Positions 1 through 64,000 of a stretch of DNA of 64,000 nt are shown piece by piece; within the stretch, counting starts at the first letter, position 1; every line of letters begins with the position of its first letter. Made by a program: the position numbers and the translations under genes. Under the pieces are notes generated by a model. That model ran no database searches, was not told where the DNA came from, and saw only the letters and a program-made list of their open reading frames with translations. The stretch is from Asanoa ferruginea (GTDB lineage: Bacteria > Actinomycetota > Actinomycetes > Mycobacteriales > Micromonosporaceae): positions 6,324,001 through 6,388,000 of the forward strand of contig NZ_QUMQ01000001.1 of the NCBI RefSeq assembly GCF_003387075.1. The letters are read 5' to 3'.

Positions 1-22
1 CGGCCGACGGAGACTAGCCCCC

Positions 23-1156
23 GTGCCGGCTCCGGACCTGACCGCGGCCACCCTGCGCGCCAACCCCGCCTACGAGCTGGTGCCGTTCGCTCAGCTGCCA
101 CCGGGCGAGCAGCGAGCCCTGCACGCGCTCACCCGCGACGCCGACTTCTACGGGATCCTGCGGCCCCGTGACGCGGCGAGCAGACTCGGCGTCAAGTCGG
201 TGTGCCGCGAGACCGCGCTGCTGTTCGACACCCTGCGCGAGCCCGGCGGGTTGCCCGGATACCTGCGACCGGCCAGCGAGGAGGTCTGCGCGGAGCTGTG
301 GCGGCTGCTGCTCGACGGCGTGCTGGAGCTGCGGGTCGACGACGGATACGTGTCCGGCCCGGCGGCGCACGGGATGGCCGCGGCTTCCGGCGATCCGCCG
401 GCCACGGGCCGGATCGCGCGGCTGTCCGTCGCGGCCGTGCGCTACGGGCAGGCGCTCGAGCTCTCCAACACCCGCCGGTTGTCGGAGAAGCTGTATTCCT
501 ACGGTCGGCAACCGCTGTCGCCACACTGGATTCGCACGCTCGGCGATCCCGACCTGGTCGCCCGCCACCTCGGCCTGCACCGCGGTGTGCCGCACCGGGA
601 GTGGATAGCCGCGGCGGGTGGCACCGGCCCTGATCCCTGGCTGCGCTGGGCGCGGCGCGGTGCCCCGGCCCACGGTGCCGGCCTGGCCAAGCTCTACGTC
701 AGCGTGGTCTGCGCCGACGTCGGCAGCGCCTTGCGGGTCACCGCGGCACTCGCCGCCGGTTCGTCCGCGGCATTCCTCAAGGTCGGCGGCGACCCGGCCG
801 CGCTGCTGCGGCCCGACAAGCTCATGGTCTATTTCTGGAACCTCGACGACCTGCGCGAGTTCGCCTGTGCGCTGTCGGGTGAGCTGGCCGGGTGCGGCGT
901 GCAGGGTGTGCCGTTCACGGCCGAACTGGCCGGTGACGGCCTGCTCTCGTGGGGGATGGACCCGCCGCCCGACGAGAGCGTGCCGGCCTGGCTCGGGCAG
1001 GAGAGCTGGCGGCTGTGGATCACCAACCGGCTGGCGGTCGCGCTGACCGGCGCCCGGGCGGCGGCCGAGCCGTGGCTGTTCGCTCTCGACCGGCTCCGCC
1101 TCGACGGGGTCGACACCGGGTCCTGGACCCCGATCGGCGCGGGCGCCGCCCAGTGA
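23..1156 (+). CDS. HopA1-family (phosphothreonine lyase-like) protein of a lanthipeptide-type locus
   Basis: A 377-residue protein whose second half resembles the type III effector HopA1 family. Visible are RPDKLMVYF near residues 264-272 (Lys266), a GVPFTAEL segment near 295 and SWRLW near 328, the usual order in that fold. In class V lanthipeptide pathways, HopA1-type enzymes are thought to eliminate phosphate from phosphorylated Ser/Thr to make dehydro-amino acids. The next gene encodes a kinase-LanC fusion and overlaps this one by four bases (GTGA), so the pair probably supplies kinase, lyase and cyclase activities on two chains. The GTG start is preceded by GGAGA about 10 bases upstream. 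The N-terminal 150 residues are not recognised. A precursor peptide gene is not visible and may lie left of the window, where a possible stop codon sits at 15-17. The family call is from recalled motifs. Confidence 0.7.
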   Translation: MPAPDLTAATLRANPAYELVPFAQLPPGEQRALHALTRDADFYGILRPRDAASRLGVKSVCRETALLFDTLREPGGLPGYLRPASEEVCAELWRLLLDGVLELRVDDGYVSGPAAHGMAAASGDPPATGRIARLSVAAVRYGQALELSNTRRLSEKLYSYGRQPLSPHWIRTLGDPDLVARHLGLHRGVPHREWIAAAGGTGPDPWLRWARRGAPAHGAGLAKLYVSVVCADVGSALRVTAALAAGSSAAFLKVGGDPAALLRPDKLMVYFWNLDDLREFACALSGELAGCGVQGVPFTAELAGDGLLSWGMDPPPDESVPAWLGQESWRLWITNRLAVALTGARAAAEPWLFALDRLRLDGVDTGSWTPIGAGAAQ

Positions 1157-3481
1157 GCCTGCCACCCGAGTTGGTGCTGCCGGCCGACGTCCGACTCGTC
1201 CCGGTTGTCGAGCTGGCCGACGACCTGCGCGCTCAGCTCGACAGCGCGGAAGACGACTTCGTGTTGGTCCGGCCCCGCTCCCGGGCACCGTCCAAGGTGG
1301 TCAACGCACAGGCCGCCGAGCTGCTCGCCGGTTTCCGCGCACCGTCGTCGGTGGTCGACGCGGTCATCGGCTACAGCCGCGCGCACGGCACCGATCCGGA
1401 AGAGGATCTCGAGTCGGCCTTCCCGCTGATCAGCCAGCTGTTCGAGGCGCGGCTGCTGGTCGCGGCCGACGACGCCGACCGCGCCGGGGTCGCCGGCGTC
1501 TTCGAGCCCGGCCAACCGGTCGGCTCCTACACAGTGCTCGACCGGGTGCAGGCGCTCGAAGACACCGAGATCTACATCGCGAGGTCGGTAACCGACGACG
1601 TGGCGCTCAAGGTGTCGCGGTCGCCGGTCGACACACCACAGCCCGGCTTCGACCGCGAGGCGGCGGTGCTGCGGCACCTCGACGGCGAGGTCGCGCCGCG
1701 GCTGCTCGCCGACACGGCGCTCGACGGGCATCGCTGCCTGGTGACGTCGTGGTTCCCGGGCCGCCATGTGTCCACCGTGGCCGACGAGCTGCGCCGGCTC
1801 CCCGACGATCGCGTCGAGCTGGGGCGGCTGTGCGTCACGGTGCTCCGGGCCTACGCGCGGCTGCACCGGCGCGGCGTCGTGCACGGCGACGTGCACCCGC
1901 GCAACGTGCTGGTCGACCCGCTCGGTGAGGTCTGCGTCGTCGACTACGGGCTGGCCGGCTTCGCCTCGGCCGACACCGCGTTCGGCCCGCCGCCGCGGGG
2001 CGGCGTGGCCTATTTCTACGAGCCGGAGTACGCCCGGGCCGCCCGCAGTGACGCTCCACCGCCGGCGGTCACGCCGGCCGGCGAGCAATACGCCCTCGCC
2101 GCGCTGCTGTATCTGCTGTTCACCGGCGCTCAGCACCAACAGTTCCGGCTGGAGAAGCAGGAACTGCTGCGACAGATCGCCGAGGAGCCCGCGCTGCCGT
2201 TCGCGCAGCACGGCGGACCGCCGTGGCCCACGGTCGAAAAGGTTCTGGGCCGGGCCCTCGCGAAAAAACGCCGCCGACCGCTTCCCTTCCGTCGACGCCT
2301 TCGCCGGTGCGCTCGCGGCGGCCGTGTCCACTCGACCGCCAGCCGCGCGACCGCCGGCCGCGCCGCGCCCCGCGCCGCTGCTCGACGAGGTCCTCGGCCG
2401 GACCGGATCGTTGCTCGCGTCCGGGCTGCCGGCGCCGACCGGCTCGGTCAACTACGGCGCCGCCGGCATCGCCTACGCGCTGCACCGGATCGCCACCGTT
2501 CGCGACGACCCCGAACTCCTCGCCACCGCCGACGTGTGGGCCGCCCGTGCCGTCGCGGCGGTGGGCGACGACGCGGCGTTCCGCAGTGCCGACCTCGACA
2601 TCGGGCCCGAGACCGTCGGCGTCGTGTCGCCCTTCCACACGGCGAGCGGCACCTATGCCGTGCGGGCGCTGGTCAGCCACGCGTCGGGTGAACCCGGGGA
2701 ACGCTCGGCCGCGGTCGAGGCGTTCGTGCGCCACTCGCGTCGCGCCGAAACGCGGCTCGATCTGACGCTGGGCCGCTCCGGCACCCTGCTGGCGGGTGCG
2801 CTCCTCCTGCCGGTGGCACGGGACCACGCCGGGCTGCGCGACCTGGGCGACGACACCGCCGCCGGCCTGCTGGAGGAGATCCGCGCACCGGCGGCCGTGG
2901 CCGACGCGCGCTACCTCGGTGTCGCGCACGGCTGGGCGGGCGTGCTGTTCGCCCTGCTGTCCTGGCACCGGGCCCGCCGCACGCCGCCGCCCACGACGGT
3001 TGTCGACCGGCTCGCCGAGTTGGCCGCCCTGGCCGAGCCCAGTGGCTCGGGGCTGCGCTGGCCCACCAGCGGGCGCGGCGCCGCCGGCGGGCTGCCGCGC
3101 TATCTGAGCGGGTGGTGCCACGGCACCGCCGGCTACGTGCAGCTCTGGTCGGTCGCCTACGCGATGCTCGCCGACGAACGGCACCTGGCGCTGGCCGAAG
3201 GCGCGGGCCGGCACACCGCGGCGGCCGCCGACGGTGCCGGCAACCTCTGCTGTGGCGAGGCCGGCCAGGCCTACGCGTTGTTGCACCTGCATCGGACCAC
3301 GGGCGACGCGCACTGGCTGACCGCCGCGAAGGAGCAGGCGCGGCGAGCGGTGGAGCACCGCGACCGGGCCCGCCCGGCACACAGCCTCTACAAGGGCGAA
3401 GTCGGCGTCGCGGTGCTGCTGGCCGACCTGGCTCGGCCTTCGACGGCCCGGATGCCGTTCTTCGAAGACGAGGGATGGTGA
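1153..3481 (+). CDS. Protein kinase-LanC fusion (lanthipeptide synthetase-like), apparent frameshift
   Basis: The first part (1153 to about 2268) encodes a protein-kinase-like domain: ALKVS supplies the likely ATP-binding Lys, HGDVHPRN the catalytic loop (Asp near residue 246) and VVDYGLA the DFG-like metal site. The second part, in the next reading frame from about 2264 to 3481, encodes a LanC-like cyclase with GVAHGWAG, GWCHGTAG (Cys about 655, His about 656) and LCCGEAGQ (second Cys about 700). If one A is removed from the six-A run at 2263-2268, the protein is continuous at about 775 residues, with a joint reading ALAKNAADRFPSV, the normal end of a kinase domain. The LanC part has CCG where most family members have CHG, giving a Cys-Cys-Cys zinc set as in ProcM-like enzymes. 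The lyase domain found in LanL/LanKC is absent here and is replaced by the separate HopA1-type gene upstream. The gene is either frameshifted, mis-sequenced or expressed by slippage. Confidence 0.75.
2263..2268 (+). other. A6 run at the kinase/LanC frame junction
   Basis: Six A residues lie exactly where the kinase frame hands over to the LanC frame. Reading with five A restores one open frame. It could be a homopolymer assembly error, a real inactivating insertion, or a transcriptional-slippage or +1 frameshift site. Confidence 0.7.
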
Positions 3482-3482
3482 G

Positions 3483-4229
3483 TCAGCGGGCGACCAACGA
3501 GACCTCGAACGAGTAGCGGTCGGCGCGGTAGACATGGGAGCCAAACTCGACCGCCCGGCCGGCGTGGTCATACGCCGTCCGCTGCATGGTCAGCAACGGT
3601 GCGCCGCGGCCCTCGCCGAGCAGCCGCGCCTCGGCCGTGGTGGCCCGCCGAGCACCGATCGTCTGGTCGGCGATCCGCAGTTGCACGCCGTGTTCGCGCA
3701 GCACCTGGTAGAGGCCGCGTTCGCCGAGTTGGGCCGCGGTCAGGCCGGGCGCGACGGCGCGGGGCAGGTGGTTGTGCATCAGGGCCAGCGGCTCGTCGTC
3801 GGCGAAGCGCAGGCGCTCGATGGTGAAGACCTCGGTGCCCGGCTCCAGGTGCAGCGCGGCCCGGATCGGCTCCGGCGCCGGGGCGACCGAGAACGCCAGC
3901 ACCTGCGTACGCGGCTCCCGGTTTGCCCGGCGCAGGTCGTCGTCGAGGCTGGTCAACTCGACCTTGCGGCGCACCGCGCTGTGCACGACCTGGGTGCCGA
4001 CGCCCCGCTTGCGCACCACCAGGCCCTTGTCGACCAGCGTCTGGATGGCCTGGCGCATGGTCGGCCGGGACAGGCCGAGCCGGTCGGCGAGGGTCACCTC
4101 GGTGTCGAGCCGCGAGCCGGCCGGCAGTTGGCCCGACTCGATGAGGTCCTCCAGGGTGGTGGCGACCTGGAAGTAGAGCGGCACGGGGCTGAACCGGTCG
4201 ATGGTGATCAGGCTGGCGATGCCGTCCAC
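3483..4229 (-). CDS. GntR/HutC-family transcriptional regulator (probable inositol regulator)
   Basis: A 248-residue regulator with an N-terminal GntR winged helix (YFQVATTLEDLIESG, LADRLGLSRPTMRQAI, about residues 18-75) and a C-terminal UTRA ligand-binding domain (TIERLRFADDEPLALMHNHL and later EFGSHVYRADRYSF). It starts with GTG, with GGAG about nine bases upstream. It is divergent from the inositol catabolic operon across a 121-base gap, so it most likely represses that operon and senses inositol or a pathway intermediate; this is inferred from position. Its stop lies one base from the stop of the convergent kinase-LanC gene, with no terminator visible between them. Confidence 0.88.
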   Translation of the reverse strand: MDGIASLITIDRFSPVPLYFQVATTLEDLIESGQLPAGSRLDTEVTLADRLGLSRPTMRQAIQTLVDKGLVVRKRGVGTQVVHSAVRRKVELTSLDDDLRRANREPRTQVLAFSVAPAPEPIRAALHLEPGTEVFTIERLRFADDEPLALMHNHLPRAVAPGLTAAQLGERGLYQVLREHGVQLRIADQTIGARRATTAEARLLGEGRGAPLLTMQRTAYDHAGRAVEFGSHVYRADRYSFEVSLVAR

Positions 4230-4350
4230 GTCGGACTCCTCGGGCGGTCGGGGGGATCCATGATAGGGCCCGCCGAGGGGATGATCCGAACGTCAGTATG
4301 TCTTAACAAACACTTGACACGAGTTCCGCGGCACGGCGAGACTCGCTGAC
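4230..4350. promoter_or_regulatory. Divergent control region between GntR gene and iol operon
   Basis: An AT-richer island at about 4288-4320 stands out from the GC-rich surroundings and contains TATGTCTTAACAAACA followed by TTGACA at 4314-4319, a consensus -35 box for the rightward operon. The best -10 candidate, GAGACT at 4338-4343 with an 18-base spacer, is weak and would place transcription start at or next to the ATG at 4351, implying a leaderless message. The AT-rich stretch overlapping the -35 box is the likely binding site of the adjacent GntR protein. The exact operator is not defined. Confidence 0.5.
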
Positions 4351-5328
4351 ATGCGCATCGGACTCATCGGTGCGGGACGCATCGGCGCCCTGCACGCCTC
4401 GACGCTGGATTCGTTGCCGTCCGTGACCGGCGTGGTGATCAGCGACGTCGACCACGAGCGGGCCCGGGTGCTCGCCGACAAGGTCGGCGCCGCGGCGGCC
4501 TCGATCGACGACCTGCTGAGCGCCGTCGACGGTGTCGTCGTCGCCACCAACACGGAGACCCACCGCGAGCTGATCGAGCGAGCCGCGGCCGCCGGGCTGC
4601 CGGTGTTCTGCGAGAAGCCGGTCGCACCCGACGTCGCCGGCACGCTGTCGGCACTGGCCGCCGTGCGCGCGGCCGGGGTGCCACTCCAGGTCGGGTTCCA
4701 GCGCCGGCACGACGCCGGCATCTCGGCTGTCCGGCGCGCGGTCACCGCCGGTGACCTCGGCACCCTGCACCTGGTGCGGTCGGCGACGCACGACCCCGCG
4801 CCGCCACCGGCCGGCTACGTTTCGACCTCCGGCGGGATCTTCCGCGACTGCGCGGTGCACGACTTCGACGCGGTCCGCTGGGTCACCGGGCGGGAAGTCG
4901 TCGAGGTGTCGGCGGCCGGGAGCAACCGCGGCGACGCCTTCTTCGCGGCGGCCGGCGATGTCGACACCGCCGTCGCGACGCTCACCCTCGACGACGGCAC
5001 GCTCGCCGTCTGCACCGCGACCCGCTACAACGGCGCCGGCTACGACGTGCGGCTCGAGGCGCACGGGTCCGCCGGCGCGCTGACCGCCGGGCTCGACGAG
5101 CACGCGCCGCTGCCGCCGATGGCCACCGGGCAGCCCTACGCGGGCTTCGGCGAGCGGTTCCGCGACGCGTACGCTGCCGAGCTCATCGCCTTTGTCGACC
5201 TGGTCGCGGGCCGCCGGCCGAACACCTGTCCCGGCGAGGAAGCCCTGGCCGCGCTGCTCGTTGCCGAGGCCGCGGACCTGTCCCGCCGGGAGAATAGGCC
5301 CGTCAAGCTGACGGAGGTGGCGCCGTGA
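4351..5328 (+). CDS. iolG: Gfo/Idh/MocA-family oxidoreductase, probable inositol 2-dehydrogenase
   Basis: A 325-residue NAD(P)-dependent sugar or cyclitol dehydrogenase. The Rossmann glycine motif GLIGAGRIGALHA is at residues 4-16, and the family EKPV motif (FCEKPVAPD) is near residue 90 with the catalytic Lys; HDFDAVRW is also typical. As first gene of the inositol operon it most likely oxidises myo-inositol (or an epimer) to scyllo-inosose in the cytoplasm. The start ATG is the first codon after the AT-rich control region and has no clear ribosome binding site. The next gene overlaps it by four bases. Substrate is inferred from context; paralogous IolG-like and IolW-like enzymes look alike at this level. 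Confidence 0.85.
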   Translation: MRIGLIGAGRIGALHASTLDSLPSVTGVVISDVDHERARVLADKVGAAAASIDDLLSAVDGVVVATNTETHRELIERAAAAGLPVFCEKPVAPDVAGTLSALAAVRAAGVPLQVGFQRRHDAGISAVRRAVTAGDLGTLHLVRSATHDPAPPPAGYVSTSGGIFRDCAVHDFDAVRWVTGREVVEVSAAGSNRGDAFFAAAGDVDTAVATLTLDDGTLAVCTATRYNGAGYDVRLEAHGSAGALTAGLDEHAPLPPMATGQPYAGFGERFRDAYAAELIAFVDLVAGRRPNTCPGEEALAALLVAEAADLSRRENRPVKLTEVAP

Positions 5329-6179
5329 TCCGGGTGGCCGGAGCACCGATCTCGTGGGGCGTCTGCGAGGTGCCCGGCTGGGGGCACTGCATGCCCGCCG
5401 ACCGAGTGCTGAGAGAAATGTCCGCGCTGGGGCTGACCGCGACCGAACTCGGTCCCGACGGCTACCTGCCCGCCGACCCGGCCGAACGCGCCGAGTTGCT
5501 CGGCCGGCACCACCTCGAGGTGGCCGGCGGCTTCGTCCCGGTCGTGCTGCACGACCCCGGCCACGACCCGGTGCCGGGCGTCGTCCGGGCGCTGACCGCA
5601 TGGTCGGGCGTGCTCGTGTTGGCCGCCGCGACCGGCACCGACGGCTACGACACCCGGCCCGACCTCGACGCGCTCGGTTGGCAGACGCTGCTCGGCAACC
5701 TCGACCAGATCAACACGGCGGCGGCGGAGCGCGGCGTCACCGCGACCCTGCACCCGCACATCGGCACGATGGTGGAAGGGCCCGATGAGGTACGCCGGGT
5801 CCTCGACGGCTCGGCCATCCCGCTCTGTCTCGACACCGGGCACCTGCTGGCCGGCGGCACCGACCCGGCGGCGCTGGCCCGCGAGGTGCCCGGCCGGATC
5901 GCGCACGTCCACCTCAAAGACGTCGACGCGGCGTCGGCGGCGCGGGTGCGCGCCGGCGAGGTCAGCTACACCGACGCCGTCCGGGCCGGCCTGTATCGGC
6001 CGCTCGGCGACGGGGATGTCGACATCGCCGCGATCGTCGGCGCGCTGACCGCGGCCGGCTACGCCGGCTGGTATGTGTTGGAGCAGGACACGATGCTCGA
6101 CGCGGAACCCGCCGCGGGCGAAGGGCCGGTCGCGGACGTCCGCCGGAGCCTGGAGCACCTGCGGAAGGTGGCGGCGTGA
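5325..6179 (+). CDS. iolE: Inosose dehydratase-like TIM-barrel protein
   Basis: A 284-residue protein of the xylose-isomerase-like TIM-barrel superfamily. APISWGVCEVPGWG at the N terminus is typical of IolE, and CLDTGHLLAGG and HVHLKDVD carry the conserved metal-ligand Asp/His positions. IolE dehydrates scyllo-inosose to the trihydroxycyclohexane dione that IolD then hydrolyses. The GTG start overlaps the upstream stop (GTGA), indicating translational coupling, and the 3' end overlaps iolC. Length and gene order agree with IolE; a general sugar phosphate isomerase/epimerase is the alternative label. Confidence 0.85.
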   Translation: MIRVAGAPISWGVCEVPGWGHCMPADRVLREMSALGLTATELGPDGYLPADPAERAELLGRHHLEVAGGFVPVVLHDPGHDPVPGVVRALTAWSGVLVLAAATGTDGYDTRPDLDALGWQTLLGNLDQINTAAAERGVTATLHPHIGTMVEGPDEVRRVLDGSAIPLCLDTGHLLAGGTDPAALAREVPGRIAHVHLKDVDAASAARVRAGEVSYTDAVRAGLYRPLGDGDVDIAAIVGALTAAGYAGWYVLEQDTMLDAEPAAGEGPVADVRRSLEHLRKVAA

Positions 6180-7129
6180 GTCCCTTCGATGTGGTCGCGG
6201 TCGGGCGGCTCGGTGTCGACCTCTATCCCGAGCAGATCGGGGTGCCGCTCGCCGCGGTGCGCACGTTCGCCAAGTCGCTCGGCGGCACGGCCGCCAACGT
6301 CGCGGTCGCCGCGGCCCGGCACGGCCGGCGGGTCGCCCTGGTCAGCGGCACCGGCGCCGACCCGTTCGGCGAATACCTCCACCAGGAACTGCGCGGCTAC
6401 GGCGTCGACGACCGCTGGGTGGCGACCGTGCCCGACCTGCCGACCCCGGTCACGTTCTGCGAGATCTTCCCGCCCGACCGGTTCCCGATCTACTTCTACC
6501 GCTACCCGACCGCACCCGACCTGCGGATCGACCCGGCCGGCCTCGACCTCGACGCGCTGCGCCAGGCCGGCGTGCTCTGGCTGACCGGCACCGGCCTGTC
6601 CGCCGAGCCCAGCCGCTCGGCGCACCTGGCCGCGCTGCGCGCCCGCGAGCGGGCCCCGCTGACCATTCTCGACCTCGACTACCGGGCCCAGTTCTGGCCC
6701 GACGAGGCGGCGGCCGGCGAGGCCTTCCGCGCCGCGTTGCCGCTGGTCACCGTCGCGGTCGGCAACGCCGAGGAGTGTGCGGTCGCCACCGGCGAGCACG
6801 ACCCCGAGCGGGCCGCCGCGGCGCTGCTCGCCCAGGGCCTCGAACTGGCCGTGGTCAAGCTCGGCGGCGAGGGCGTGCTCGGTGTGACCGCGACCGAGAC
6901 GGTCCGGGTGCCGCCGGTGCGGGTCGAGGTGGTCAACGGGCTCGGCGCCGGCGACGCGTTCGGCGGCGCGCTCTGCCACGGGCTGCTCGCCGGCTGGCCG
7001 CTGGCCCGGGTGCTCTCGTTCGCCAACGCGGCCGGTGCCCACGTCGCCGCCCGGCTCGCCTGCGCCCCCGACATGCCGACATCCCAAGAGGTTGAGGAGC
7101 TGGTCACGGCGATGAGCGACGATGCGTGA
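6176..7129 (+). CDS. iolC: 5-dehydro-2-deoxygluconokinase (PfkB family)
   Basis: A 317-residue PfkB carbohydrate kinase. The N terminus DVVAVGRLGVDLYPEQ and the KSLGGTAANVAVAAARHG signature match IolC, and NGLGAGDAFGGALCHGLL carries the anion hole and catalytic Asp (about residue 260). IolC phosphorylates 5-dehydro-2-deoxy-D-gluconate to its 6-phosphate. The short form, without the DUF2090 aldolase-like C-terminal domain seen in some proteobacterial IolC proteins, is used here, and the following gene may supply that step. It starts with GTG overlapping the iolE stop and ends with an eight-base overlap with the next gene. Confidence 0.9.
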   Translation: MSPFDVVAVGRLGVDLYPEQIGVPLAAVRTFAKSLGGTAANVAVAAARHGRRVALVSGTGADPFGEYLHQELRGYGVDDRWVATVPDLPTPVTFCEIFPPDRFPIYFYRYPTAPDLRIDPAGLDLDALRQAGVLWLTGTGLSAEPSRSAHLAALRARERAPLTILDLDYRAQFWPDEAAAGEAFRAALPLVTVAVGNAEECAVATGEHDPERAAAALLAQGLELAVVKLGGEGVLGVTATETVRVPPVRVEVVNGLGAGDAFGGALCHGLLAGWPLARVLSFANAAGAHVAARLACAPDMPTSQEVEELVTAMSDDA

Positions 7130-7997
7130 CGACACGCTGCGGGAGCTGGTCCGGACCCGCGCGGAGGAGCCCGAGCGGCTCGCCGTGACGGCCGCCGCCC
7201 GGCGCCGCCGCCCGCTGCTGCCCGCCCGCGGCCGGCTGATGCTCATCGCGGCCGACCATCCGGCCCGCGGCGCGTTCTCGGTCGGCGGCCGCCCGATGGC
7301 CATGGCCGACCGCATCGACCTGCTCGACCGGATGCTGCTCGCGCTGTCCCGACCCGGTGTCGACGGGGTGCTCGGCACCCCGGACCTGATCGACGACCTG
7401 CTGCTGCTCGGCGCGCTCGACGACAAGGTGGTCATCGGCTCGATGAACCGCGGCGGGATCCCGGGCACCGCGTTCGAGATCGATGACCGGTTCACCGCCT
7501 ACCGCGCCGACTCGCTGGTCGCGGGCAACCTCGACGGCGGCAAGATGCTGCTCCGGATCGACCCGACCGATCCGGCCACGGCGGCGACCCTGGAGGGGTG
7601 CGGCAACGCGGTCAACGGGCTCGCCGCCAACCGGCTGATGGCGATGGTCGAGCCTTTCTGGGTACGCCGTGACGCGGCCGGCCGGGCACTCAACGACCTG
7701 TCGCCCGACGCGGTGATCCGGTCGATCGCGATCGCGCAGGGGCTCGGCACGACGTCCGCGTACACCTGGCTCAAGGTCCCGGTCGTGGCCGAGATGGAGC
7801 GGGTGCTGACCGCGAGCACCCTGCCGGCGCTGCTGCTCGGCGGCGACCCGGGCGAGGCGCCCGAGGAGACCTACGCGTCGTGGCAGAAGGCGCTGCGGCT
7901 GCCGACGGTGCGCGGCCTGGTGGTCGGCCGGACGCTGCTCTACCCGCCCGACGACGACGTGGCGGCCGCGGTGGACACGGCGGTGAGCCTGCTGTGA
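7122..7997 (+). CDS. Cgl0159-family TIM-barrel protein, probable IolJ-type aldolase
   Basis: A 291-residue protein of the Cgl0159 beta/alpha-barrel family, named after a gene in the Corynebacterium inositol cluster. LMLIAADHPARGAF near residue 40 and ARxxGLGTTSxYTWLKVPVV-like segments near residue 205 (Lys in TWLKVP) resemble class I aldolases of the DeoC/FBA type. No IolJ-type class II aldolase is present in the operon, so this protein probably cleaves the phosphorylated dehydrodeoxygluconate to DHAP and malonate semialdehyde. That role is inferred from operon position. It overlaps iolC by eight bases and iolB by four. Confidence 0.75.
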   Translation: MRDDTLRELVRTRAEEPERLAVTAAARRRRPLLPARGRLMLIAADHPARGAFSVGGRPMAMADRIDLLDRMLLALSRPGVDGVLGTPDLIDDLLLLGALDDKVVIGSMNRGGIPGTAFEIDDRFTAYRADSLVAGNLDGGKMLLRIDPTDPATAATLEGCGNAVNGLAANRLMAMVEPFWVRRDAAGRALNDLSPDAVIRSIAIAQGLGTTSAYTWLKVPVVAEMERVLTASTLPALLLGGDPGEAPEETYASWQKALRLPTVRGLVVGRTLLYPPDDDVAAAVDTAVSLL

Positions 7998-8824
7998 GCT
8001 GGTATCGCCCGCAGTGCGCGGAGGTCGCGCCGGACGGCGACGGGTGGCGGCACACCGGCCTGCGGATCGTCACGCTCGCGGCCGGGGAGTCGACCAGTTG
8101 GTCCACCGGGCCTTTCGAGCAGGTCGTGGTGCCGCTGTCCGGCGCGGCCGAGCTGACCTGTGACGGTTCACCGATCACGTTGCACGGCCGTCCTGACGTG
8201 TTCACCGCCGTCACCGACCTCTGCTACGTGCCGCCCGGCTCGCAGGTCACCCTCGGCAGTGCGGCCGGTGGCCGGTTCGCGGTCGCTTCCGCCTTCGCCG
8301 CGGCTGGTCTGCCGTTGCGCTACCGGCCGGCGAGCGAGGTGCCGGTCGAGGTGCGCGGTGCCGGGTCGGCGACCCGTCAGGTCAACAACCTGGCCGACGC
8401 GTCGTCGTTCGCCTGCCAGCAGCTGATCGTGGTCGAGGTGCTCACCCCGGGCGGCAACTGGTCCAGCTATCCGCCGCACAAGCACGACGAGCACCGTCCT
8501 GATGAGACGGAGCTCGAAGAGATCTACTACTTCGAGGTGGCCCGCGGTGGCGCCGGCTATCAGCGCGTCTACACCAGCGGCCCGGAGCGGGAGATCGACG
8601 TGCTTGCCGAGGTGCGCAGCGGCGACGTGGTGCTGGTGCCGCACGGCTGGCACGGCCCGTCGATGGCGGCGCCCGGCTACGACCTCTACTACCTCAACGT
8701 GATGGCCGGGCCGGGTGACCGGGCCTGGCGGTTCCGCGACGACCCCGCGCACGCCTGGATCCGCGACACCTGGGCGGACCAGCCGATCGACCCGCGCGTT
8801 CCGTTCTACGGGAGGCCCGCATGA
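7994..8824 (+). CDS. iolB: 5-deoxy-glucuronate isomerase
   Basis: A 276-residue KduI/IolB-type bicupin. The second cupin has the metal site SYPPHKHDEH followed by ELEEIYYFEV and a later PHGWHGPS, the standard IolB ligands. It isomerises 5-deoxy-glucuronate to 5-dehydro-2-deoxygluconate, the substrate of IolC. The GTG start lies inside the upstream stop (GTGA), which sets the start even though the frame stays open further upstream. It overlaps iolD by four bases (ATGA). Confidence 0.93.
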   Translation: MSWYRPQCAEVAPDGDGWRHTGLRIVTLAAGESTSWSTGPFEQVVVPLSGAAELTCDGSPITLHGRPDVFTAVTDLCYVPPGSQVTLGSAAGGRFAVASAFAAAGLPLRYRPASEVPVEVRGAGSATRQVNNLADASSFACQQLIVVEVLTPGGNWSSYPPHKHDEHRPDETELEEIYYFEVARGGAGYQRVYTSGPEREIDVLAEVRSGDVVLVPHGWHGPSMAAPGYDLYYLNVMAGPGDRAWRFRDDPAHAWIRDTWADQPIDPRVPFYGRPA

Positions 8825-10656
8825 GACTCACGGTGGCACAGGCCCTGGTCCGGTTCCTCGCCGCGCAGGAAACCGAACGCGACGGGGTGCGCCGGCGGTT
8901 CTTCGCCGGCTGCTTCGGCATCTTCGGCCACGGCAACCTGGCCGGCATGGGCCAGGCGTTGCGCGAGTACGCCGACACGATGCCCTACCACCTGGCCCGC
9001 AACGAGCAGGCGATGGTGCACACCGCGGCGGCGTACGCCCGGATGACCAACCGGCTCTCGGCCTATGCCTGCACGACCTCGGTCGGGCCCGGTGCGACCA
9101 ACATGATCACCGGTGCCGCGGGCGCGACCATCAACCGGCTGCCGGTGCTGCTGCTGCCCGGCGACACGTTCGCCACCCGGGTCGCCGATCCGGTGCTGCA
9201 ACAGCTCGAACTGCCGTACGCCGGTGATGTCTCGGTCAATGACTGCCTGCGGCCGGTGTCCCGCTATTTCGACCGGATCAACCGGCCCGAGCAGCTCGTC
9301 GAGGCGGCGCTGCGGGCGATGCGGGTGCTCACCGACCCGGTCGAGACCGGCGCGGTGACGCTGGCGCTGCCGCAGGACGTGCAGGCGGAGGCCTACGACT
9401 GGCCGTCCGAGTTTCTTTCGCCCCGGGTCTGGCATGTGCCGCGGGCAGTGCCGGAGCCGGCCGCCCTGGAGCGCGCGGTCGCGGCGATTCGTGGTGCTGA
9501 GCGGCCGCTGATCGTCGCCGGTGGCGGGGTCATCTACGCGGAGGCCACCGAGGCGCTTTCCTCGTTCGCGTCGCGGACCGGGATCCCGGTGGGGGAGACC
9601 CAGGCCGGTAAGGGCGCGCTGCAGCACGGGCACCCGAGCGCGGTCGGTGCGATCGGCGCCACCGGCACCACCGCGGCCAATCAGCTCGCCGCCGGCGCCG
9701 ACCTGGTGATCGGGGTGGGCACCCGCTACTCCGACTTCACCACCGCGTCGCGGACGCTGTTCGCCAACCCGGGTGTGCGGTTCGTCAACCTCAACGTCGC
9801 GTCGTTCGATGCTGCCAAGCACAGTGGACTGTCCTTGGTGGCCGACGCCCGCGCCGGACTGTCCGCACTCGACGCCGCTCTGGGTGACTGGCGGGTCTCG
9901 GAGGACTACCGGGCCGAGACGCTGCGGCTGACAGCGGCGTGGAACGACACCGTGGACCGGGCGTACGCGCTCGACAACCAGCCCCTGGCGGCGCAGAGCG
10001 CGGTGATCGGCGCCGTCAACGAGGCGGCGGGGGAGCGCGGCGTGGTCGTCTGCGCCGCCGGCTCGATGCCCGGCGACCTGCACAAGCTGTGGCGGCCGCG
10101 GGATCCCAAGCAATACCACGTCGAGTACGGCTATTCCTGCATGGGCTACGAGATCGCCGGCGGTCTCGGCGTCAAGCTGGCCGCACCCGACCGCGACGTC
10201 TTCGTGCTGGTCGGCGACGGCTCCTACCTGATGATGTCGAGCGAACTCGTCACCGCGGTCGCCGAGGGCGTGAAGCTGATCGTCGTGCTGGTCGTCAACC
10301 ACGGCTTCGCGTCGATCGGCGCGCTCTCCGAGACGGTCGGGGTCAACCGCTTCGGCACCTGGTATCGCGACCGCGACGGCGGCAACCTGCCCACCGACCT
10401 GGCCGCGAACGCGGCGAGCCTGGGTGCCGACACGGTGAGCGTGACCGACGTCGACGGGCTGCGCGCCGCGTTGGCCGCGGCCAAGGAGTCCGACCGCACC
10501 ACCGTCATCCAGATCGAGACCGACCCACTCGTGTCGGCGCCCGACTCGCAGGCCTGGTGGGACGTGCCGGTCGCCGAGGTGGCGCAGACGTCCGGCACCG
10601 AGGCGGCCCGCGCCGAGTACGAGAAGGCCAAGCGGGCCCAGCGAAACTACCTCTGA
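8821..10656 (+). CDS. iolD: 3D-(3,5/4)-trihydroxycyclohexane-1,2-dione acylhydrolase
   Basis: A 611-residue thiamine-diphosphate enzyme. The N-terminal Pyr domain has HLARNEQAMVHTAAAYA with the cofactor-activating Glu; the middle domain contains VAGGGVIYAEA; the C-terminal domain has the GDGSYLMM metal/ThDP motif. IolD opens the inositol ring product to 5-deoxy-glucuronate. Length and domain order match the family. It is translationally coupled to iolB, and mmsA follows after eight bases. Confidence 0.94.
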   Translation: MRLTVAQALVRFLAAQETERDGVRRRFFAGCFGIFGHGNLAGMGQALREYADTMPYHLARNEQAMVHTAAAYARMTNRLSAYACTTSVGPGATNMITGAAGATINRLPVLLLPGDTFATRVADPVLQQLELPYAGDVSVNDCLRPVSRYFDRINRPEQLVEAALRAMRVLTDPVETGAVTLALPQDVQAEAYDWPSEFLSPRVWHVPRAVPEPAALERAVAAIRGAERPLIVAGGGVIYAEATEALSSFASRTGIPVGETQAGKGALQHGHPSAVGAIGATGTTAANQLAAGADLVIGVGTRYSDFTTASRTLFANPGVRFVNLNVASFDAAKHSGLSLVADARAGLSALDAALGDWRVSEDYRAETLRLTAAWNDTVDRAYALDNQPLAAQSAVIGAVNEAAGERGVVVCAAGSMPGDLHKLWRPRDPKQYHVEYGYSCMGYEIAGGLGVKLAAPDRDVFVLVGDGSYLMMSSELVTAVAEGVKLIVVLVVNHGFASIGALSETVGVNRFGTWYRDRDGGNLPTDLAANAASLGADTVSVTDVDGLRAALAAAKESDRTTVIQIETDPLVSAPDSQAWWDVPVAEVAQTSGTEAARAEYEKAKRAQRNYL

Positions 10657-10664
10657 GGGGCACC

Positions 10665-12146
10665 ATGCGCACGATCGAGCACACCATCGGCGGCACCCGG
10701 CGCGGTTCGGCCGAGACGCTGCCGGTCTACGACCCGGCAACCGGCGAGGTGGCGGCGCGGGTCAGCGCCGGCACGGCCGCCGAAGTCGACGACGCGGTCG
10801 CCGCCGCGGGCAAGGCGTTCGAGGGCTGGAGCGAGGTGTCGCTGGCCCGGCGCAGCGCGGTCATGTTCGCGATGCGTGACCTGGTCGAGCGGCACGCCGA
10901 CGACCTGGCCAGGCTGGTCACCGCCGAGCACGGCAAGACGCTCGACGACGCCCGCGCCGAGGTCGCCCGGGGCCGCGAGGTGATCGACTTCGCCTGCGGC
11001 ATCCCGTCGCTGCTCAAGGGTGCCTACACCGATCAGGCCTCGACCGGGGTCGACGCCTACACGTTCCGCCAACCGCTCGGCGTCTGCGCCGGCATCACCC
11101 CGTTCAACTTCCCGGTGATGGTGCCGATGTGGATGCACCCGCTGGCGATCGCCTGCGGCAACACGTTCGTGCTCAAGCCGAGCGAGCGCGACCCGTCGGC
11201 GTCGGACCTGGTCGCCTCCCTCTACGCCGAGGCCGGGCTGCCGGACGGCGTGTTCAACGTGGTGCACGGCGACAAGGTGGCCGTCGATGCGCTGCTCGAC
11301 CACGATGACGTCGCCGCGGTCTCGTTCGTCGGCTCGACCCCGGTCGCCCGTTACGTGCACCAGCGCGCCTCCGCGGCGGGCAAGCGGGTGCAGGCCCTGG
11401 GCGGTGCGAAGAACCACGCGGTGGTGCTGCCCGACGCCGACCTCGACGACGCGGCCAGGCAGATCACCGGCGCGGCGTACGGGTCGGCCGGGCAGCGGTG
11501 CATGGCGATCTCGGCCGTGGTGGCGGTCGGTGCCGCGGCCGACGGGCTGGTCACCCGGCTCGCCGCACAGGCCCGCGCCATCACCGTCGGCGCCGGCAGC
11601 GACCCGGCCAGTGAGATGGGCCCGGTGGTGACCGCGGCGTCCCGCGACCGGGTAGCGTCCTATGTGGATGCCGGCGAGGCGGCCGGCGCGACGCTCGTGG
11701 TCGACGGCCGCGACCTGCTCGACCGGCCGGGCTTCTTCGTCGGCCCGTGCCTGTTCGACAACGTGGCCACCGACATGACCATTTACCAGGACGAGATCTT
11801 CGGCCCGGTGCTGGTGGTGCTGCGGGTGTCCACCTTGGACGAGGCAATCTCGCTGTTGAACGCGAACCCCTATGGCAACGGGGCGGCCATCTTCACCGAC
11901 TCGGGGACGGCGGCCCGGCGGTTCCAGCGGGCGGTGCGAGCCGGGATGGTCGGCGTCAACGTGCCGGTTCCGGTGCCGATGGCCTACCACTCGTTCGGGG
12001 GCTGGAAGGCCTCGCTGTTCGGCGACACGCACGTACACGGTCCCGAAGGGGTGGCCTTTTACACCCGGGCCAAGGCGATCACGTCGCGCTGGCCCGGCCC
12101 GGCGACCGACGCTGCGCCGTCGTTGCACTTCCCGACCGCGAGCTGA
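10665..12146 (+). CDS. mmsA: Methylmalonate-semialdehyde dehydrogenase (acylating)
   Basis: A 493-residue aldehyde dehydrogenase of the CoA-acylating MmsA/IolA type. GSAGQRCMAIS holds the catalytic Cys279, GVCAGITPFNFPVM is the cofactor-loop signature, and the C terminus SFGGWKASLFGD is characteristic of MmsA. It converts malonate semialdehyde from inositol breakdown to acetyl-CoA, completing the pathway. The ATG start lies just after GAGGGGCACC, a good ribosome binding site. It is the last gene of the operon; its final codons form the left arm of the terminator hairpin. Confidence 0.93.
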   Translation: MRTIEHTIGGTRRGSAETLPVYDPATGEVAARVSAGTAAEVDDAVAAAGKAFEGWSEVSLARRSAVMFAMRDLVERHADDLARLVTAEHGKTLDDARAEVARGREVIDFACGIPSLLKGAYTDQASTGVDAYTFRQPLGVCAGITPFNFPVMVPMWMHPLAIACGNTFVLKPSERDPSASDLVASLYAEAGLPDGVFNVVHGDKVAVDALLDHDDVAAVSFVGSTPVARYVHQRASAAGKRVQALGGAKNHAVVLPDADLDDAARQITGAAYGSAGQRCMAISAVVAVGAAADGLVTRLAAQARAITVGAGSDPASEMGPVVTAASRDRVASYVDAGEAAGATLVVDGRDLLDRPGFFVGPCLFDNVATDMTIYQDEIFGPVLVVLRVSTLDEAISLLNANPYGNGAAIFTDSGTAARRFQRAVRAGMVGVNVPVPVPMAYHSFGGWKASLFGDTHVHGPEGVAFYTRAKAITSRWPGPATDAAPSLHFPTAS

Positions 12147-12165
12147 CAGACCGCGGTCGGGAAGT
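12127..12165 (+). terminator. Hairpin terminator of the iol operon
   Basis: A perfect 14-base inverted repeat (12127-12140 and 12152-12165) with an 11-base loop that contains the mmsA stop codon. There is no clear T-run, as is common in actinobacterial terminators. Confidence 0.65.
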
Positions 12166-12185
12166 CGCTCCTCGCGGGTGGCCCG

Positions 12186-12665
12186 CTAGCGCCAGGACCA
12201 GACCTGGTTGCGGCCGCCGTGGCAGGTCCACTGCACGACCGGGGCGAAGTCGTAGGTGCTCCAGCCGTAGACCTCGAGACACTTGCCGCTGAACCGGTTC
12301 TGGATCAGGCCGGTCGAGGGCGCCATGTTCCACTGCTGGTTGGCGCCGCCGTGGCAGTAATACTGTCCCACCGCGGCACCGTCGTAGTTGTTCCAGTACA
12401 TGACCTCAAGGCATTTGCCGCTGTTCATGTTCTGGATCAGGCCGGTGCTGGTGCTGTAGTACCACTGCTGGTTGGGACCGCCATGGCAGGTGTACTGGCC
12501 GGCGGGAGCCAGGTCATGGGTCCAGGAGTACGGCATTTCCAGGCACTTGTCGCTGTTGGCGTTACCGAACAGCGACCGCCCGTTAGTCGCGGCCGAGGCC
12601 GGCGCGGCGACGAGGGCGAGGACTGCGGCACAGCCGGCGAGCACGACGATGAGCTTGCGGAACAC
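12186..12665 (-). CDS. Secreted ricin-type beta-trefoil lectin
   Basis: A 159-residue exported protein. The first 26 residues form a signal peptide (FRKLIVVLAGCAAVLALVAA then PASA-A cleavage). The mature part is one beta-trefoil built from three repeats, each with a KCLE turn and a Q-x-W motif (NQQW, NQQW, NQVW) and a CHGG segment before it. Cys pairs (KCLE and TCHGG) probably form one disulfide per repeat. Such domains bind galactosides, xylan or other glycans. Here there is no catalytic partner domain, so it acts as a free lectin. The ATG is preceded by GGAGGATCC-type sequence. It shares its strand with the GNAT gene but is separated from it by 69 bases. Confidence 0.88.
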   Translation of the reverse strand: MFRKLIVVLAGCAAVLALVAAPASAATNGRSLFGNANSDKCLEMPYSWTHDLAPAGQYTCHGGPNQQWYYSTSTGLIQNMNSGKCLEVMYWNNYDGAAVGQYYCHGGANQQWNMAPSTGLIQNRFSGKCLEVYGWSTYDFAPVVQWTCHGGRNQVWSWR

Positions 12666-12734
12666 GGATCCTCCCAGGTTCGATGGGTGTCACCGGGACA
12701 GAGACCGTGACCGCTGCGGTGATACCCCCCGCAC

Positions 12735-13250
12735 CTATCGGGGATTGGCGGACACCTCGTAGATGATCTCCAGGCCGTCTTCGTCGTCCCACTGCTCGCC
12801 CACCTTGACGAACCCATACTGGGCGACCAGCCGGTAGGAGGCGTCGTTGTCGGGCGCGATGGTGGCCCGAACGGTCCGCACGTCGGGCTCCTCGGCCGCC
12901 CGGCGTAGGAGGACCTCCAGCGCGGCCCGGGCATAACCCTGGCGCCGGTGGGTGGGCTCGACCGCGTAGCCGATCTCCACCATCCCGTCGGCGTTCGGTG
13001 GCTCGTGATAGCCGGCCCGGCCGACCGCCAGCTGCCGCTCCTCGTCCCAGATGACGCCGGTCACCCAGGCGGCGCTGGCCGGGTCGGCCTCGACCTGCTC
13101 GCTGCGCATCAGCCACACGCCGCGCCAGTCCGGGCCGGCGAAGTGGGCGGACATCGGCACGGGGCTGACCGCATTCGCGGCGGCCAGATCACCCTGGACC
13201 AGGGCCGCGAAGGTAGGCCCGTTGAGATGAACAATGCGCACGTCAGTCAC
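12735..13250 (-). CDS. GNAT-family N-acetyltransferase
   Basis: A 171-residue acetyltransferase. The acetyl-CoA pyrophosphate-binding signature RRQGYARAALEVLLRRA (about residues 113-129) follows the beta-4 strand MVEIGYAVEP, and SYRLVAQYGFVKVGE is the usual C-terminal helix-strand. Substrate is unknown. It has no close operon partner: the minisatellite lies directly upstream of its start, so its promoter must be inside or next to repeat DNA. Confidence 0.82.
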   Translation of the reverse strand: MTDVRIVHLNGPTFAALVQGDLAAANAVSPVPMSAHFAGPDWRGVWLMRSEQVEADPASAAWVTGVIWDEERQLAVGRAGYHEPPNADGMVEIGYAVEPTHRRQGYARAALEVLLRRAAEEPDVRTVRATIAPDNDASYRLVAQYGFVKVGEQWDDEDGLEIIYEVSANPR

Positions 13251-13261
13251 CGGCCGAGCCT

Positions 13262-14335
13262 AATCAGGCTGCCCGGGCGAGGTTGCGGGGGTCTGGCCGC
13301 GCTCGTCTCGCCGCACGGGCTGGGTTGCGCGGGGCGGGTTGCGTGGGTTTGGCCCCGCAGGTGGGGTTGCGCGGGTTTGGCCGCGGGGATCGAGGCGATC
13401 GGCTTGCGTGGGTCTGGCCGCGTGGGTCTGGCCGCGTGGGTCTGGCCGCGCGGGTCTGGCCGCGCGGGTCTGGCCGCGCGGGTCTGGCCGCGCGGGTCTG
13501 GCCACGCGGGTCTGGCCACGCGGTCGGGTTGCGCGGGTTTGGCCGCGGTGATCGGGGCGATCGGCTTGCGGGGGTCTGGCCGCACGGGTCTGACCGCACG
13601 GGCCTGACCGCACGGGTCTGACCGCACGGGCCTGACCGCACGGGTCTGACCGCACGGGCCTGACCGCACGGGTCTGACCGCACGGGCCTGACCGCACGGG
13701 CCTGACCGCGCAGGTGGGGTTGCGCGGGTTTGGCCGCGGGGATCGAGGCGATCGGCTTGCGTGGGTCTGGCCGCGTGGGTCTGGCCGCGCGGGTCTGGCC
13801 ACGCGGGTCTGGCCACGCGGTCGGGTTGCGCGGGTTTGGCCGCGGTGATCGGGGCGATCGGCTTGCGGGGGTCTGGCCGCACGGGCCTGACCGCACGGGT
13901 CTGACCGCACGGGCCTGACCGCACGGGTCTGGCCGCGCAGGTGGGGTTGCGCGGGTTTGGCCGCGGGGATCGAGGCGATCGGCTTGCGTGGGTCTGGCCG
14001 CGTGGGTCTGGCCGCGCGGGTCTGGCCACGCGGGTCTGGCCACGCGGTCGGGTTGCGCGGGTTTGGCCGCGGTGATCGGGGCGATCGGCTTGCGGGGGTC
14101 TGGCCGCACGGGTCTGACCGCACGGGCCTGACCGCACGGGTCTGGCCGCGCAGGTGGGGTTGCGCGGGTTTGGCCGCGGGGATCGGGGCGATCGGCTTGC
14201 GGGGGTCTGGCCGCAGGGTCTGGCCGCGCGGGTCTGGCCGCGCGGGTCTGGCCGCGCGGGTCTGGCCGCGCGGGTCAGGTTGCGGGGATCGGGTTGCGCG
14301 GGTCTGGCCGCGAGATCAGCTTGCGGGGTCAGGTC
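13262..14335. repeat. GC-rich minisatellite with 14-base units and higher-order structure
   Basis: About 1.07 kb of tandem variants of a 14-base unit such as TCTGGCCGCGCGGG, with local variants CTGACCGCACGGGC. Superimposed is a longer block beginning CAGGTGGGGTTGCGCGG at 13358, 13711, 13938 and 14151, giving higher-order spacings of 353, 227 and 213 bases, each followed by a second block with GCGATCGGCTTGCG. Because 14 is not a multiple of three and the unit has few stops, long open frames arise in several frames on both strands; none has coding character. It separates the APH-type gene from the GNAT gene, both on the minus strand. Confidence 0.85.
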
Positions 14336-15117
14336 GCACGGGCTAGCAGCTGCGGGACCAGGTCGGCGCCCGTGGTCGGGTCGGTCAGCAGCAGCGCCAG
14401 GGCGCGATGGGCCAAGCAGGCCCGGAACGTCGCGCGGTCGCTCGCCGCGATGGCCGCGGCCGCGATCTGGTTGGTGATCGTCTGGTCGGCGCCGGTCGTG
14501 ATCGCCGAGGCGAGCAGGGCGACCAGGTCGATCGTGCGGGTGCTGCGGCCGAACGCCTCGACGTCGACCACCCCGCGGAGTCGGCCGCCGGTCGCGAGCA
14601 GGTTGTAGGCCGCGAAGTCGCCGTGCACGAACTCGCCGGTCGGCAGCGCGGGCACCGGCCGCTCGACCAGATCCAGCGCGCGGTCGACCAGAGCGGCGAC
14701 CGACGGGTCGAAGCGGTGGTCGGCGACACCGCCGTTGAGGAACGCGCGGATCATCGTCGACCAGTCGCGAACTTCGGGCGGGCACACCGCCGCCTGTCTC
14801 TCCACCGCAGCGAGGATGTCCTCGGTCAGCGCCGCGTCCAGGCGCTCCGGTGCTTCGCCGGCGAAATATTCGGTGGCGAAGTAGAAGCGGTCCGCGCCGA
14901 GCGGACCGTGCCCGCGCACCTCGGGCGCGGGATAGCCGGCGTCCCGCAGGGCGGCGGTGACGGGCACCGCGCGAACCAGTTGATCGGCCCACCACGCGCC
15001 GTGCTTGATCTTCACGACGAGGCGGTCGTCGCCGGCGGCGAGGAGTTCGACGCTGTCGGAGCGGCCGCCAGCCAGCGCGCCCATTACCGTCCACGGCCGG
15101 CCGGTGGCCGACGCCAA
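14329..15117 (-). CDS. Aminoglycoside phosphotransferase (APH)-family kinase
   Basis: A protein of up to 262 residues with the APH/choline-kinase fold: LVVKIKHG supplies the ATP-binding Lys, FVHGDFAAYNLL the catalytic HGD...N loop, and GVVDVEAFG the metal-binding Asp. Substrate is unknown; such enzymes phosphorylate antibiotics, sugars or other small molecules. The start is uncertain. TTG at 15117 is used here; the first ATG is at 15084 and would remove 11 residues, and a stop lies about 45 bases upstream. The C terminus ends right at the edge of the minisatellite, which may have arisen downstream of the gene. Confidence 0.75.
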   Translation of the reverse strand: MASATGRPWTVMGALAGGRSDSVELLAAGDDRLVVKIKHGAWWADQLVRAVPVTAALRDAGYPAPEVRGHGPLGADRFYFATEYFAGEAPERLDAALTEDILAAVERQAAVCPPEVRDWSTMIRAFLNGGVADHRFDPSVAALVDRALDLVERPVPALPTGEFVHGDFAAYNLLATGGRLRGVVDVEAFGRSTRTIDLVALLASAITTGADQTITNQIAAAAIAASDRATFRACLAHRALALLLTDPTTGADLVPQLLARAT

Positions 15118-15241
15118 CAGGGCCAGGTCGGCCGGCGAAAGGCCTCGCGGGTTCAGGTCGCACCCCTACCCACGCGCCGGCTCAGGTCGTGGCCCGCGAC
15201 GGCGTGTGGGCTCGATTCGGTGCCCGCGACGGCTCGTGGGC

Positions 15242-15622
15242 TCAGGTCGTGGAGCGGAACCACGCCCGGGCCGAGTCGGTGCACAGCAGGACCGCGTAGG
15301 CGATCGGCCACGCGAGCGCCCCGATCGCGCCCGGGCCGCCGGTCACGAGGCGCACGAGGGCGACGGCGATGGCGAGGCCGGACAGGACTAGGACGATCGT
15401 CCGGGCCCACGACCGACCCGTCTGCACCGCACGCGCGAGACCGACGTAGAGCGCTCCTAACAGGAGGTTGAGCAGGGCGAACAGCAGCGGCCAGCGACCC
15501 AGCCCGATCACCCCCGACAGGATCGCCAGGCCGCCGCCGATGTAGAGGAGGATCGCGGCCGCCAGCACGGTGCCCGGCGGCGACGGGCGGGCGGGGACTT
15601 CCGGGCTGGACACGAGTGGCAT
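15242..15622 (-). CDS. Small four-helix membrane protein
   Basis: A 126-residue hypothetical protein with four predicted transmembrane helices: VLAAAILLYIGGGLAILSG, WPLLFALLNLLLGALYVGL, TIVLVLSGLAIAVALVRLV and IGALAWPIAYAVLLCT. A Pro/Ser-rich cytoplasmic N terminus precedes them. No catalytic motif is visible. The ATG at 15622 is chosen because it directly precedes this compact sequence and lies 32 bases after the malK stop, so it could be cotranscribed with the maltose operon. Function unknown. Confidence 0.65.
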   Translation of the reverse strand: MPLVSSPEVPARPSPPGTVLAAAILLYIGGGLAILSGVIGLGRWPLLFALLNLLLGALYVGLARAVQTGRSWARTIVLVLSGLAIAVALVRLVTGGPGAIGALAWPIAYAVLLCTDSARAWFRSTT

Positions 15623-15654
15623 TAGACCAGAACCGGCCACCCGCCGCCGACCCG

Positions 15655-16845
15655 TCAGTCCCGGATCGCCTCCCCGGTCGTGGGGTCGAAGAAGTGCATC
15701 CGCTCGGTGTCGACGACCACCTCGACCTCGTCGCCGGCCCGCACCCGCGAGCGCGGTGCGAACGAGGCGACGAACTTGGTCGCGTCGTGCCGCGGCGCCT
15801 CCTCCGTGTGCGCGTCGCGGTCGAGCAGCTTGGTGTCTTCGGTGACCACCCGGGGCGCGTCGATCAGGAAGTGGACCATGATCTGCGAGCCGAGCGCCTC
15901 GATCAGCGATGCCGTCGCGCGCAGGCGGGTTTCCGCGCCGCCGCCGCGGACCAGCCGGGCGTCTTCCATGTCTTCGCTGCGGATGCCGACCGCGACCTGC
16001 TGCCCGACGAACGACGCCAAACGCGGGCGATCCGCGCTGACCGACGAATGCAGCGGGAGACGGGATCGGCCCACCACCGCGACCAGGTCGTCGCCGTCGC
16101 GGTCGATCTGGGCCAGCGCCATGTTCATCGGTGGGGAGCCGATGAAGCCGGCTACGAAGATGTTGTCCGGGTTGTCGTAGAGGAACTGCGGGTTGCCGAC
16201 CTGTTGCAGCACTCCGGCCTTCATCAGCGCGACGCGGTCGCCCATCGTCATCGCCTCGGTCTGGTCGTGCGTGACGTAGATGGTGGTGACGTTGAGGTCG
16301 TGCTGCACCTGGGCGATCTCGGCCCGCATCTGCACCCGCAGTTTGGCATCCAGGTTGGACAGTGGCTCGTCCATCAGGAAGACCTGCGGCTCCCGGACGA
16401 TCGCCCGGCCCATCGCGACCCGCTGGCGCTGGCCGCCGGAGAGCTGCTTGGGCCGGCGGTCGAGGAGCGCGCCGAGTTCGAGCATCTCGGCGGCCTTCTT
16501 GACCCTGCGGTCGACCTCGGCCTTGTCCATCCGCCGGATCTTCAGCCCGTAGGAGATGTTGTCGGCGACGGTCATATGGGGGTAGAGGGCGTACGACTGG
16601 AACACCATCGCGATGTCGCGGTCGCGCGGTGAGAGCGTGTTGACCACCCGCTCGCCGATCCGCAGCGTCCCGCTGGTGATGTCTTCCAGCCCGGCGACCA
16701 TCCGCAGCGCCGTGCTCTTGCCGCACCCGGACGGGCCGACCAGGACCAGGAACTCGCCGTCGGCGATGTCGAGCGAGAGGTCCTGCACGGCGTGGAACCC
16801 GTTCTCGTATTGCTTGTTCACCTTGTCGAGGATGACCTCGGCCAT
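15655..16845 (-). CDS. malK: Sugar ABC transporter ATP-binding protein (MalK/MsiK/UgpC type)
   Basis: A 396-residue CUT1-family ATPase. Walker [11 protein letters not shown]-loop [12 protein letters not shown], signature [14 protein letters not shown], Walker [16 protein letters not shown] and H-loop VTHDQTEAM are all intact, and the C-terminal 150 residues form the TOBE regulatory domain. It powers uptake through the MalF/MalG pair encoded upstream in the same operon. In streptomycetes one such ATPase (MsiK) often serves several sugar transporters, so it may be shared. It follows the GH13 gene after about 19 bases. Confidence 0.92.
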
Positions 16846-16864
16846 CGTGGACCTCCCTGCGAAC

Positions 16865-18691
16865 TCAGAGTTGCCAGACCTGGAATGTCGGCCCGTCGCC
16901 GGGCAGGGTCACGTGGTTGTCGGCCCCGGGCCGCAACGCCGGCGCGCCGCCGTAGAGGTTGGTCGCCTCGCCGTCGATGCCGAGCAGCCGTCCGCGCAGT
17001 CGCACCGGGTCGTGGGGTGCCCTGGCCGCGAGCACCAGTAGCCGGCCGGCCGGGCTCTCCCGGAGGAAGGCCAGCGCGTCGCCGCGGGCGTGCACCCAGC
17101 GCAGGCCGCCGCGGCGCAGCGGCTCGGTGCTCCGGCGCAGAGCGGCGAGTCGCTGGTAGACGTCGAGGGTGCGGCGGTCCCAGCGGTCCGGGCGGTGCCA
17201 GGGGAACGGCCGTCGGGCGTCTTCGCCGTTGCCGCCGGTCAGGCCGATCTCGTCGCCGGCGTAGACCATCGGCACGCCCGGCATGGTGAACATCAGCCCG
17301 GCCGCGACCTCGACGAGCGCCGGGTCGCCGGTGATCGTGCGGATCCGGGCCGTGTCGTGCGACCCGATCAGCGACCACGACGCGGCCATCGGGTGCCAGG
17401 GCGTGCCGGCCCGGAACGCCCGGACGGTGGCGAGGAACGCCTCGGCGGGCCCCCGGGTCGGTGCGACCGGCTTGCCGGAGAGCGTCAGCCCGGCGGCCGG
17501 GTCGCGCAGCCAGGTCCACAGCGGGTTGGCGAACGCGGCGTAGTTCATCGTGCCGTGCCAGTCACCCCGGCGCAGGTCGGCGGACGCGTCGTGACAGTGC
17601 TCGGCGATCAGCAGGCCGCCCGGCCGGGTCTCGTCGACGGTGCGCCGCAGCGCCCCGATGACCTCGGCGTTCTGGTCGTCGTCGCCGTGGCGGCCGGTCA
17701 TGTTGGCGACGTCGACCCGCCACCCGTCGAGCTCGTAGGGCGCGCGCAGCCAGCGGGCGGCCACCGAGCGGGTACCGTCGACCATCCGCCGGCGCAACTC
17801 GGCGCTGCCGTAGTTGAGCTTGGGCAACGACGGGTGACCGAGCCAGCCGACCACCTCGCCACGCGGCGTGAAGTAGAAGAACCCACGTTCCGTGCCGGCC
17901 GGGTCGACCAGCGCGGAGGTGAACCACGCGTGCGTCGATCCACAGTGGTTGGTGGTCAGGTCGCCGATCAGACGCCAACCCCGGCCGTGCACCTCCTGGG
18001 CCAACCGGGCGAGCGCCTTGTCTCCGCCGAGGTGTGGGTCGACCTCGTCGAACGAGGAGGCGTTGTAACGGTGGTTGGACGGCGCCGGAAAGAACGGGGT
18101 CAGGTAGATCGTGTCGGCGCCGACCGCGCCGATGTGGTCGAGCCGGTCGGCGATCCCGTCGAGGTCACCGCCGTACCATTGGAGCGGGGTTGATGGTCCT
18201 TCGTGGATGACCGGGTCGTCCCATTCCGCCGGCACGGCCCAGGGCGGCGGATCACGGCGGGCCGATCGCGCGAACCGGTCGGGGAAGATCTGGTAGATGA
18301 TCGCGTCGCGGGCCCAGTCGGCCGCAGGCGGCGCGGTGGTGAGCCGGAAGTCGTCGGTGTCGGTCACGTCGTGGTGGTGGGTGCCCGAGCCGTTGAGCCA
18401 GCGATAACCGGGGTCGGCACCGCCGCCGAGCAGGAAACGGTAGGCGGCGACCGGGTTGTGCACCGGGATGTCGCAGCGCCACCAGGTCTCGGCCGCGGTC
18501 GTGCGGTCGATCCGCCCAGCGACGAACCGCGGCTCGGCGTCTTGGACCGTGCGGGCCCACACGCCCTCGGCGCCGTCGCCGTGCGGCACCCGGACGAACA
18601 CCGGGACGGTGTCGCCCAACTCGGGCGCCTCGACCGGCACGTGGAGGGCGGCGCCGTCGTGGTGTGGCTCGGCGAGCAGGTCGGCCGTCAT
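16865..18691 (-). CDS. GH13 alpha-glucan hydrolase (neopullulanase/cyclomaltodextrinase-like)
   Basis: A 608-residue protein without signal peptide, hence cytoplasmic. An N-terminal beta-sandwich (about residues 15-125) like that of neopullulanases precedes the barrel, which opens with [14 protein letters not shown]. Conserved GH13 regions are visible: LTTNHC (region I), DGWRVDVAN with nucleophile Asp (II), LLIAEHCHD with acid/base Glu (III) and IGSHDTARI (IV). It probably degrades maltodextrins brought in by the adjacent MalEFG system. It sits between malG (three-base gap) and malK. Exact product specificity cannot be read from sequence. Confidence 0.9.
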
Positions 18692-18694
18692 CGG

Positions 18695-19615
18695 TCAGCC
18701 CTTCACCGCGCCGGCCGTCAGCCCGCCCACGATGTAGCGCTGGAGGAACTGGAACAGCGCCACGGTCGGCACGGCCAGCACCAGCGCACCCGCGGCGAAG
18801 ACGCCGAAGTTGTTGTTGCGTTCCTCGGAGACCAGGCCGTAGAGGCCGACGGCGGCCGTCTTGGCGCTGTCGTCGGTGAGGAAGATGCTGGCGATCAGGA
18901 ACTCGTTGACCGCGCTGATGAAGCCGAGCAGCCCGGTGACCGCGAGGATCGGCGTGACCAGCGGGAGGATCAGCCCGAAGAACACCTGCGCGTGGGTGGC
19001 GCCGTCGACCTTCGCCGACTCGTCGAGGTCCTTCGGGATCGTGTCGAAGAAGCCCTTCATCAGCCAGGTGTTGGTGCCCAGCGCGCCGCCCAGGTAGAGC
19101 AGCAGCAGGCCGGTGCGGGTGTTGAAGCCGACCGCCGGCCAGAGGTCGCTCACGTAGGCGAACATGATGTAGAGGGCGACGATCAGCAGGAACTGCGGGA
19201 ACATCTGGACCAGCAGGATGCCCAGCAGCCCGGCCCGCCGGCCCTTGAAGCGGAAGCGGCTGAACGCGAAGGCCGCGCACGCGGAGACGAACATCGACAG
19301 CGCGGCCGCGAGCAGCCCGATGATCATGCTGTTGAGGAACCAGATCGGGAACGACGTGTCGGCGAACAGCTTGCGGAAGTTCTCCAGGCTGGCACCGGAA
19401 GGCACCAGGTCCGAGGAGCTCAGCGTGCCCAGCGGGTTGAGCGCGGCGGAGACCACGAACAGGATCGGGAAGAGCGAGAACGCCAGCGCCAGCAGCCCGA
19501 TGATGTGTCGCCAGCCGACCTGCCGGAACCAGCCGCCGCGGGCGCTGCCGAGCCGGACGACGGCGCTGGGCGGCTGGTCGTCGACCGGAGCCTGGATGGT
19601 GTCGGTGGCAGCCAT
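18695..19615 (-). CDS. malG: Maltose-type ABC transporter permease MalG
   Basis: A 306-residue CUT1 permease with six predicted transmembrane helices. The coupling-helix EAA-type segment is LDESAKVDGATHAQVFFGLILP, and the N terminus (about 35 residues) is cytoplasmic. It pairs with MalF to form the channel for maltose/maltodextrin. The ATG shares one base with the malF stop (TGATG), which fixes the start although the frame is open further upstream. Confidence 0.92.
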   Translation of the reverse strand: MAATDTIQAPVDDQPPSAVVRLGSARGGWFRQVGWRHIIGLLALAFSLFPILFVVSAALNPLGTLSSSDLVPSGASLENFRKLFADTSFPIWFLNSMIIGLLAAALSMFVSACAAFAFSRFRFKGRRAGLLGILLVQMFPQFLLIVALYIMFAYVSDLWPAVGFNTRTGLLLLYLGGALGTNTWLMKGFFDTIPKDLDESAKVDGATHAQVFFGLILPLVTPILAVTGLLGFISAVNEFLIASIFLTDDSAKTAAVGLYGLVSEERNNNFGVFAAGALVLAVPTVALFQFLQRYIVGGLTAGAVKG

Positions 19616-21213
19616 CAGTTGATCTCCTCGAGCGCGTGGGTGCGGCGGAAGCTCACGACCGAGATCGTGGCCACGATGAGGAAGATGAACACCGAGATCG
19701 CGGCGGCGAAGCCGTATTGCGCGCCGGCTCCGCCGAACGCCAGCCGGTAGGTGTAGGTGATCAGGATGTCGGTGGCGCCCGCCTGCGGGTTGTCCGGCGG
19801 GAACGGCGCGCCCTCGCTGACCAGGTAGATCGCGGTGAAGTTGTTGAAGTTGAACGCGAACGAGCTGATCAGCAGCGGCGCCAGCGCGACCAGCAGCAGC
19901 GGGAACGTGATGGTGCGGAACGCGTGGAACGGCCGGGCGCCGTCGACCTGGGCGGCCTCGGTCAGGTCGGCCGGGATCGCCTGCAACGCGCCGGTGCTGA
20001 CCAGGAACATGTAGTTGTAGCCGAGCCAGAGCTGCACGAGCAGGATCGCGAACATCGAGCTCGGCGCCGACCCGAACCAGTTGACGTGCAGGCCGAACAA
20101 GCGGTTGATCAACCCGAAGTCGGTGTTGAACATGTCGCGCCAGACCAGCATCATCGCCACGGCCGGCATCGCGTAGGGCAGGATGATCAGCGACCGGTAG
20201 AGCCGCTGCCCGCGTAGTTCGGGCTTGTTGAGCACGAGCGCGACGAGCAGCCCGAGCCCGAAGGTGATCAGCACGACGCCGAGCGCGAAGCCGATGTTCC
20301 ACAGCAGGATCTTCAGGAACGACGCGCGGATGACCGGGTTGGTCACGACCTCGGCGAAGTTGCGGAACCCGACGTTGACCTTCCAACCCTGCGCCAGCGC
20401 CTGGCCCTGCCCGTCGACGAACACGCCGTCGTCGCCGTTGGCGGTCCAGGTCTGACCGGTGGTGCGGTCGGTGATGCAATCACAATCATTGTTGTACGCC
20501 TGCTGCGGCGTACCCTCGAATGCCCTGGAAAGGCCCTGGTTCTTGATCGCGCCCTTGGCGGTCGGCACGCTGAACTCGACGATGTCGGCCGAGCGCGCAC
20601 TGATCTGGCCGATGTCGAGCACCTCGTAGCCGCCGGCTGAGGTCACCTTGCCGTCGGCCGACTGCTGCGCGTTGGCCAGGGGTTCGAGGCCGTCGGCCGT
20701 GCCGACGAACGCGGCCTTGGTCGCCGGGTCGGTGAGCAGGAAGACGATGTCGCCGGTCGCCGGGTCACCGTCGGTCGCCAGGGTCAGCGTGTAGACGGTC
20801 GAGCCCGGCACCTGCTGCACGGACGCGCCTTCGACGGCCGCGATCGCCTCGTCTTTGCTGCCGCGGTGGCCGTCGCCGAAGTTGGTGAACGCCGTGGAGA
20901 GCGTGAACAGCACCGGCAGCACCTGAAACACGATCAGAAACAGAGTGCCAGGTATCAGATATTTGGCGGGGATCACCCGCGGCGACAGGTAGACGTAGAA
21001 GATCAGCGCGCTGACCGCGACCAGGATGATCAGGCCGATCCAGTTGCCGGTCGCGATCAGTGGGAACGCGGCCCAGACGGCGATCGCGGCGACCACGCCG
21101 AGCACGCCAATCTTGATGATCAGGCCGAGTGGTGACGCGGTGCCGTCGGCGCCGAGGCCGAGCCTCGGTTTCGGGGGCGTCGTCGTGCGGACGGGAACGT
21201 CGGTGCGGGCCAC
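19615..21213 (-). CDS. malF: Maltose-type ABC transporter permease MalF
   Basis: A 532-residue CUT1 permease. About 35 cytoplasmic residues are followed by three N-terminal membrane helices, then a large extracytoplasmic domain of roughly 150 residues (about 115-270), then the permease core. The EAA-type motif is LTEAAQVDGARPFHAFRTITFP. A long insertion between helix 3 and 4 is a hallmark of MalF proteins and contacts the binding protein. In this insertion, NNDCDCITDRTTGQTW contains a close Cys pair that could form a disulfide. Second gene of the mal operon, 12 bases after malE. Confidence 0.92.
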   Translation of the reverse strand: MARTDVPVRTTTPPKPRLGLGADGTASPLGLIIKIGVLGVVAAIAVWAAFPLIATGNWIGLIILVAVSALIFYVYLSPRVIPAKYLIPGTLFLIVFQVLPVLFTLSTAFTNFGDGHRGSKDEAIAAVEGASVQQVPGSTVYTLTLATDGDPATGDIVFLLTDPATKAAFVGTADGLEPLANAQQSADGKVTSAGGYEVLDIGQISARSADIVEFSVPTAKGAIKNQGLSRAFEGTPQQAYNNDCDCITDRTTGQTWTANGDDGVFVDGQGQALAQGWKVNVGFRNFAEVVTNPVIRASFLKILLWNIGFALGVVLITFGLGLLVALVLNKPELRGQRLYRSLIILPYAMPAVAMMLVWRDMFNTDFGLINRLFGLHVNWFGSAPSSMFAILLVQLWLGYNYMFLVSTGALQAIPADLTEAAQVDGARPFHAFRTITFPLLLVALAPLLISSFAFNFNNFTAIYLVSEGAPFPPDNPQAGATDILITYTYRLAFGGAGAQYGFAAAISVFIFLIVATISVVSFRRTHALEEIN

Positions 21214-21225
21214 CGGAGACCCCCT

Positions 21226-22458
21226 CTACTTGATCTGGGCCTGGATGGCGGACGCGGCCGCCGTGATGGTCGAGCCCGGGTCGGCGCCACCGACCACGGC
21301 GGCCTCGGCCTTGCCCAACGGGTCCCAGACCACGGCCATCGCCGGGATGCTGGGCATGATCTGGCCGAACTCGACGCCGGCATCGGCGACCTTGCCGACC
21401 AGCGCGTCGTCCTTGCGGACGGTCGCCAGTGCCTCCTTGAGCGCCGGGACGCTCGACGTGGCGGCGTAGAGCGAGGTGCCGACGTCGGGCCGCGACCAGA
21501 AGTTGGTGACGAACTCCTGCGCCAGCGCCTTGTTGGTGCCGCGGCTCGCGACGTAGGCCGCGTCGACCGTGATGAACGGCCGCGCCGGCTGGCCGCCCGC
21601 GAACGGTGGCACCGGAGAGATGTCGTATTTGACGCTGGTCTTCTTGAGCTCCGGCAACTGCCACGGGCCGGAGATCATGAAAGGCGCTTTGCCGGTGGAG
21701 AACAGGCTCAGGATGTTGTCGGCGGTGATCGACCGTTTGAGCGCACCGGAGCCGCCTTCACCCAGGGCACGGATTTTCGCGTACGCCGCGGTCGCGCCGG
21801 GTTTGGCCACGCCGAGGTCGCTCGGGTCGAAGTCGCCGCTGTCCTTGGTGCCGAAGATGTAGCCGCCGCCCGAGGTGAACAGCGGGTTGATGTGGTAAGG
21901 ATCGCCGGTCGGCCCGATCGGCAGCGCGAGGATCTCGTCGACCTTGCCCGCCGCCTTGAGCGCCTTGCCCTTGGCCACCAGGTCCTCGATGGACGTTGGC
22001 GCGTCCGGAACCAGCGCGGTGTTGCGGAACAGCACGATGTTGTTCATCGTGAAGGGCATCCCGTAGACCTGCCCATTGAAGGTGACCGCCTTGATCGCCA
22101 GGTCCTGATAGCCGGCCTTGGTGTCGTCGGTCATCTGCAACGGATCGATGGTCGCGTTCTGCACCAGGTTGCCGATCCAGTCGTGTGCGCCCATCACAAC
22201 GTCGGGTGCCCGGCCGGCCTGCGACGCCGTGACGAACTGGGTCTGCAGGTCTTCGGGGATGATCTGGACTTTGACGTCGACGCCGTTCTCCTCGCCGAAG
22301 CGGGCACCGAGCGCCTGGGTCGCCTCGCCGCCCGCGCCGCCGCCGGTCCAGATCAGCAGGCTCGGTCGGGTGCCCGCGTCGGCGCCGGCGTCGCTCGCGC
22401 AACCGGCGAGCAGCAGCGCCGCGACTGCGGACAGCGCGGATAGCCGTGTGCTGTGCAT
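21226..22458 (-). CDS. malE: Maltose/maltodextrin-binding lipoprotein
   Basis: A 410-residue CUT1 solute-binding protein anchored by lipid: the signal peptide ends in the lipobox LLAGC (Cys near residue 19). LLIWTGGGAGGEA, FGEENGVDVKVQII, PDVVMGAHDWIGNLV and FMISGPWQLPEL are typical of MalE/cyclodextrin-binding proteins. The ATG at 22458 is preferred over the in-frame codon 39 bases further upstream because GGAGGAGCGGCAACT lies immediately before it and the signal peptide starts there. First gene of the operon; its promoter carries a LacI-type palindrome. Confidence 0.93.
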   Translation of the reverse strand: MHSTRLSALSAVAALLLAGCASDAGADAGTRPSLLIWTGGGAGGEATQALGARFGEENGVDVKVQIIPEDLQTQFVTASQAGRAPDVVMGAHDWIGNLVQNATIDPLQMTDDTKAGYQDLAIKAVTFNGQVYGMPFTMNNIVLFRNTALVPDAPTSIEDLVAKGKALKAAGKVDEILALPIGPTGDPYHINPLFTSGGGYIFGTKDSGDFDPSDLGVAKPGATAAYAKIRALGEGGSGALKRSITADNILSLFSTGKAPFMISGPWQLPELKKTSVKYDISPVPPFAGGQPARPFITVDAAYVASRGTNKALAQEFVTNFWSRPDVGTSLYAATSSVPALKEALATVRKDDALVGKVADAGVEFGQIMPSIPAMAVVWDPLGKAEAAVVGGADPGSTITAAASAIQAQIK

Positions 22459-22500
22459 AGTTGCCGCTCCTCCGGGTTGGGGACGGTCCGGAAGCATCGT

Positions 22501-22550
22501 GCTAACTCGATTTAGCGTGGAGCATGCGCTCGATGTTCACCGGGTGTCAA
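22501..22550 (-). promoter_or_regulatory. malE promoter with LacI-type operator
   Basis: On the minus strand TTGACA (22550-22545) is followed after 18 bases by CATGCT (22526-22521), a plausible -35/-10 pair. Five bases downstream lies the palindrome GCTAAATCGAGTTAGC (22516-22501), with arms GCTAA/TTAGC. A dimeric LacI-family protein bound there would block transcription start. The divergent LacI gene begins 44 bases beyond the -35 box. Confidence 0.65.
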
Positions 22551-22594
22551 GGATGGGTTTGCCAGCGGCGACAAGATCCGCGAACCTGTTGGGT

Positions 22595-23590
22595 ATGGCA
22601 ACGCGTGTCACGCTTCTCGACGTCGCCCGGCATGCCGGCGTGTCCCGGACCACCGCCTCGTTCGTCCTGACCGGACGGCGCGACATGCGGATCTCCGTCG
22701 ACGCCGAGCAGCGGGTGCTGCGCGCGGCCCGCGAGCTGAGCTACCGCCCCAACCTGATGGCCCGCGGCCTGCGCACCCGCACCACCCACACGATCGGCCT
22801 GATCTCCGACACGGTCGCCACCGAGCCGTTCGCCGGCGAGATCGTGCGCGGCGCCGTCAACGCGGCACTGCGGCACGACCAGTTGCTGTTCCTCGGCGAG
22901 ACCGAGGGCGCCAGAGGCGTCGAGGACCGCGTCGTCCGCGACATGCTCGACCGGGGTGTCGACGGGTTCATCTACGCGTCGACCTACACCCGGGTGACCC
23001 GGACGCCCGCCGTGCTGCGCGGACACCCGTTCGTCTTCCTCAACTGCCTGCCGCGCGGCCGGTCGACCGGCTCCGCGGTGGTGCCCGACGAGCGGGCGGC
23101 CGGCGCGAGCGCGGCCCGGGCGCTGACCGCGCTGGGGCACGAGCGGATCGCGCTGATCGGCACGCCCGCGCCCGACGTCTGGGCCGCGGTGGAGCGGCTG
23201 GCCGGAATCCGCGACGCGGGCGTCACGCTGGCCGCGACCGTCGAGTGTGACTGGTGGCCGGAACCGGCGTACGCCGCGGTCCGGGACTTTCTCGCCGGTG
23301 AGCCGGCGGTGACCGGCCTGATCTGTCTCAACGACCGGATCGCGCTCGGCGCCTACCAGGCGGCGCAGGAGGCGGGCCGGCGGGTGCCCGACGACCTGTC
23401 GGTGGTGTCGTTCGACGACTCCGACCTCGCGGCCTGGCTGCGGCCGGCATTGACCAGCGTGGCGCTGCCACACGCCGAACTCGGCCGGCGGGCCGTCGAG
23501 TTGCTGCTGGCGCCGCCGGAGAAGCCGGTCGTCGAGCGGATCCCGATGCGCCTGCACGAGCGTGGCTCCGTCGCATCGCCGTCGTTTTAG
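22595..23590 (+). CDS. LacI-family repressor of the maltose operon
   Basis: A 331-residue regulator. The N-terminal helix-turn-helix VTLLDVARHAGVSRTTASFV and hinge ELSYRPNLMARGLRT are typical, followed by a periplasmic-binding-protein-like effector domain (IGLISDTVATEPFAGE to the C terminus). Position next to malE and the palindrome between them suggest it represses the mal operon and is released by maltose or a maltodextrin. ATG 22595 starts the HTH directly; upstream open frame is not coding-like. In this protein the usual PHVSxxT recognition helix reads AGVSRTTASFVL, within family variation. Confidence 0.88.
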   Translation: MATRVTLLDVARHAGVSRTTASFVLTGRRDMRISVDAEQRVLRAARELSYRPNLMARGLRTRTTHTIGLISDTVATEPFAGEIVRGAVNAALRHDQLLFLGETEGARGVEDRVVRDMLDRGVDGFIYASTYTRVTRTPAVLRGHPFVFLNCLPRGRSTGSAVVPDERAAGASAARALTALGHERIALIGTPAPDVWAAVERLAGIRDAGVTLAATVECDWWPEPAYAAVRDFLAGEPAVTGLICLNDRIALGAYQAAQEAGRRVPDDLSVVSFDDSDLAAWLRPALTSVALPHAELGRRAVELLLAPPEKPVVERIPMRLHERGSVASPSF

Positions 23591-23630
23591 GGTTCCCACG
23601 GCTCCACCGACAGGGCTACGGTTCCTAGTC

Positions 23631-25112
23631 GTGGATCATGCGGGGGACGGCACAACGGCGTCAGACCGGCCGGTCATGGCGTGGGGTCCGGTGGGTGCGG
23701 TCGCTGTGCTGCTGGGCGTGGCGGTCGCGGCCGGCAGCAACAGTTACGGCTATCACCGCGACGAGCTCTACTTCCGGCTCCTGGGCGAGCATCCGGCCTG
23801 GGGATATGTCGACCAGCCGCCGCTCACGCCGCTGCTGGCCCGGCTGATGACGTCGGTCTTCGGAGATCACCTCTGGGCGCTGCGGATCCCGGGATCGCTG
23901 GCCGTCGTCGCGACCGCGATCCTGACCGCGCTGCTGGCCCGCGAACTCGGCGGCGGCCGCGCCGCACAACTGCTCGCCGCGCTGGGCGCCGCGGGTGCCT
24001 TCCCGCTGGTCTTCGGGCACGTGCTGCTCACCGCGACGGTCGACATGGTGGTGCTGGCGGCGGTCCTGCTGTTCGTGGTCCGGGCGTTGCAGGGCAATCC
24101 ACGGTGGTGGCTGGCGGCCGGCCTCGGCGTCGGGATCGGCCTCTACAACAAGCAGTTGGTGGTGCTGACGCTGATCGCGATCGGCGTGTCGCTGCTCGCG
24201 GTCGGCCCACGCCGGGTGCTGGCGTCGCGATGGCTGTGGGCGGGCGTGGCGGTCGCCCTGGTCGTCGGCGCACCCAACGTGATCTACCAGATCACCCACG
24301 ACTGGCCGCAGCTCAAGATGGCCAACGCGATCCGCGAAGACAAGGGCGCCGACTCGCGCACGCTGTTCGTACCCTTCCAGCTCGTCATGCTCGGGATCTT
24401 CGTCGTGCCGATCTGGGTGGCCGGCTTCGTGCGGTTGTGGCGCACCCGGGAGTTGCGCGCGATCGCGCTCGCCTACCCGGTGATCTGCGTGCTGGTGCTG
24501 GTGACCGGCGGCCAGCCCTACTACCCGCTGGGCCTGATGCTGGCGCTGTTCGCGGCGGGCTGCCCGTCGGCGGTGCGCTGGGCCGCCGCCCGCAGCGGGC
24601 GCCGGGTGCTGCTCGGCGCTGCGGTCGTCCTCAACCTGGCAGTGGCGGCGTTGGTCGCGCTGCCGCTGATGCCGGTGTCGGCGCTGGCGAAGACACCGAT
24701 CGCCGACATCAACCAGGGCACCAGCGACCAGATCGGCTGGCCGGTCTACGTTCAGCAGATCACGTCGGTATACACCTCGCTGCCGTCCGCCGATCACGCG
24801 CACACGGTGATCCTGACCGCCAACTACGGCGAGGCCGGCGCGCTCGACCGCTACGGCGTCGACCTGCCGGCTGTCTACAGCGGACACAACGAGCTGTGGT
24901 ATCGCGGCCGCCCGGCCGACGACGCGACCGTGGTGATCGCGGTCGGCTTCGGCGACTCGCTGAGCGCGTTGTTCGCCTCGTGCCAGGTCGCCCGCGACCT
25001 CGACAACGGCGTCGACATCCCCAACGAGGAACAGGACAACGACATCCGCGTCTGCCGCGACCCGGTCGACTCGTGGGCCACGCTGTGGCCGCGGCTACAG
25101 CACTATTCCTAG
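23631..25112 (+). CDS. GT39-like membrane glycosyltransferase (ArnT/PMT fold)
   Basis: A 493-residue integral membrane protein with about ten predicted helices. GYHRDELYFRLLGEHPAWGY then DQPPLTPLLARL near the N terminus is the first extracytoplasmic loop typical of bacterial GT39/ArnT-like enzymes, with the Asp/Glu pair used in catalysis. The C-terminal 110 residues form a soluble outer domain. Such enzymes transfer a sugar from a polyprenyl-phosphate donor; acceptor unknown. GTG 23631 gives the start; an upstream open frame overlaps the LacI stop and is not coding-like. It stands alone, convergent with the peptide transporter operon. Confidence 0.82.
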   Translation: MDHAGDGTTASDRPVMAWGPVGAVAVLLGVAVAAGSNSYGYHRDELYFRLLGEHPAWGYVDQPPLTPLLARLMTSVFGDHLWALRIPGSLAVVATAILTALLARELGGGRAAQLLAALGAAGAFPLVFGHVLLTATVDMVVLAAVLLFVVRALQGNPRWWLAAGLGVGIGLYNKQLVVLTLIAIGVSLLAVGPRRVLASRWLWAGVAVALVVGAPNVIYQITHDWPQLKMANAIREDKGADSRTLFVPFQLVMLGIFVVPIWVAGFVRLWRTRELRAIALAYPVICVLVLVTGGQPYYPLGLMLALFAAGCPSAVRWAAARSGRRVLLGAAVVLNLAVAALVALPLMPVSALAKTPIADINQGTSDQIGWPVYVQQITSVYTSLPSADHAHTVILTANYGEAGALDRYGVDLPAVYSGHNELWYRGRPADDATVVIAVGFGDSLSALFASCQVARDLDNGVDIPNEEQDNDIRVCRDPVDSWATLWPRLQHYS

Positions 25113-25345
25113 CGCGCGCGACCGCGAGGCCGAACGGCACGGGCCCGAGCGCCGCGACGAGCGGCCGGACCAGCAGCACGAAGCTCTCCGGCCACTTGGC
25201 GGTCGCCAGGCCGCCGAGGTCGATGATCCAGTCCCGCGGCCAGCCCAGGTCGGCGACGACGTCCTTGGCCGCCGGGTCGTCGCCGGACAGGAACGCCGAC
25301 AGTGGCGCCGCTCGGCCATGACGCCGTTGAAGGGCCAGGCGAGGT
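25105..25345 (-). pseudogene. C-terminal remnant of an F420/NADP-dependent oxidoreductase-like gene
   Basis: On the minus strand, a conceptual peptide LSAFLSGDDPAAKDVVADLG, then DWIIDLGGLATAKWPESF, ending near ALGPVPFGLAVAR, resembles the C-terminal third of NADPH-dependent F420 reductase-like proteins (typically FVSGxDAxAK ... WxxVIDLGDLxTAR ... FNIKVVR). A preceding piece, FNGVMAER, lies in a different frame, so a frameshift separates them. The N-terminal Rossmann domain is missing, and no stop follows the expected C terminus, which runs into the GT39 gene on the other strand. It is a decayed fragment. Confidence 0.6.
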
Positions 25346-25356
25346 GGTGTCTGTTC

Positions 25357-25404
25357 GGGCTTACATGTTTCGGCATGTACGCACATGCCAAAACATGTAA
25401 GCCC
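25357..25404. terminator. Long near-perfect hairpin downstream of the peptide transporter operon
   Basis: Arms of 22 bases (25357-25378 and 25383-25404; GGGCTTACATGTTTCGGCAT on the left) match with one mismatch around a four-base loop ACGC. It lies ten bases past the stop of the last transporter gene and between convergent genes, so a bidirectional terminator is the simplest reading. The arms are AT-richer than the surroundings and contain ACATGT palindromes, so a protein-binding site or mobile-repeat end is possible. Confidence 0.6.
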
Positions 25405-25414
25405 TGAAGGGCAC

Positions 25415-26191
25415 CTACCCGGTCTGGACCGTTGCCGGTGGTGGTTCGACCCCCGGCAGCCGGGGGATGCTGGCGATCAGGCGGCGGGTGTAGGGCTCGC
25501 GTGGGTTGCCCAGCACCTCGCCGGTTGGGCCTTGCTCGACGACCCGGCCGTGTTCGAGCACTACGGTCTCGTCGCAGAGGCTGGCCACCACCGCCAGGTC
25601 GTGGGAGACCATCACCAGCGTCAGGCCGCGGGTCGCGCGCAACTCGGCCAGCAGGTCGATGATCCGCACCTTGGTGCTCACGTCGAGGGCGCTGACCGGC
25701 TCGTCGGCGAGCAACACTGTCGGCTCGACCGCGATCGCACGGGCGATCGCGATCCGCTGGCGCTGCCCACCGGAGAACTCGTCGGGATACCGGTCGGCGG
25801 TGTCCGCCGGCAGGCCGACCGCGTCGAGGGCGGCCGCCACCCGCGGTGCGTGGTCGGCGAAACCGAGGGCCCGCAACGGCTCCGCCACGATCCGGCCTAC
25901 CCGCTGACGTGGGTCCAATGAGGAGTACGGGTCCTGGAATACCGTCTGCACATGCTGTCGAAACGGCCGGGCGGCCCGATGGGTGGTCGGCAGCGGCCGC
26001 CCCTGGAACAGCACGGCGCCGGAGGTCGGCCGGCGGAGGCCGAGCAGCAACCGCAACAGCGTGGTCTTGCCGGCCGCCGACTCGCCGACGAGCGCCATGC
26101 TCCGACCCGGCGTCACCCCGAACGAGACACCGCTGAGCACCTCGGCCCCGCCGGGGTACCGGAAGCCGACATCGCGGGCTTCAAGAATCAC
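25415..26191 (-). CDS. Peptide/nickel-type ABC transporter ATP-binding protein (OppF/DppF-like)
   Basis: A 258-residue ATPase with Walker A GESAAGKTT, Q-loop VFQDPYSSLDPRQRV (the SLDPR variant of the OppF/DppF branch), signature FSGGQRQRIAIARA, Walker B LLADEPVSALD and H-loop MVSHDLAVVA. It powers uptake with the OppD-type subunit encoded just upstream, with which it overlaps by four bases. It lacks most of the C-terminal iron-sulfur/oligopeptide extension. Last gene of the operon, followed by the hairpin at 25357. Confidence 0.9.
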   Translation of the reverse strand: MILEARDVGFRYPGGAEVLSGVSFGVTPGRSMALVGESAAGKTTLLRLLLGLRRPTSGAVLFQGRPLPTTHRAARPFRQHVQTVFQDPYSSLDPRQRVGRIVAEPLRALGFADHAPRVAAALDAVGLPADTADRYPDEFSGGQRQRIAIARAIAVEPTVLLADEPVSALDVSTKVRIIDLLAELRATRGLTLVMVSHDLAVVASLCDETVVLEHGRVVEQGPTGEVLGNPREPYTRRLIASIPRLPGVEPPPATVQTG

Positions 26192-27348
26192 GCCGCACCT
26201 CCGGTCGCGTCGCGATGTCCGGCGTCGCCCAGGTCCGCGTCGCGGGAGCCAGCGTCGCCCAGGTCCGCGTCGCGGGAGCCAGCGTCGCCCAGGTCCGCGT
26301 CGCGGGAGCCAGCGTCGCCCAGGTCCGCGTCGCGGGAGCCAGCGTCGCCCAGGTCCGCGTCGCGGGAGCCAGCGTCGCCCAGGGCCGTGTCGCGGAGGTC
26401 CGCGTCGCGGGAGCCAGCGTCGCCCAGAGCCGCGTCGCGGAGGTCGGCGTCGCGGGAGCCAGCGTCGCCCAGGGCCGCGTCGCGCAGGTCCGCGTCGCGG
26501 GAGCCAGCGTCGCCCAGGGCCGCGTCGCCCAGCCCCGCGACGCCCAGAGTCGCGTCGCCGCGGCCGGCGTCGCCGAGGGCGGCGTCGAGCCGGCGGGCGC
26601 TGGCGACCAGCCCGGCCGCGTAGCCGTCTCCGGGCTCGGCCAGCAGGTCGCGAAGCGGGCCGGAACGGACCGCGCGCCCCGCTGAGAGGACCACGACCTC
26701 TTCGGTGACCTTGCCGACCACGGCCAGGTCGTGGCTGATGAACAGGAGCGCCATGTTGTGCGCTGCCACCAACCGGTCGAGCAGTGCCAGCACCTCGGCC
26801 TGCACCGTGACATCGAGCGCGGTGGTCGGCTCGTCGGCGATCAGCAGCGCCGGCCGGCAGGCCAGGGCCATCGCGATCGCCGCGCGCTGGCGTTGGCCGC
26901 CGGAGACCTCGTGCGGGTAGGCCCTCGCCACCCGCTCCGGCAACGACACCTCGGCCAGAGCGGAAGCCACGGCATCACGTAGCGCCGCGCCGCGCAATCC
27001 CTGATGACGGCGCAGGGGGAGGGCGATCTGCCGGCCCAGCCGCATCAGCGGGTCCAGCGCGGTCGACGGCTCCTGGAAGACGATCGCCGCGGCGCGGCCG
27101 CGGACTCCGTCCAGAAGACGGTCCGGAGCGCCGATCACCGGCGTGCCGTCGAGTACGACGTTGCCGGTCGCGGTCAGGCCCGGGGGCAGCAGGCCGGTCA
27201 CCGCCAGCGCCGTCAGGGACTTTCCCGAGCCCGACTCGCCGATCAACCCGAGCCGCCCGCCGGGCGCAAGACCGAACGAGAGATCGGAGACCAGGACCCG
27301 CCCGTCCCGAGTGGTCACGGTCAGGCCGGCCACCTCCAGCAGGCTCAT
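26188..27348 (-). CDS. Peptide-type ABC transporter ATP-binding protein (OppD/DppD-like) with pentapeptide-repeat-like tail
   Basis: A 386-residue ATPase. Residues 1-255 are a normal OppD/DppD subunit: Walker A GESGSGKS, Q-loop IVFQEPSTALDPLMR, signature VSGGQRQRAAIAMA, Walker B LIADEPTTALDVT, H-loop FISHDLAVVG. From about residue 256 the usual C-terminal tail is replaced by some 26 pentads (AALGD, AGSRD, ADLRD, ADLGD), which fit the A(D/N)LxX pattern of pentapeptide repeats and end in ATGGAA. The tail is encoded by 30-base tandem repeats, so copy number may vary. It overlaps neighbours by four bases on both sides. Confidence 0.88.
   Translation of the reverse strand: MSLLEVAGLTVTTRDGRVLVSDLSFGLAPGGRLGLIGESGSGKSLTALAVTGLLPPGLTATGNVVLDGTPVIGAPDRLLDGVRGRAAAIVFQEPSTALDPLMRLGRQIALPLRRHQGLRGAALRDAVASALAEVSLPERVARAYPHEVSGGQRQRAAIAMALACRPALLIADEPTTALDVTVQAEVLALLDRLVAAHNMALLFISHDLAVVGKVTEEVVVLSAGRAVRSGPLRDLLAEPGDGYAAGLVASARRLDAALGDAGRGDATLGVAGLGDAALGDAGSRDADLRDAALGDAGSRDADLRDAALGDAGSRDADLRDTALGDAGSRDADLGDAGSRDADLGDAGSRDADLGDAGSRDADLGDAGSRDADLGDAGHRDATGGAA
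26221..26560. repeat. 30-base in-frame tandem repeats in the OppD-like gene
   Basis: Repeats of CGCCCAGGTCCGCGTCGCGG plus GAGCCAGCGT (one 30-base unit), near-identical from about 26228 to 26380 and more diverged to about 26560, encode ten-residue units GDAGSRDADL. There are no unique spacers, so this is not a CRISPR array. Confidence 0.85.
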
Positions 27349-28157
27349 CGCTGCCTCCGGCGGGTCGGGTCGGCGACGTCGCGCAGCCCGTCGGCGACCA
27401 GGTTGACGCCGACCACCAGGACGACCAGCAGCACGCCGGGTGCGATCGCGCCCACCGGCGCGGTGAGGACCGTCGACTGGGCCTCCTGGAGCAGCCGGCC
27501 CCAGGACGCGTTCGGTGGCGGCGGGCCGAGGCCGAGGTAGGACAGGCTCGCCTCGGCCAGGACGGCCAGGCCGAACTGGAGCGCCAGGTTGACCGCCAGC
27601 GTCGGCCAGATGTTGGGCAGCACGTGGGCGGTGACGATGCGCGGCCAGCTCACCCCGGAGGTGCGGGCCGCGGTCACGTAGTCCATCGCCAGCACCCGCT
27701 TGACCAGGATGCGGGTCAGCCGGGCGACGATGGCCGACATCGCCAGGCCGATCGCCACGATCGCGGAGCCGAGCGACGCGCCGCGGGCGGCGACCACGAG
27801 CATCGCCAGCAGCAGGGTCGGGAACGCGATCAGGATGTCGAGCAGCGCCGCGAGGGCGTCGTCGACCCAGCGGCTCGCGAAGCCGGCCAGCAGCCCGGCC
27901 AGGCCGCCGATGACCGCGCCGAGAGCCACCGCGCCGGCGCCGACCGCGAGGGCGATCCGGGCGCCGATCATCAGCCGGGTGAGCAGGTCGCGGCCGAGCT
28001 TGTCGGTGCCGAGCAGGTGGTGCAGGCCCGGGCCGTCGAGCCGGCCGCCGGTCGTGTCGGCCGCCGGGTAGGGCGTCCAGAAGAGCGAGACCAGCGCGAT
28101 GGCCAGCACCAGCGCCACGAGGACGAGGCCGGCGATCAGGAAGACGCGGCGCCTCAT
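27345..28157 (-). CDS. Peptide-type ABC transporter permease (DppC/OppC-like)
   Basis: A 270-residue permease with six predicted helices. HHLLGTDKLGRDLLTRLM, near residue 50, is the DppC-family signature after the first helix, and the EAA-type coupling segment is YVTAARTSGVSWPRIVTAHVLPN. ATG at 28157 overlaps the stop of the DppB-like gene by four bases and begins MRRRVFLIAG, a natural start for the first helix. Forms the channel together with the DppB-like protein. Confidence 0.9.
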   Translation of the reverse strand: MRRRVFLIAGLVLVALVLAIALVSLFWTPYPAADTTGGRLDGPGLHHLLGTDKLGRDLLTRLMIGARIALAVGAGAVALGAVIGGLAGLLAGFASRWVDDALAALLDILIAFPTLLLAMLVVAARGASLGSAIVAIGLAMSAIVARLTRILVKRVLAMDYVTAARTSGVSWPRIVTAHVLPNIWPTLAVNLALQFGLAVLAEASLSYLGLGPPPPNASWGRLLQEAQSTVLTAPVGAIAPGVLLVVLVVGVNLVADGLRDVADPTRRRQR

Positions 28158-29113
28158 CGGCGGGCTCCCGAAACGCGCAGGCGCGGGTCGATCAGCCGCT
28201 GCGCGACATCGCTGAGGAAGCCGACCACCAGCACCGCGAACGTGCTGACGAACAGCACGCCCTGGATCACCGGGTAGTCGTGTTGTGCGATGCCGCGGAC
28301 CAGCATGCTGCCCAGGCCCGGCAGCGCGAACACGCTCTCGATGACGACCGCGCCGAGGAACGTGGTGGCCAACTCGATGCCGAGCACCGAGACCACCGGG
28401 ACGGCCGCGTTGCGCAGCCCGTGCCGCCACATCGCGCCGAGGAACGACGAGCCGAGGGCGCGCGCGGTGCGCAGGTGGTCGCTGCCGAGCACGTCGAGCG
28501 TGGCCGACCGGACGTAGCGGATCAGCGACGCGGCCATCACCAGCGCGACGGTGACCACCGGCAGGATCAGCGCGCGGATCGCGTCGCCAGGTGTCGACCA
28601 GCCGTCGGGTGGGAAGCCGCCGGCTGGCAGCGTCCGCAGCCGCAACGCGAAGATCCAGACCAGGATCAGACCCAGCCAGAACGCGGGTACGGCGATGCCG
28701 AGCTGCGACACCACCCCGACGAGCCCGCCGTACCAGGTGTGTGACTTGTGCGCGGCCAGGAAGCCGACCGGCACCGCGATGACCACCGCCAGCACGAACG
28801 CGGCCAGCGTCAGCGGCACGGTCACCGAGAGCCGGCTGACGATCTCGGGGCCGACCGGCAGCGAGCTGACGAACGAGTTGCCGAAGTGCAGCGTGGCGAG
28901 CTGCCCGATCCAGTGCACGAACTGGGCGGGCAGCGGCCGGTCTGTGCCGATCTGGTGGCGGGCGGCGGCGACCTGGTCGGGCGTCGCGCCGACCGACAGC
29001 AGCGCGTTGGCCGGGTCACCCGGCAGCAGGCGCAGCAGCAGGAACAGCACGACGCTGGCGAGGACCAGGGTGCCGGCGAGCAGTGCCGCCCGCCGCACCA
29101 GATATCGGGTCAT
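28154..29113 (-). CDS. Peptide-type ABC transporter permease (DppB/OppB-like)
   Basis: A 319-residue permease. MTRYLVRRAALLAGTLVLAS is the usual first helix of DppB proteins, LLRLLPGDPA follows, and the EAA-type motif is HLRTARALGSSFLGAMWRHGLRN. The ATG at 29113 overlaps the stop of the substrate-binding protein gene by four bases, which sets the start. Six predicted membrane helices. Confidence 0.9.
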   Translation of the reverse strand: MTRYLVRRAALLAGTLVLASVVLFLLLRLLPGDPANALLSVGATPDQVAAARHQIGTDRPLPAQFVHWIGQLATLHFGNSFVSSLPVGPEIVSRLSVTVPLTLAAFVLAVVIAVPVGFLAAHKSHTWYGGLVGVVSQLGIAVPAFWLGLILVWIFALRLRTLPAGGFPPDGWSTPGDAIRALILPVVTVALVMAASLIRYVRSATLDVLGSDHLRTARALGSSFLGAMWRHGLRNAAVPVVSVLGIELATTFLGAVVIESVFALPGLGSMLVRGIAQHDYPVIQGVLFVSTFAVLVVGFLSDVAQRLIDPRLRVSGARR

Positions 29114-30624
29114 CCCTTCTTGATGCCGTAGGCGAAGAACTGCGAGTTGAGCCCGTTGACCGGGTAACCGGAGATCTTCGTCGAGGCGACCACGATCTGC
29201 GGGTAGAGGTAGAGCCAGTCGCTCGCCGCGTCCTGCGCGATCTGCTGGTTGACCTTCTTGAGCAGCTCGGTCTGCTGCTCCTCGGTCGGCGCCTGCTCGG
29301 CCTGCTTGACCCAGTCGGTCACCTGCGGGTTGTTGTATCCCCAGTAGAAGGTGGGGTCGCCGTACCAGACAATGTCCCGGTCGTTGACGTGCTCCTGGAG
29401 CGTGGCCTGGAAGTCCTTGTTCTGGTAGACCTTCGTGTACCACTGGTCAGAGGTGATCACGTTGATGTTGACCGTGATGCCGACCTTGGCCAGCTCCGAC
29501 TTCACGAACGTCGCCACCGTCGGGTGCGGGTCGTAGTTGGGCGTGTCGAGCGTGAAGCTGAAACCGTTGGGGTAGCCCGCCTGCGTGAGCAACTGCTTGG
29601 CAGTGTCTACATTGTACGGGTTGACGCCGGTCAGGTCGGTGTACCACGGGTCGGTCGGCGGCACCATCGACCCGATCAGCGTGCCGTGGTCACCCCAGAT
29701 CGACTGGAGCAGCTTCTTGTTGTCGATCGCCGAGCTGATCGCCTTGCGCACCTGGGTGTTGTTGAACGGCGCGACCCGGTCGTTGAACGCGAGCAGCAGC
29801 TTGGTCGTCGACTTCCCGTCGTTGACCTTGTAGGCCGGGTTGTCGCTGAACTGCGGGAGCGCGTCCGGGTTCTGCTCGCTGGTGACCACGTCGACCGCGT
29901 TGGTGAGCAGGGCGTTGTCGAGCGCGCTGCCGTCGGTGAAGTAGTGGAACACCACGCCGCCGTTGGTGGCCGGGGTGCCCCAGTAGTCGGCGAACTTCTT
30001 CAGCGTCAGCGTCGAGCCGCGCTTCCACGAGTCGAGCTGGTAGGGCCCGGTGCCGTCCTCTTTGGACGCGATGCTGCCGGACTGGTCGTTGATGATCCAG
30101 ACGTAGCTGAGGTTGTAGACGAACGAGATCGACCGGGTCGCCAGCGTGACGGTGACCGTCTTCGGGTCCGGCGTGGTGATCTGCTTGATCTCCGGGAAGC
30201 TGCTCTTGCGGGCCGACTTCGAGTCGGGCGCGAGCACCTTCTCGATGCTGTACTTCACGTCGGCCGACGTCAGCGCCTTGCCGGAGTGGAACTTGACGCC
30301 GTCGCGCAGGGTGAACGTGTAGGTGAGGCCGTCGGCGCTGACCGTGTTGCCGGTGGCGAGCAGCGGCTCGACCTTGCCGTCGTCGGTCAGCCGGTAGAGG
30401 CCCTCGTAGACGTTGCCGTTGAACGCCTCGGTGACGCCCTGGCCACCACCGCCGGTGTTGTCGAGGTTCTGCGGCTCGTAGAGCGAGCCGACCTGGACGA
30501 CGGCGTTCGCGTCGGCGGCGTTAGCGGGCGTGCCGGCCGAGGAGCCACCGCTGGAGCCGCAGGCGGCCAGCGCCACGGCGGCCGCGAGGGTGGCGCCGAG
30601 CAGCGCGATTCTTTGCTTCTTCAC
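29110..30624 (-). CDS. Peptide-type ABC transporter substrate-binding lipoprotein
   Basis: A 504-residue family 5 solute-binding protein. The signal peptide ends in lipobox ALAAC (Cys at about residue 22), followed by a Gly/Ser linker. GLTYTFTLRDGVKFHSGKAL is the SBP_bac_5 family signature, and VRKAISSAIDNKKLL and LLTQAGYPNGFSF are further family features. It captures peptides or a similar cationic ligand outside the cell for the four downstream genes. The 33-base gap to the upstream DUF1684 gene suggests cotranscription. Confidence 0.92.
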   Translation of the reverse strand: MKKQRIALLGATLAAAVALAACGSSGGSSAGTPANAADANAVVQVGSLYEPQNLDNTGGGGQGVTEAFNGNVYEGLYRLTDDGKVEPLLATGNTVSADGLTYTFTLRDGVKFHSGKALTSADVKYSIEKVLAPDSKSARKSSFPEIKQITTPDPKTVTVTLATRSISFVYNLSYVWIINDQSGSIASKEDGTGPYQLDSWKRGSTLTLKKFADYWGTPATNGGVVFHYFTDGSALDNALLTNAVDVVTSEQNPDALPQFSDNPAYKVNDGKSTTKLLLAFNDRVAPFNNTQVRKAISSAIDNKKLLQSIWGDHGTLIGSMVPPTDPWYTDLTGVNPYNVDTAKQLLTQAGYPNGFSFTLDTPNYDPHPTVATFVKSELAKVGITVNINVITSDQWYTKVYQNKDFQATLQEHVNDRDIVWYGDPTFYWGYNNPQVTDWVKQAEQAPTEEQQTELLKKVNQQIAQDAASDWLYLYPQIVVASTKISGYPVNGLNSQFFAYGIKKG

Positions 30625-30657
30625 GATGTAGGTCTCCGGATCAAGGGGGGAGCGGGC

Positions 30658-31350
30658 TCAGTGCACCTGGAAGCCGTCGCGGAAGACAGGCAGCTTCTCG
30701 CCGGCTTTGACAGCCAGGCCGAAGCGGTTCTGCCGCGGCGGCATCGGACAGTTGTATTGCCCGGAGAACCCGCACGGCGGCACGAAGGCCCGGTTGAAGT
30801 CGAGCACGACCCGGTCGTCGCCGGGCGCCCGCGGCACGAAGAGGAACCGGCCGGCGCCGTAGGTCTCGACGCCGTTGGTGTGGTCGCCGAAGACGAGCAG
30901 CAGCGTTCCGTCGTCGTCGAAGGCGTCGAACGCGTAGTCGACGCCGTGGAGGGAGAACAGGATGTCGCCCGGCACGGCGAGGTCGCGGGTAGCGCCGTTG
31001 TCGCGCAGGTGCTCGAACGCCACCAGACGCGGCGGGTCCTGCGGCACGAACCGCGCCTCGATCACCCAGGCCGGGTCGAACGGGTAGGCGTCGATGCCGG
31101 TGAAGTGCCGGTTGGCGGGCGAGTCGGCGTCGAACCGCCGCACGCCGTGGTCGACCGCGCCGGTGCGCTGGTCACGCCGCTCGATCGGCACGCTGCCCGG
31201 GTGGTCCTCGACGCGGGCGCCCCAGATCGTCTCGACCAGGGCGAGGTTGCCCATCGGCCCGGTGACCCGGGACAGCCGGGCGGTCCGCCATTGCGGCCAG
31301 GACGCGCGGGCGCGGTCGACGGCCGCGGGGGGAGCGGAGGAGCTGGGCAC
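30658..31350 (-). CDS. DUF1684-domain protein
   Basis: A 230-residue protein of the DUF1684 family: FVPPCGFSGQYNCPMPPRQN followed by LAVKAGEKLP at the C terminus is the family signature, with two conserved Cys residues. The function of the family is unknown. It is the first gene in the peptide transporter operon. GTG 31350 is preferred because AAGG lies eight bases upstream; a TTG at 31383 would extend it by 11 residues into the region that holds a TTAACC/GGTTAA inverted repeat. Confidence 0.78.
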   Translation of the reverse strand: MPSSSAPPAAVDRARASWPQWRTARLSRVTGPMGNLALVETIWGARVEDHPGSVPIERRDQRTGAVDHGVRRFDADSPANRHFTGIDAYPFDPAWVIEARFVPQDPPRLVAFEHLRDNGATRDLAVPGDILFSLHGVDYAFDAFDDDGTLLLVFGDHTNGVETYGAGRFLFVPRAPGDDRVVLDFNRAFVPPCGFSGQYNCPMPPRQNRFGLAVKAGEKLPVFRDGFQVH

Positions 31351-31389
31351 GGGGTGATGCCTTACCGGTCGCAGGAATATCAACTCGAC

Positions 31390-31414
31390 TTAACCTACTG
31401 TCTTGATGGGTTAA
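31390..31414. promoter_or_regulatory. TTAACC-N13-GGTTAA inverted repeat in divergent promoter region
   Basis: Perfect six-base arms (31390-31395, 31409-31414) separated by 13 bases lie in an AT-rich patch between the DUF1684/transporter operon and the rightward regulator gene. On the minus strand TCAAGA-18-TGATAT is a weak promoter candidate overlapping the repeat. It may be the operator of one or both units. Confidence 0.4.
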
Positions 31415-31480
31415 TCCACCGCGTGCGCTTCCTCACAGCCGAGGCTTGACCCGGCGCTCAGCATTCGTACAGTTTCCGCT

Positions 31481-32473
31481 GTGAATGGGGATCTTGACCT
31501 GCTCTCGGCGGCGGAGCAGGACGCCTACCGGCTGCTGGTGAGGCTCGGCGCGGCCGCAGCCGAAGACCTCGCGGCCTCGTCGGACCTGTCCGCGAGCGCC
31601 GCGGCCGGGCTGCTCGACGCGCTGCGGTCGAAGGGGCTGGCCAGCGCCGGCCCGGTGTTCCGCCCGCTGGCGCCCGACGTCGCGTTCGGTGACGCCCTGC
31701 TGCGCCGCCAGGAGGTGCTCGACGACGCCCGGCGGACGGTCGCCGCGCTCGGCGAGGACTTCCGCCGGCACAGCCGGCGCCGCGACGCCGACCGCCTGGT
31801 CGAGGTGATCGTGGGCCGGGAGGCCCTGCGTACCCGGCTCCGCGAGATGCAGGACACGGCCAAGGGGGAGATCCTCTGGTTCTGCCGGGCCAACCCGCTC
31901 GCCATGGCCGGCCCGGACAACACCGAGGAGGAGTCGGCTCTCGGCCGCGGGGTCCGCTACCGGGCCATCTACGAGCGCGCGCTGCTGGAGAAGCCGGGTG
32001 AGTTGGCCAGCATCCTCGACTCGACCGCGGCCGGCGAGGAGGCGCGCACCCTGCCGACCCTGCCGGTGCGGCTGGCGATCGCCGACCGCACGCTGGCGAT
32101 CTGCCCGCTGGTGCCCGACGAGTCGCGCGACGTCGGCGAGCCGACCGCGGCGCTGATCCGGTCGAGCGAGTTGCTGGACGCCCTGGTGGCGCTCTTCGAG
32201 AGCTTCTGGGAGCGGGCCACCCCACTGCGCGCCGACGGCCGGCACACCGAGTTGACCGAGCCCGACACGTTGCTGCTCTCCCTGGTGGTCTCCGGCCTGC
32301 CGGACAAGTCGATCGCGACGCACCTCCAGGTGAGCAAGCGGACCGTGCAGCGCCGGCTCGACCGGCTGATGGTGCTGGCCGGCGTCGACACCCGCACGGG
32401 TCTGGCGTTCCAGGCGGCCCGCCGGGGCTGGATCACCGCCCCGGCGGACCGGCTCGGTCAGTCTCGCCCGTAG
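31481..32473 (+). CDS. TrmB-like/LuxR-type hybrid transcriptional regulator
   Basis: A 330-residue regulator with two DNA-binding regions. The N terminus (about residues 8-65) is a TrmB-like winged helix (LSAAEQDAYRLLVRLG, SASAAAGLLDALRSKGL), followed by a helix and a middle domain that resembles the TrmB/PLD-like effector region (RLVEVIVGREALRTRLREMQ). The C terminus (about 255-320) is a LuxR/GerE HTH (LSLVVSGLPDKSIATHLQVS then KRTVQRRLDRLM). Such hybrids are common in actinomycetes and are often next to subtilase genes, as here. The start codon is GTG. The 3' end overlaps that of the subtilase gene by 16 bases. Confidence 0.8.
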   Translation: MNGDLDLLSAAEQDAYRLLVRLGAAAAEDLAASSDLSASAAAGLLDALRSKGLASAGPVFRPLAPDVAFGDALLRRQEVLDDARRTVAALGEDFRRHSRRRDADRLVEVIVGREALRTRLREMQDTAKGEILWFCRANPLAMAGPDNTEEESALGRGVRYRAIYERALLEKPGELASILDSTAAGEEARTLPTLPVRLAIADRTLAICPLVPDESRDVGEPTAALIRSSELLDALVALFESFWERATPLRADGRHTELTEPDTLLLSLVVSGLPDKSIATHLQVSKRTVQRRLDRLMVLAGVDTRTGLAFQAARRGWITAPADRLGQSRP

Positions 32474-35400
32474 GCGCGGATGACCGTCTGGTCGACCGTG
32501 TTGCCGGCCCGGTCGGTGGCCCGGACCCGCAGCGACACCGGCGTGCGGCCCCGCGACACGAGCGCGGTGCCGTCGCGCACCGTCGCCTGCCGCCAGCGCA
32601 CACCGTCGTCAGTGGACACATCGACGCGCAGCGTGCGCAATGCCGTGGGGAAACGCAGTGCCACACCCTTTTCGCGTACGTCATAGTCCACAGTCAACAA
32701 GGGCAGGTCGCCGGCCTTGCCCGACCGGAACGTCCATTCGGTCGCGGTGCGGGTGCCCAGCGTCCAGTCCTCCCCACCGTGCGCGGTGGTGACCCGCAGC
32801 CGGTAGGCCGCGTCGCCCGGGGTGGTGGTGACGTCCTGCCACCCGTCGGGCAACTCCGCCACGACCCCGCCGTTTCGCCACAGCGTCGCGTCGACCTGGT
32901 CGGTCGCGATGTGCGCGTAGTGGCCGTCGTGGTCGACCAGCGCCGGCACCCGCAGGTGCAGCACGTCGCCGGTGCGGTTGGACCCGAGGTCGGTGGGCCG
33001 CACCACCGGCGCCGCCCAGGTGGTCGCCGAGTGCCCGGCCCGGTAGCTGCGCGGTGCCTCGCGGAAGCCGCTGGCCAGCGGGCCGAACAGCCACGGGTAG
33101 TCGTCGGCCACGTAGTGCTGCCACAGCGAGTCGCCGGCCGACACCCACTCCTCGCGCACCGAGGGGGTCCGCACATCCCGGGAGACGTCGTTCCAGGCGT
33201 AGGTCTGCCACGGCCGCCAGCCGAACCGCTGCTCGCGTACCCAGTCGAAACCGCCGTTGTCGGCGTAGCTCGACGTGATCCGCATGCTGTTGGCCGGCGT
33301 CACCTTGTGGACGATCGACTCGGGGATCCGCCCGGGGGACACCTGGATGACGTCGTAGAGGTATGGGCTCGACGTGGTCAGCGTCAGCGACAGGGTGCGG
33401 TTGGCCCGGCGGGCGATCGTGTCGGCGGTCGCTTCGTCGAGCACCAGGGAGACGACCGGCAGCCGCTCTCCGTCGGGGCTCCACGAGGTCCAGGTCGAGA
33501 AGTCCGGCGGCCGCACGACCAGCGCCACCGCCGCACCGGCCCGGGCCGCCGCGTCGATCTTGACGAGCTCGTCCTGGTCGTCCGGCGGGATCAGCACGGC
33601 CTTGCCCCGCACGTCGCGGTCGCCCGATTTCGCCAGCGCGAACGTCCGGGTGCCGGCCCACGCCGGCGAGTTGCCCATCAGGTTGAGGTCGACCGGCCCA
33701 CCCACGCTCGCCCGCACCATCGGTGCCACCAGTTGCCAGCGTGACGAGAACTCGAAGCTGCCCGCGCGGACCGGTTTCGTCGGCGCCACGTTGACCTGCC
33801 TGACGTTGCTGAAGTGCATGACGCCGTGCGCGATGTCGCGGCCGCTGCCGGTGACCCGGTGCACGTAGTAACTCAGCACCGCCCGCTGCTCGGCCGGCCT
33901 GGGTGTCTCGATCCGGATCGGCGTGCCCTTGCGGGCGTCGACCAGCACCTCGACGTCGCGGTCGACCTTGAGCTCCGGGATCGCGGTCAGCGTCGCCTGC
34001 TCGTCGCTGCGGGCGCCGTCTTCGATCAGCGCGTGCAGCAGGTAGGTGCCCTCGTGCACCTCGTAGGTGGCGCCGCCGTCGGGCACCCAGCCCAGCACGT
34101 CGGAGCGGGCGTCGTCGCCCATCAGGGTCAACACCGGGACCGCGGTCGGCTTGCCGGTGCGGTCGAGGGCGCGCACGGTGACGCGATGCACGGGACCGTC
34201 CTTGACGGCGCCGACGGCGGTGGTCACCCGGACACCGCCGGTCGCGGTCGCGGTGATCCAGCCACTGAGCGTGCCCAGCGGAAGCGTCTCGAAGTCGACG
34301 GTCGCGTCCACCGTGGCGGTGCCGTGCGCCGGCACGATGACGGCGGCGGCGCTCAGCTTCACCGCGGCCGGTGCGGTCAGCGCCAGGCTCACCGGGCTGT
34401 TGCCGCCGTTGGTGTAGGCGACCGTCCGGGTGCCATCGGTCGGTCCGCCGACCGTGTGCAGGCCGAAGTCGGCGACACCGGTGCCGGTGACCTCCTGCCC
34501 GGTGGCCCGGGCGACGTCGACGCGTCCCGCTCCCTGCGCGTACACCGGCAGGTTGGGGGTGGTCTGTGCGGTGCTGACCAGGGCGTTCTTCAGCGCCGCG
34601 CCGGTCCAGTCCGGATGTTCCTGCGCGAGGATCGCGGCCGCGCCGGCCACGTGCGGCGTCGCCATCGACGTGCCGGAAGCGGCGGTGTAGTAGGTGTCGA
34701 CCGGGTTGCCCATCGTCGTGCCGGCGGCGCGGGCCGCGACGATGTCGACGCCCGGAGCGGTGAGCTCCGGCTTGAGGCCCTGGTCGCCGAGGCGCGGGCC
34801 CCGGCTGGAGAAGTCGGCGAGCTGGTCCGCGCGGTCGACGGCGCCGACGGTCAGCGCCTCGCGCGCGGCACCCGGTGAGCCGACCGTGGCGGTGCCGCCC
34901 GCGTTGCCGGCCGCGACGACGAACAGGGTGCCGCTCTGCCGGCTCAACTCGTCGACGGCCAGGCTCATCGGGTCGAGGCCGTCGGTCGGGTCACCGCCGA
35001 GGCTCATGTTGACCACCTTGGCGCCGCTGCCCGCGGCCCACTGCATGCCCTCGATGATCTGCGACTCGAAGCCGACGCCGTCGTCGCCGAGCACCTTGCC
35101 GACGAGCAGGTCGGCGCCATAGGCGATGCCCTTGCGGCTGCCGCCCGACGCCTGGCCGGTGCCGGCGATGGTGGCCGCGACGTGGGTGCCGTGCCCGAAG
35201 TGGTCGACGGTGTCGGCGCTGGTGCTGAAGTTGCGCGCCTCCACCACCTTGCCGGCCAGGTCGGGGTGGGTCGCGTCGATGCCGGTGTCGAGCACCGCGA
35301 CCTTCACGCCGTGCCCGTCGAGCCCGCGCTGCCAGGCTTGCGGCGCACCGATCTGGGCGGCGCTGCGGTCCAGCGTCGCCCGCACCTTGCCGTCGAGGAA

Positions 35401-35904
35401 GATCGTGCTCGGCGAGGCCAACCGGGCGCCCGTTTGCCCGCGCCAGAAGTCGGCGAGCGCGTCCTTGGCCGGTGCGACAGCGGTGGCGTTGATGCTCGAC
35501 AACGCCTGGGCTCCGCGTTGCGCGGCACCGGTGCCGCCCCGGACGATCAGGGGCAGGGTCGGCGACGTGGCGTCGCCGTAGCCGTCGGCGATCAGCCGCT
35601 GCACGTCGAACAGGTCGGTGTCGAGCCGGCCGGCCGCGATCAGCGGGACCGCGTCGCTGGGCACGACGCGCAGCCCGCCGTCGACTTCCAGGGTGTGGAA
35701 GGTGATGCGCTCGCGGCCGGGTGCGGGATCGACCGTGGCGGCGTAGCGGCCGGCCTGGGCCGGGGTCAGCTCCACGGTGTCGCCGGTGACCAAAGTGATG
35801 CGCGCGGCCACGGCTGGGCTTTCTGGTGCCGGGCCGCCGCCGTGCGCGAGGGCGGGGGTGACCGCCACCCCGGCCAGGACGCCGACGATCAGTCGACTGA
35901 GCAT
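32458..35904 (-). CDS. Large secreted S8-family serine peptidase (subtilase)
   Basis: A 1148-residue exported protein. Signal peptide residues 1-20 (MLSRLIVGVLAGVAVTPALA) are followed by a propeptide-like region to about 190. The catalytic triad is visible: Asp206 in VAVLDTGID, His238 in GHGTHVA and Ser413 in SGTSMATPHVAG. The 680 residues after the catalytic domain are beta-rich, with segments like Ig/fibronectin or jelly-roll modules, as in other actinobacterial S8 proteins of 1100-1200 residues. It is probably a secreted protease for protein scavenging or development. It is divergent from the five-gene giant-protein operon (191-base gap) and convergent with the regulator. Confidence 0.9.
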   Translation of the reverse strand: MLSRLIVGVLAGVAVTPALAHGGGPAPESPAVAARITLVTGDTVELTPAQAGRYAATVDPAPGRERITFHTLEVDGGLRVVPSDAVPLIAAGRLDTDLFDVQRLIADGYGDATSPTLPLIVRGGTGAAQRGAQALSSINATAVAPAKDALADFWRGQTGARLASPSTIFLDGKVRATLDRSAAQIGAPQAWQRGLDGHGVKVAVLDTGIDATHPDLAGKVVEARNFSTSADTVDHFGHGTHVAATIAGTGQASGGSRKGIAYGADLLVGKVLGDDGVGFESQIIEGMQWAAGSGAKVVNMSLGGDPTDGLDPMSLAVDELSRQSGTLFVVAAGNAGGTATVGSPGAAREALTVGAVDRADQLADFSSRGPRLGDQGLKPELTAPGVDIVAARAAGTTMGNPVDTYYTAASGTSMATPHVAGAAAILAQEHPDWTGAALKNALVSTAQTTPNLPVYAQGAGRVDVARATGQEVTGTGVADFGLHTVGGPTDGTRTVAYTNGGNSPVSLALTAPAAVKLSAAAVIVPAHGTATVDATVDFETLPLGTLSGWITATATGGVRVTTAVGAVKDGPVHRVTVRALDRTGKPTAVPVLTLMGDDARSDVLGWVPDGGATYEVHEGTYLLHALIEDGARSDEQATLTAIPELKVDRDVEVLVDARKGTPIRIETPRPAEQRAVLSYYVHRVTGSGRDIAHGVMHFSNVRQVNVAPTKPVRAGSFEFSSRWQLVAPMVRASVGGPVDLNLMGNSPAWAGTRTFALAKSGDRDVRGKAVLIPPDDQDELVKIDAAARAGAAVALVVRPPDFSTWTSWSPDGERLPVVSLVLDEATADTIARRANRTLSLTLTTSSPYLYDVIQVSPGRIPESIVHKVTPANSMRITSSYADNGGFDWVREQRFGWRPWQTYAWNDVSRDVRTPSVREEWVSAGDSLWQHYVADDYPWLFGPLASGFREAPRSYRAGHSATTWAAPVVRPTDLGSNRTGDVLHLRVPALVDHDGHYAHIATDQVDATLWRNGGVVAELPDGWQDVTTTPGDAAYRLRVTTAHGGEDWTLGTRTATEWTFRSGKAGDLPLLTVDYDVREKGVALRFPTALRTLRVDVSTDDGVRWRQATVRDGTALVSRGRTPVSLRVRATDRAGNTVDQTVIRAYGRD

Positions 35905-36095
35905 GCAGACTCCTTCGTGCGGTGGTTCGCTGCACGCATCCTGGAGTCTCGATATTCACGTGTGTGTTACCTCCGCCTGCCGCACTGCGGACATGGCGCG
36001 ATGTGGACAGCTTCCCGACAGTTTTGATCGACGGCGACCGCTCTCCTGTCAGGCTGTGCCCCAACTCTTCCCGGGGCGAGATCAGGAGCGCGCAG

Positions 36096-38030
36096 ATGGC
36101 GGATCCGCTCGTCGACGAGCTGGCCGCTCGGCCCGAGCTGTTCGCGCGCGAGACCGACGGTGCCCTCCGGCACTGGTTCACCCGGCGCAGCCTGGCCTAC
36201 CTGCGCGCCGGCCCCGCGCCGGCCGACGAGCGGGCCGACCTGCTCGCCGCGCTCGGCCTGGCCCGCACGCTGGCCGCCGAGGTCGGCGTCGCGCTCGCCG
36301 CTGAGCCCGACCCCGAGCTGCGCCGGTTCACGCTGAGCCAACTCGCGGTGCGGGCGGCTTACGGCGCGCTCGGCGTGCACCCCAAGGCCCTCCTGCGTGA
36401 GGACCGTGCCGACTATCTGCTGTTCATCGTCAAGCGCCGGATCTTCGCCGTCGACCGGTGCCGCGCCAACGTCAACGACGGCAGCGAGTTCACCTATCCC
36501 GAGGCGGGTGACCTGCTCCGCCAGCACCCGAACGCGCCGGCGCTGCCTTCCTGGGTGGGTGTCACCGTCGCGCCACTGGGCGGGGTCAACCGCTATCCGT
36601 TCGTGCTCACCGCGGCCGGGCTGGCCAACCCCGACCAGGCGGTCACCACGATGTTCACCGCCGGCGCGCAGCCCGAGGGCGACGAGAACGTCTTCGACTG
36701 CGCCGGCGCCGCGATGACGGTGCACACCGACGCGCTGGTCGAGGCCGCGGTGGCACCGGCCACCCTGGCCGCCGCGCTGGCCGCCGAGGGGCCGCGCTAC
36801 CTGGCCATCGACCATCCGTTCGGCAGCGCGGCGGTCGTCGACAACACGCTGGTGCAGGGCGCCACCCCGATCACCGTCGCGGCCGCGGCGGCCGGTGACC
36901 ACGTCGACGTGCCGGTGGCCTTCGCCTGGACCACCCCGCCACCACCGGCCACCATGATGCTGATCGGCCCGACCCAGGAGGAGCAGGTCGTCGTCGAGTC
37001 GGTCGGCTGGGCCAACGGCCAATACACCGGCACGATCCGGATCGCGCACCTGGGTGCCGACTACCCGGCCGGGTCCCGGCTGGTGCCGCCGGGCCGCCCG
37101 GCGTTCCACCTCATCACCGATCCCCGGCCCGACACCGCGCTGTTCGAGCAGGTGTTCGTGCCCGACGACGAGATCCAGATCGGCGACCACGTCTACCTCG
37201 CGAGCCATCCGATCCACCGCAACATCCTCAGCGTGCTGGCACCGACGCCGTGGGGCGGCGAGCACGCGTTCGTCTGCGACGCGCCGGTGACCCGCCGCGA
37301 CACGATGCTCATCAGCGGCCACGGGGTCAGCGAGCAGCCGTTGCGGCACGCCGTCGACACGAAGCTGCTGGTCGACTCCAACGCGCTGATCGACATCCTG
37401 CGCAACGTGCTGCGCCGCCAGCTCACCACGCCGGCCGCTCCGGTGTGGACCGGGCCGTTCGCCGACCTGAGTCTCGCGGCCGACCTCGGCGCCCGGCTGC
37501 GCGACCGCTACGGCGAACCCGACGATGCCCCCATCGTCGGGACCTGCAAGGTGTACGAGTATCCCGGCGTCGAGTTCGACCGGGCCGACTCGGTGGAGCG
37601 GCTGATGTCGAAACCGTTCCAGACGATGACGTTCGAGGGCACGGTCGGTGCCGCCGCGCTCGACGCGCACACGTTCGTGCTCTACCGCGGCGTCGAGTTG
37701 GGACACAGCCCGACCGACTGGTCGTCGCCGCCCTACCTGCCGCTCGAGCGCAGCGAGACGGTCAACGCGGGCCGGCCCGAGTTGGAACGGTTCGGGTTCT
37801 ACTACCGCGACGACACCCGCGCGTTCACCGAGGTGTTCCTGCCGCTGTTCCACACCGATGCCGACCGGCGCAGCGGCGTCCGGCGACTGACCTACGACGA
37901 CATCACCCAGCAGTTGTACGGCGGTCCGACCGGAACCGCGTTCGTCACCCGGCCGCGGGTCGTCGACGACCCGACCGGCAGCTACGTGGCATCCCTGCGG
38001 CAGAAGGGAGCGCTGCCGGCCACGCCGTGA
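36096..38030 (+). CDS. Tgl-like (protein-glutamine gamma-glutamyltransferase fold) protein, first gene of giant-protein operon
   Basis: A 644-residue protein with no signal peptide or membrane helix. Two blocks resemble Bacillus spore coat transglutaminase Tgl. The first is AVTTMFTAGAQ then VFDCAGAAMTVHTDALVE, like Tgl AIRDIFANG then TECATAMVIIYYKALLE, and places a nucleophile at Cys202. The second is IGDHVYLASHP, WGGEHAFVCD and ISGHG, like Tgl GDRRYFANPD, WQGENVIDLG and YYGHG, and gives Glu389 and His409. About 110 beta-rich residues are inserted between the two blocks. This suggests a papain-like cross-linking, amidase or peptidase fold. The N-terminal 150 residues and C-terminal 200 are unrecognised. 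ATG 36096 follows AGGAGCGCGCAG. The DUF6603 gene starts 14 bases downstream. The Tgl resemblance was aligned by eye. Confidence 0.55.
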   Translation: MADPLVDELAARPELFARETDGALRHWFTRRSLAYLRAGPAPADERADLLAALGLARTLAAEVGVALAAEPDPELRRFTLSQLAVRAAYGALGVHPKALLREDRADYLLFIVKRRIFAVDRCRANVNDGSEFTYPEAGDLLRQHPNAPALPSWVGVTVAPLGGVNRYPFVLTAAGLANPDQAVTTMFTAGAQPEGDENVFDCAGAAMTVHTDALVEAAVAPATLAAALAAEGPRYLAIDHPFGSAAVVDNTLVQGATPITVAAAAAGDHVDVPVAFAWTTPPPPATMMLIGPTQEEQVVVESVGWANGQYTGTIRIAHLGADYPAGSRLVPPGRPAFHLITDPRPDTALFEQVFVPDDEIQIGDHVYLASHPIHRNILSVLAPTPWGGEHAFVCDAPVTRRDTMLISGHGVSEQPLRHAVDTKLLVDSNALIDILRNVLRRQLTTPAAPVWTGPFADLSLAADLGARLRDRYGEPDDAPIVGTCKVYEYPGVEFDRADSVERLMSKPFQTMTFEGTVGAAALDAHTFVLYRGVELGHSPTDWSSPPYLPLERSETVNAGRPELERFGFYYRDDTRAFTEVFLPLFHTDADRRSGVRRLTYDDITQQLYGGPTGTAFVTRPRVVDDPTGSYVASLRQKGALPATP

Positions 38031-38044
38031 GGCGCGCCGGCACC

Positions 38045-41000
38045 ATGGCCATGGACCAATACCGGATCACCATCCTCGCGGTCGACTTCATCGCACCGCT
38101 GGCCGAGGCGACCACCAGCCCGGCCGCCGAGGCCCGGCTACTGCGAGCCCTGGGCTTCGCCCCGCCCGACGGGTTCACCCTGCTCAGCGGCCTGGCCCCG
38201 GCGGTCGAGGGCCTGGTCGGGGCGGCCATCGACCTGGTCGGCACCGATCCCGACGCCGACGAGAGCGAGTGGCTGGGCAAGTTCGCGGCGGTCACGGCCG
38301 CCCTGGTCGAGGCGGTGGTCGCCGCGCAGCAGTTCGCCGCCGGGCTGCCGGCCGGCACGCTCAACTCGCCGTTTGTCACCGGGTCCAACGTGCTCGACGA
38401 ACTCCCGGCGCGGCTGGCCAACCACCTGGTGGTCAGCTTCCTCGAACGGCGGCTGCCGGCCGCGTACGCCATCCTGGTCGTCACGGGCATCATCGAGGTG
38501 GCGCTCGAAGCGCCCACCGGGCCCTATGTCACCGCCTTCACCCGGCGGACGATGCGCTGGGACCGCATCCCGACGGTGCTGTCCGACCCGCTCGGCGCCC
38601 TGCGCGAGCGCTACGCCTGGGCGGCACCGTCCGGTGTAGACGTCGACCTGCTGGTGCGCGACCTGCGGCTGCTGATGGCCGGCTTCGGGTTGCGCGCCGA
38701 ACTCCTCTCGGTTGACAAGCGGGCCCGCGCGGCGATCGACCTCGCGCTGGCCGGCAATGGGCGGGTGCCGGTCGCGCCCGACACGCTGGTGCTGCGCGCC
38801 CCGCTGCTGCCGCTGGAACCCTCGCCGCTCGGGCTGGAGGTCTACCCGGTCGTCGACCAGGCCGGAACCGCCGACGGCTTCGGCGTCGCCGCCTACCTCG
38901 ACGCCAACGCGACCATCGTCTTCGAGCTGTCGCCGACGCTGCGCGCCGAACTGACCGTGGGCGGCTACACCAGCGGCTTCGGCGTGGTGCTGCGCCGCGG
39001 CCAGGACCCGCGGCTGACCACCCCGATGCTGGGCACCACGCCGGCGTCCATTCTCGACGGTGTCGAGCTCGATGTCGGGCTGGCCCTGGTGGCCGAACGC
39101 CAGGGCGCGCCGCTGATCCCGCTGGGCACCGCGGGCTCGACCCACCTGGAGTTCGGCTCGATCACGGCGCGGTTCGACGTCGGCAAGCCGATCAGCGGCC
39201 CGGCCGACTTCGGTGTCGCGCTGGAGATCGCCAAGGGCGCGCTGGTGCTCAAGGCCGGTGACGGCGACGGGTTCATCAGCAAGATCTTCGGCGAGGGGTT
39301 CATCCTCTCGTTCGACATCACGGTCGGCTTCTCCACCGAGCGGGGCCTCTACTTCGAGGGCGCGGGCGGGATCGAGTTCGAGATACCGATCCACGAGGAC
39401 CTGTTCGGCATCCTGCTGATCGACTCGGTCTTCGTCGCCCTGCGGCTGGAGACCACCGGGATCGCCGCGGTCGTCGCGGCCACCGCCACCGTCTCGCTCG
39501 GCCCGGTCGTCGCCACCGTCGAACGCATCGGCCTCAAGGTCGAGTATCCGCTGCCCACCGCCGACGAGTTGCACGCCAACGGCCCGACGCTGTCGTTCAA
39601 GCCGCCCAACGGCGCGGGCCTGGTGATCGACGCCGGCCCGGTCGTCGGCGGCGGCTACCTCATGATCGACAGCGACAACGGCCGCTACGCCGGCATCCTG
39701 CAACTCGCGATCCAGGGCACCCTGTCGATCACCGCGATCGGGTTGATCGTCACGAAGATGCCCTCGGGCCGGCAGGGCTTCTCCGCCGTCATCATCCTGA
39801 CCGCCGAGTTCCCGCCGATCCAGCTCAGCTTCGGCTTCGTGCTCACCGGCCTGGGCGGGCTGCTCGGCGCCAACCGGTCGATGAACGTGCAGGCCATGCG
39901 CGACGGCGTACGCAATCGTGGTCTCGACTCGGTGCTCTTCCCGCGCGACCCGGTGGCCAACGCGCCCAAGGTGATCCGCGACCTGGAGTCGTTCTTCCCG
40001 ATCGTCGAGGGCCAGTTCGTGATCGGGCTGATGGCGGCCGTCGGCTGGGGCAGCCCGCCGCTGATCAAGGTCGAGCTGGGCATCCTGATCGAGCTGCCGT
40101 CACCGATCCGGATCGCGCTGCTCGGCCGGCTGACCGCCGCCCTGCCGACCGAAGACGCGGCGGTCGTGCTGCTGCACGTCGACGTGCTCGGCATCCTCGA
40201 CTTCGCCGCCAGCGAGCTGTCCATCGACGCCACCCTCTACGACTCGCGGGTCGCGATCTTCACCCTGACCGGCGACTTCGCGGTCCGGCTCAACTTCGGC
40301 GCCGCGCCCGCGTTCGCGTTCTCCTGCGGCGGCTTCAACCCGCGGTTCACCCCGCCGGCCGGGTTCCCGACCCTGCGCCGGGTGTCGATCGCGCTGGCCA
40401 CCTCGGAGAACCCCCGGATCCGGCTGGAGGCCTACCTCGCGGCCACCCCGACCAGCGTGCAGATGGGCGCCAAGCTCGACCTCTACGTCGAGGCCGACCT
40501 CGGTTTCCTGGGCCTCTTCTCCGCCTCGGTCTACCTGGGCTTCGACGCGCTGGTCTATCTGGTGCCCCGGTTCTCGTTCATCGTCGACCTGTCCGGCGGC
40601 GTCGTCATCAAGCGCAACGGCAGCCCGCTGCTGAGCGCGACCGTGGCGCTGACGCTGACCGGCCCGGAGCCGTTCACCGCCGCCGGCTACGCCGAACTCG
40701 ACTTCTTCGGCAAGCACCGGATCGCGTTCGAGGCGACGATCGGGGAAGAACGTCCGCAACCGGCCCTCGAAGCCGGCGACCCGATCGGCGACCTGCTCGC
40801 CGCGCTCGGGCTGCCCGGCGCCTGGCGGGCCGCGCTTCCGCCGGCCGGCGGCACCCTGGTCACCCTGCGCGAGCCCGACGAGTCCGAACTGGACGATCTG
40901 CTGCTGCACCCGTTCGGCGTGGTCGCGGTCAGCCAGCGGATCGCGCCGCTGGACGTGCCGCTCGACCGCTACGGCGGCGCGGCCGTGCCGCCGCAGGCCC

Positions 41001-41473
41001 GCACGCTGAGCCTGGCCGTCACCATCGGCGGGGCCGCGGCGACCGGCGACCAGGTCCGCGATCCGTTCCCTTGCGGCCAGTTCTTCGACCTCACCGACGA
41101 GGCCCGGGTGACCGGCGAGGCGTTCCCCCGGCTGCCCAGCGGGCTGTCCGGCATCCGGGTGCCGGCCGCCGCACCGGTCGCGGCCGGTGAGGTCACCGGC
41201 GGCGAGGGCTACGAGACGGCGGTGGTCAACCCGGCGAGCTGGCGCCCGCTGCCGGCGCCCGGCGGCTACACGTTCACCGCGGAGGTGCTCGACGTGCTCG
41301 TCCACGCCGGTGCGGCCGGACGCGCCCGGGACACCGGGTTCGCCGGGCCGTCGCTGGGCATCGCCGTCGCCGAGAAGTCCTATGTGGCCGGCGGTGCGAC
41401 CTACGCCAGCGTGGTCGAAGCCGCGGCGTCCCGGCAGCCGGTCGTCGGCGCGCACGAGACGGTCGCGCCGTGA
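38045..41473 (+). CDS. DUF6603-domain giant beta-rich protein
   Basis: A 1142-residue protein. Residues 1-170 are helical; from about 270 to 1000 it is an almost continuous run of alternating hydrophobic beta strands. FVLTGLGGLLGANRSMNVQA, RNRGLDSVLFPRDPVANAP and SLDATLYDSR-like text (SIDATLYDSRVAIFTLTGD) match my recollection of the DUF6603 family. No signal peptide, catalytic motif or transmembrane helix is apparent. Family function is unknown. The start may instead be GTG 38027, which overlaps the upstream stop and would add six residues; ATG 38045 or 38051 are the alternatives. It overlaps the next gene by four bases. Confidence 0.75.
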   Translation: MAMDQYRITILAVDFIAPLAEATTSPAAEARLLRALGFAPPDGFTLLSGLAPAVEGLVGAAIDLVGTDPDADESEWLGKFAAVTAALVEAVVAAQQFAAGLPAGTLNSPFVTGSNVLDELPARLANHLVVSFLERRLPAAYAILVVTGIIEVALEAPTGPYVTAFTRRTMRWDRIPTVLSDPLGALRERYAWAAPSGVDVDLLVRDLRLLMAGFGLRAELLSVDKRARAAIDLALAGNGRVPVAPDTLVLRAPLLPLEPSPLGLEVYPVVDQAGTADGFGVAAYLDANATIVFELSPTLRAELTVGGYTSGFGVVLRRGQDPRLTTPMLGTTPASILDGVELDVGLALVAERQGAPLIPLGTAGSTHLEFGSITARFDVGKPISGPADFGVALEIAKGALVLKAGDGDGFISKIFGEGFILSFDITVGFSTERGLYFEGAGGIEFEIPIHEDLFGILLIDSVFVALRLETTGIAAVVAATATVSLGPVVATVERIGLKVEYPLPTADELHANGPTLSFKPPNGAGLVIDAGPVVGGGYLMIDSDNGRYAGILQLAIQGTLSITAIGLIVTKMPSGRQGFSAVIILTAEFPPIQLSFGFVLTGLGGLLGANRSMNVQAMRDGVRNRGLDSVLFPRDPVANAPKVIRDLESFFPIVEGQFVIGLMAAVGWGSPPLIKVELGILIELPSPIRIALLGRLTAALPTEDAAVVLLHVDVLGILDFAASELSIDATLYDSRVAIFTLTGDFAVRLNFGAAPAFAFSCGGFNPRFTPPAGFPTLRRVSIALATSENPRIRLEAYLAATPTSVQMGAKLDLYVEADLGFLGLFSASVYLGFDALVYLVPRFSFIVDLSGGVVIKRNGSPLLSATVALTLTGPEPFTAAGYAELDFFGKHRIAFEATIGEERPQPALEAGDPIGDLLAALGLPGAWRAALPPAGGTLVTLREPDESELDDLLLHPFGVVAVSQRIAPLDVPLDRYGGAAVPPQARTLSLAVTIGGAAATGDQVRDPFPCGQFFDLTDEARVTGEAFPRLPSGLSGIRVPAAAPVAAGEVTGGEGYETAVVNPASWRPLPAPGGYTFTAEVLDVLVHAGAAGRARDTGFAGPSLGIAVAEKSYVAGGATYASVVEAAASRQPVVGAHETVAP

Positions 41474-44073
41474 GCCGCCGCTACCTGCCGAGCTGGCGGA
41501 TCGGTGCCGGCACGCTGGTCAACCAGGCGGATGGGCCGGCCGTGCCGAGCGAGGCGACGCTCAACCTGGCCGCCCGGGTCACCGCCGACCCGGCCCGGTC
41601 GGCGACGCTGGCCGCCCGGCTCTACGGGCCGGGCCGGGTCACCGGGCTCGACGTCACCCAGATCATCCGCACCGAGCCGGCCGCCGGCGCCACCGACTTC
41701 GAGCCCAACTACCTGTGCGCGGTCGAGTTCGACGCACCCGAGCTGCCATGGATGTTCACTCCTGCGGCGCCCAACGCGCTCGGCCAGCTCCGCCCGTGGC
41801 TGGTGCTGGTCGTCGTCCGCCGGTCGGCCGCCACCCTCGATCCGTCGGGGCGCCGGCCGTCGCCGGTGCTGGTCACCGACCCGTCGGCGGAGCTGCCCGA
41901 CCTCGCGCAGAGCTGGGCCTGGGCACACGTCCAGCTCACCGGTGCCGGCGCCGCGACCGACCTGCTGACCACCGGCCCGGCGGCCCGGACGCTGTCCCGG
42001 CTGCTCTGCCCGCGCCGCCTCGACCCGGACACGGCGTACGTGGCCGCGCTCGTGCCGGCGTTCGCGCAGGGCGCGCAGAGCGGCCTCGGGCTGCCGGTCG
42101 ACGGCGGCGACCTGCGGCCGGCGTGGCTGCCCACCGACCAGTCGGTCGAGCTGCCGGTCTATCACTCGTGGGAGTTCGCCACCGGCCCCGCCGGCGACTT
42201 CGAGGAGCTCGCCGCCCGGCTGCGCCTGCACCAGCCCGACGCCGCCGCGCTCGCCGGCCTGCCGCTGTCGATCCCGGCCCAGCCCGGGCTGCCCGACGGC
42301 GGCACCGTCCGGGTGCCGGGCGCGCTCGGCACCGGCGGCCAGGCCGGCAGCCCGGTCGACGCCGACGTGGCCGACGCCATCGAGGCCATGCTCGAAGCCG
42401 ACGAACTGCCGGCGTACGGGCGCTGGCACGCCGGCCGGCCCACCGCCTGGCTGGCCGGCCTGGTGCTCGAGCCGGCGGCCCGCGCGGTCGCTGCGCTCGG
42501 CACCCGGGTGGTCCAGGAGCGGCAGGAGCAACTCATGGCCGCCGCCTGGGCCCAGGTCGGCCCGGTCCAGCGCGCCAACCAACTGCTGCGCCAGGCCCAG
42601 CTCGCCCGGGAGGCCGGCGGCGCGCTCTGGCGCCGCCATTTGGTGCCGCTGCCGGACGCGGCGCTGCTCGCGGTCGCCGGCCCGGCCGCCACCCGGCTGT
42701 CCGGCGCCGACCGGCGGACGATCGCCGCCCACGTCGCGGCGTCGCGGGTTCCGGCCGCCCTGTTCACGGTCGCGGCCCGGCGCGCGGCGCGGCACCCCCG
42801 GACCGCCGCCCTGATCATCCGGGCCAACGCGCGCGACGGCAGCGCGGGCCGGCCCCGACCGGTCGGCGAGCCGGCCCTCCGGCCGCCGGGCATGGTCAGC
42901 GTCGACGACCTGCGCGGCCGCGATGACCTGCCCCCGCTGTGCGGGCTGACGCCGGACTGGTGGGCGAAGCTGCCGCCGGCGCAGACGCCCGTGCTGCAGG
43001 CGATGCGCAAGGCCCTGGCCACCCACGCCGCCGGCGCCGGCCCGTGCGCGCCGCGGCCACCCCGACCACCGCTCGACGTCGCCGGGCTGGCCGGCGCCGC
43101 CCGCACCGGGCTCGACCCGCGGACCGCGGTCACCGCCGCGACCCTGGCCCGGCTCACCCTGCCCGCCGGTTGGGCGCCGGCGGACCCGCTCGAGCCGGTG
43201 CTGGCCGCGCCGGACTTCCCGACCCCGATGTTCCGGACGGTCGCCGAGCTGGCTCCCAGCCTGCTGCTGCCGGGCGTCAACGACCTGCCGCGCAACAGCG
43301 TGTCGCTGGTCGGCACCAACCCCTGGTTCACACACGCGTTCCTGGTCGGGCTCAACCACGAGATGGGCCGCGAGCTGCTCTGGCGCGGCTACCCGACCGA
43401 CCAGCGTGGCACCTACTTCCGCCGGTTCTGGGACCGGCGCGGCTCCGTGCCCCCGAAGACCGGCGCCGACCTCGACGACATCACCGCGATTCCGGAGTGG
43501 ACGGTCGGCGACCCGCTCGGCGCCGCGGGCGCGGCCGGCGCCGACAGCGCGCGCCTGGTCCTGGTGATCCGCGGCGAACTGCTCCGCCGCTACCCGCGAA
43601 CCGTGATCTACGCGGCGCGTGCGCAGTGGAGCGGCGACGCCGAGCCCGTGCCGCGGCTGGCGGCCGGCGCGGAAGAGCGACACCCGGAGTTCAGCGGAGC
43701 CCTGCCGCCCGACGTCGCGTTCCTCGGCTTCGACCTGACCGTCGCGGCCGCCCGCGGCACCGACACCGACCCCGGCTGGTATGTGGTGTTCGCCGAGCCG
43801 CCCACCGAACCCCGCTACGGGCTCGACGTCGACGCTCCGGCCGCGCCGACCGGCACGTGGGGCGACCTGTCGTGGGCCGCGGTGACCGTCGACGCCAGCG
43901 GGCACCTGCGGCTCGGCGCCACCGACCCGGTCACCGTCAGCCCGGCCGTCGACCCGCGCGGCCTGCACCTGACCGCGACGACGACCAGCGCCCAGGTTGC
44001 CGCCATCGTGGAGCAGCGCCAGTACCGGGTCGCCATCCACGCCCGCCGACTGCTCCCGGAGCCCACCCCATGA
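41470..44073 (+). CDS. Large conserved protein of unknown function, third gene of giant-protein operon
   Basis: An 867-residue protein starting at a GTG that overlaps the DUF6603 stop (GTGA). I recognise the segment VGLNHEMGRELLWRGYPTDQ then RGTYFRRFWD (about residues 625-660) as a conserved block of large hypothetical proteins found in scattered bacterial phyla beside DUF6603-type genes, but no function is known to me. An Ala-rich helical stretch (ERQEQLMAAAWAQVGPVQRA, near 350-390) divides an N-terminal and a C-terminal half. No signal peptide or membrane helix is visible. It overlaps the next gene by four bases. Confidence 0.7.
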   Translation: MSRRYLPSWRIGAGTLVNQADGPAVPSEATLNLAARVTADPARSATLAARLYGPGRVTGLDVTQIIRTEPAAGATDFEPNYLCAVEFDAPELPWMFTPAAPNALGQLRPWLVLVVVRRSAATLDPSGRRPSPVLVTDPSAELPDLAQSWAWAHVQLTGAGAATDLLTTGPAARTLSRLLCPRRLDPDTAYVAALVPAFAQGAQSGLGLPVDGGDLRPAWLPTDQSVELPVYHSWEFATGPAGDFEELAARLRLHQPDAAALAGLPLSIPAQPGLPDGGTVRVPGALGTGGQAGSPVDADVADAIEAMLEADELPAYGRWHAGRPTAWLAGLVLEPAARAVAALGTRVVQERQEQLMAAAWAQVGPVQRANQLLRQAQLAREAGGALWRRHLVPLPDAALLAVAGPAATRLSGADRRTIAAHVAASRVPAALFTVAARRAARHPRTAALIIRANARDGSAGRPRPVGEPALRPPGMVSVDDLRGRDDLPPLCGLTPDWWAKLPPAQTPVLQAMRKALATHAAGAGPCAPRPPRPPLDVAGLAGAARTGLDPRTAVTAATLARLTLPAGWAPADPLEPVLAAPDFPTPMFRTVAELAPSLLLPGVNDLPRNSVSLVGTNPWFTHAFLVGLNHEMGRELLWRGYPTDQRGTYFRRFWDRRGSVPPKTGADLDDITAIPEWTVGDPLGAAGAAGADSARLVLVIRGELLRRYPRTVIYAARAQWSGDAEPVPRLAAGAEERHPEFSGALPPDVAFLGFDLTVAAARGTDTDPGWYVVFAEPPTEPRYGLDVDAPAAPTGTWGDLSWAAVTVDASGHLRLGATDPVTVSPAVDPRGLHLTATTTSAQVAAIVEQRQYRVAIHARRLLPEPTP

Positions 44074-47000
44074 CCAGCCACGGGCACCTGGCCGCCCTCC
44101 GCGAGATCGCCGAGCGGTCCGCCGCGACCGTCGCCGACCTGACCACCCGCCTCGGTGCGGCGACCCGGTTGCTCGCCACGCTGAGCCCGGCCGACCGGCC
44201 CGCGTGGGTGCGCCAGCAGCGGCTCGTCGCGCAGCTCACCGAGGCGCTCACCGCGGCGCTGGGCGGCGCGACGGCCGATGCGGCCGGCTACCGCGCCGCC
44301 CTCGACGCGCTGCCGGCCGCGCTCGATCCCACCGTGCCGTGCGCGCTGCTGCCAGTGCGGCTGGAGACCCGGCTGCGGGCCCGCACCGACGGACAGCCCG
44401 GCGACGAACTCGTCTGCCGGATCTACCCCGACGACATCCACCTCGACGGGCACGATCCGACCCTGACCGAAACCGAGATCATCCTGGGTACGCACTACTG
44501 GGAGCAGCGTTCGGCCGGTAACGAGGATGCGGCCTGGGCGCAACTCGCCGCCCGGCTGACCGCGCCGCGTGCGGCGTGGGTGGCGCGTCAGCTCACCCCT
44601 GGCGTCCTCCCATTGCCGGAGCCGCGTGGCCCCGACGGCCGGCCGACTGTCGTGAGTGGACTGCCGGACCGCTGGGTGGTCCGGCTCTGGCGGGACGGCC
44701 GCCGGATCGGCGAGTCGCGCGGCGAGCTGATCCCGCGTCCGCTGCCGATCGGCCCGCTCGCCGGCCCCTGGACCACCGACCTCGCCGCCGCGCTGAAGGT
44801 CGGCATGGCGGTCGTGGTGCGGCCCGACCCGCCGGTGCCGCTCGACCGGGTCGACCTGGTCACCGCGGTCGGCGTGCGGGGCAGCGACACCCCCGACGAC
44901 AGCGCGGTCGTGCTGCGCGACCTGTTCGACGCGCACCTCTACGCGGCCCGGCTCAACGGGCCGGGCCTCGATCTGGTGCCGGCCGGCACGCCGACCAACA
45001 ACACGCCCGCGTTCCGCAGCCCCAACCGGCGCGACGCCATCGGTGAGCGGGCGGCCGGCAGTTCGCTCGGTCCGCGTACGGCCGAGCCCGGCGACGGCTC
45101 CGGCGCCGACCTGCTGGCCGCGGCACTCGGCCTGCCGCTGCGCGATCCCGACCCGGCCGGCCCCGACGAGCGCTTCGTGCTCGGCCGGCTCGAGCACGGC
45201 GCCGACCCGGGCCAGCGCGACGCGGCCGACCTGGCCACCGTGCTCTGGCCGGCGACCTGGGGCTACTACCTGCGCGAGTTCCTGCCCGAGGTGTCCATCC
45301 TTGGCCCCGGCGCCGACCTGAGCGGGTGGCGGCGGTTCGTCGTCGACACCGTGCGCGGCCGCGGCCCGTTGCCGGCGCTGCGGGTCGGCGACCAGCCCTA
45401 CGGCGTCCTACCGGTGCTGCCGCTCGCCGACCGGCGACCCTGGCCCGACCGGCCCGACCTGGTCGTCGCCACCCCGCCGGCCAGGCGCGGCGGCCCGGCC
45501 CGGCTGCGGATCGGCTGGGACCTCGACGCGACCGGCGCGGTGACCCGGGGCTGGACCGACGCCGGCGAGATCCCGCTGGAAAAGCCGGTGACCGGCTTCG
45601 ATCTGGCGGCGGGCGCGCTCGGCGGGCGCCCGGTGCTGGTGGCACTCACCATCTCGGACGGTCTCGTCGCCTACCGGGTCGGCGGGCTCGGCGGAGACTG
45701 GGGTCCGGCGTGGCCGGTCGAGGTGAAGGCCGCCCGCGCGACGGTCGCACTCACCCCCGCGGCGGCGCTCGTCGTCGCGGCGCAGACCGTCGGCCGGCGA
45801 CCGATCCGGCCGGGCCTCGCCGACGAGGTGTCGACGCTGATCACCGTCGGCACCGGACTGAGCGCTGACGGCGCCGTCGAGAACTGGTCCGCGCCGGTCC
45901 GGGTGCCCGACAGTGAGCGCCTCGGCCGGCTCGCCGGCGCCGCGGCCGCCGGTGGCGACCTGGTGCTGGCCTACGTGCGCGACACCGAGTTGCTGCTCCA
46001 GACGGGCCAGCGACTGCGCGACGACGGCGAAGCCGAGTGGGCCGAACCCCGGTCGGTGCCACTGCCGGAGAAGACCGAAGACGCCACGGCCAGCATCGCC
46101 CTGACCCCGGCCGGCGAGGTGGTGGCCTGGGTCTCCGGCGCCGACGGCCGGGCCTGGTATTCGGTCTTCACGCTGGCGGACGACGGCGGCGCGGTGTGGT
46201 GGCACCCGGAGGCGGGCGCCGCCTCGATCGCCGTCGCCTCACTCGGCGCGGCACCGGGCGGCGGGCTGCTGGAGTTGCTTTCCCGGGCGCGCGCCGACTG
46301 GGCCAATGCGACCGCCGCCGTGCCGCGGATCGGGCGGCAGGCCGACCCGACCGACGACCTGCTCGACCTGTTCGCGGCCGACGCGGTGTCGGGCGGCGTG
46401 CGGGTGCGCGGCCTGCTCGGCCCGGTCCTGCTGGCCAACATGTGGCTGGCCAGCGGGCGCACGCCGGACCTGGCCCGCTATGACACCGGGCTGTGGCAAC
46501 AGGCCCGCGCGCTGCTGCACGACTGGGGCCTGCTCGACCCGGCCGCGCCGGACGCCGGCTCGCCGGTGGGCAAGCCCCGGTTGGGCCGGTCCGGGTTCGA
46601 GGAGGTGGCCACCGAGTTCACCGGGCCGCTGGCCACCGACGCCTCGGCGGCGACGCTGACCGGCGCCGCGGCCGCCAAGCCCGACGAGCTGGAGCGGCTG
46701 CGCTTCGGGCCCGACGACGGGCTGCTCGACCGGCTGGTGCGGCACGCGACCATGCAGGCCTGGGCCGACGCCGGGGTCGAGTTGCTCCCGCCGGCCACCG
46801 TGCCCCTGCTGGAGCCGGAACTCGTCGACCTCAACGACCTGCGTACCGCCGATCCGGTGTCCAATCCCTTCACCTGGACGGCGTGGCGGCACCTGCGCAC
46901 GCGCGAGTTCCCGGCCGGCCACCAGTGGCAGGGCCGGCTCGTCTGGGAAGGCGTGGCGGGCCTGCTGGCGCAGGCCGAACAGGGCATCGACCTCAGCGGG

Positions 47001-49292
47001 TACGGCGCCGCCGGCGAGCGGATCGTCGAGCTGGCGGAGCTGCGGGCGGCGCTGGCCCGGCTCGCGTCCCGGCCGGCCGACGTGCTCGCGTGGACGCTGG
47101 CCGAGACGCTCGACGTGTCCGCCTACCGGCTCGACGCCTGGCTCACGGCGGTGGCCACCGAGCGGCTGCGCGCGCTGCGGGCGGCCCGTCCCGAGGGCGT
47201 CCACCTCGGCGGCTACGGCTTCGTGGTCGACCTGCGGCGGCGCACCGGCCCGGCCAGCGAGGGCTACCTGCACGCGCCCTCGGTGGGTCAGGCGACCACG
47301 GCCGCGGTGCTGCACGCCGCCCACCTGGCACACGCGGGTGACCCGGGCACCGGGCCGAAGCTCGCGATCGACCTGACCTCGAAACGGGTACGCGACGCGG
47401 CCGACCTGGCCGCCGGCGTGCGCACCGGGCAGCCGCTGGGCGCGCTGCTCGGCTACCGGTTCGAGCGGGCCCTGCACACCGGGCTGGGCCGCTACCTGCC
47501 GGCGCTGCGCCAGCTCTACCCGATGGCCACCGGCAAGCTCACCGATGCGCCGGACGGCACCCCGGTCGCCGACCTCGGCGCGACCGATGTCGTCGACGGG
47601 CTGGCGCTGCTGCGGGCCGAGCTTCCGTGGGGCATCACGCCCAGCGGGGCCGACATCGCGCTGCCGGCCCGGGCCAGCGCCGACGGCGCCGCGCTCGACG
47701 GGCTGATCGAGGCTTTGCGGGAGTCCGTCGACGCGCTCGGCGACCTGCTGGTGGCCGAGTCGGTGCACCAGCTGGTCAACGGGAACCCGGCGGGTGCGGG
47801 CGGCGCGCTCGACGCCCTCGCCGGTGGCGACGTGCCCGCGCCTGATCCGGACGTGCTGCGTACGCCTCGGGCCGGCATCGGGGTCACCCACCGGCTGCTG
47901 GTGGCGCTGCCGGACTCGGCACCGGCCGGGTGGGCCGACCGCCCGGCTTCGCTCGCCCAGCCCCGGCTCAACGCCTGGGTCGCGACGCTGCTGCCCGGCC
48001 CCGACGCGATCCGCTGGCGCACCGGCGCGGGCGACACCTACTCGGTGGCGGATCTGGGCCTGTGCCCGCTGGACCTGCTCTACCTCGCGCAGGAGCCGGC
48101 CGACGGCGACACCGACACCAGCGACCGCGACGCCCGCAGCGAACTGGAACGGCTGCTGGCACACCACGCCGGCTGGACGGCCGACCTGGTCCTCGACCGC
48201 GCCGCCGACTGGACCGCCGAGGTGCTGAGCGTCCCCGAGGCCCTGGAGCTCTGCGCCGCGGCGCGGGCCGTCGTCACGGGTGCCCGGCCGGCCACCGCCG
48301 ACGACCTGGCCGGACCGCGCGGGCTGCGCGGCGACCCCGACGTGGACCTGACCGGCACGGCTTCCGCCGCGACTGACGCCGTCGCCGCGCTGACCGACGC
48401 GCTCGACCGGCTCCGGGCGCCGTTCGAAGGGCTGCTCGACCTGCCCGCGCACCTCGACCTGGCCGACCCGGTCCTGGCCAGCGGCCTGCCCGCCGACCCC
48501 GCAGCGGTCCGCGCGGTGCTGGTCGAGCTGACCGGCTACCGGATCGAGCGGGCCGCGCCGGGCGCGCCGGACGACCCCGTCGCGCTGGCCGAGCAGTGTC
48601 GCCGGGTGGCCGCGGAGGTTGCGCTCCGGCTGGGCAAGGCCGCCGCGTCCGCCGGCGACCCCGTCGCGGTGCTGGTCGCGCTGTTCGGCGATGGTTTCGT
48701 GGTGGTGCCGCCGGTGCGGTCGGCCGGCTCGCTGGCCGCGGCTTCCGGCGGCGTCGACGACGGCACGCTCGGCTCCTGGCTGGAGGGCGCGGCATTGGTC
48801 CGGGCCGGCGCCGCCCGGCTGGCCGACCTGCGCCTGCTCGCCGGCGCGGCGAGCTCCGGCGCGGCCACGTCGCTGCGGCTGGCCCAACTGCCCGCGGGAG
48901 ACTGGGCCGGCGGGGCCTCCGTACCCGTGGCGGGCACGATCGCGATGGTCTTTCTCGGCCAGCCGCCCAAGTCGGTCGCGGCGTTGCTGGTCGACGAGTG
49001 GGTCGAGGTGGTGCCGTCCGCGCGGCAGGACACCGCGGTGACGTTCCACCTCGACGCCCCCGACGCGTGCGCGCCGCAGAGCGTGTTGTTGGCGGTGGCC
49101 GGCGACCCGACCCGTGGTTGGGACCACGACAGCCTGGAGCGCGTCGTCATCGACACGCTCGACCTGGCCCGCGCGCGGGCCGTCGACCTCGACCTGATGG
49201 CCGGCGCGCACCCAGGCCATTTCCTGCCGGCCCTGCTGTTCGCCCGCAACGACGAGGGCGCCACCGTGTCGACCGACTTTCCGAGCGCCTGA
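44070..49292 (+). CDS. Giant 1740-residue protein of unknown function, fourth gene of giant-protein operon
   Basis: A 1740-residue protein beginning at ATG within ATGA of the upstream stop. The N-terminal 350 residues include CRIYPDDIHLDGHDPTLTE and GTHYWEQR, a block I recall in the same family of large hypothetical proteins. Residues about 520-715 look like beta-propeller blades, with repeated pieces such as GDWGPAWPVEV, VENWSAPVRVP and AEWAEPRSVPLP. The remainder is Ala/Leu-rich and largely helical with Asp-rich loops, without membrane segments. No catalytic motif was recognised. It could be a scaffold. The last gene of the operon follows after nine bases. Confidence 0.7.
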   Translation: MTSHGHLAALREIAERSAATVADLTTRLGAATRLLATLSPADRPAWVRQQRLVAQLTEALTAALGGATADAAGYRAALDALPAALDPTVPCALLPVRLETRLRARTDGQPGDELVCRIYPDDIHLDGHDPTLTETEIILGTHYWEQRSAGNEDAAWAQLAARLTAPRAAWVARQLTPGVLPLPEPRGPDGRPTVVSGLPDRWVVRLWRDGRRIGESRGELIPRPLPIGPLAGPWTTDLAAALKVGMAVVVRPDPPVPLDRVDLVTAVGVRGSDTPDDSAVVLRDLFDAHLYAARLNGPGLDLVPAGTPTNNTPAFRSPNRRDAIGERAAGSSLGPRTAEPGDGSGADLLAAALGLPLRDPDPAGPDERFVLGRLEHGADPGQRDAADLATVLWPATWGYYLREFLPEVSILGPGADLSGWRRFVVDTVRGRGPLPALRVGDQPYGVLPVLPLADRRPWPDRPDLVVATPPARRGGPARLRIGWDLDATGAVTRGWTDAGEIPLEKPVTGFDLAAGALGGRPVLVALTISDGLVAYRVGGLGGDWGPAWPVEVKAARATVALTPAAALVVAAQTVGRRPIRPGLADEVSTLITVGTGLSADGAVENWSAPVRVPDSERLGRLAGAAAAGGDLVLAYVRDTELLLQTGQRLRDDGEAEWAEPRSVPLPEKTEDATASIALTPAGEVVAWVSGADGRAWYSVFTLADDGGAVWWHPEAGAASIAVASLGAAPGGGLLELLSRARADWANATAAVPRIGRQADPTDDLLDLFAADAVSGGVRVRGLLGPVLLANMWLASGRTPDLARYDTGLWQQARALLHDWGLLDPAAPDAGSPVGKPRLGRSGFEEVATEFTGPLATDASAATLTGAAAAKPDELERLRFGPDDGLLDRLVRHATMQAWADAGVELLPPATVPLLEPELVDLNDLRTADPVSNPFTWTAWRHLRTREFPAGHQWQGRLVWEGVAGLLAQAEQGIDLSGYGAAGERIVELAELRAALARLASRPADVLAWTLAETLDVSAYRLDAWLTAVATERLRALRAARPEGVHLGGYGFVVDLRRRTGPASEGYLHAPSVGQATTAAVLHAAHLAHAGDPGTGPKLAIDLTSKRVRDAADLAAGVRTGQPLGALLGYRFERALHTGLGRYLPALRQLYPMATGKLTDAPDGTPVADLGATDVVDGLALLRAELPWGITPSGADIALPARASADGAALDGLIEALRESVDALGDLLVAESVHQLVNGNPAGAGGALDALAGGDVPAPDPDVLRTPRAGIGVTHRLLVALPDSAPAGWADRPASLAQPRLNAWVATLLPGPDAIRWRTGAGDTYSVADLGLCPLDLLYLAQEPADGDTDTSDRDARSELERLLAHHAGWTADLVLDRAADWTAEVLSVPEALELCAAARAVVTGARPATADDLAGPRGLRGDPDVDLTGTASAATDAVAALTDALDRLRAPFEGLLDLPAHLDLADPVLASGLPADPAAVRAVLVELTGYRIERAAPGAPDDPVALAEQCRRVAAEVALRLGKAAASAGDPVAVLVALFGDGFVVVPPVRSAGSLAAASGGVDDGTLGSWLEGAALVRAGAARLADLRLLAGAASSGAATSLRLAQLPAGDWAGGASVPVAGTIAMVFLGQPPKSVAALLVDEWVEVVPSARQDTAVTFHLDAPDACAPQSVLLAVAGDPTRGWDHDSLERVVIDTLDLARARAVDLDLMAGAHPGHFLPALLFARNDEGATVSTDFPSA

Positions 49293-49301
49293 GGAGCGGC
49301 C

Positions 49302-51086
49302 ATGGCATCGGTGACGAGCTGGACCAGGCTGGAGCCCACCAGCCGCAGCCGGGCGATGACGGGTTTCGCGGCCCGGGTCGGCGACCCGCTGTGGCTGCTC
49401 GCGCGGCAGTGGCAACTCGGTGAGCTGACGGGTTCGGATGGCGGCTCGCCGACCCAGGTGGACCTGGTGGTGGAGACCGCGCGGCTGACCCGCTACCGGC
49501 CGGGCATGCCGGACGGCACCCTCGGGCAGCCGCTCGACCCGCGGCTGCCGCTGGAGTCGGTCGTGGAGGCCGAGACGGTGGCCGGCCCGGCCGACGACCG
49601 CGCTGCGGCGGTGGCCGGCGCCGACCTCCTGCGTCGCCTCGGCGAGTTGGGGCAATCCCTGGTGGACGCCGCCGCTCCGCCGGTGGACGCCGCCGCTCCG
49701 CCGGTGGACGCCGCGGCTCCGCCGGTGGATGCCGTCGTGCCGGAGCACGGCGAGGGACGGTCGGCGGCTGTGGCAGGCGGCGATGCGCTTCGGCGGGGCG
49801 GCGACCTGCGGCAGGCGCTGGTGGATGCCTACCGGCTGCCGGTGCCGCCGGCTGACGCCGATCCGGCTGTGCGGCGGCGGGCCGAGCTGTTGCGGCGGCG
49901 CGTACCCGATGGGCGGTTGCTCTTCACTGCCCTGCGCAAGGCGCGCGATGGCGGTGACGTCAGCACCGCGCTGCCGCTGGACCGGGGTGACCCGAAGGCG
50001 GTCGAGGCCGCCCGCCGCGCCGCCTCCGAGTGGCTGGACGCCTGGGAGGTCGGTGCGCCGGTCGCCGCGGGTGGGTCGCCGCCTGCCTGGCGGCCGGAGA
50101 GCGTCGACTACGGGTTCGCCGTCGCGGCGGCCGGGCCTGGTGCGGAGCGGGTGCTGGTCGCTGACGGCTACGCGGGGGAGCGGATCGACTGGTGGTCGCT
50201 GGACGCGGCGCCCGGTGCCGCGCTCGGCGCGAGCCGCGACGGCGCCGTGCGGCGGATCGCGTCGGCGACGCTGCCGACCCGGGTCGCCGGTGCGGGGCTG
50301 CCGGCCTCCCGGTTCTGGGCGTTCGAACCCGGCGACGTCAACCTCGACGCGGTCAGTGCGGCCCCCGAAGACCTCGGCCGGCTGTTGTTCACCGAGTTCG
50401 CGGTGGCGTTCGGCAACGACTATTTCGTGGTGCCGGTCGAGGTCGAGGTCGGTTCGGTGACCAGCGTCGTCAGCCTGACCGTGACCACCACGTTCGGCGA
50501 GACGGTGGCCGTGCCGTCGGGCGTCGCCGCCGACACCGCCGCCGGGCGGCGCCCCGTGCGGATGTTCCAGCCGACCAGCAACGGCGGCGGTGCCGAGCCG
50601 TGGCTGGTGGTCCCGCCGGGTGGCGTGTCGCCGCTCGCGGGCGAGGCGGTCGAAGACGTGCTGCTGAGCATCGACGAGATGGCCAACCTCGCGTGGGCGA
50701 TCGAACGCCGGGTGCCCGGCATCGACGGCCGGGGCGCCGAGCGCGCCGAGGCGCTGCACCGGGCACCCACCGAGCCGGCGGAGCCGCGGCCGGGGCCGTG
50801 GTACCGGCTGGCCACCTCCGTCGCGGCCAACTGGCTGCCGATGGTCCGGTCGACGACGGGGCGGCCGGTGCTGCGGCTGACCGGCATGCCGCACGGCCGG
50901 CTGCTGCGGGCCGGGGGAGAGCTGAACGCGGAACGGCTCGGGCGGGCGGGAATCCGGCTGACCAGGCGGGCGGCGCGGGCTCGGAGCATCGACGGCCGTA
51001 CCGTCGTCTGGATGGCCCGTCGCTCGGAGCCCGGCCGAGGCGAGAGCACCAGCGGATTGCGGTTCGACTCCATCGTGGACGACTAG
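49302..51086 (+). CDS. Conserved protein of unknown function (DPLWLLARQWQ family), fifth gene of giant-protein operon
   Basis: A 594-residue protein. The N-terminal block RVGDPLWLLARQWQLGELTG (about residues 26-45) followed by GGSPTQV is a conserved signature I recall in hypothetical proteins that accompany the preceding families; no function is known to me. A low-complexity linker with three to four copies of PPVDAAA lies near residues 122-145. The beta-rich second half includes WAFEPGDVNLDAV, FTEFAVAFGNDYFVVPVEVE and SLTVTTTFGETV, suggesting a large beta domain. No signal or membrane segment. It starts nine bases after the previous stop, with GGAGCGGCC as ribosome binding site, and ends the operon. 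Confidence 0.7.
   Translation: MASVTSWTRLEPTSRSRAMTGFAARVGDPLWLLARQWQLGELTGSDGGSPTQVDLVVETARLTRYRPGMPDGTLGQPLDPRLPLESVVEAETVAGPADDRAAAVAGADLLRRLGELGQSLVDAAAPPVDAAAPPVDAAAPPVDAVVPEHGEGRSAAVAGGDALRRGGDLRQALVDAYRLPVPPADADPAVRRRAELLRRRVPDGRLLFTALRKARDGGDVSTALPLDRGDPKAVEAARRAASEWLDAWEVGAPVAAGGSPPAWRPESVDYGFAVAAAGPGAERVLVADGYAGERIDWWSLDAAPGAALGASRDGAVRRIASATLPTRVAGAGLPASRFWAFEPGDVNLDAVSAAPEDLGRLLFTEFAVAFGNDYFVVPVEVEVGSVTSVVSLTVTTTFGETVAVPSGVAADTAAGRRPVRMFQPTSNGGGAEPWLVVPPGGVSPLAGEAVEDVLLSIDEMANLAWAIERRVPGIDGRGAERAEALHRAPTEPAEPRPGPWYRLATSVAANWLPMVRSTTGRPVLRLTGMPHGRLLRAGGELNAERLGRAGIRLTRRAARARSIDGRTVVWMARRSEPGRGESTSGLRFDSIVDD
49665..49735 (+). repeat. 21-base in-frame repeats encoding PPVDAAA
   Basis: Three near-identical copies plus a partial copy of GGTGGACGCCGCCGCTCCGCC encode a Pro/Ala-rich linker within the fifth gene of the operon. 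Confidence 0.8.
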
Positions 51087-51123
51087 TGCGTGCGGTCGGT
51101 CGTCGGCTGCGCCGCCTTGATCC

Positions 51124-52254
51124 CTAACGGCGGCGGCGCTTCTGCCGCCGCCGGGTCCACCAGCCCTTGCGCGGAGGAGCGTTCGGCGACCAGCGGGCCT
51201 CGCCGGCCACGCTCGCACTGCCGGACAGGAAGATGTCGGCCCACCGGGTACCCGGCGACGCGTCGACCAGCAGGGCGCGGGCCAGCAGGGTGAGCGGCAC
51301 GGCCAGCACCGCGCCCACGCCGCCGAGGACGAACGTCCAGAAGATCAGCGACAGGAAGGTCACCGTGACGGATAGGTTGACGCTGTCCCCGACGATCTTG
51401 GGCTGGATGATCGACTGCAACACGAAGTTGATCACGCTGTAGACGATGATCACCACGACCATCAGGCCGACGCCGCCTTCGAGCAGGGCCAGCACGGCCG
51501 GCGGCGCGAGCCCGATGACGAACCCGATGTTGGGGATGTAGTTGGTGACGAACGCCAGCACCGCCCAGAGCGTCGCGAGTGGAATGCCGAGGATCCAGAG
51601 CGCGATGCCGTCGAAGATCGCGACGATCAGCCCGAAGATGGTCGACACCAGCAGGTAGCGGCGGGTGCCGTGGACGAACTGCCGCAGCGCCCGGGTCAGC
51701 CGCGGCCGCACCATGTCGACCCGGGCCATCCGGCTCGGGTAGCCGGCCGTCTCCACCGCCATGAAGAGCAGCAACGTGATCAGGAAGACCAGGTTGGTCA
51801 GCAGCGAGATCACCACGCCGGCCACGGTCTGCGCGATGTTGGCCAATGTGCTCGGGTCGAGCCGGGTGACCAGTTGGCTCGCGTCGTCGGGGTTGAGGCC
51901 CTGCTCCTGGAGCCAGTGCTGCACTTCGTCGACGAGATCGCGGACCCGGTCCTCGTAGCGCGGCGCGATCGACGCGAGCTGGATGCCGGCCGCGACGAGC
52001 GAGGCTGCGCCGGCCGCGAGGATGCCGTAGAGCACGATGATCAACACGCCGGTCGCTGCCCAGCCGGGCAACCACCGCCGGAGGCCGGATTGCACCGGGC
52101 TGAGCGCGACGACGAGGATCAACGCGAGCAGGATCGGCGCCAGCAGTCCGCCAGCGGCCCGCATCCCCGCGACCACCACGACGATCGCCGCCGTGACGAC
52201 CAGGGCGCGCACCACACCAGCGGTGCTCCGCCGGTCCTGCGGGTCGATGCGCAC
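51124..52254 (-). CDS. AI-2E/PerM-family transporter-like membrane protein
   Basis: A 376-residue protein with the AI-2E transporter (UPF0118) pattern: paired N-terminal helices, a helical extracytoplasmic region (about residues 85-150), then a block of five helices with FVTNYIPNIGFVIGLAPPA and VINFVLQSIIQPKIVGDSVN, the family signatures. Members are proposed exporters or Na+/H+ antiporters; substrate cannot be inferred. The C terminus ends in a strongly basic run (RRRQKRRRR). It is convergent with the giant-protein operon, 37 bases from its last stop. Confidence 0.9.
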   Translation of the reverse strand: MRIDPQDRRSTAGVVRALVVTAAIVVVVAGMRAAGGLLAPILLALILVVALSPVQSGLRRWLPGWAATGVLIIVLYGILAAGAASLVAAGIQLASIAPRYEDRVRDLVDEVQHWLQEQGLNPDDASQLVTRLDPSTLANIAQTVAGVVISLLTNLVFLITLLLFMAVETAGYPSRMARVDMVRPRLTRALRQFVHGTRRYLLVSTIFGLIVAIFDGIALWILGIPLATLWAVLAFVTNYIPNIGFVIGLAPPAVLALLEGGVGLMVVVIIVYSVINFVLQSIIQPKIVGDSVNLSVTVTFLSLIFWTFVLGGVGAVLAVPLTLLARALLVDASPGTRWADIFLSGSASVAGEARWSPNAPPRKGWWTRRRQKRRRR

Positions 52255-52383
52255 AGCTCATCTCACCACTTTTAACCACAATCCGGGCGTACGGCCGTCG
52301 ACTCGTGTGCCCGGCGGGACTCCCGATTACGCCCGCGAAGATCGGCCCAGCGTGATTACCTAACACAGGGTCGCGTCCTGTTC

Positions 52384-53022
52384 ATGAGCTTTACCCGGAC
52401 AAACACCAGTTGGGGTGATCTTGTGAGGTTTTCCGTACTCGCCCGCATAGGTGGCGTCGCGACACTGGCCGCGATGATCGCTTTCGGATCGGCGCCGGCC
52501 TGGGCCGACAGCACGATCGACATCGACCCGGCCGACGTAGGCCAGACCGCGGCCCAGTTCCCGGTCCACCGCTGCGACCCACGCTTCGGCGGCGGCCCAT
52601 TCGCCGGCGACGACGTCTGGGTGTTCGCCCTGCCAAGGCCCAAGGCCCAGGGCGACTTCCAGGCCTTGACGATCGAGTTCGCCACCGAGGGCGGCCCGGT
52701 CACCGAGTCCATCACCCACGAGCCGGCAATGGACCGCGCAATCGTCGACGGCCACGCCTGGATCCGCACGTCGGCGGGCCTGTCCGCGGACGGCCAGCTA
52801 CTGGACCCGCACTCCATCATCAGCGCGACCGCCGTGATCACGGGCACCGACGGCACCTTCGACCTGGCCCAGACCTGCCCGGCCACCGGCGGTGCGCTCC
52901 CGGTCACGGGCCCAGAGCTGGCCGGCCCACTCGGCCGCATCGCCGGCCTCGGCGGCGCCCTGACCCTGGCCGGCCTCGGCCTGGTCCTGGCCCAACGCCG
53001 CCGCCGCCGCGTCGCTGCCTAA
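52384..53022 (+). CDS. LPVTG cell-wall-anchored surface protein (sortase substrate)
   Basis: A secreted protein of 212 residues with a Sec signal ending SAPAWA-DS. The C terminus has the sortase signal LPVTG, a hydrophobic helix (GLGGALTLAGLGLVLA) and a basic tail QRRRRRVAA. The ectodomain of about 120 residues is beta-rich with Cys residues HRCDP and QTCPA that may form a disulfide. It is not similar to any family I recognise. GTG 52423, preceded by GGGGTGAT, is a credible alternative start giving a compact signal peptide. It is monocistronic and followed by a perfect hairpin. Confidence 0.82.
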   Translation: MSFTRTNTSWGDLVRFSVLARIGGVATLAAMIAFGSAPAWADSTIDIDPADVGQTAAQFPVHRCDPRFGGGPFAGDDVWVFALPRPKAQGDFQALTIEFATEGGPVTESITHEPAMDRAIVDGHAWIRTSAGLSADGQLLDPHSIISATAVITGTDGTFDLAQTCPATGGALPVTGPELAGPLGRIAGLGGALTLAGLGLVLAQRRRRRVAA

Positions 53023-53029
53023 CCTGCTA

Positions 53030-53063
53030 CAAGGTGGACGCCGGGAACCCGGCGTCCACCTTG
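53030..53063 (+). terminator. Perfect 16-base-arm hairpin terminator
   Basis: Arms 53030-53045 and 53048-53063 (CAAGGTGGACGCCGGG and its complement) with a two-base loop, eight bases after the stop of the LPVTG gene. Confidence 0.8.
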
Positions 53064-53119
53064 AGCACGGGTCGGGCCACGCCGCCGAAGGCGCCGGCTT
53101 CGGCTGGCGGTCCGGGCCT

Positions 53120-53560
53120 GGGCGGGTGGTCTGGACGTTCGTGGATGGTCGGGCCTCGGCCGATGGTCCGGACCTGGGCCGGTGGTCCGGGCCTGGGTTG
53201 AGGGTCTGGGCCTGGGCCGGTGGTCCGGGCCTGGGTTGAGGGTCTGGGCCTGGGCCGGTGGTCCGGGCCTGGGTTGGCGGTCTGGACCTGGGCCGGTGGT
53301 CTGGACCTGGGCCGGTGGTCTGGACCTGGGCCGGTGGTCTGGACCTGGGCCTGTGGTCCGGGCCTGGGTTGAGGGTCTGGGCCTGGGCCTGTGGTCCGGG
53401 CCTGGGTTCGCGGCCTGGACCTGGACCTGGGCCGGTGGTCCGGGCCTGGGTTGAGGGCCTCAGCCTGGGCCGGTGGTCCGGACCTGGATTGGCAGTCTGG
53501 ACCTGGGTTGGCGGTCTGGACCTGGGTTCGCGGTCTTTACTTGGGCCGGCGGTCCTGGCC
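53120..53560. repeat. GC-rich minisatellite with about 19-base units
   Basis: Tandem variants of CTGGACCTGGGCCGGTGGT with exact 19-base spacing at 53282, 53301 and 53320, and mixed variants (GGGCCTGGGTTGAGGGTCT) on both sides. The period is not a multiple of three, so the open frames it creates are accidental. No gene is present here. Confidence 0.8.
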
Positions 53561-53731
53561 ATACCCGCCCGCGCCGCGCAAGGTGGGTTCGTGGTTATCA
53601 CCTCGGCGAGTGCCGCCGCGACACGCCGCCCGGAGGGCGAGTTGTCCAGGCTCACGTGGGTGAGTGATTCGAGGCCGGTCCGCGATTTGGCATCGAGGTG
53701 CGCAGGTGCCGGATCTGGATTGGGTGGCCAG

Positions 53732-53878
53732 TGATCGTTTGCAGCTGGCCGGCATCATCGGGCCGGGTTTGCTTGATCATGTGTAGCTCATCGACACCTG
53801 GTGCGGCGTGTCGCGCAGATCCCGCGCACATGATCATGCGTGCGTGTTGAAGTCGTGCAGATCCGCTGCAAACGATCA
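53732..53878. repeat. Nested inverted repeats in gene-free DNA
   Basis: Outer arms TGATCGTTTGCAGC (53732-53745) and complement (53865-53878) enclose inner arms TGATCATGTG (53774-53783) and CACATGATCA (53827-53836). Outside the outer arms an imperfect GATCTGGATTGG-like match continues the symmetry. The 147-base structure could form a cruciform or RNA fold, or be a small repeat element. No supported gene lies in 53564-53893. Confidence 0.6.
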
Positions 53879-53893
53879 AGCTCTCCGATCCAG

Positions 53894-54420
53894 CAGATCT
53901 AGGTAAAAAGTTGCTGCTATAGCGACATTTATTTACCTAGATCTTCCTGTCCAGTAGGCCGTGGACGGCGTGGCGGCGCCGACACGCCGCTCGAGGCGAT
54001 GCCGCGGAACGCCGGGCCGGGCAGCGCCCAGGCTGGCAAGCATGTCGTGCGGTCGGTCGAGCCCGGAGAGGAAGTTGGCCGGCCCGCCGCCGGCGGACGG
54101 GACCCGGGCGATCTCGTCCGCGCCCGGGCCCGGAGACGAGCACCGAGACGTCGGGCAGCGCGAGCAGGAGGCGGGCCATCGGAACCCGCGCGTAAACGCC
54201 GGCGGATCAGCCCGCGGGCAGGTTGACCGAGTGGCTGGTGCCGGCAACGGCCGCCGGAGCAAGATCGGCACCCCAGCGAGACGCTGCCGGTCGGTGCCAG
54301 TTCGGCCGACGCGCCTGAGTCCCAGCCCGCGACCGGGGCGGCCAACACTGCCGACCGCATGAGCAACTGGAGAACTAGGAAAGAAATGCACCTTCAGCAG
54401 CGATCTTTTATCTAGATCTG
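53894..54420. mobile_element. MITE-like element with about 25-base terminal inverted repeats
   Basis: The left end CAGATCTAGGTAAAAAGTTG (then CTGCT) and the right end read inward on the other strand, CAGATCTAGATAAAAGATCG (then CTGCT), match at about 21 of 25 positions and stand out as AT-rich. A second inverted copy of AGATCTAGGTAAA ends at 53944 (arms 53895-53907 and 53932-53944), forming a palindrome at the left end. The 430-base interior is GC-rich and contains no recognisable transposase; minus-strand open frames have no coding character. No clear target-site duplication was seen. Confidence 0.5.
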
Positions 54421-54629
54421 CCCAGCTAAGCCTGGCGAGACCAAGACCGCCCGCGAAGGGCGAGCGGGCGTCGCCGCCCCGGCCGGGCGCCAGGCGGCAG
54501 CTACCCGACGCGCGGCGCGGCCGCCGCCTAGCTCGGCCGACCTTCAGCTTGGCTCATGTCCGGCGGCCACTGCGCGGCTTGTCCCGCGCGGCCCTGTCCC
54601 GCGCGCGGCTCGGCCTCCGTGCGGCCGTG

Positions 54630-54770
54630 GCCCGCGCGGTGTTCGGCCCGCGCGGTGTTCGGCTCGCGCGGTGTTCGGCTCGCGCGGTGTTCGGCTCGCG
54701 CGGTGTTCGGCTCGCGCGGTGTTCGGCTCGCGCGCTGTTCGGCTCGCGCGCTGTTCGGCCCGCGTGCGGG
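54630..54770. repeat. 16-base tandem repeat
   Basis: Eight or nine copies of CGCGCGGTGTTCGGCT with exact 16-base spacing (GGTGTTC at 54638, 54654, 54670, 54686, 54702, 54718). The region 54421-54876 otherwise shows no gene; it directly precedes the conserved hypothetical gene at 54877. Confidence 0.85.
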
Positions 54771-54876
54771 TCGGTTCGATGAGCGGGAGCTGCGCGGTGC
54801 GGCTTCGGGGTCGTTGGGCTGGTCCGGCGGGTTGGGGCGGCGGCCTGCCGCGGGCTGCGAGGTAGGGTCCGGGGCC

Positions 54877-55302
54877 ATGGGTACCGACGCGGACGCGGGC
54901 TGGTTTGCGCAGCGGCGGCGGGCGATCGAGGCGCATGCCAGCGCGCAGGAGACCCGCCGCGCACGAGAGGCCGAGCAGGCTGCCGAGCTGATCGCGGCGT
55001 TCGTCAAAGACGCGGTCGAGCGCGGTTTGGCGCCGACCGCCCTGACCGCGCCGGTTCATCGGGGGCGGGTTCGCTACCGGACCACGTTGCGGGGCTGGTA
55101 TCTCGACCGTGATCGGGAGCTTGCCGTCGACACCGACGGTCGGTTCTACGTCCTGGCCGTCGCCAACTCGGTGCGGGCCCGGCTGACCGGGGTCGACGTC
55201 GAGCCGCGGCCGGCGCCGCTCGTGGTGGGGGAGGGCGGGCGCGATGGGGAGTCGATTCCGCTTCGGACTCTGCTTCAGCGGCGGCTTGATGCGAAGGAAT
55301 AG
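54877..55302 (+). CDS. Conserved hypothetical protein (141 aa)
   Basis: A soluble protein of 141 residues. The N-terminal 50 residues are a charged helix (WFAQRRRAIEAHASAQETRR then AREAEQAAELIAAFV), perhaps coiled coil; the rest is a small alpha/beta domain with TTLRGWYLDRDRELAVDTDG and a C-terminal ESIPLRTLLQRRL. I recall similar unannotated proteins in Micromonosporaceae. No active-site motif is visible. The ATG at 54877 is preferred because the upstream open frame is only tandem repeat. Confidence 0.7.
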   Translation: MGTDADAGWFAQRRRAIEAHASAQETRRAREAEQAAELIAAFVKDAVERGLAPTALTAPVHRGRVRYRTTLRGWYLDRDRELAVDTDGRFYVLAVANSVRARLTGVDVEPRPAPLVVGEGGRDGESIPLRTLLQRRLDAKE

Positions 55303-55364
55303 GGCTCGCCGCCCCTGGCGTACCAGATAAGGTTGAAAGGGGTAAAACGGGGGAAAGGTCCGGC

Positions 55365-56399
55365 ATGTCTGGCAAGGTGGCGCACGTCGGGTCGCTCGTT
55401 GACAGCGAGCCGGTCTTCGAGAACGAGTTCGGCATCATCAACCAGCTCGCGGCGTCGTCGTTGCCGATTCTCTCCGGGATGTCGCTCAAGCGGATCTCGC
55501 TCGCGCCCGGCGCGATCCGCGAGCCACAGTGGAACGTCAATGCCAACCAGATCGCCTATGTCGTGGCCGGCACCGTGCTCGTGTCGTTGCTGGGCAACGG
55601 TGACAGCTTCGCCAGTTTCGTGGTGAAGACCGGCCAGATCTACCATGTCGAGTCGGGTGCGATCTACCACATCGAGAACGTCGGCGAGGGCAACGCGGAG
55701 ATCATCGCGGCGCTGCGGACCGATCAGCCGGAGCATTTCTCGTTGCAGGACAGCTTCAGCGCGATGACCAACGCCGTGCTGGGCAACACCTATGACCTGC
55801 CGTCGGACGCCTTCGCCGCGTTCGACCGGCACCACTCGGCGCAGATCGTGCGGCGCAACGGGCCGGCCCGGATCCCGGACTCTGCCGGGCTGCCCAACGC
55901 CCGGCTCTTCGACGTCGACGCGCAGGCCGCGCCGCTGTCCTATGAATACGGTTGGGCGCGGTTCGCCCGCAAGCAATACTGGGCGGCATTGGAAGACCTG
56001 TCGATGTATTCGCTCGCCTGTCACGACGACGGCATGCGCGAGCCACACTGGCATCCGGTCACGGCCGAGCTCGGCTATGTCCACAAGGGGCACGCCAAGA
56101 TGCGCGTGCTGTCACCCGACGGGTCGCTCGACGAATATCTGCTCGAGCCCGGCCAGGCCTACTTCATCCCGCGCGCCTACCCGCACCACATCGAGACCCT
56201 CGGCGAAGACGGCTTCCAGTTTTTGATCTTCTTCGACCAGCCGATGCCGGCCGATATCGGCTACCGCGCGACCGCGTCGGCCTTCACCCGCGAGGTGCTG
56301 TCGGCCGCGTTCGGCGTGCCCGAGCGGGAGCTACCGGCGTTTCCATTCACGCCGATGGACCCGCTCATCGTCAGCCGAACCAACCCCCGCGACGCGTGA
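55365..56399 (+). CDS. Bicupin protein (oxalate decarboxylase-like) with degenerate first cupin
   Basis: A 344-residue protein with two germin-like cupin domains. The second (about residues 185-330) keeps the metal site: REPHWHPVTAELGYV supplies two His and a Glu, and PRAYPHHIET the third His. The first (about 20-150) has REPQWNVNANQIAYV at the same place, with Gln, Asn and Gln replacing the ligands, so it probably binds no metal. Fungal and Bacillus oxalate decarboxylases have both sites. Substrate is not certain. It has no signal peptide. The ATG is preceded by GGGGGAAAGG, and the aquaporin gene overlaps its stop by one base. Confidence 0.8.
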   Translation: MSGKVAHVGSLVDSEPVFENEFGIINQLAASSLPILSGMSLKRISLAPGAIREPQWNVNANQIAYVVAGTVLVSLLGNGDSFASFVVKTGQIYHVESGAIYHIENVGEGNAEIIAALRTDQPEHFSLQDSFSAMTNAVLGNTYDLPSDAFAAFDRHHSAQIVRRNGPARIPDSAGLPNARLFDVDAQAAPLSYEYGWARFARKQYWAALEDLSMYSLACHDDGMREPHWHPVTAELGYVHKGHAKMRVLSPDGSLDEYLLEPGQAYFIPRAYPHHIETLGEDGFQFLIFFDQPMPADIGYRATASAFTREVLSAAFGVPERELPAFPFTPMDPLIVSRTNPRDA

Positions 56400-57103
56400 T
56401 GGACCAGCTACAGCGGTGCGTGGCCGAGTTCATCGGCACCCTGCTGCTCGTGTTCGTCGGCGCCGGCTCGGCCGTCGCGGCCCTCGTCGACGGCGGCGTG
56501 GTGGTCGTGGCGTTCACCTTCGGGCTCACCCTACTGGTGCTGGTCTACGCCATCGGGCCGATCTCCGGCTGCCACGTCAACCCGGCGGTCACGCTCGGCG
56601 CGCTGATCGCCGGCCGGATCTCGTTGGTGGGTGCGGCCGCCTACTGGATCGCCCAGTTCGGCGGCGCCGCCGTCGCGGGGCTCGGGCTGTGGATCCTCAC
56701 CCGGCACGGCGGCGTAGACGATCAGACCGATTCGCTGGCGACCAACGGGTACGGCGTGGACATCAACCTGGGCGGCACGTTCCTACTGGAGATCGTGTTG
56801 ACCTTCCTGCTCGTCCTGGTCGTGCTCGTCGTGACCAGCCGTGCCGAGCACGCCGGATTCGCCGGCATCGCGATCGGCTTCGCGCTCACCGCCACCAACC
56901 TCATCGCCATCAACCTCGACGGGGCGTCGATCAACCCGGCCCGGTCGCTCGGTCCCGCGATCTTCGAGGGCGGGGTCGCGCTCAGCCAGCTCTGGGTCTT
57001 CATCATCGCCCCGCTGATCGGCGGGGTCCTCGCCGCCATGGTGGCGCCACTGCTGGCCAGCACGCACCAGAGCTACCGGCGACACGCCGAACGCGCCGGC
57101 TAG
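56399..57103 (+). CDS. MIP-family channel (aquaporin/glycerol facilitator)
   Basis: A 234-residue membrane channel with six helices and two half-helix NPA loops, HVNPAVTLG (near residue 62) and SINPARSLG (near residue 180), both intact. The Arg after the second NPA is the selectivity-filter Arg, and the short loops and length favour a water-selective aquaporin over GlpF, though this is not certain. ATG overlaps the bicupin TGA by one base, so the two are translationally coupled. Its stop and that of the convergent SDR gene share the sequence CTAG. Confidence 0.9.
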   Translation: MDQLQRCVAEFIGTLLLVFVGAGSAVAALVDGGVVVVAFTFGLTLLVLVYAIGPISGCHVNPAVTLGALIAGRISLVGAAAYWIAQFGGAAVAGLGLWILTRHGGVDDQTDSLATNGYGVDINLGGTFLLEIVLTFLLVLVVLVVTSRAEHAGFAGIAIGFALTATNLIAINLDGASINPARSLGPAIFEGGVALSQLWVFIIAPLIGGVLAAMVAPLLASTHQSYRRHAERAG

Positions 57104-57852
57104 CCGACCCCGCCGGTCGCGCGCAGGTTCTGGCCCGTCATCCAGCGGCCGTCGGGTCCACACAGGAACGCGATGACGTCAGCCACGTCGGCCGGCTGGC
57201 CCAGGCGGCCAAGCGGCGTCAGCGCCGCCTCGGCCTCGAGCGCCTCGGGTGGGTTGGCCGCGCGCAGCAAATCGGTGTCGGTGGCGCCGGGGGAGACCGT
57301 GTTGACGGTGATGCCGCGGCCGCCGAGCTCGCGGGCCGCCACGGTGGTGAACTGCTCGACCGCGCCCTTGCTGCCGCAGTAGCTGGTCAGGCCCGCCTCC
57401 GGCAACAGCGTGTTGAGCGTCGACACGTTCACGATCCGGCCGCCGTCGCGCATGTGTCGCGCCGCGTGGCGCAGGGCCTGGAAGACCGACCGTGCGTTGA
57501 CCGCCATCAGCGAGTCGTAGTCGTCGTCGGTCATGTCGACCAGCAGGATCGGTCGGACGGCCGAGCCGGCGTTGTTGACCAGGATGTCGAGCCCGTCGAG
57601 GTGCTCACTGGCACCGGCGAACAGCGTCGCCACGCCGTCGGGTGCGGCCAGGTCGGCCCGCACGCCGTGCGCGGTGCCGCCCGCCTCCGCGACCACCTTC
57701 TCGACCACGGCCGCCGCCTCGGCGTTGGACCGGTAGCCGAACACCACGGTCGCGCCGTCGCGCGCCAGCCGCTCCACCACGGCGCGGCCGATGCCCCGCG
57801 ACCCGCCGGTGACTACCGCCATCTTGCCGCTCAACACCCCGTCAAAGGTCAT
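57100..57852 (-). CDS. SDR-family oxidoreductase
   Basis: A 250-residue classical short-chain dehydrogenase/reductase. The cofactor motif TGGSRGIG is near residue 15, NNAG near 92, catalytic Ser in NVSTLN and the YxxxK pair in YCGSK near 157-161, and the C-terminal GRLGQPADVADVIAFL. GYRSN after beta-2 suggests NADPH preference. It resembles 3-oxoacyl-ACP reductase-like enzymes. It is the last gene of a three-gene unit with two TenA-like genes, overlapping the upstream one by four bases. Substrate unknown. Confidence 0.88.
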   Translation of the reverse strand: MTFDGVLSGKMAVVTGGSRGIGRAVVERLARDGATVVFGYRSNAEAAAVVEKVVAEAGGTAHGVRADLAAPDGVATLFAGASEHLDGLDILVNNAGSAVRPILLVDMTDDDYDSLMAVNARSVFQALRHAARHMRDGGRIVNVSTLNTLLPEAGLTSYCGSKGAVEQFTTVAARELGGRGITVNTVSPGATDTDLLRAANPPEALEAEAALTPLGRLGQPADVADVIAFLCGPDGRWMTGQNLRATGGVG

Positions 57853-58469
57853 GGGACCTGACGGTACGCCGCATCGAAGAACGCCACCTCCAGCCCCATA
57901 GCGCGCCGGTAGATCGCGGCGGCCCGGGGATCGTCCGGCGTGGCGTAGGTGTCGAGCAGGCCCTCCAACGTCTGGGCGAGTTCCTCGAACGCGGGGTCGG
58001 CGTAGGTGCGGATCCATTCGCCGTAACGCTCGTCGCCGCCGGTCAGCGACTGGCCGAGGTGCGCGTAGAGCCGCATGCACGGCGTCAGCGCCGCGCAGGT
58101 GTGCCCGAGGTCGCCCAGCGCGGCGGTGGCGAGCAGGAAGTCGGTGTAGGCGAGCGTGGCCGGCAGCGGTTCGACCCGGCCCAGGTCGATGTCCCATTGC
58201 CGCGCGTAGCCGTCGTGCAACCGCAACTCGTCGCGTACCCCGGCGAGCAGGCCGGCGAAGGTGTCCAGGCCGTGCCGGTCGGGGCTGTGCGCGAGGGCGA
58301 GCGCGTAGCCGCGGGCGAACGACTCCAGGAAGAACGCGTCCTGGGCGACGTAACCGGCGAAGACCTCCCGGGGCAGCGTGCCGTCGGCGAGCCCGGTGAC
58401 GAAGGGATGGTTCCGCGCGGACAGCGCGAGGTCGGCGTTGGCACGCCACAGCGCAGCGGCGACGCTCAT
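57849..58469 (-). CDS. tenA: TenA-family protein (aminopyrimidine aminohydrolase/thiaminase II type)
   Basis: A 206-residue all-helical TenA/THI-4 protein. FVTGLADGTLPREVFAGYVA near the N terminus and YAQDAFFLESFARGYALAL-like text (QDAFFLESFARGYALALAHS) match the family. The active-site Cys is conserved as Cys131 in LTPCMRLYAHLG. TenA hydrolyses aminopyrimidine breakdown products for thiamine salvage. It overlaps the second TenA-like gene upstream and the SDR gene downstream by four bases each. No TPP riboswitch signature was seen upstream of the operon. Confidence 0.88.
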   Translation of the reverse strand: MSVAAALWRANADLALSARNHPFVTGLADGTLPREVFAGYVAQDAFFLESFARGYALALAHSPDRHGLDTFAGLLAGVRDELRLHDGYARQWDIDLGRVEPLPATLAYTDFLLATAALGDLGHTCAALTPCMRLYAHLGQSLTGGDERYGEWIRTYADPAFEELAQTLEGLLDTYATPDDPRAAAIYRRAMGLEVAFFDAAYRQVP

Positions 58470-59059
58470 GCGCCGGCCCCGGTCGCCGCCCAGAAGTCGA
58501 CCTCGGCCGCGACCACGGCGAGGAACACCTCGTCAGCGTCAGCCGCCTGGTGAGAGGCCGCGGCGGCCAGCCCCGCCACGTACCCGGCGAAATCGGGTGT
58601 GGTCCAGTGCGTCACGAACTCGCGGAACTCGGGTGCGCCCGGGGAGGCGAACGCCCACGCGTCGAGGTAGGTCCGCTCGATCGCCCAGAGCGCGACCAGG
58701 GCCTCGGGCACCGGCGCGGCGTCGAGCCGGCCGAGCAGGTCGCCGTAGGCCACCGTGGCCGGCGTCGCGGCGGCCGTCAGGTCGAGCCCGCGCGCGGCGG
58801 CCTGCTCGTCGAACCAGGCCAACTCGTCGACCAGGGCCACCGCGCCGGCCGCGAGCACCGGCTGCGCGTGTCGCGGTGCCCGGGCCAGCAGCCGGGCCTG
58901 GAACGCCAGCAGGTCCGCGACGAAGTGATGGTCCTGCACGAGCCACGCGGCGAAGGAGGGTGCCGGGAGGGTGCCGTCGCGTACCCCGATCAGGAATGGG
59001 TGTCGGGTGGCGCCGGCCCAGGCGGCCGCGTGCCGCGTCAGAAGATCATTTACCTGCAC
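58466..59059 (-). CDS. TenA-like protein lacking the active-site Cys
   Basis: A 197-residue TenA/THI-4 superfamily protein: FLIGVRDGTLPAPSFAAWLV and QDHHFVADLLAFQARLLARA are family segments. At the place of the TenA catalytic Cys it reads VALWAIERTYLDAW, with no Cys, like the TenA_E subfamily. It may use an active-site Glu or have another role. GTG 59059 is the start; upstream the frame stays open but is not family-like. First gene of the TenA-TenA-SDR unit. Confidence 0.8.
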   Translation of the reverse strand: MQVNDLLTRHAAAWAGATRHPFLIGVRDGTLPAPSFAAWLVQDHHFVADLLAFQARLLARAPRHAQPVLAAGAVALVDELAWFDEQAAARGLDLTAAATPATVAYGDLLGRLDAAPVPEALVALWAIERTYLDAWAFASPGAPEFREFVTHWTTPDFAGYVAGLAAAASHQAADADEVFLAVVAAEVDFWAATGAGA

Positions 59060-59100
59060 GATGGCGACCCTACCGGGCCGCCGAACGGATGAGCACAGCG

Positions 59101-59135
59101 TGATGGCCGGCGGCCCACGGGCGTGCCGGCCATCA
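59101..59135 (-). terminator. Hairpin between methyltransferase and TenA operon
   Basis: Perfect 11-base arms TGATGGCCGGC (59101-59111) and GCCGGCCATCA (59125-59135) lie 13 bases after the stop of the methyltransferase gene on the minus strand. Confidence 0.6.
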
Positions 59136-59148
59136 GCTGATCGCCAGA

Positions 59149-59940
59149 CTAGCCGGCCTTGCGGGCGACCCCGGCATATTCGCTCGCGGGCGTGGTGTCG
59201 TTGCCGTCCGGCCGCCAGTGCGAGCAGGTCACCAGGCCGGGCTCGATCAGCTCCCAGCCATCGAAGAACCGCGCGATGACGTCGGGGTCGCGGACCGCCA
59301 TGGGCGCTGCCCCGCCGTCGTTCCACATCGCGACGGCGCGGTCGACGGCCTCCGGGTTGACCTCCCGGGTGGGGTGCGAGATGACCAGGTAGCTGCCCGC
59401 GGGCACCGCCTCGGTCAGCGTCGTGACGATCTCCCGGGCCTGGTCGTCGTCGACGACGAAGTTGAGGATGCCGAGCAGCATCACCGCCACCGGACGGTCG
59501 AAGTCGAGGGTCTTGGCGGCCTCGGTGAGGATCCGGGCTGGGTCGCTGACGTCGGCGTCGATGTAGTCGGTGGCGCCCTCCGGGCTGCTGGTCAGCAGCG
59601 CCCGGGCGTGCACCAGGACCATCGGGTCGTTGTCGACGTAGACGATCCGGGAGTCCGGCGCGGTGGCCTGTGCGACCTGGTGGGTGTTGTCGGCGGTGGG
59701 CAGCCCGGTGCCGATGTCGAGGAACTGGCGCACGCCGGCCTCACCGGCCAGGTGCCGCACCGCACGACCGAGGAACTCGCGGTTGAAGCGCGCCGACTGC
59801 ACGAGCTCCGGCATGAAGGCGAGCACCTGCTCGGCGGCCGCCCGGTCGGCGGCGAAGTTGTCCTTGCCGCCCAGCAGGTAGTTCCACAGCCGCGCCGAGT
59901 GGGCCACGCTGGTGTCCAGTTTGGCCAATTGGTCGTTCAT
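59149..59940 (-). CDS. SAM-dependent methyltransferase (DUF574 type)
   Basis: A 263-residue protein of the actinobacterial DUF574 methyltransferase-like family. HSARLWNYLLGGKDNFAADR near the N terminus is the family hallmark, FLDIGTGLPT is the SAM-binding glycine motif, and VYVDNDPMVLVHARALL the acidic-loop region; ILNFVVDD and SHPTRE follow as usual. Substrate is unknown; these proteins are present in many copies in streptomycetes, often near regulators. The ATG at 59940 begins the family-like sequence; the frame is open for another 37 codons. Confidence 0.88.
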   Translation of the reverse strand: MNDQLAKLDTSVAHSARLWNYLLGGKDNFAADRAAAEQVLAFMPELVQSARFNREFLGRAVRHLAGEAGVRQFLDIGTGLPTADNTHQVAQATAPDSRIVYVDNDPMVLVHARALLTSSPEGATDYIDADVSDPARILTEAAKTLDFDRPVAVMLLGILNFVVDDDQAREIVTTLTEAVPAGSYLVISHPTREVNPEAVDRAVAMWNDGGAAPMAVRDPDVIARFFDGWELIEPGLVTCSHWRPDGNDTTPASEYAGVARKAG

Positions 59941-60067
59941 CTGGTCCGCCACCAGAACCCCTTCCGCCTGTTGGATCAGAAGCATAGAGGGCAACTGATC
60001 AGCCTGGCGAAGGTGCCGAGTTCGAAAGCCGACAGTGGACGCCCGGATCACGGCCTGTCACGGTTCG

Positions 60068-62671
60068 ATGGTGGATGTGCTGATGGAACGCGCCCGTCAC
60101 CTCCGGTCGCTGCGGTCCGCGCTCGACACGGTGGCCGGCGGCGGGGGAGTGCTGGTGCTGCTCGGCGGCGAGGCGGGCGGCGGGAAGACCGCGCTCGTCC
60201 GCGAGTTCTGCCGCACCGCCGACCCGGTCCTGTGGGGTGCCTGCGATCCGCTCTTCACCCCGCGGCCCCTGGGTCCGTTCGTCGACATCGCCCACGACTT
60301 GGGCGGCGAGCTGCACGACCTGCTGGAGGCGGGCGCGAAACCCCACCAGGTCGCGCCGGCGCTGAGCCGATGGGCCCAGGCCGCCGCCCGGCCCCCGGTC
60401 ATCGTGCTGGAAGACCTGCACTGGGCCGACGAGGCCACGCTCGACGTGCTGAGCCTGCTCGGCCGCCGGATCGCCACGATCCCGGCACTCGTGGTGGCCA
60501 CCTACCGCGACGACGAGATCGGCCGCACCCACCCGCTCCGCCGGCTGCTCGGCGAGGTGAGGGGCACCGGATCCGTCCGCCGGCTGGCAGCCGAGCCGCT
60601 GTCGGTCGACGCCGTCGCCGCCCTCGCGGAGCCGCACGGCATCGACCCGGCCGCGTTGCACCGGGTCACCGCAGGCAACCCCCTCTTCGTCACCGAGGTG
60701 CTTGCCGCACATGGCGACGACATCCCGGCGACCGTTCGCGACGCCGTCCTCGCGCGTGCCGCCCGCCTCCCGACGGCCGCGAGCACCGTGGTCGAGGCGG
60801 TCTCGATCGCGCTGCCACACTGCGAGCTGTCGCTGCTGGAGACGCTGGTCGCGGACGCCGCACAGGGCCTGGAGGGCGCGCTGGCCGCCGGCATCCTCGA
60901 GGTCGTGCCGGGCGGGGTCAGGTTCCGCCACGAGCTGGCCCGCATCGCGATCGAGGAGTCGCTGACCCCCTACCGCCGGATCGCTCTGCACCGGGCCGCT
61001 CTCGCCGCGCTGGCGGCCGGCGGCGCGGATCCCACCCGGCTGGCACACCACGCGGAGGCCGCCGGCGACACCGCGGCCGTGCTGCGCTTCGCGCCGGCGG
61101 CGGCCGAGCACGCCGCCTCGATCGGCGCACACCGCGAGGCGGCGGCCCACTACGCGCGGGCGCTGCGGTTCGCCGGCTGCCTGGGCCCGGCCGAGCGGGC
61201 TACGTTGCTGGAAAGCCGGTCACAGGAGTGCTACCTGACCGACCAGACCAACGACTCGATCATCGCGCTGGAGGAGGCTGTCGCGCTGCGCAAGGGGCTC
61301 GGCGACCGGCTGGGCGAGGCGGCCGCGCTGTCGCTGCTGACCCGCCGGCTGTGGTGCGGTGCGCGCACCCACGAGGCCACCCGTGCCGGCCACGAGGCGG
61401 TCCGGCTGCTGGAAGGACTGCCGCCGGGGCGTGAGCTGGCGCTGGCCTACAGCAATCTCTCCCAGCTCTATCTCAATGACGAGCAGTTCGACGAGACGGT
61501 CGGGTGGGCGGAGCGGGCGTCCGAGCTCGCCACGACGATCGGCGACACCGACGTGATCGTGCACAGCCTCAACAACCACGGCACGATCGAGCTGCTCGCC
61601 GGCCGTCCCGAAGGGCTGGCCAAGCTGGAACGCAGCCTCGCCCTCGCCGAGCGGCCCGGTCTGGAGGAGCACGTCGGGCGGTTCTTCATCCACATCGGCT
61701 GGGCGATGACCCGCACCCGGGCACACGAGCTGGCGCCGTGGCTCGACCGCGGCATCGACGTCTGCGACGAGCTCGGCCTGGAGGGCTGGCGCCTCTACGT
61801 CCAGGCCTACCGGGCGCGGCTGCACCTCGACCGCGGCCGCTGGGACGACGCGGCCGACGACGCCGCCTTCGTGCTGCGCTCCGCCGAGTCGGTGCCGCTG
61901 CTGCGGATCCTCGCCCTCACCCTGCTCGGCCTGCTCCGGGCCCGCCGCGGCGACGCCGACCCGTGGCCGCTGCTCGACGAGGCCCGCACGCTCGTCGACG
62001 GGCAACACGAGCTGCAATACCGGGTGCCGGTGGCAACCGCCCGGGCCGAGGCGGCCTGGCTCGCCGGTCGCGGCGCCGATGTCGACGAGGCGACCCGCGA
62101 CCTGCTGGCCGACGCCGTCGCGCGCCGGGCGCCGTGGGTCGTGGGGGAGCTGGCGTGGTTGCGCCGGCTGGCCGGCCACGACGAGCCGGTCACCGGGGTG
62201 GCCGAGCCGTATCTGTCGCAGCTCACCGGCGACCCGACCGCCGCCGCCACGCGTTGGGAGAAGCTGGGCTGCCCCTACGACGCCGCCCTCGCGCTGCTCG
62301 GCCCTGGGGACGAAGGCGGCGAGGGCGACGAGAGCGACCTACGTCGGGCGCTGGCCGAGTTCCAGCGGCTCGGCGCCCGGCCCGCCGCCGCGATCGCCGC
62401 ACGCCGGTTGCGCGAGCACGGCGCCCGCGGCCTGCCCAGGGGCCCGCGCCCGCAGACGGCCCGCAACCCGGTCAGCCTGACCCGGCGGGAGGTCGAGGTG
62501 CTCGCGCTGGTGCGGGAGGGTTCGTCCAATGCGGACATCGCCGCGCGGCTGTTCCTGTCGGAGCGGACCGTCCACCACCACGTCTCGGCGATCCTGCGCA
62601 AGCTCGGCGTCAGCAGCCGCACCCAGGCGATCTCCGAGTCGGCGCGGCTAGGCATCGGCACGCCAACCTAG
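60068..62671 (+). CDS. LAL-type LuxR-family transcriptional regulator (ATPase)
   Basis: An 867-residue large ATP-binding LuxR regulator. The N terminus is an AAA-like ATPase: Walker A GGEAGGGKTALV (about residues 32-43) and Walker B VIVLEDLHWADE (about 113-124). The middle 500 residues are helical TPR-like repeats (YSNLSQLYLNDEQFDETVGW). The last 65 residues are a LuxR/GerE HTH (LTRREVEVLALVREGSSNAD then RTVHHHVSAILRKLGVSSRT). LAL regulators respond to small ligands or proteins and often control secondary metabolism or sugar uptake. Target is not evident. Start is uncertain between GTG 60035, ATG 60068 and ATG 60083. Confidence 0.9.
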   Translation: MVDVLMERARHLRSLRSALDTVAGGGGVLVLLGGEAGGGKTALVREFCRTADPVLWGACDPLFTPRPLGPFVDIAHDLGGELHDLLEAGAKPHQVAPALSRWAQAAARPPVIVLEDLHWADEATLDVLSLLGRRIATIPALVVATYRDDEIGRTHPLRRLLGEVRGTGSVRRLAAEPLSVDAVAALAEPHGIDPAALHRVTAGNPLFVTEVLAAHGDDIPATVRDAVLARAARLPTAASTVVEAVSIALPHCELSLLETLVADAAQGLEGALAAGILEVVPGGVRFRHELARIAIEESLTPYRRIALHRAALAALAAGGADPTRLAHHAEAAGDTAAVLRFAPAAAEHAASIGAHREAAAHYARALRFAGCLGPAERATLLESRSQECYLTDQTNDSIIALEEAVALRKGLGDRLGEAAALSLLTRRLWCGARTHEATRAGHEAVRLLEGLPPGRELALAYSNLSQLYLNDEQFDETVGWAERASELATTIGDTDVIVHSLNNHGTIELLAGRPEGLAKLERSLALAERPGLEEHVGRFFIHIGWAMTRTRAHELAPWLDRGIDVCDELGLEGWRLYVQAYRARLHLDRGRWDDAADDAAFVLRSAESVPLLRILALTLLGLLRARRGDADPWPLLDEARTLVDGQHELQYRVPVATARAEAAWLAGRGADVDEATRDLLADAVARRAPWVVGELAWLRRLAGHDEPVTGVAEPYLSQLTGDPTAAATRWEKLGCPYDAALALLGPGDEGGEGDESDLRRALAEFQRLGARPAAAIAARRLREHGARGLPRGPRPQTARNPVSLTRREVEVLALVREGSSNADIAARLFLSERTVHHHVSAILRKLGVSSRTQAISESARLGIGTPT

Positions 62672-62770
62672 GCACCGCCACCAAGCCAACCTGGGCAATT
62701 CCTCGGGTCCGCCGTCGCAACCCTTTTCCTACCGTGACAGGCAGTTGATGCCACACCGGGAGGAACGACC

Positions 62771-63043
62771 ATGCCGAGATACATCGTCGAGCGCACCTTC
62801 GACAGCGGCCTGCACATCCCCGTCGACCAGGCGGGCGCGGAGACCTGCCTCGCGGTCGTCGGCCGCAACGCCGAGGAGGGCGTGACCTGGATCCATTCCT
62901 ATGTCACGAGCGACAAGAGCAAGACCTTCTGCGTGTACGACGCCCCGACGCCGGAAGCCGTCCGCCGCACCGCGGAGCGCAACGCGCTGCCGGTCGACCG
63001 GATCAGCGAAGTCAGCGTCCTCGACCCCTACTTCTACCGATGA
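62771..63043 (+). CDS. DUF4242 (SCO4226-like) small protein
   Basis: A 90-residue protein with the DUF4242 pattern MPRYIVERTFDSGLHIPVDQ, VTWIHSYVTSDKSKTFCVYD and ALPVDRISEVSVLDPYFYR. Streptomyces SCO4226 of this family is a nickel-binding ferredoxin-like protein. The start follows GGGAGGAACGACC, a strong ribosome binding site. The lipoprotein gene downstream overlaps it by four bases. Confidence 0.88.
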   Translation: MPRYIVERTFDSGLHIPVDQAGAETCLAVVGRNAEEGVTWIHSYVTSDKSKTFCVYDAPTPEAVRRTAERNALPVDRISEVSVLDPYFYR

Positions 63044-63678
63044 GCCCGCGCCGGATGCTGGCGGCGGCCGCCGTGCTGGCCCTCGTCACCGCATGCGCAC
63101 CATCCACATCAGACAAGCCGGCCACCATGCCGGAGCACGCGACCACGGCACCCTCCGCCGACGCCAGCCCGGAGCTGGCCGCCGCGCTGGGAAAGGCACG
63201 GGCGGCGACCGCGAAGTATGTCGCCGACCTCGGCGCGGCCGAGGCCGACGGCTACCACATCATCACCAAGATGATGCCCGGGATGGGCTACCACTACCTG
63301 AACCCGGCGGTCACCGGCTTCGACGTCACCAGGCCGGCGATCCTGGTCTACGTCAAGGACGGCACCGACTGGCAACTCGGCGCGCTCGAATGGGTCTGGC
63401 CCGAGCAACCCGGCACGCCACCGCTCGACGGCGCGACCTACGGCTCGTTCGACGCGGCGTGCCATTACCAGGACGGCACCTTCGTGCCGGCGGCCGCGGA
63501 GAAAGACTGCGCCAAGGCCAGCGACGGCGGGTCGCCGTTCACCTTCTGGCACCCGACGCTGGTGACCATGCACGTCTGGCTCTGGTTCCACAACCCGGCC
63601 GGGCTCTTCCACGGCACCAACCCGCTGGTGTCGACGTCGGTCGACCACCCGAGCCGGTTCGAGCAACGCACCGGCTGA
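63040..63678 (+). CDS. Secreted lipoprotein of unknown function
   Basis: A 212-residue lipoprotein: signal peptide MSPRRMLAAAAVLALVTAC with the lipobox Cys at residue 19, then a Thr/Ser/Pro-rich linker. The globular part contains GYHIITKMMPGMGYHYLNPA, a middle Cys pair (AACHYQD, KDCAKA) and FWHPTLVTMHVWLWFHNPAG at the end, with several conserved-looking His residues that could bind metal. It is coupled to the DUF4242 gene (ATGA overlap). Family not named; similar secreted proteins occur in actinomycetes. Confidence 0.75.
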   Translation: MSPRRMLAAAAVLALVTACAPSTSDKPATMPEHATTAPSADASPELAAALGKARAATAKYVADLGAAEADGYHIITKMMPGMGYHYLNPAVTGFDVTRPAILVYVKDGTDWQLGALEWVWPEQPGTPPLDGATYGSFDAACHYQDGTFVPAAAEKDCAKASDGGSPFTFWHPTLVTMHVWLWFHNPAGLFHGTNPLVSTSVDHPSRFEQRTG

Positions 63679-63685
63679 CGTGCGA

Positions 63686-63721
63686 TCGCGAGCCGCGACA
63701 CGGAGCGGTCGCGGCTCGCGA
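63686..63721. terminator. Bidirectional hairpin terminator
   Basis: Perfect 14-base arms TCGCGAGCCGCGAC (63686-63699) and complement (63708-63721) with an eight-base loop, exactly between the convergent lipoprotein and VOC genes. Confidence 0.75.
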
Positions 63722-64000
63722 CTAGTCCCAGGTGCGACCCGGCAGGCGTTGGGTGATCTCCTGGATCAGGAACTCGTTGCCGTCGGGGTCGGCGAACGAC
63801 GCGTAGGTGAAGTAGGAGCGGTTCTGCGGGTCGCGGCCCGGCTCGAAGCCGGCGCCGTCGCGGTGGAAGAGGTCGCTGACCTCGACGCCGCGGCTGAGCA
63901 GGTCGTCGCGCGCCGCGTCGAGGTCGTCGACGGTCAACTCGATGCGCGGGATCCGGCCGGGCTCGAGATCGGTGGCGCCGGTGCCGAACTGGATCGAAGC
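63722..64000 (-). CDS. VOC/glyoxalase-superfamily protein (C-terminal part, cut by window end)
   Basis: The last 92 residues of a protein open to the window edge: IPRIELTVDDLDAARDDLLS, then YASFADPDGNEFLIQEI with the family metal-ligand Glu, ending RLPGRTWD. This is a typical glyoxalase/bleomycin-resistance/dioxygenase fold. The N-terminal half lies to the right of the window. Substrate unknown. Confidence 0.85.
   Translation of the reverse strand, partial: ASIQFGTGATDLEPGRIPRIELTVDDLDAARDDLLSRGVEVSDLFHRDGAGFEPGRDPQNRSYFTYASFADPDGNEFLIQEITQRLPGRTWD

What the first reader, a model, noticed from the sequence alone, without database searches (positions are those of the whole stretch)
36096..51086. 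Five-gene operon of very large soluble proteins: candidate undescribed system
Five plus-strand genes with junctions of +14, -4, -4 and +9 bases encode 644, 1142, 867, 1740 and 594 residues (about 5,000 residues in total), with no transport signals, no regulator inside and no recognised biosynthetic enzymes. The second is DUF6603; the third, fourth and fifth carry conserved blocks (VGLNHEMGRELLW, CRIYPDDIHLDGH, DPLWLLARQWQ) that I recall together in unrelated phyla. The first has a Tgl-like active-site pattern. The tight coupling and co-occurrence suggest one assembly or pathway of unknown role. Statements on co-occurrence are from memory.
Basis: partly seen in the sequence, partly recalled or inferred. 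Interest (0 to 1): 0.85.

Follow-up and report, generated by a model that had tools for sequence, protein, structure and literature searches.

The report
Mobile four-protein carrier with swappable enzyme
Four giant proteins of unknown function travel together through distant bacteria and salt-loving archaea, next to a slot that holds a different protein (phosphatase, proteases, oxidase-like and others) in different lineages, which suggests an undescribed molecular machine that carries exchangeable enzymes.

Summary
In detail: five adjacent plus-strand genes with the stated lengths and junctions. Genes 2-5 are one real unit: 39 of 59 fetched loci have all four, always in this order (Bacteroidota, Actinomycetota, Pseudomonadota, Gemmatimonadota, Chloroflexota, haloarchaea). 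Of the other 20, 12 are cut by a contig or record end, 4 are a second cluster type, 1 is decayed, 3 hold only a piece of gene 5. Of 15 plasmid records with any of the four, 12 have all four by tblastn. Their trees agree (r 0.72-0.94). Gene 1 is not core: it lies in a slot whose occupant changes with lineage (PhoD phosphatases, S1-like, S8 and M64 proteases, a galactose-oxidase-like protein, WD40 proteins, unknowns, or nothing). Cores 70-73% identical in genes 3-5 carry unrelated enzymes. S1 and S8 occupants share a C-terminal tail domain seen, in 30 cluster-bearing genomes and the plasmid collection, only at these clusters; most slot PhoDs have another tail. Six literature searches found nothing on it. 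Best reading: a mobile carrier complex for exchangeable enzymes, probably used against other cells. Unit and exchange are shown; complex and delivery are inferred.

The parts
36096..38030 (+). Gene 1 (644 aa): slot protein of this locus, probably an enzyme; Cys (FDCAGAA, 36693-36713), GEHAFVC (37257-37277) and GHG (37314-37328) give a Tgl-like pattern (recalled)
   Evidence: coding by codon usage; no relatives found in 295 other genomes or in plasmids; enzyme class inferred from the pattern only
38045..41473 (+). Gene 2 (1142 aa), DUF6603: core protein 1; alpha-type N-terminus, then a long region of alternating (amphipathic beta) pattern
   Evidence: Pfam PF20248 3e-121; conserved in order; periodicity
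41470..44073 (+). Gene 3 (867 aa): core protein 2, with the block VGLNHEMGRELLW; in relatives a large variable insertion zone in the middle
   Evidence: remote homologue in type II clusters
44070..49292 (+). Gene 4 (1740 aa): core protein 3, with the block CRIYPDDIHLDGH
45456..46259 (+). Insertion of about 270 residues in gene 4 of this locus, weakly like a BNR or sialidase-type propeller
   Evidence: Insertion calls (81, 115); BNR_2 E 0.15, neuraminidase chains E 0.7: not significant
49302..51086 (+). Gene 5 (594 aa): core protein 4, with the blocks DPLWLLARQWQ and C-terminal GRGExxSGLxFD

Best explanation
Genes 2-5 encode a mobile four-protein assembly that carries or holds an exchangeable, mostly catalytic protein encoded in a slot next to gene 2; in this window the slot holds gene 1. 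Shown here: the four genes are inherited as one unit across phyla and domains, the slot occupant changes between unrelated enzyme classes while the core is kept, and two occupant groups carry C-terminal domains that, in the sets searched, occur only beside this core. Inferred: the C-terminal domains dock the enzyme to the core, gene 2 (long amphipathic beta region, no export signal) forms the membrane-contacting or conduit part, and the variable insertions in genes 3 and 4 give target recognition. The most likely use is delivery of the enzyme to the surface or inside of other cells in microbial competition or predation, the particle being released by lysis or an unknown route, since no signal segment is seen.
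For: Core unit: 39 of 59 loci have all four, all 39 in the order 2-3-4-5; of the other 20, 12 are cut by contig or record ends, 4 are type II clusters, 1 is decayed, 3 have only a gene-5 piece. Plasmids: 12 of 15 records with any core protein have all four by tblastn (three of the 12 are strains of one Streptomyces species), 13 of 15 counting Nocardia by HMM. Trees of 37 loci: r 0.72-0.94, 0 of 2000 permutations as high for each of the six pairs. Exchange: slot classes PhoD, S1-like, S8, M64, galactose-oxidase-like, WD40; one clade holds S1, S8, M64, S1, with L067/L068 cores 70-73% identical in genes 3-5 and 53% in gene 2. Tails: HMM of the S1/S8 tail from 7 proteins finds 4 more at about 1e-25; in 30 cluster-bearing genomes all 8 matches lie in the clusters; in 72,556 plasmids only two cluster-bearing records match. 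PhoD tail: in 11 of 12 slot PhoDs (one weakly), 0 of 5 stand-alone PhoDs. Mobility: plasmids, distant hosts, patchy presence. Delivery hint: a haloarchaeal slot protein matches the C-terminal part of the T6SS effector BTH_I2691 family (2.6e-10, under the curated cut-off) over a hydrophobic segment.
Against: No signal segments and no recognised secretion or injection part in genes 1-5. Four complete loci have no slot gene within 260 bases upstream of gene 2 or 100 bases downstream of gene 5 (L035, L036, L047, L055), so the slot may be optional; five others (L051, L056, L070-L072) have their partner only downstream of gene 5. WD40 occupants are not enzymes. Tails occur on S1, S8 and PhoD types only; gene 1 of the window, M64, galactose-oxidase-like and others have neither. 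One slot PhoD (L021) lacks a detectable PhoD tail. All 30 genomes in the tail control carry a cluster (27 this type, 3 the second type), so tails in cluster-free genomes are tested only by the plasmid search. PhoD domains as such are common outside clusters (18 of 22 plasmid records). The T6SS-effector match is one protein and below the family cut-off.
Confidence: 0.42

Rival explanations
1. Intracellular conflict (defence) system: the core senses an invader through its variable inserts and propellers and releases or activates the slot protease, phosphatase or other effector inside the cell.
For: Patchy, mobile, plasmid-borne; hydrolases of kinds used as defence effectors: two of ten slot proteins scanned (both S8) match PADLOC subtilase and IetS models; WD40, kelch and FG-GAP propellers.
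Against: None of the five window proteins matches PADLOC; 8 of 10 slot proteins scanned match nothing there; no NTPase or nucleic-acid-binding family in genes 1-5. In the annotated plasmid regions I saw no neighbour named as a defence system, although L062 has a VapC-type toxin-antitoxin pair; neighbours were not scanned with PADLOC.
Confidence: 0.2
2. Exoenzyme scaffold: released particles that keep scavenging enzymes (phosphatase, protease, oxidase) outside the cell for nutrient acquisition, not aimed at other cells.
For: Slot classes are typical exoenzyme classes; where a plasmid record gives a source it is saline soil, sediment, soil or root nodule; no immunity genes needed.
Against: No signal segments; a T6SS-effector-like membrane segment in a haloarchaeal slot protein; free enzymes with signal peptides would do this more cheaply.
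Confidence: 0.17
3. Maturation enzyme: the slot protein processes or cross-links the core (protease cleavage, Tgl-like cross-linking) rather than being cargo, and the core itself is the product, for example a coat or matrix.
For: Proteases and a Tgl-like pattern fit processing; the core is about 4,300 residues of unknown, partly amphipathic beta protein.
Against: PhoD phosphatases, the commonest occupant (12 loci), and galactose-oxidase-like or WD40 occupants do not fit one processing step; loci without an occupant exist.
Confidence: 0.13
4. Chance neighbours or a loose gene collection without common function.
For: Gene 1 has no relatives found and no conserved link.
Against: All 39 loci with the four genes keep one order and strand, in bacteria and archaea; congruent trees; genes 2 and 3 overlap in 25 of 42 junctions.
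Confidence: 0.02

Closest known systems
DUF6603 (PF20248)
   Same: Gene 2 is a full member (E 3e-121)
   Different: The family is only a name; no paper found. I show that it comes with three further large proteins and often a swappable enzyme, and that a second cluster type exists
Enzyme-carrying injection systems (eCIS, T6SS; recalled)
   Same: Exchangeable effectors with dedicated tail or adaptor domains; one haloarchaeal slot protein resembles a T6SS effector C-terminus
   Different: No sheath, tube, baseplate or spike match in genes 1-5
Polymorphic toxin systems (recalled)
   Same: Variable catalytic part beside a conserved carrier, spread by horizontal transfer
   Different: Enzyme encoded as a separate gene, no consistent small partner gene called, no RHS, WXG or signal parts in genes 1-5
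Effector-sensor conflict systems with protease effectors (recalled)
   Same: S1-like and S8 proteases; propeller proteins
   Different: No NTPase switch; no PADLOC match for genes 1-5

Membership tests
DUF6603 (PF20248) | Score over the curated cut-off | tested here: met
   405.8 bits against 27
Contractile injection system or phage tail | Sheath, tube, baseplate or tail proteins | tested here: not met
   By sequence only: no Pfam match over cut-off beyond DUF6603 and no significant PHROG match in genes 1-5; fold comparison not possible
Anti-phage defence systems in PADLOC 2.0 | Match to a defence-system protein model | tested here: not met
   Genes 1-5: 0 families at E up to 1; 2 of 10 slot proteins of other loci match subtilase models
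Polymorphic toxin system | Small immunity gene next to the variable enzyme | tested here: inconclusive
   Where a slot gene exists it mostly abuts or overlaps gene 2, and few loci have a small gene within 100 bases upstream of it; non-core genes inside clusters were called in 5 of 59 loci, mostly kelch or coiled-coil. Genes under 50 aa were not called
Tgl-type transglutaminase (gene 1) | Match to family models or structures | tested here: not met
   No Pfam match up to E 10 for residues 151-485, no PDB transglutaminase
Tgl-type transglutaminase (gene 1) | Catalytic Cys and GHG pattern in order | tested here: inconclusive
   Pattern present; the reference pattern is recalled, and no relatives were found to test its conservation
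Biosynthetic gene cluster | Recognised biosynthetic enzymes in the operon | tested here: not met
   No Pfam or NCBIfam enzyme over cut-off in genes 1-5
Secreted proteins with signal peptide | N-terminal signal or membrane segment | tested here: not met
   0 of 179 core proteins over 400 aa (47, 44, 44, 44 for genes 2-5, some incomplete) reach KD19 1.8 in the first 45 residues; hydropathy only, no signal-peptide program. Internal stretches reach 1.8 in 24, 8, 2 and 0 of them
Multi-protein complex | Physical association of the products | not testable with these tools
   Structure prediction switched off

The most novel reading that the evidence does not exclude
A new class of cell-to-cell delivery particle, shared by bacteria and archaea and unrelated to phage tails: four giant proteins form a carrier with an amphipathic beta conduit, load any one of several enzyme classes by dedicated C-terminal tails, and are retargeted by variable inserts such as propellers.
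Probability: 0.28. Interest if true: 0.93.

Novelty: categorically new. Interest (0 to 1): 0.77.

Why it matters
A gene unit of about 4,300 residues, kept in order from Bacteroidota to haloarchaea and found on plasmids, has no assigned function that I could find. The swappable enzyme slot, with tails that mark some of its occupants, makes the function testable at once: the tails predict which proteins belong to the system and that some core subunit should bind them. If it is a carrier it would be a new kind of enzyme delivery; if it is a defence system it would be one without an NTPase.

Tried and rejected
Rejected: gene 1 as part of the conserved core. Phage origin: viral contigs (2.9 million contigs) gave no confirmed relative for genes 2 and 3 and one 4,053-base contig with a gene-5 piece (pattern-based, limited sensitivity); of 50,697 phage records one, unverified MT835531.1, matches gene 3 and gene 5, and its other genes look bacterial to me. 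DUF6603 found alone: no; the three exceptions are a second cluster type. Common domain across core proteins: profile comparisons gave nothing (best 35% probability, genes 4-5). The further large proteins of type II clusters as homologues of gene 4 or 5: not supported. S1/S8 tail related to the PhoD tail: no. Solved-structure relatives of genes 2-5, the S1/S8 tail, gene 1, the gene-4 insert or a slot PhoD: none that I judge meaningful. Six literature searches gave nothing relevant; I saw listings only and read no paper.
Full report
What is there. Five plus-strand genes at 36096-51086 encode 644, 1142, 867, 1740 and 594 residues with junctions of +14, -4, -4 and +9; a codon-usage gene caller finds the same set. 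Gene 2 is DUF6603 (PF20248, 3e-121); the others match no Pfam family over cut-off, and none of the five matches NCBIfam or PADLOC, or PHROGs significantly. No PDB chain matches the profiles of genes 2-5, or gene 1, in a way I judge meaningful. The window is part of a 9.07 Mb single-contig genome; that it is an actinobacterium is my inference.

A four-gene core. A search with gene 3 in genome contigs gave nine loci from Bacteroidota, Gemmatimonadota, Actinomycetota, Chloroflexota and Pseudomonadota. tblastn of all five proteins showed genes 2-5 in the same order beside each other as far as the contigs reach, and gene 1 in none. I then sampled genomes with a gene-5 profile: 7 of 296 genomes of the window's own phylum, its own included, 3 of 41 relatives including its own genome and 0 of 5 others of its genus, 6 of 247 Bacteroidota including the seed, 1 of 299 Pseudomonadota, the seed itself, 3 of 201 Chloroflexota including the seed, one of them a weak piece, 4 of 130 Gemmatimonadota including the seed, and 11 of 150 in the genus of G193, which I take for Streptomyces, one of them a weak piece. 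In most of these searches only the first few candidates per genome were scored, so the counts are lower bounds. Presence is patchy even inside a genus.

Order and co-occurrence. Of 59 loci with any core match (window included), 39 have all four, all in the order 2-3-4-5 on one strand (matches on the minor strand were not counted). I sort the other 20 as 12 cut by a contig or record end (L003-L006, L026, L027, L037, L038, L044, L052, L058, L076; L004/L037, L005/L038 and L044/L027 are two ends of one genome's cluster), four of a second type (L041-L043, L061), one decayed copy (L060) and three with only the C-terminal part of gene 5 (L040, L045, L077; unexplained). Nineteen short or duplicate loci were left out before this count. 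Genes 2 and 3 overlap in 25 of 42 junctions. In the plasmid collection (72,556 records) gene 2 hits 13 records, gene 3 hits 13, gene 4 hits 12 and gene 5 hits 14: 15 different records, 12 with all four, three of these being strains of S. longwoodensis of which I fetched one. The other three are Nocardia (all four by HMM), Embleya (second type) and S. anthocyanicus (decayed). Four of the records are haloarchaeal.

The reverse test. DUF6603 occurs in 9 of 296 genomes of the own phylum and in 0 of 14 controls. Six of the nine also have the gene-5 family. The other three (G204, G246, G261) and Embleya have a second cluster type in which DUF6603 is followed by a remote homologue of gene 3 (profile of the four against the gene-3 set: 99.3%, E 2e-20) and other large proteins, which did not align to genes 4 or 5. 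In the other direction, of 7 genomes with a gene-5 match one (G269, about 590 contigs, a piece of gene 5 only) gave no DUF6603.

Co-inheritance. On 37 loci with all four proteins well covered (L039 and L049 dropped for coverage), pairwise tree distances correlate at 0.72 to 0.94, and none of 2000 label permutations reached any of the six values. The permutations do not remove shared ancestry, but the joint tree departs from taxonomy: phylum labels change 8 times (minimum 4, shuffles 15.0 on average), and L065-L068, which I take for Streptomyces, sit among Bacteroidota. The unit therefore seems to have moved as a whole.

The swappable slot. The gene next to gene 2 differs. PhoD-like phosphatases in 12 loci (Pfam in L004, L005, L006, L008, L009, L069; by similarity in L007, L021, L025, L039, L046, L048; in L005 the stretch between PhoD and gene 2 is partly N). 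S1-like proteases in five loci, eight proteins (L002, L053 twice, L057 twice, L065 twice, L067; only one scanned protein is over a Pfam trypsin cut-off, others are near it or rest on BLAST and the GDSG motif; L057b lacks the motif by my pattern). S8 proteases in L032, L034 and L066 upstream and in L056 downstream. M64 metallopeptidases in L024 and L068. A galactose-oxidase-like protein in L010. WD40 proteins upstream in L022, L073 and L074 (read by eye) and downstream in L051, L070, L071 and L072 (L071 by eye). Unclassified proteins in L033, L044, L050, L052/L062 and L054. L035, L036, L047 and L055 have none within 260 bases upstream or 100 downstream; L023 has three small genes. On the core tree the slot class (14 labels, 'none' and unknowns included) changes 19 times, minimum 13, shuffles 26.8 on average: it follows the core in part and is exchanged in part. 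The clearest case is the clade L065-L068 with S1, S8, S1 and M64; L067 and L068 are 72, 70 and 73% identical in genes 3, 4 and 5 and 53% in gene 2, with unrelated enzymes.

Tails. S1 and S8 slot proteins, unrelated in their catalytic parts, share a C-terminal domain of about 120 residues that looks helical to me. An HMM from seven proteins found four others at about 1e-25 (alignment A5). In 30 whole genomes (27 with this cluster, 3 with the second type) its 8 matches, 7 of them members of A5, all lie in clusters. Two tail queries against 72,556 plasmids hit only Gemmatirosa and Paraburkholderia, both cluster-bearing (of four places only the best per record is printed). Slot PhoDs have a different C-terminal extension of about 190 residues: an HMM from seven finds four more (L025, L006, L007, and L048 weakly at 8.5e-4), misses L021, and finds none of 5 stand-alone plasmid PhoDs (six were fetched, one without annotation was not used, and the five include two closely similar pairs). 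PhoD domains as such are common: 18 of 22 plasmid records that match a slot PhoD lie outside the clusters, at lower identity. Enzymes of different classes that carry domains peculiar to one gene cluster are best explained by docking.

Variable inserts. Insertions of 60 residues or more concentrate in the middle of gene 3 (12 and 11 cases at two places) and at a few places of gene 4; gene 2 has none and gene 5 few. Contents found by Pfam are FG-GAP repeats in two gene-3 proteins (one just under the cut-off) and decapeptide repeats in one gene-4 protein; in L066 a kelch propeller is fused to gene 2, and L066-L068 have a separate kelch-type gene between genes 2 and 3. This window has its own insert of about 270 residues in gene 4 with a weak, non-significant likeness to sialidase propellers.

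Mechanism. No core protein has an N-terminal hydrophobic segment (0 of 179, some incomplete), but internal stretches reach KD19 1.8 in 24 of 47 gene-2, 8 of 44 gene-3, 2 of 44 gene-4 and 0 of 44 gene-5 proteins. Gene 2 is hydrophobic for a protein without signal (median GRAVY +0.18 against -0.19 to -0.29) and shows two-residue alternation over most of positions 201-900 after a helical start, more strongly and over a longer run than genes 3-5; this fits a barrel, a groove or a solenoid. The slot protein of Halalkalicoccus matches the C-terminal part of the T6SS effector BTH_I2691 family (2.6e-10, 39.5 bits against a cut-off of 150) over a hydrophobic segment, and shares that region weakly with the Halobellus slot proteins. 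With the mobility and patchiness, I take delivery of an exchangeable enzyme to other cells as most likely. The steps shown are unit, exchange and cluster-specific tails; complex formation, docking and delivery are inferred.

What is known. Six searches of the open-access library gave no paper on DUF6603, PF20248 or such a cluster (the three papers listed by 94 are rice papers that matched the name of another model); most subscription papers are not in that library. By sequence the architecture fails the tests for phage-tail-like injection parts and for PADLOC defence systems; the test for an immunity gene is inconclusive.

Noticed in passing
window 32458-35904 (-): A 1148-residue gene that looks like an S8 subtilase with a signal-like start (by eye, not scanned) lies divergent from gene 1, 191 bases between the starts. 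S8 proteases also occupy the slot in other loci, but whether this one belongs to the system is untested.
   Followed up: no
L049 (MT835531.1): A record labelled Bacteriophage sp. (unverified, human faeces) holds genes 3-5 and the end of gene 2 among bacterial-looking genes; probably a bacterial contig.
   Followed up: partly
L052 and L062 (NZ_CP134947.1): Halobellus sp. DFY28 carries two copies of the cluster on one plasmid; genes 3 and/or 4 are split into several open frames.
   Followed up: partly
L060 (NZ_CP109276.1) 15724-17743: Decayed copy on a Streptomyces plasmid: end of gene 4 plus an open gene 5, with IS5-type transposase genes a few kilobases upstream.
   Followed up: partly
L067 and L071 (genome G1335): One genome has two clusters of different slot type (S1-like upstream; WD40-like downstream).
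   Followed up: no
L041, L042, L043, L061: A second cluster type: DUF6603, a gene-3 homologue and one or more other large proteins, in L041 with a weakly metallo-beta-lactamase-like protein upstream (below cut-off).
   Followed up: partly
L040, L045 and L077: Only the C-terminal part of gene 5 is recognisable, without gene 4 in the upstream sequence held; unexplained.
   Followed up: no
L035: Gene 2 has an N-terminal extension of about 1000 residues that is similar to later parts of itself (internal repetition) and no slot gene.
   Followed up: no
L048 (NZ_CP107814.1) 277-3594: A gene annotated as RHS repeat protein lies a few kilobases upstream of the cluster on the opposite strand; link untested.
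   Followed up: no
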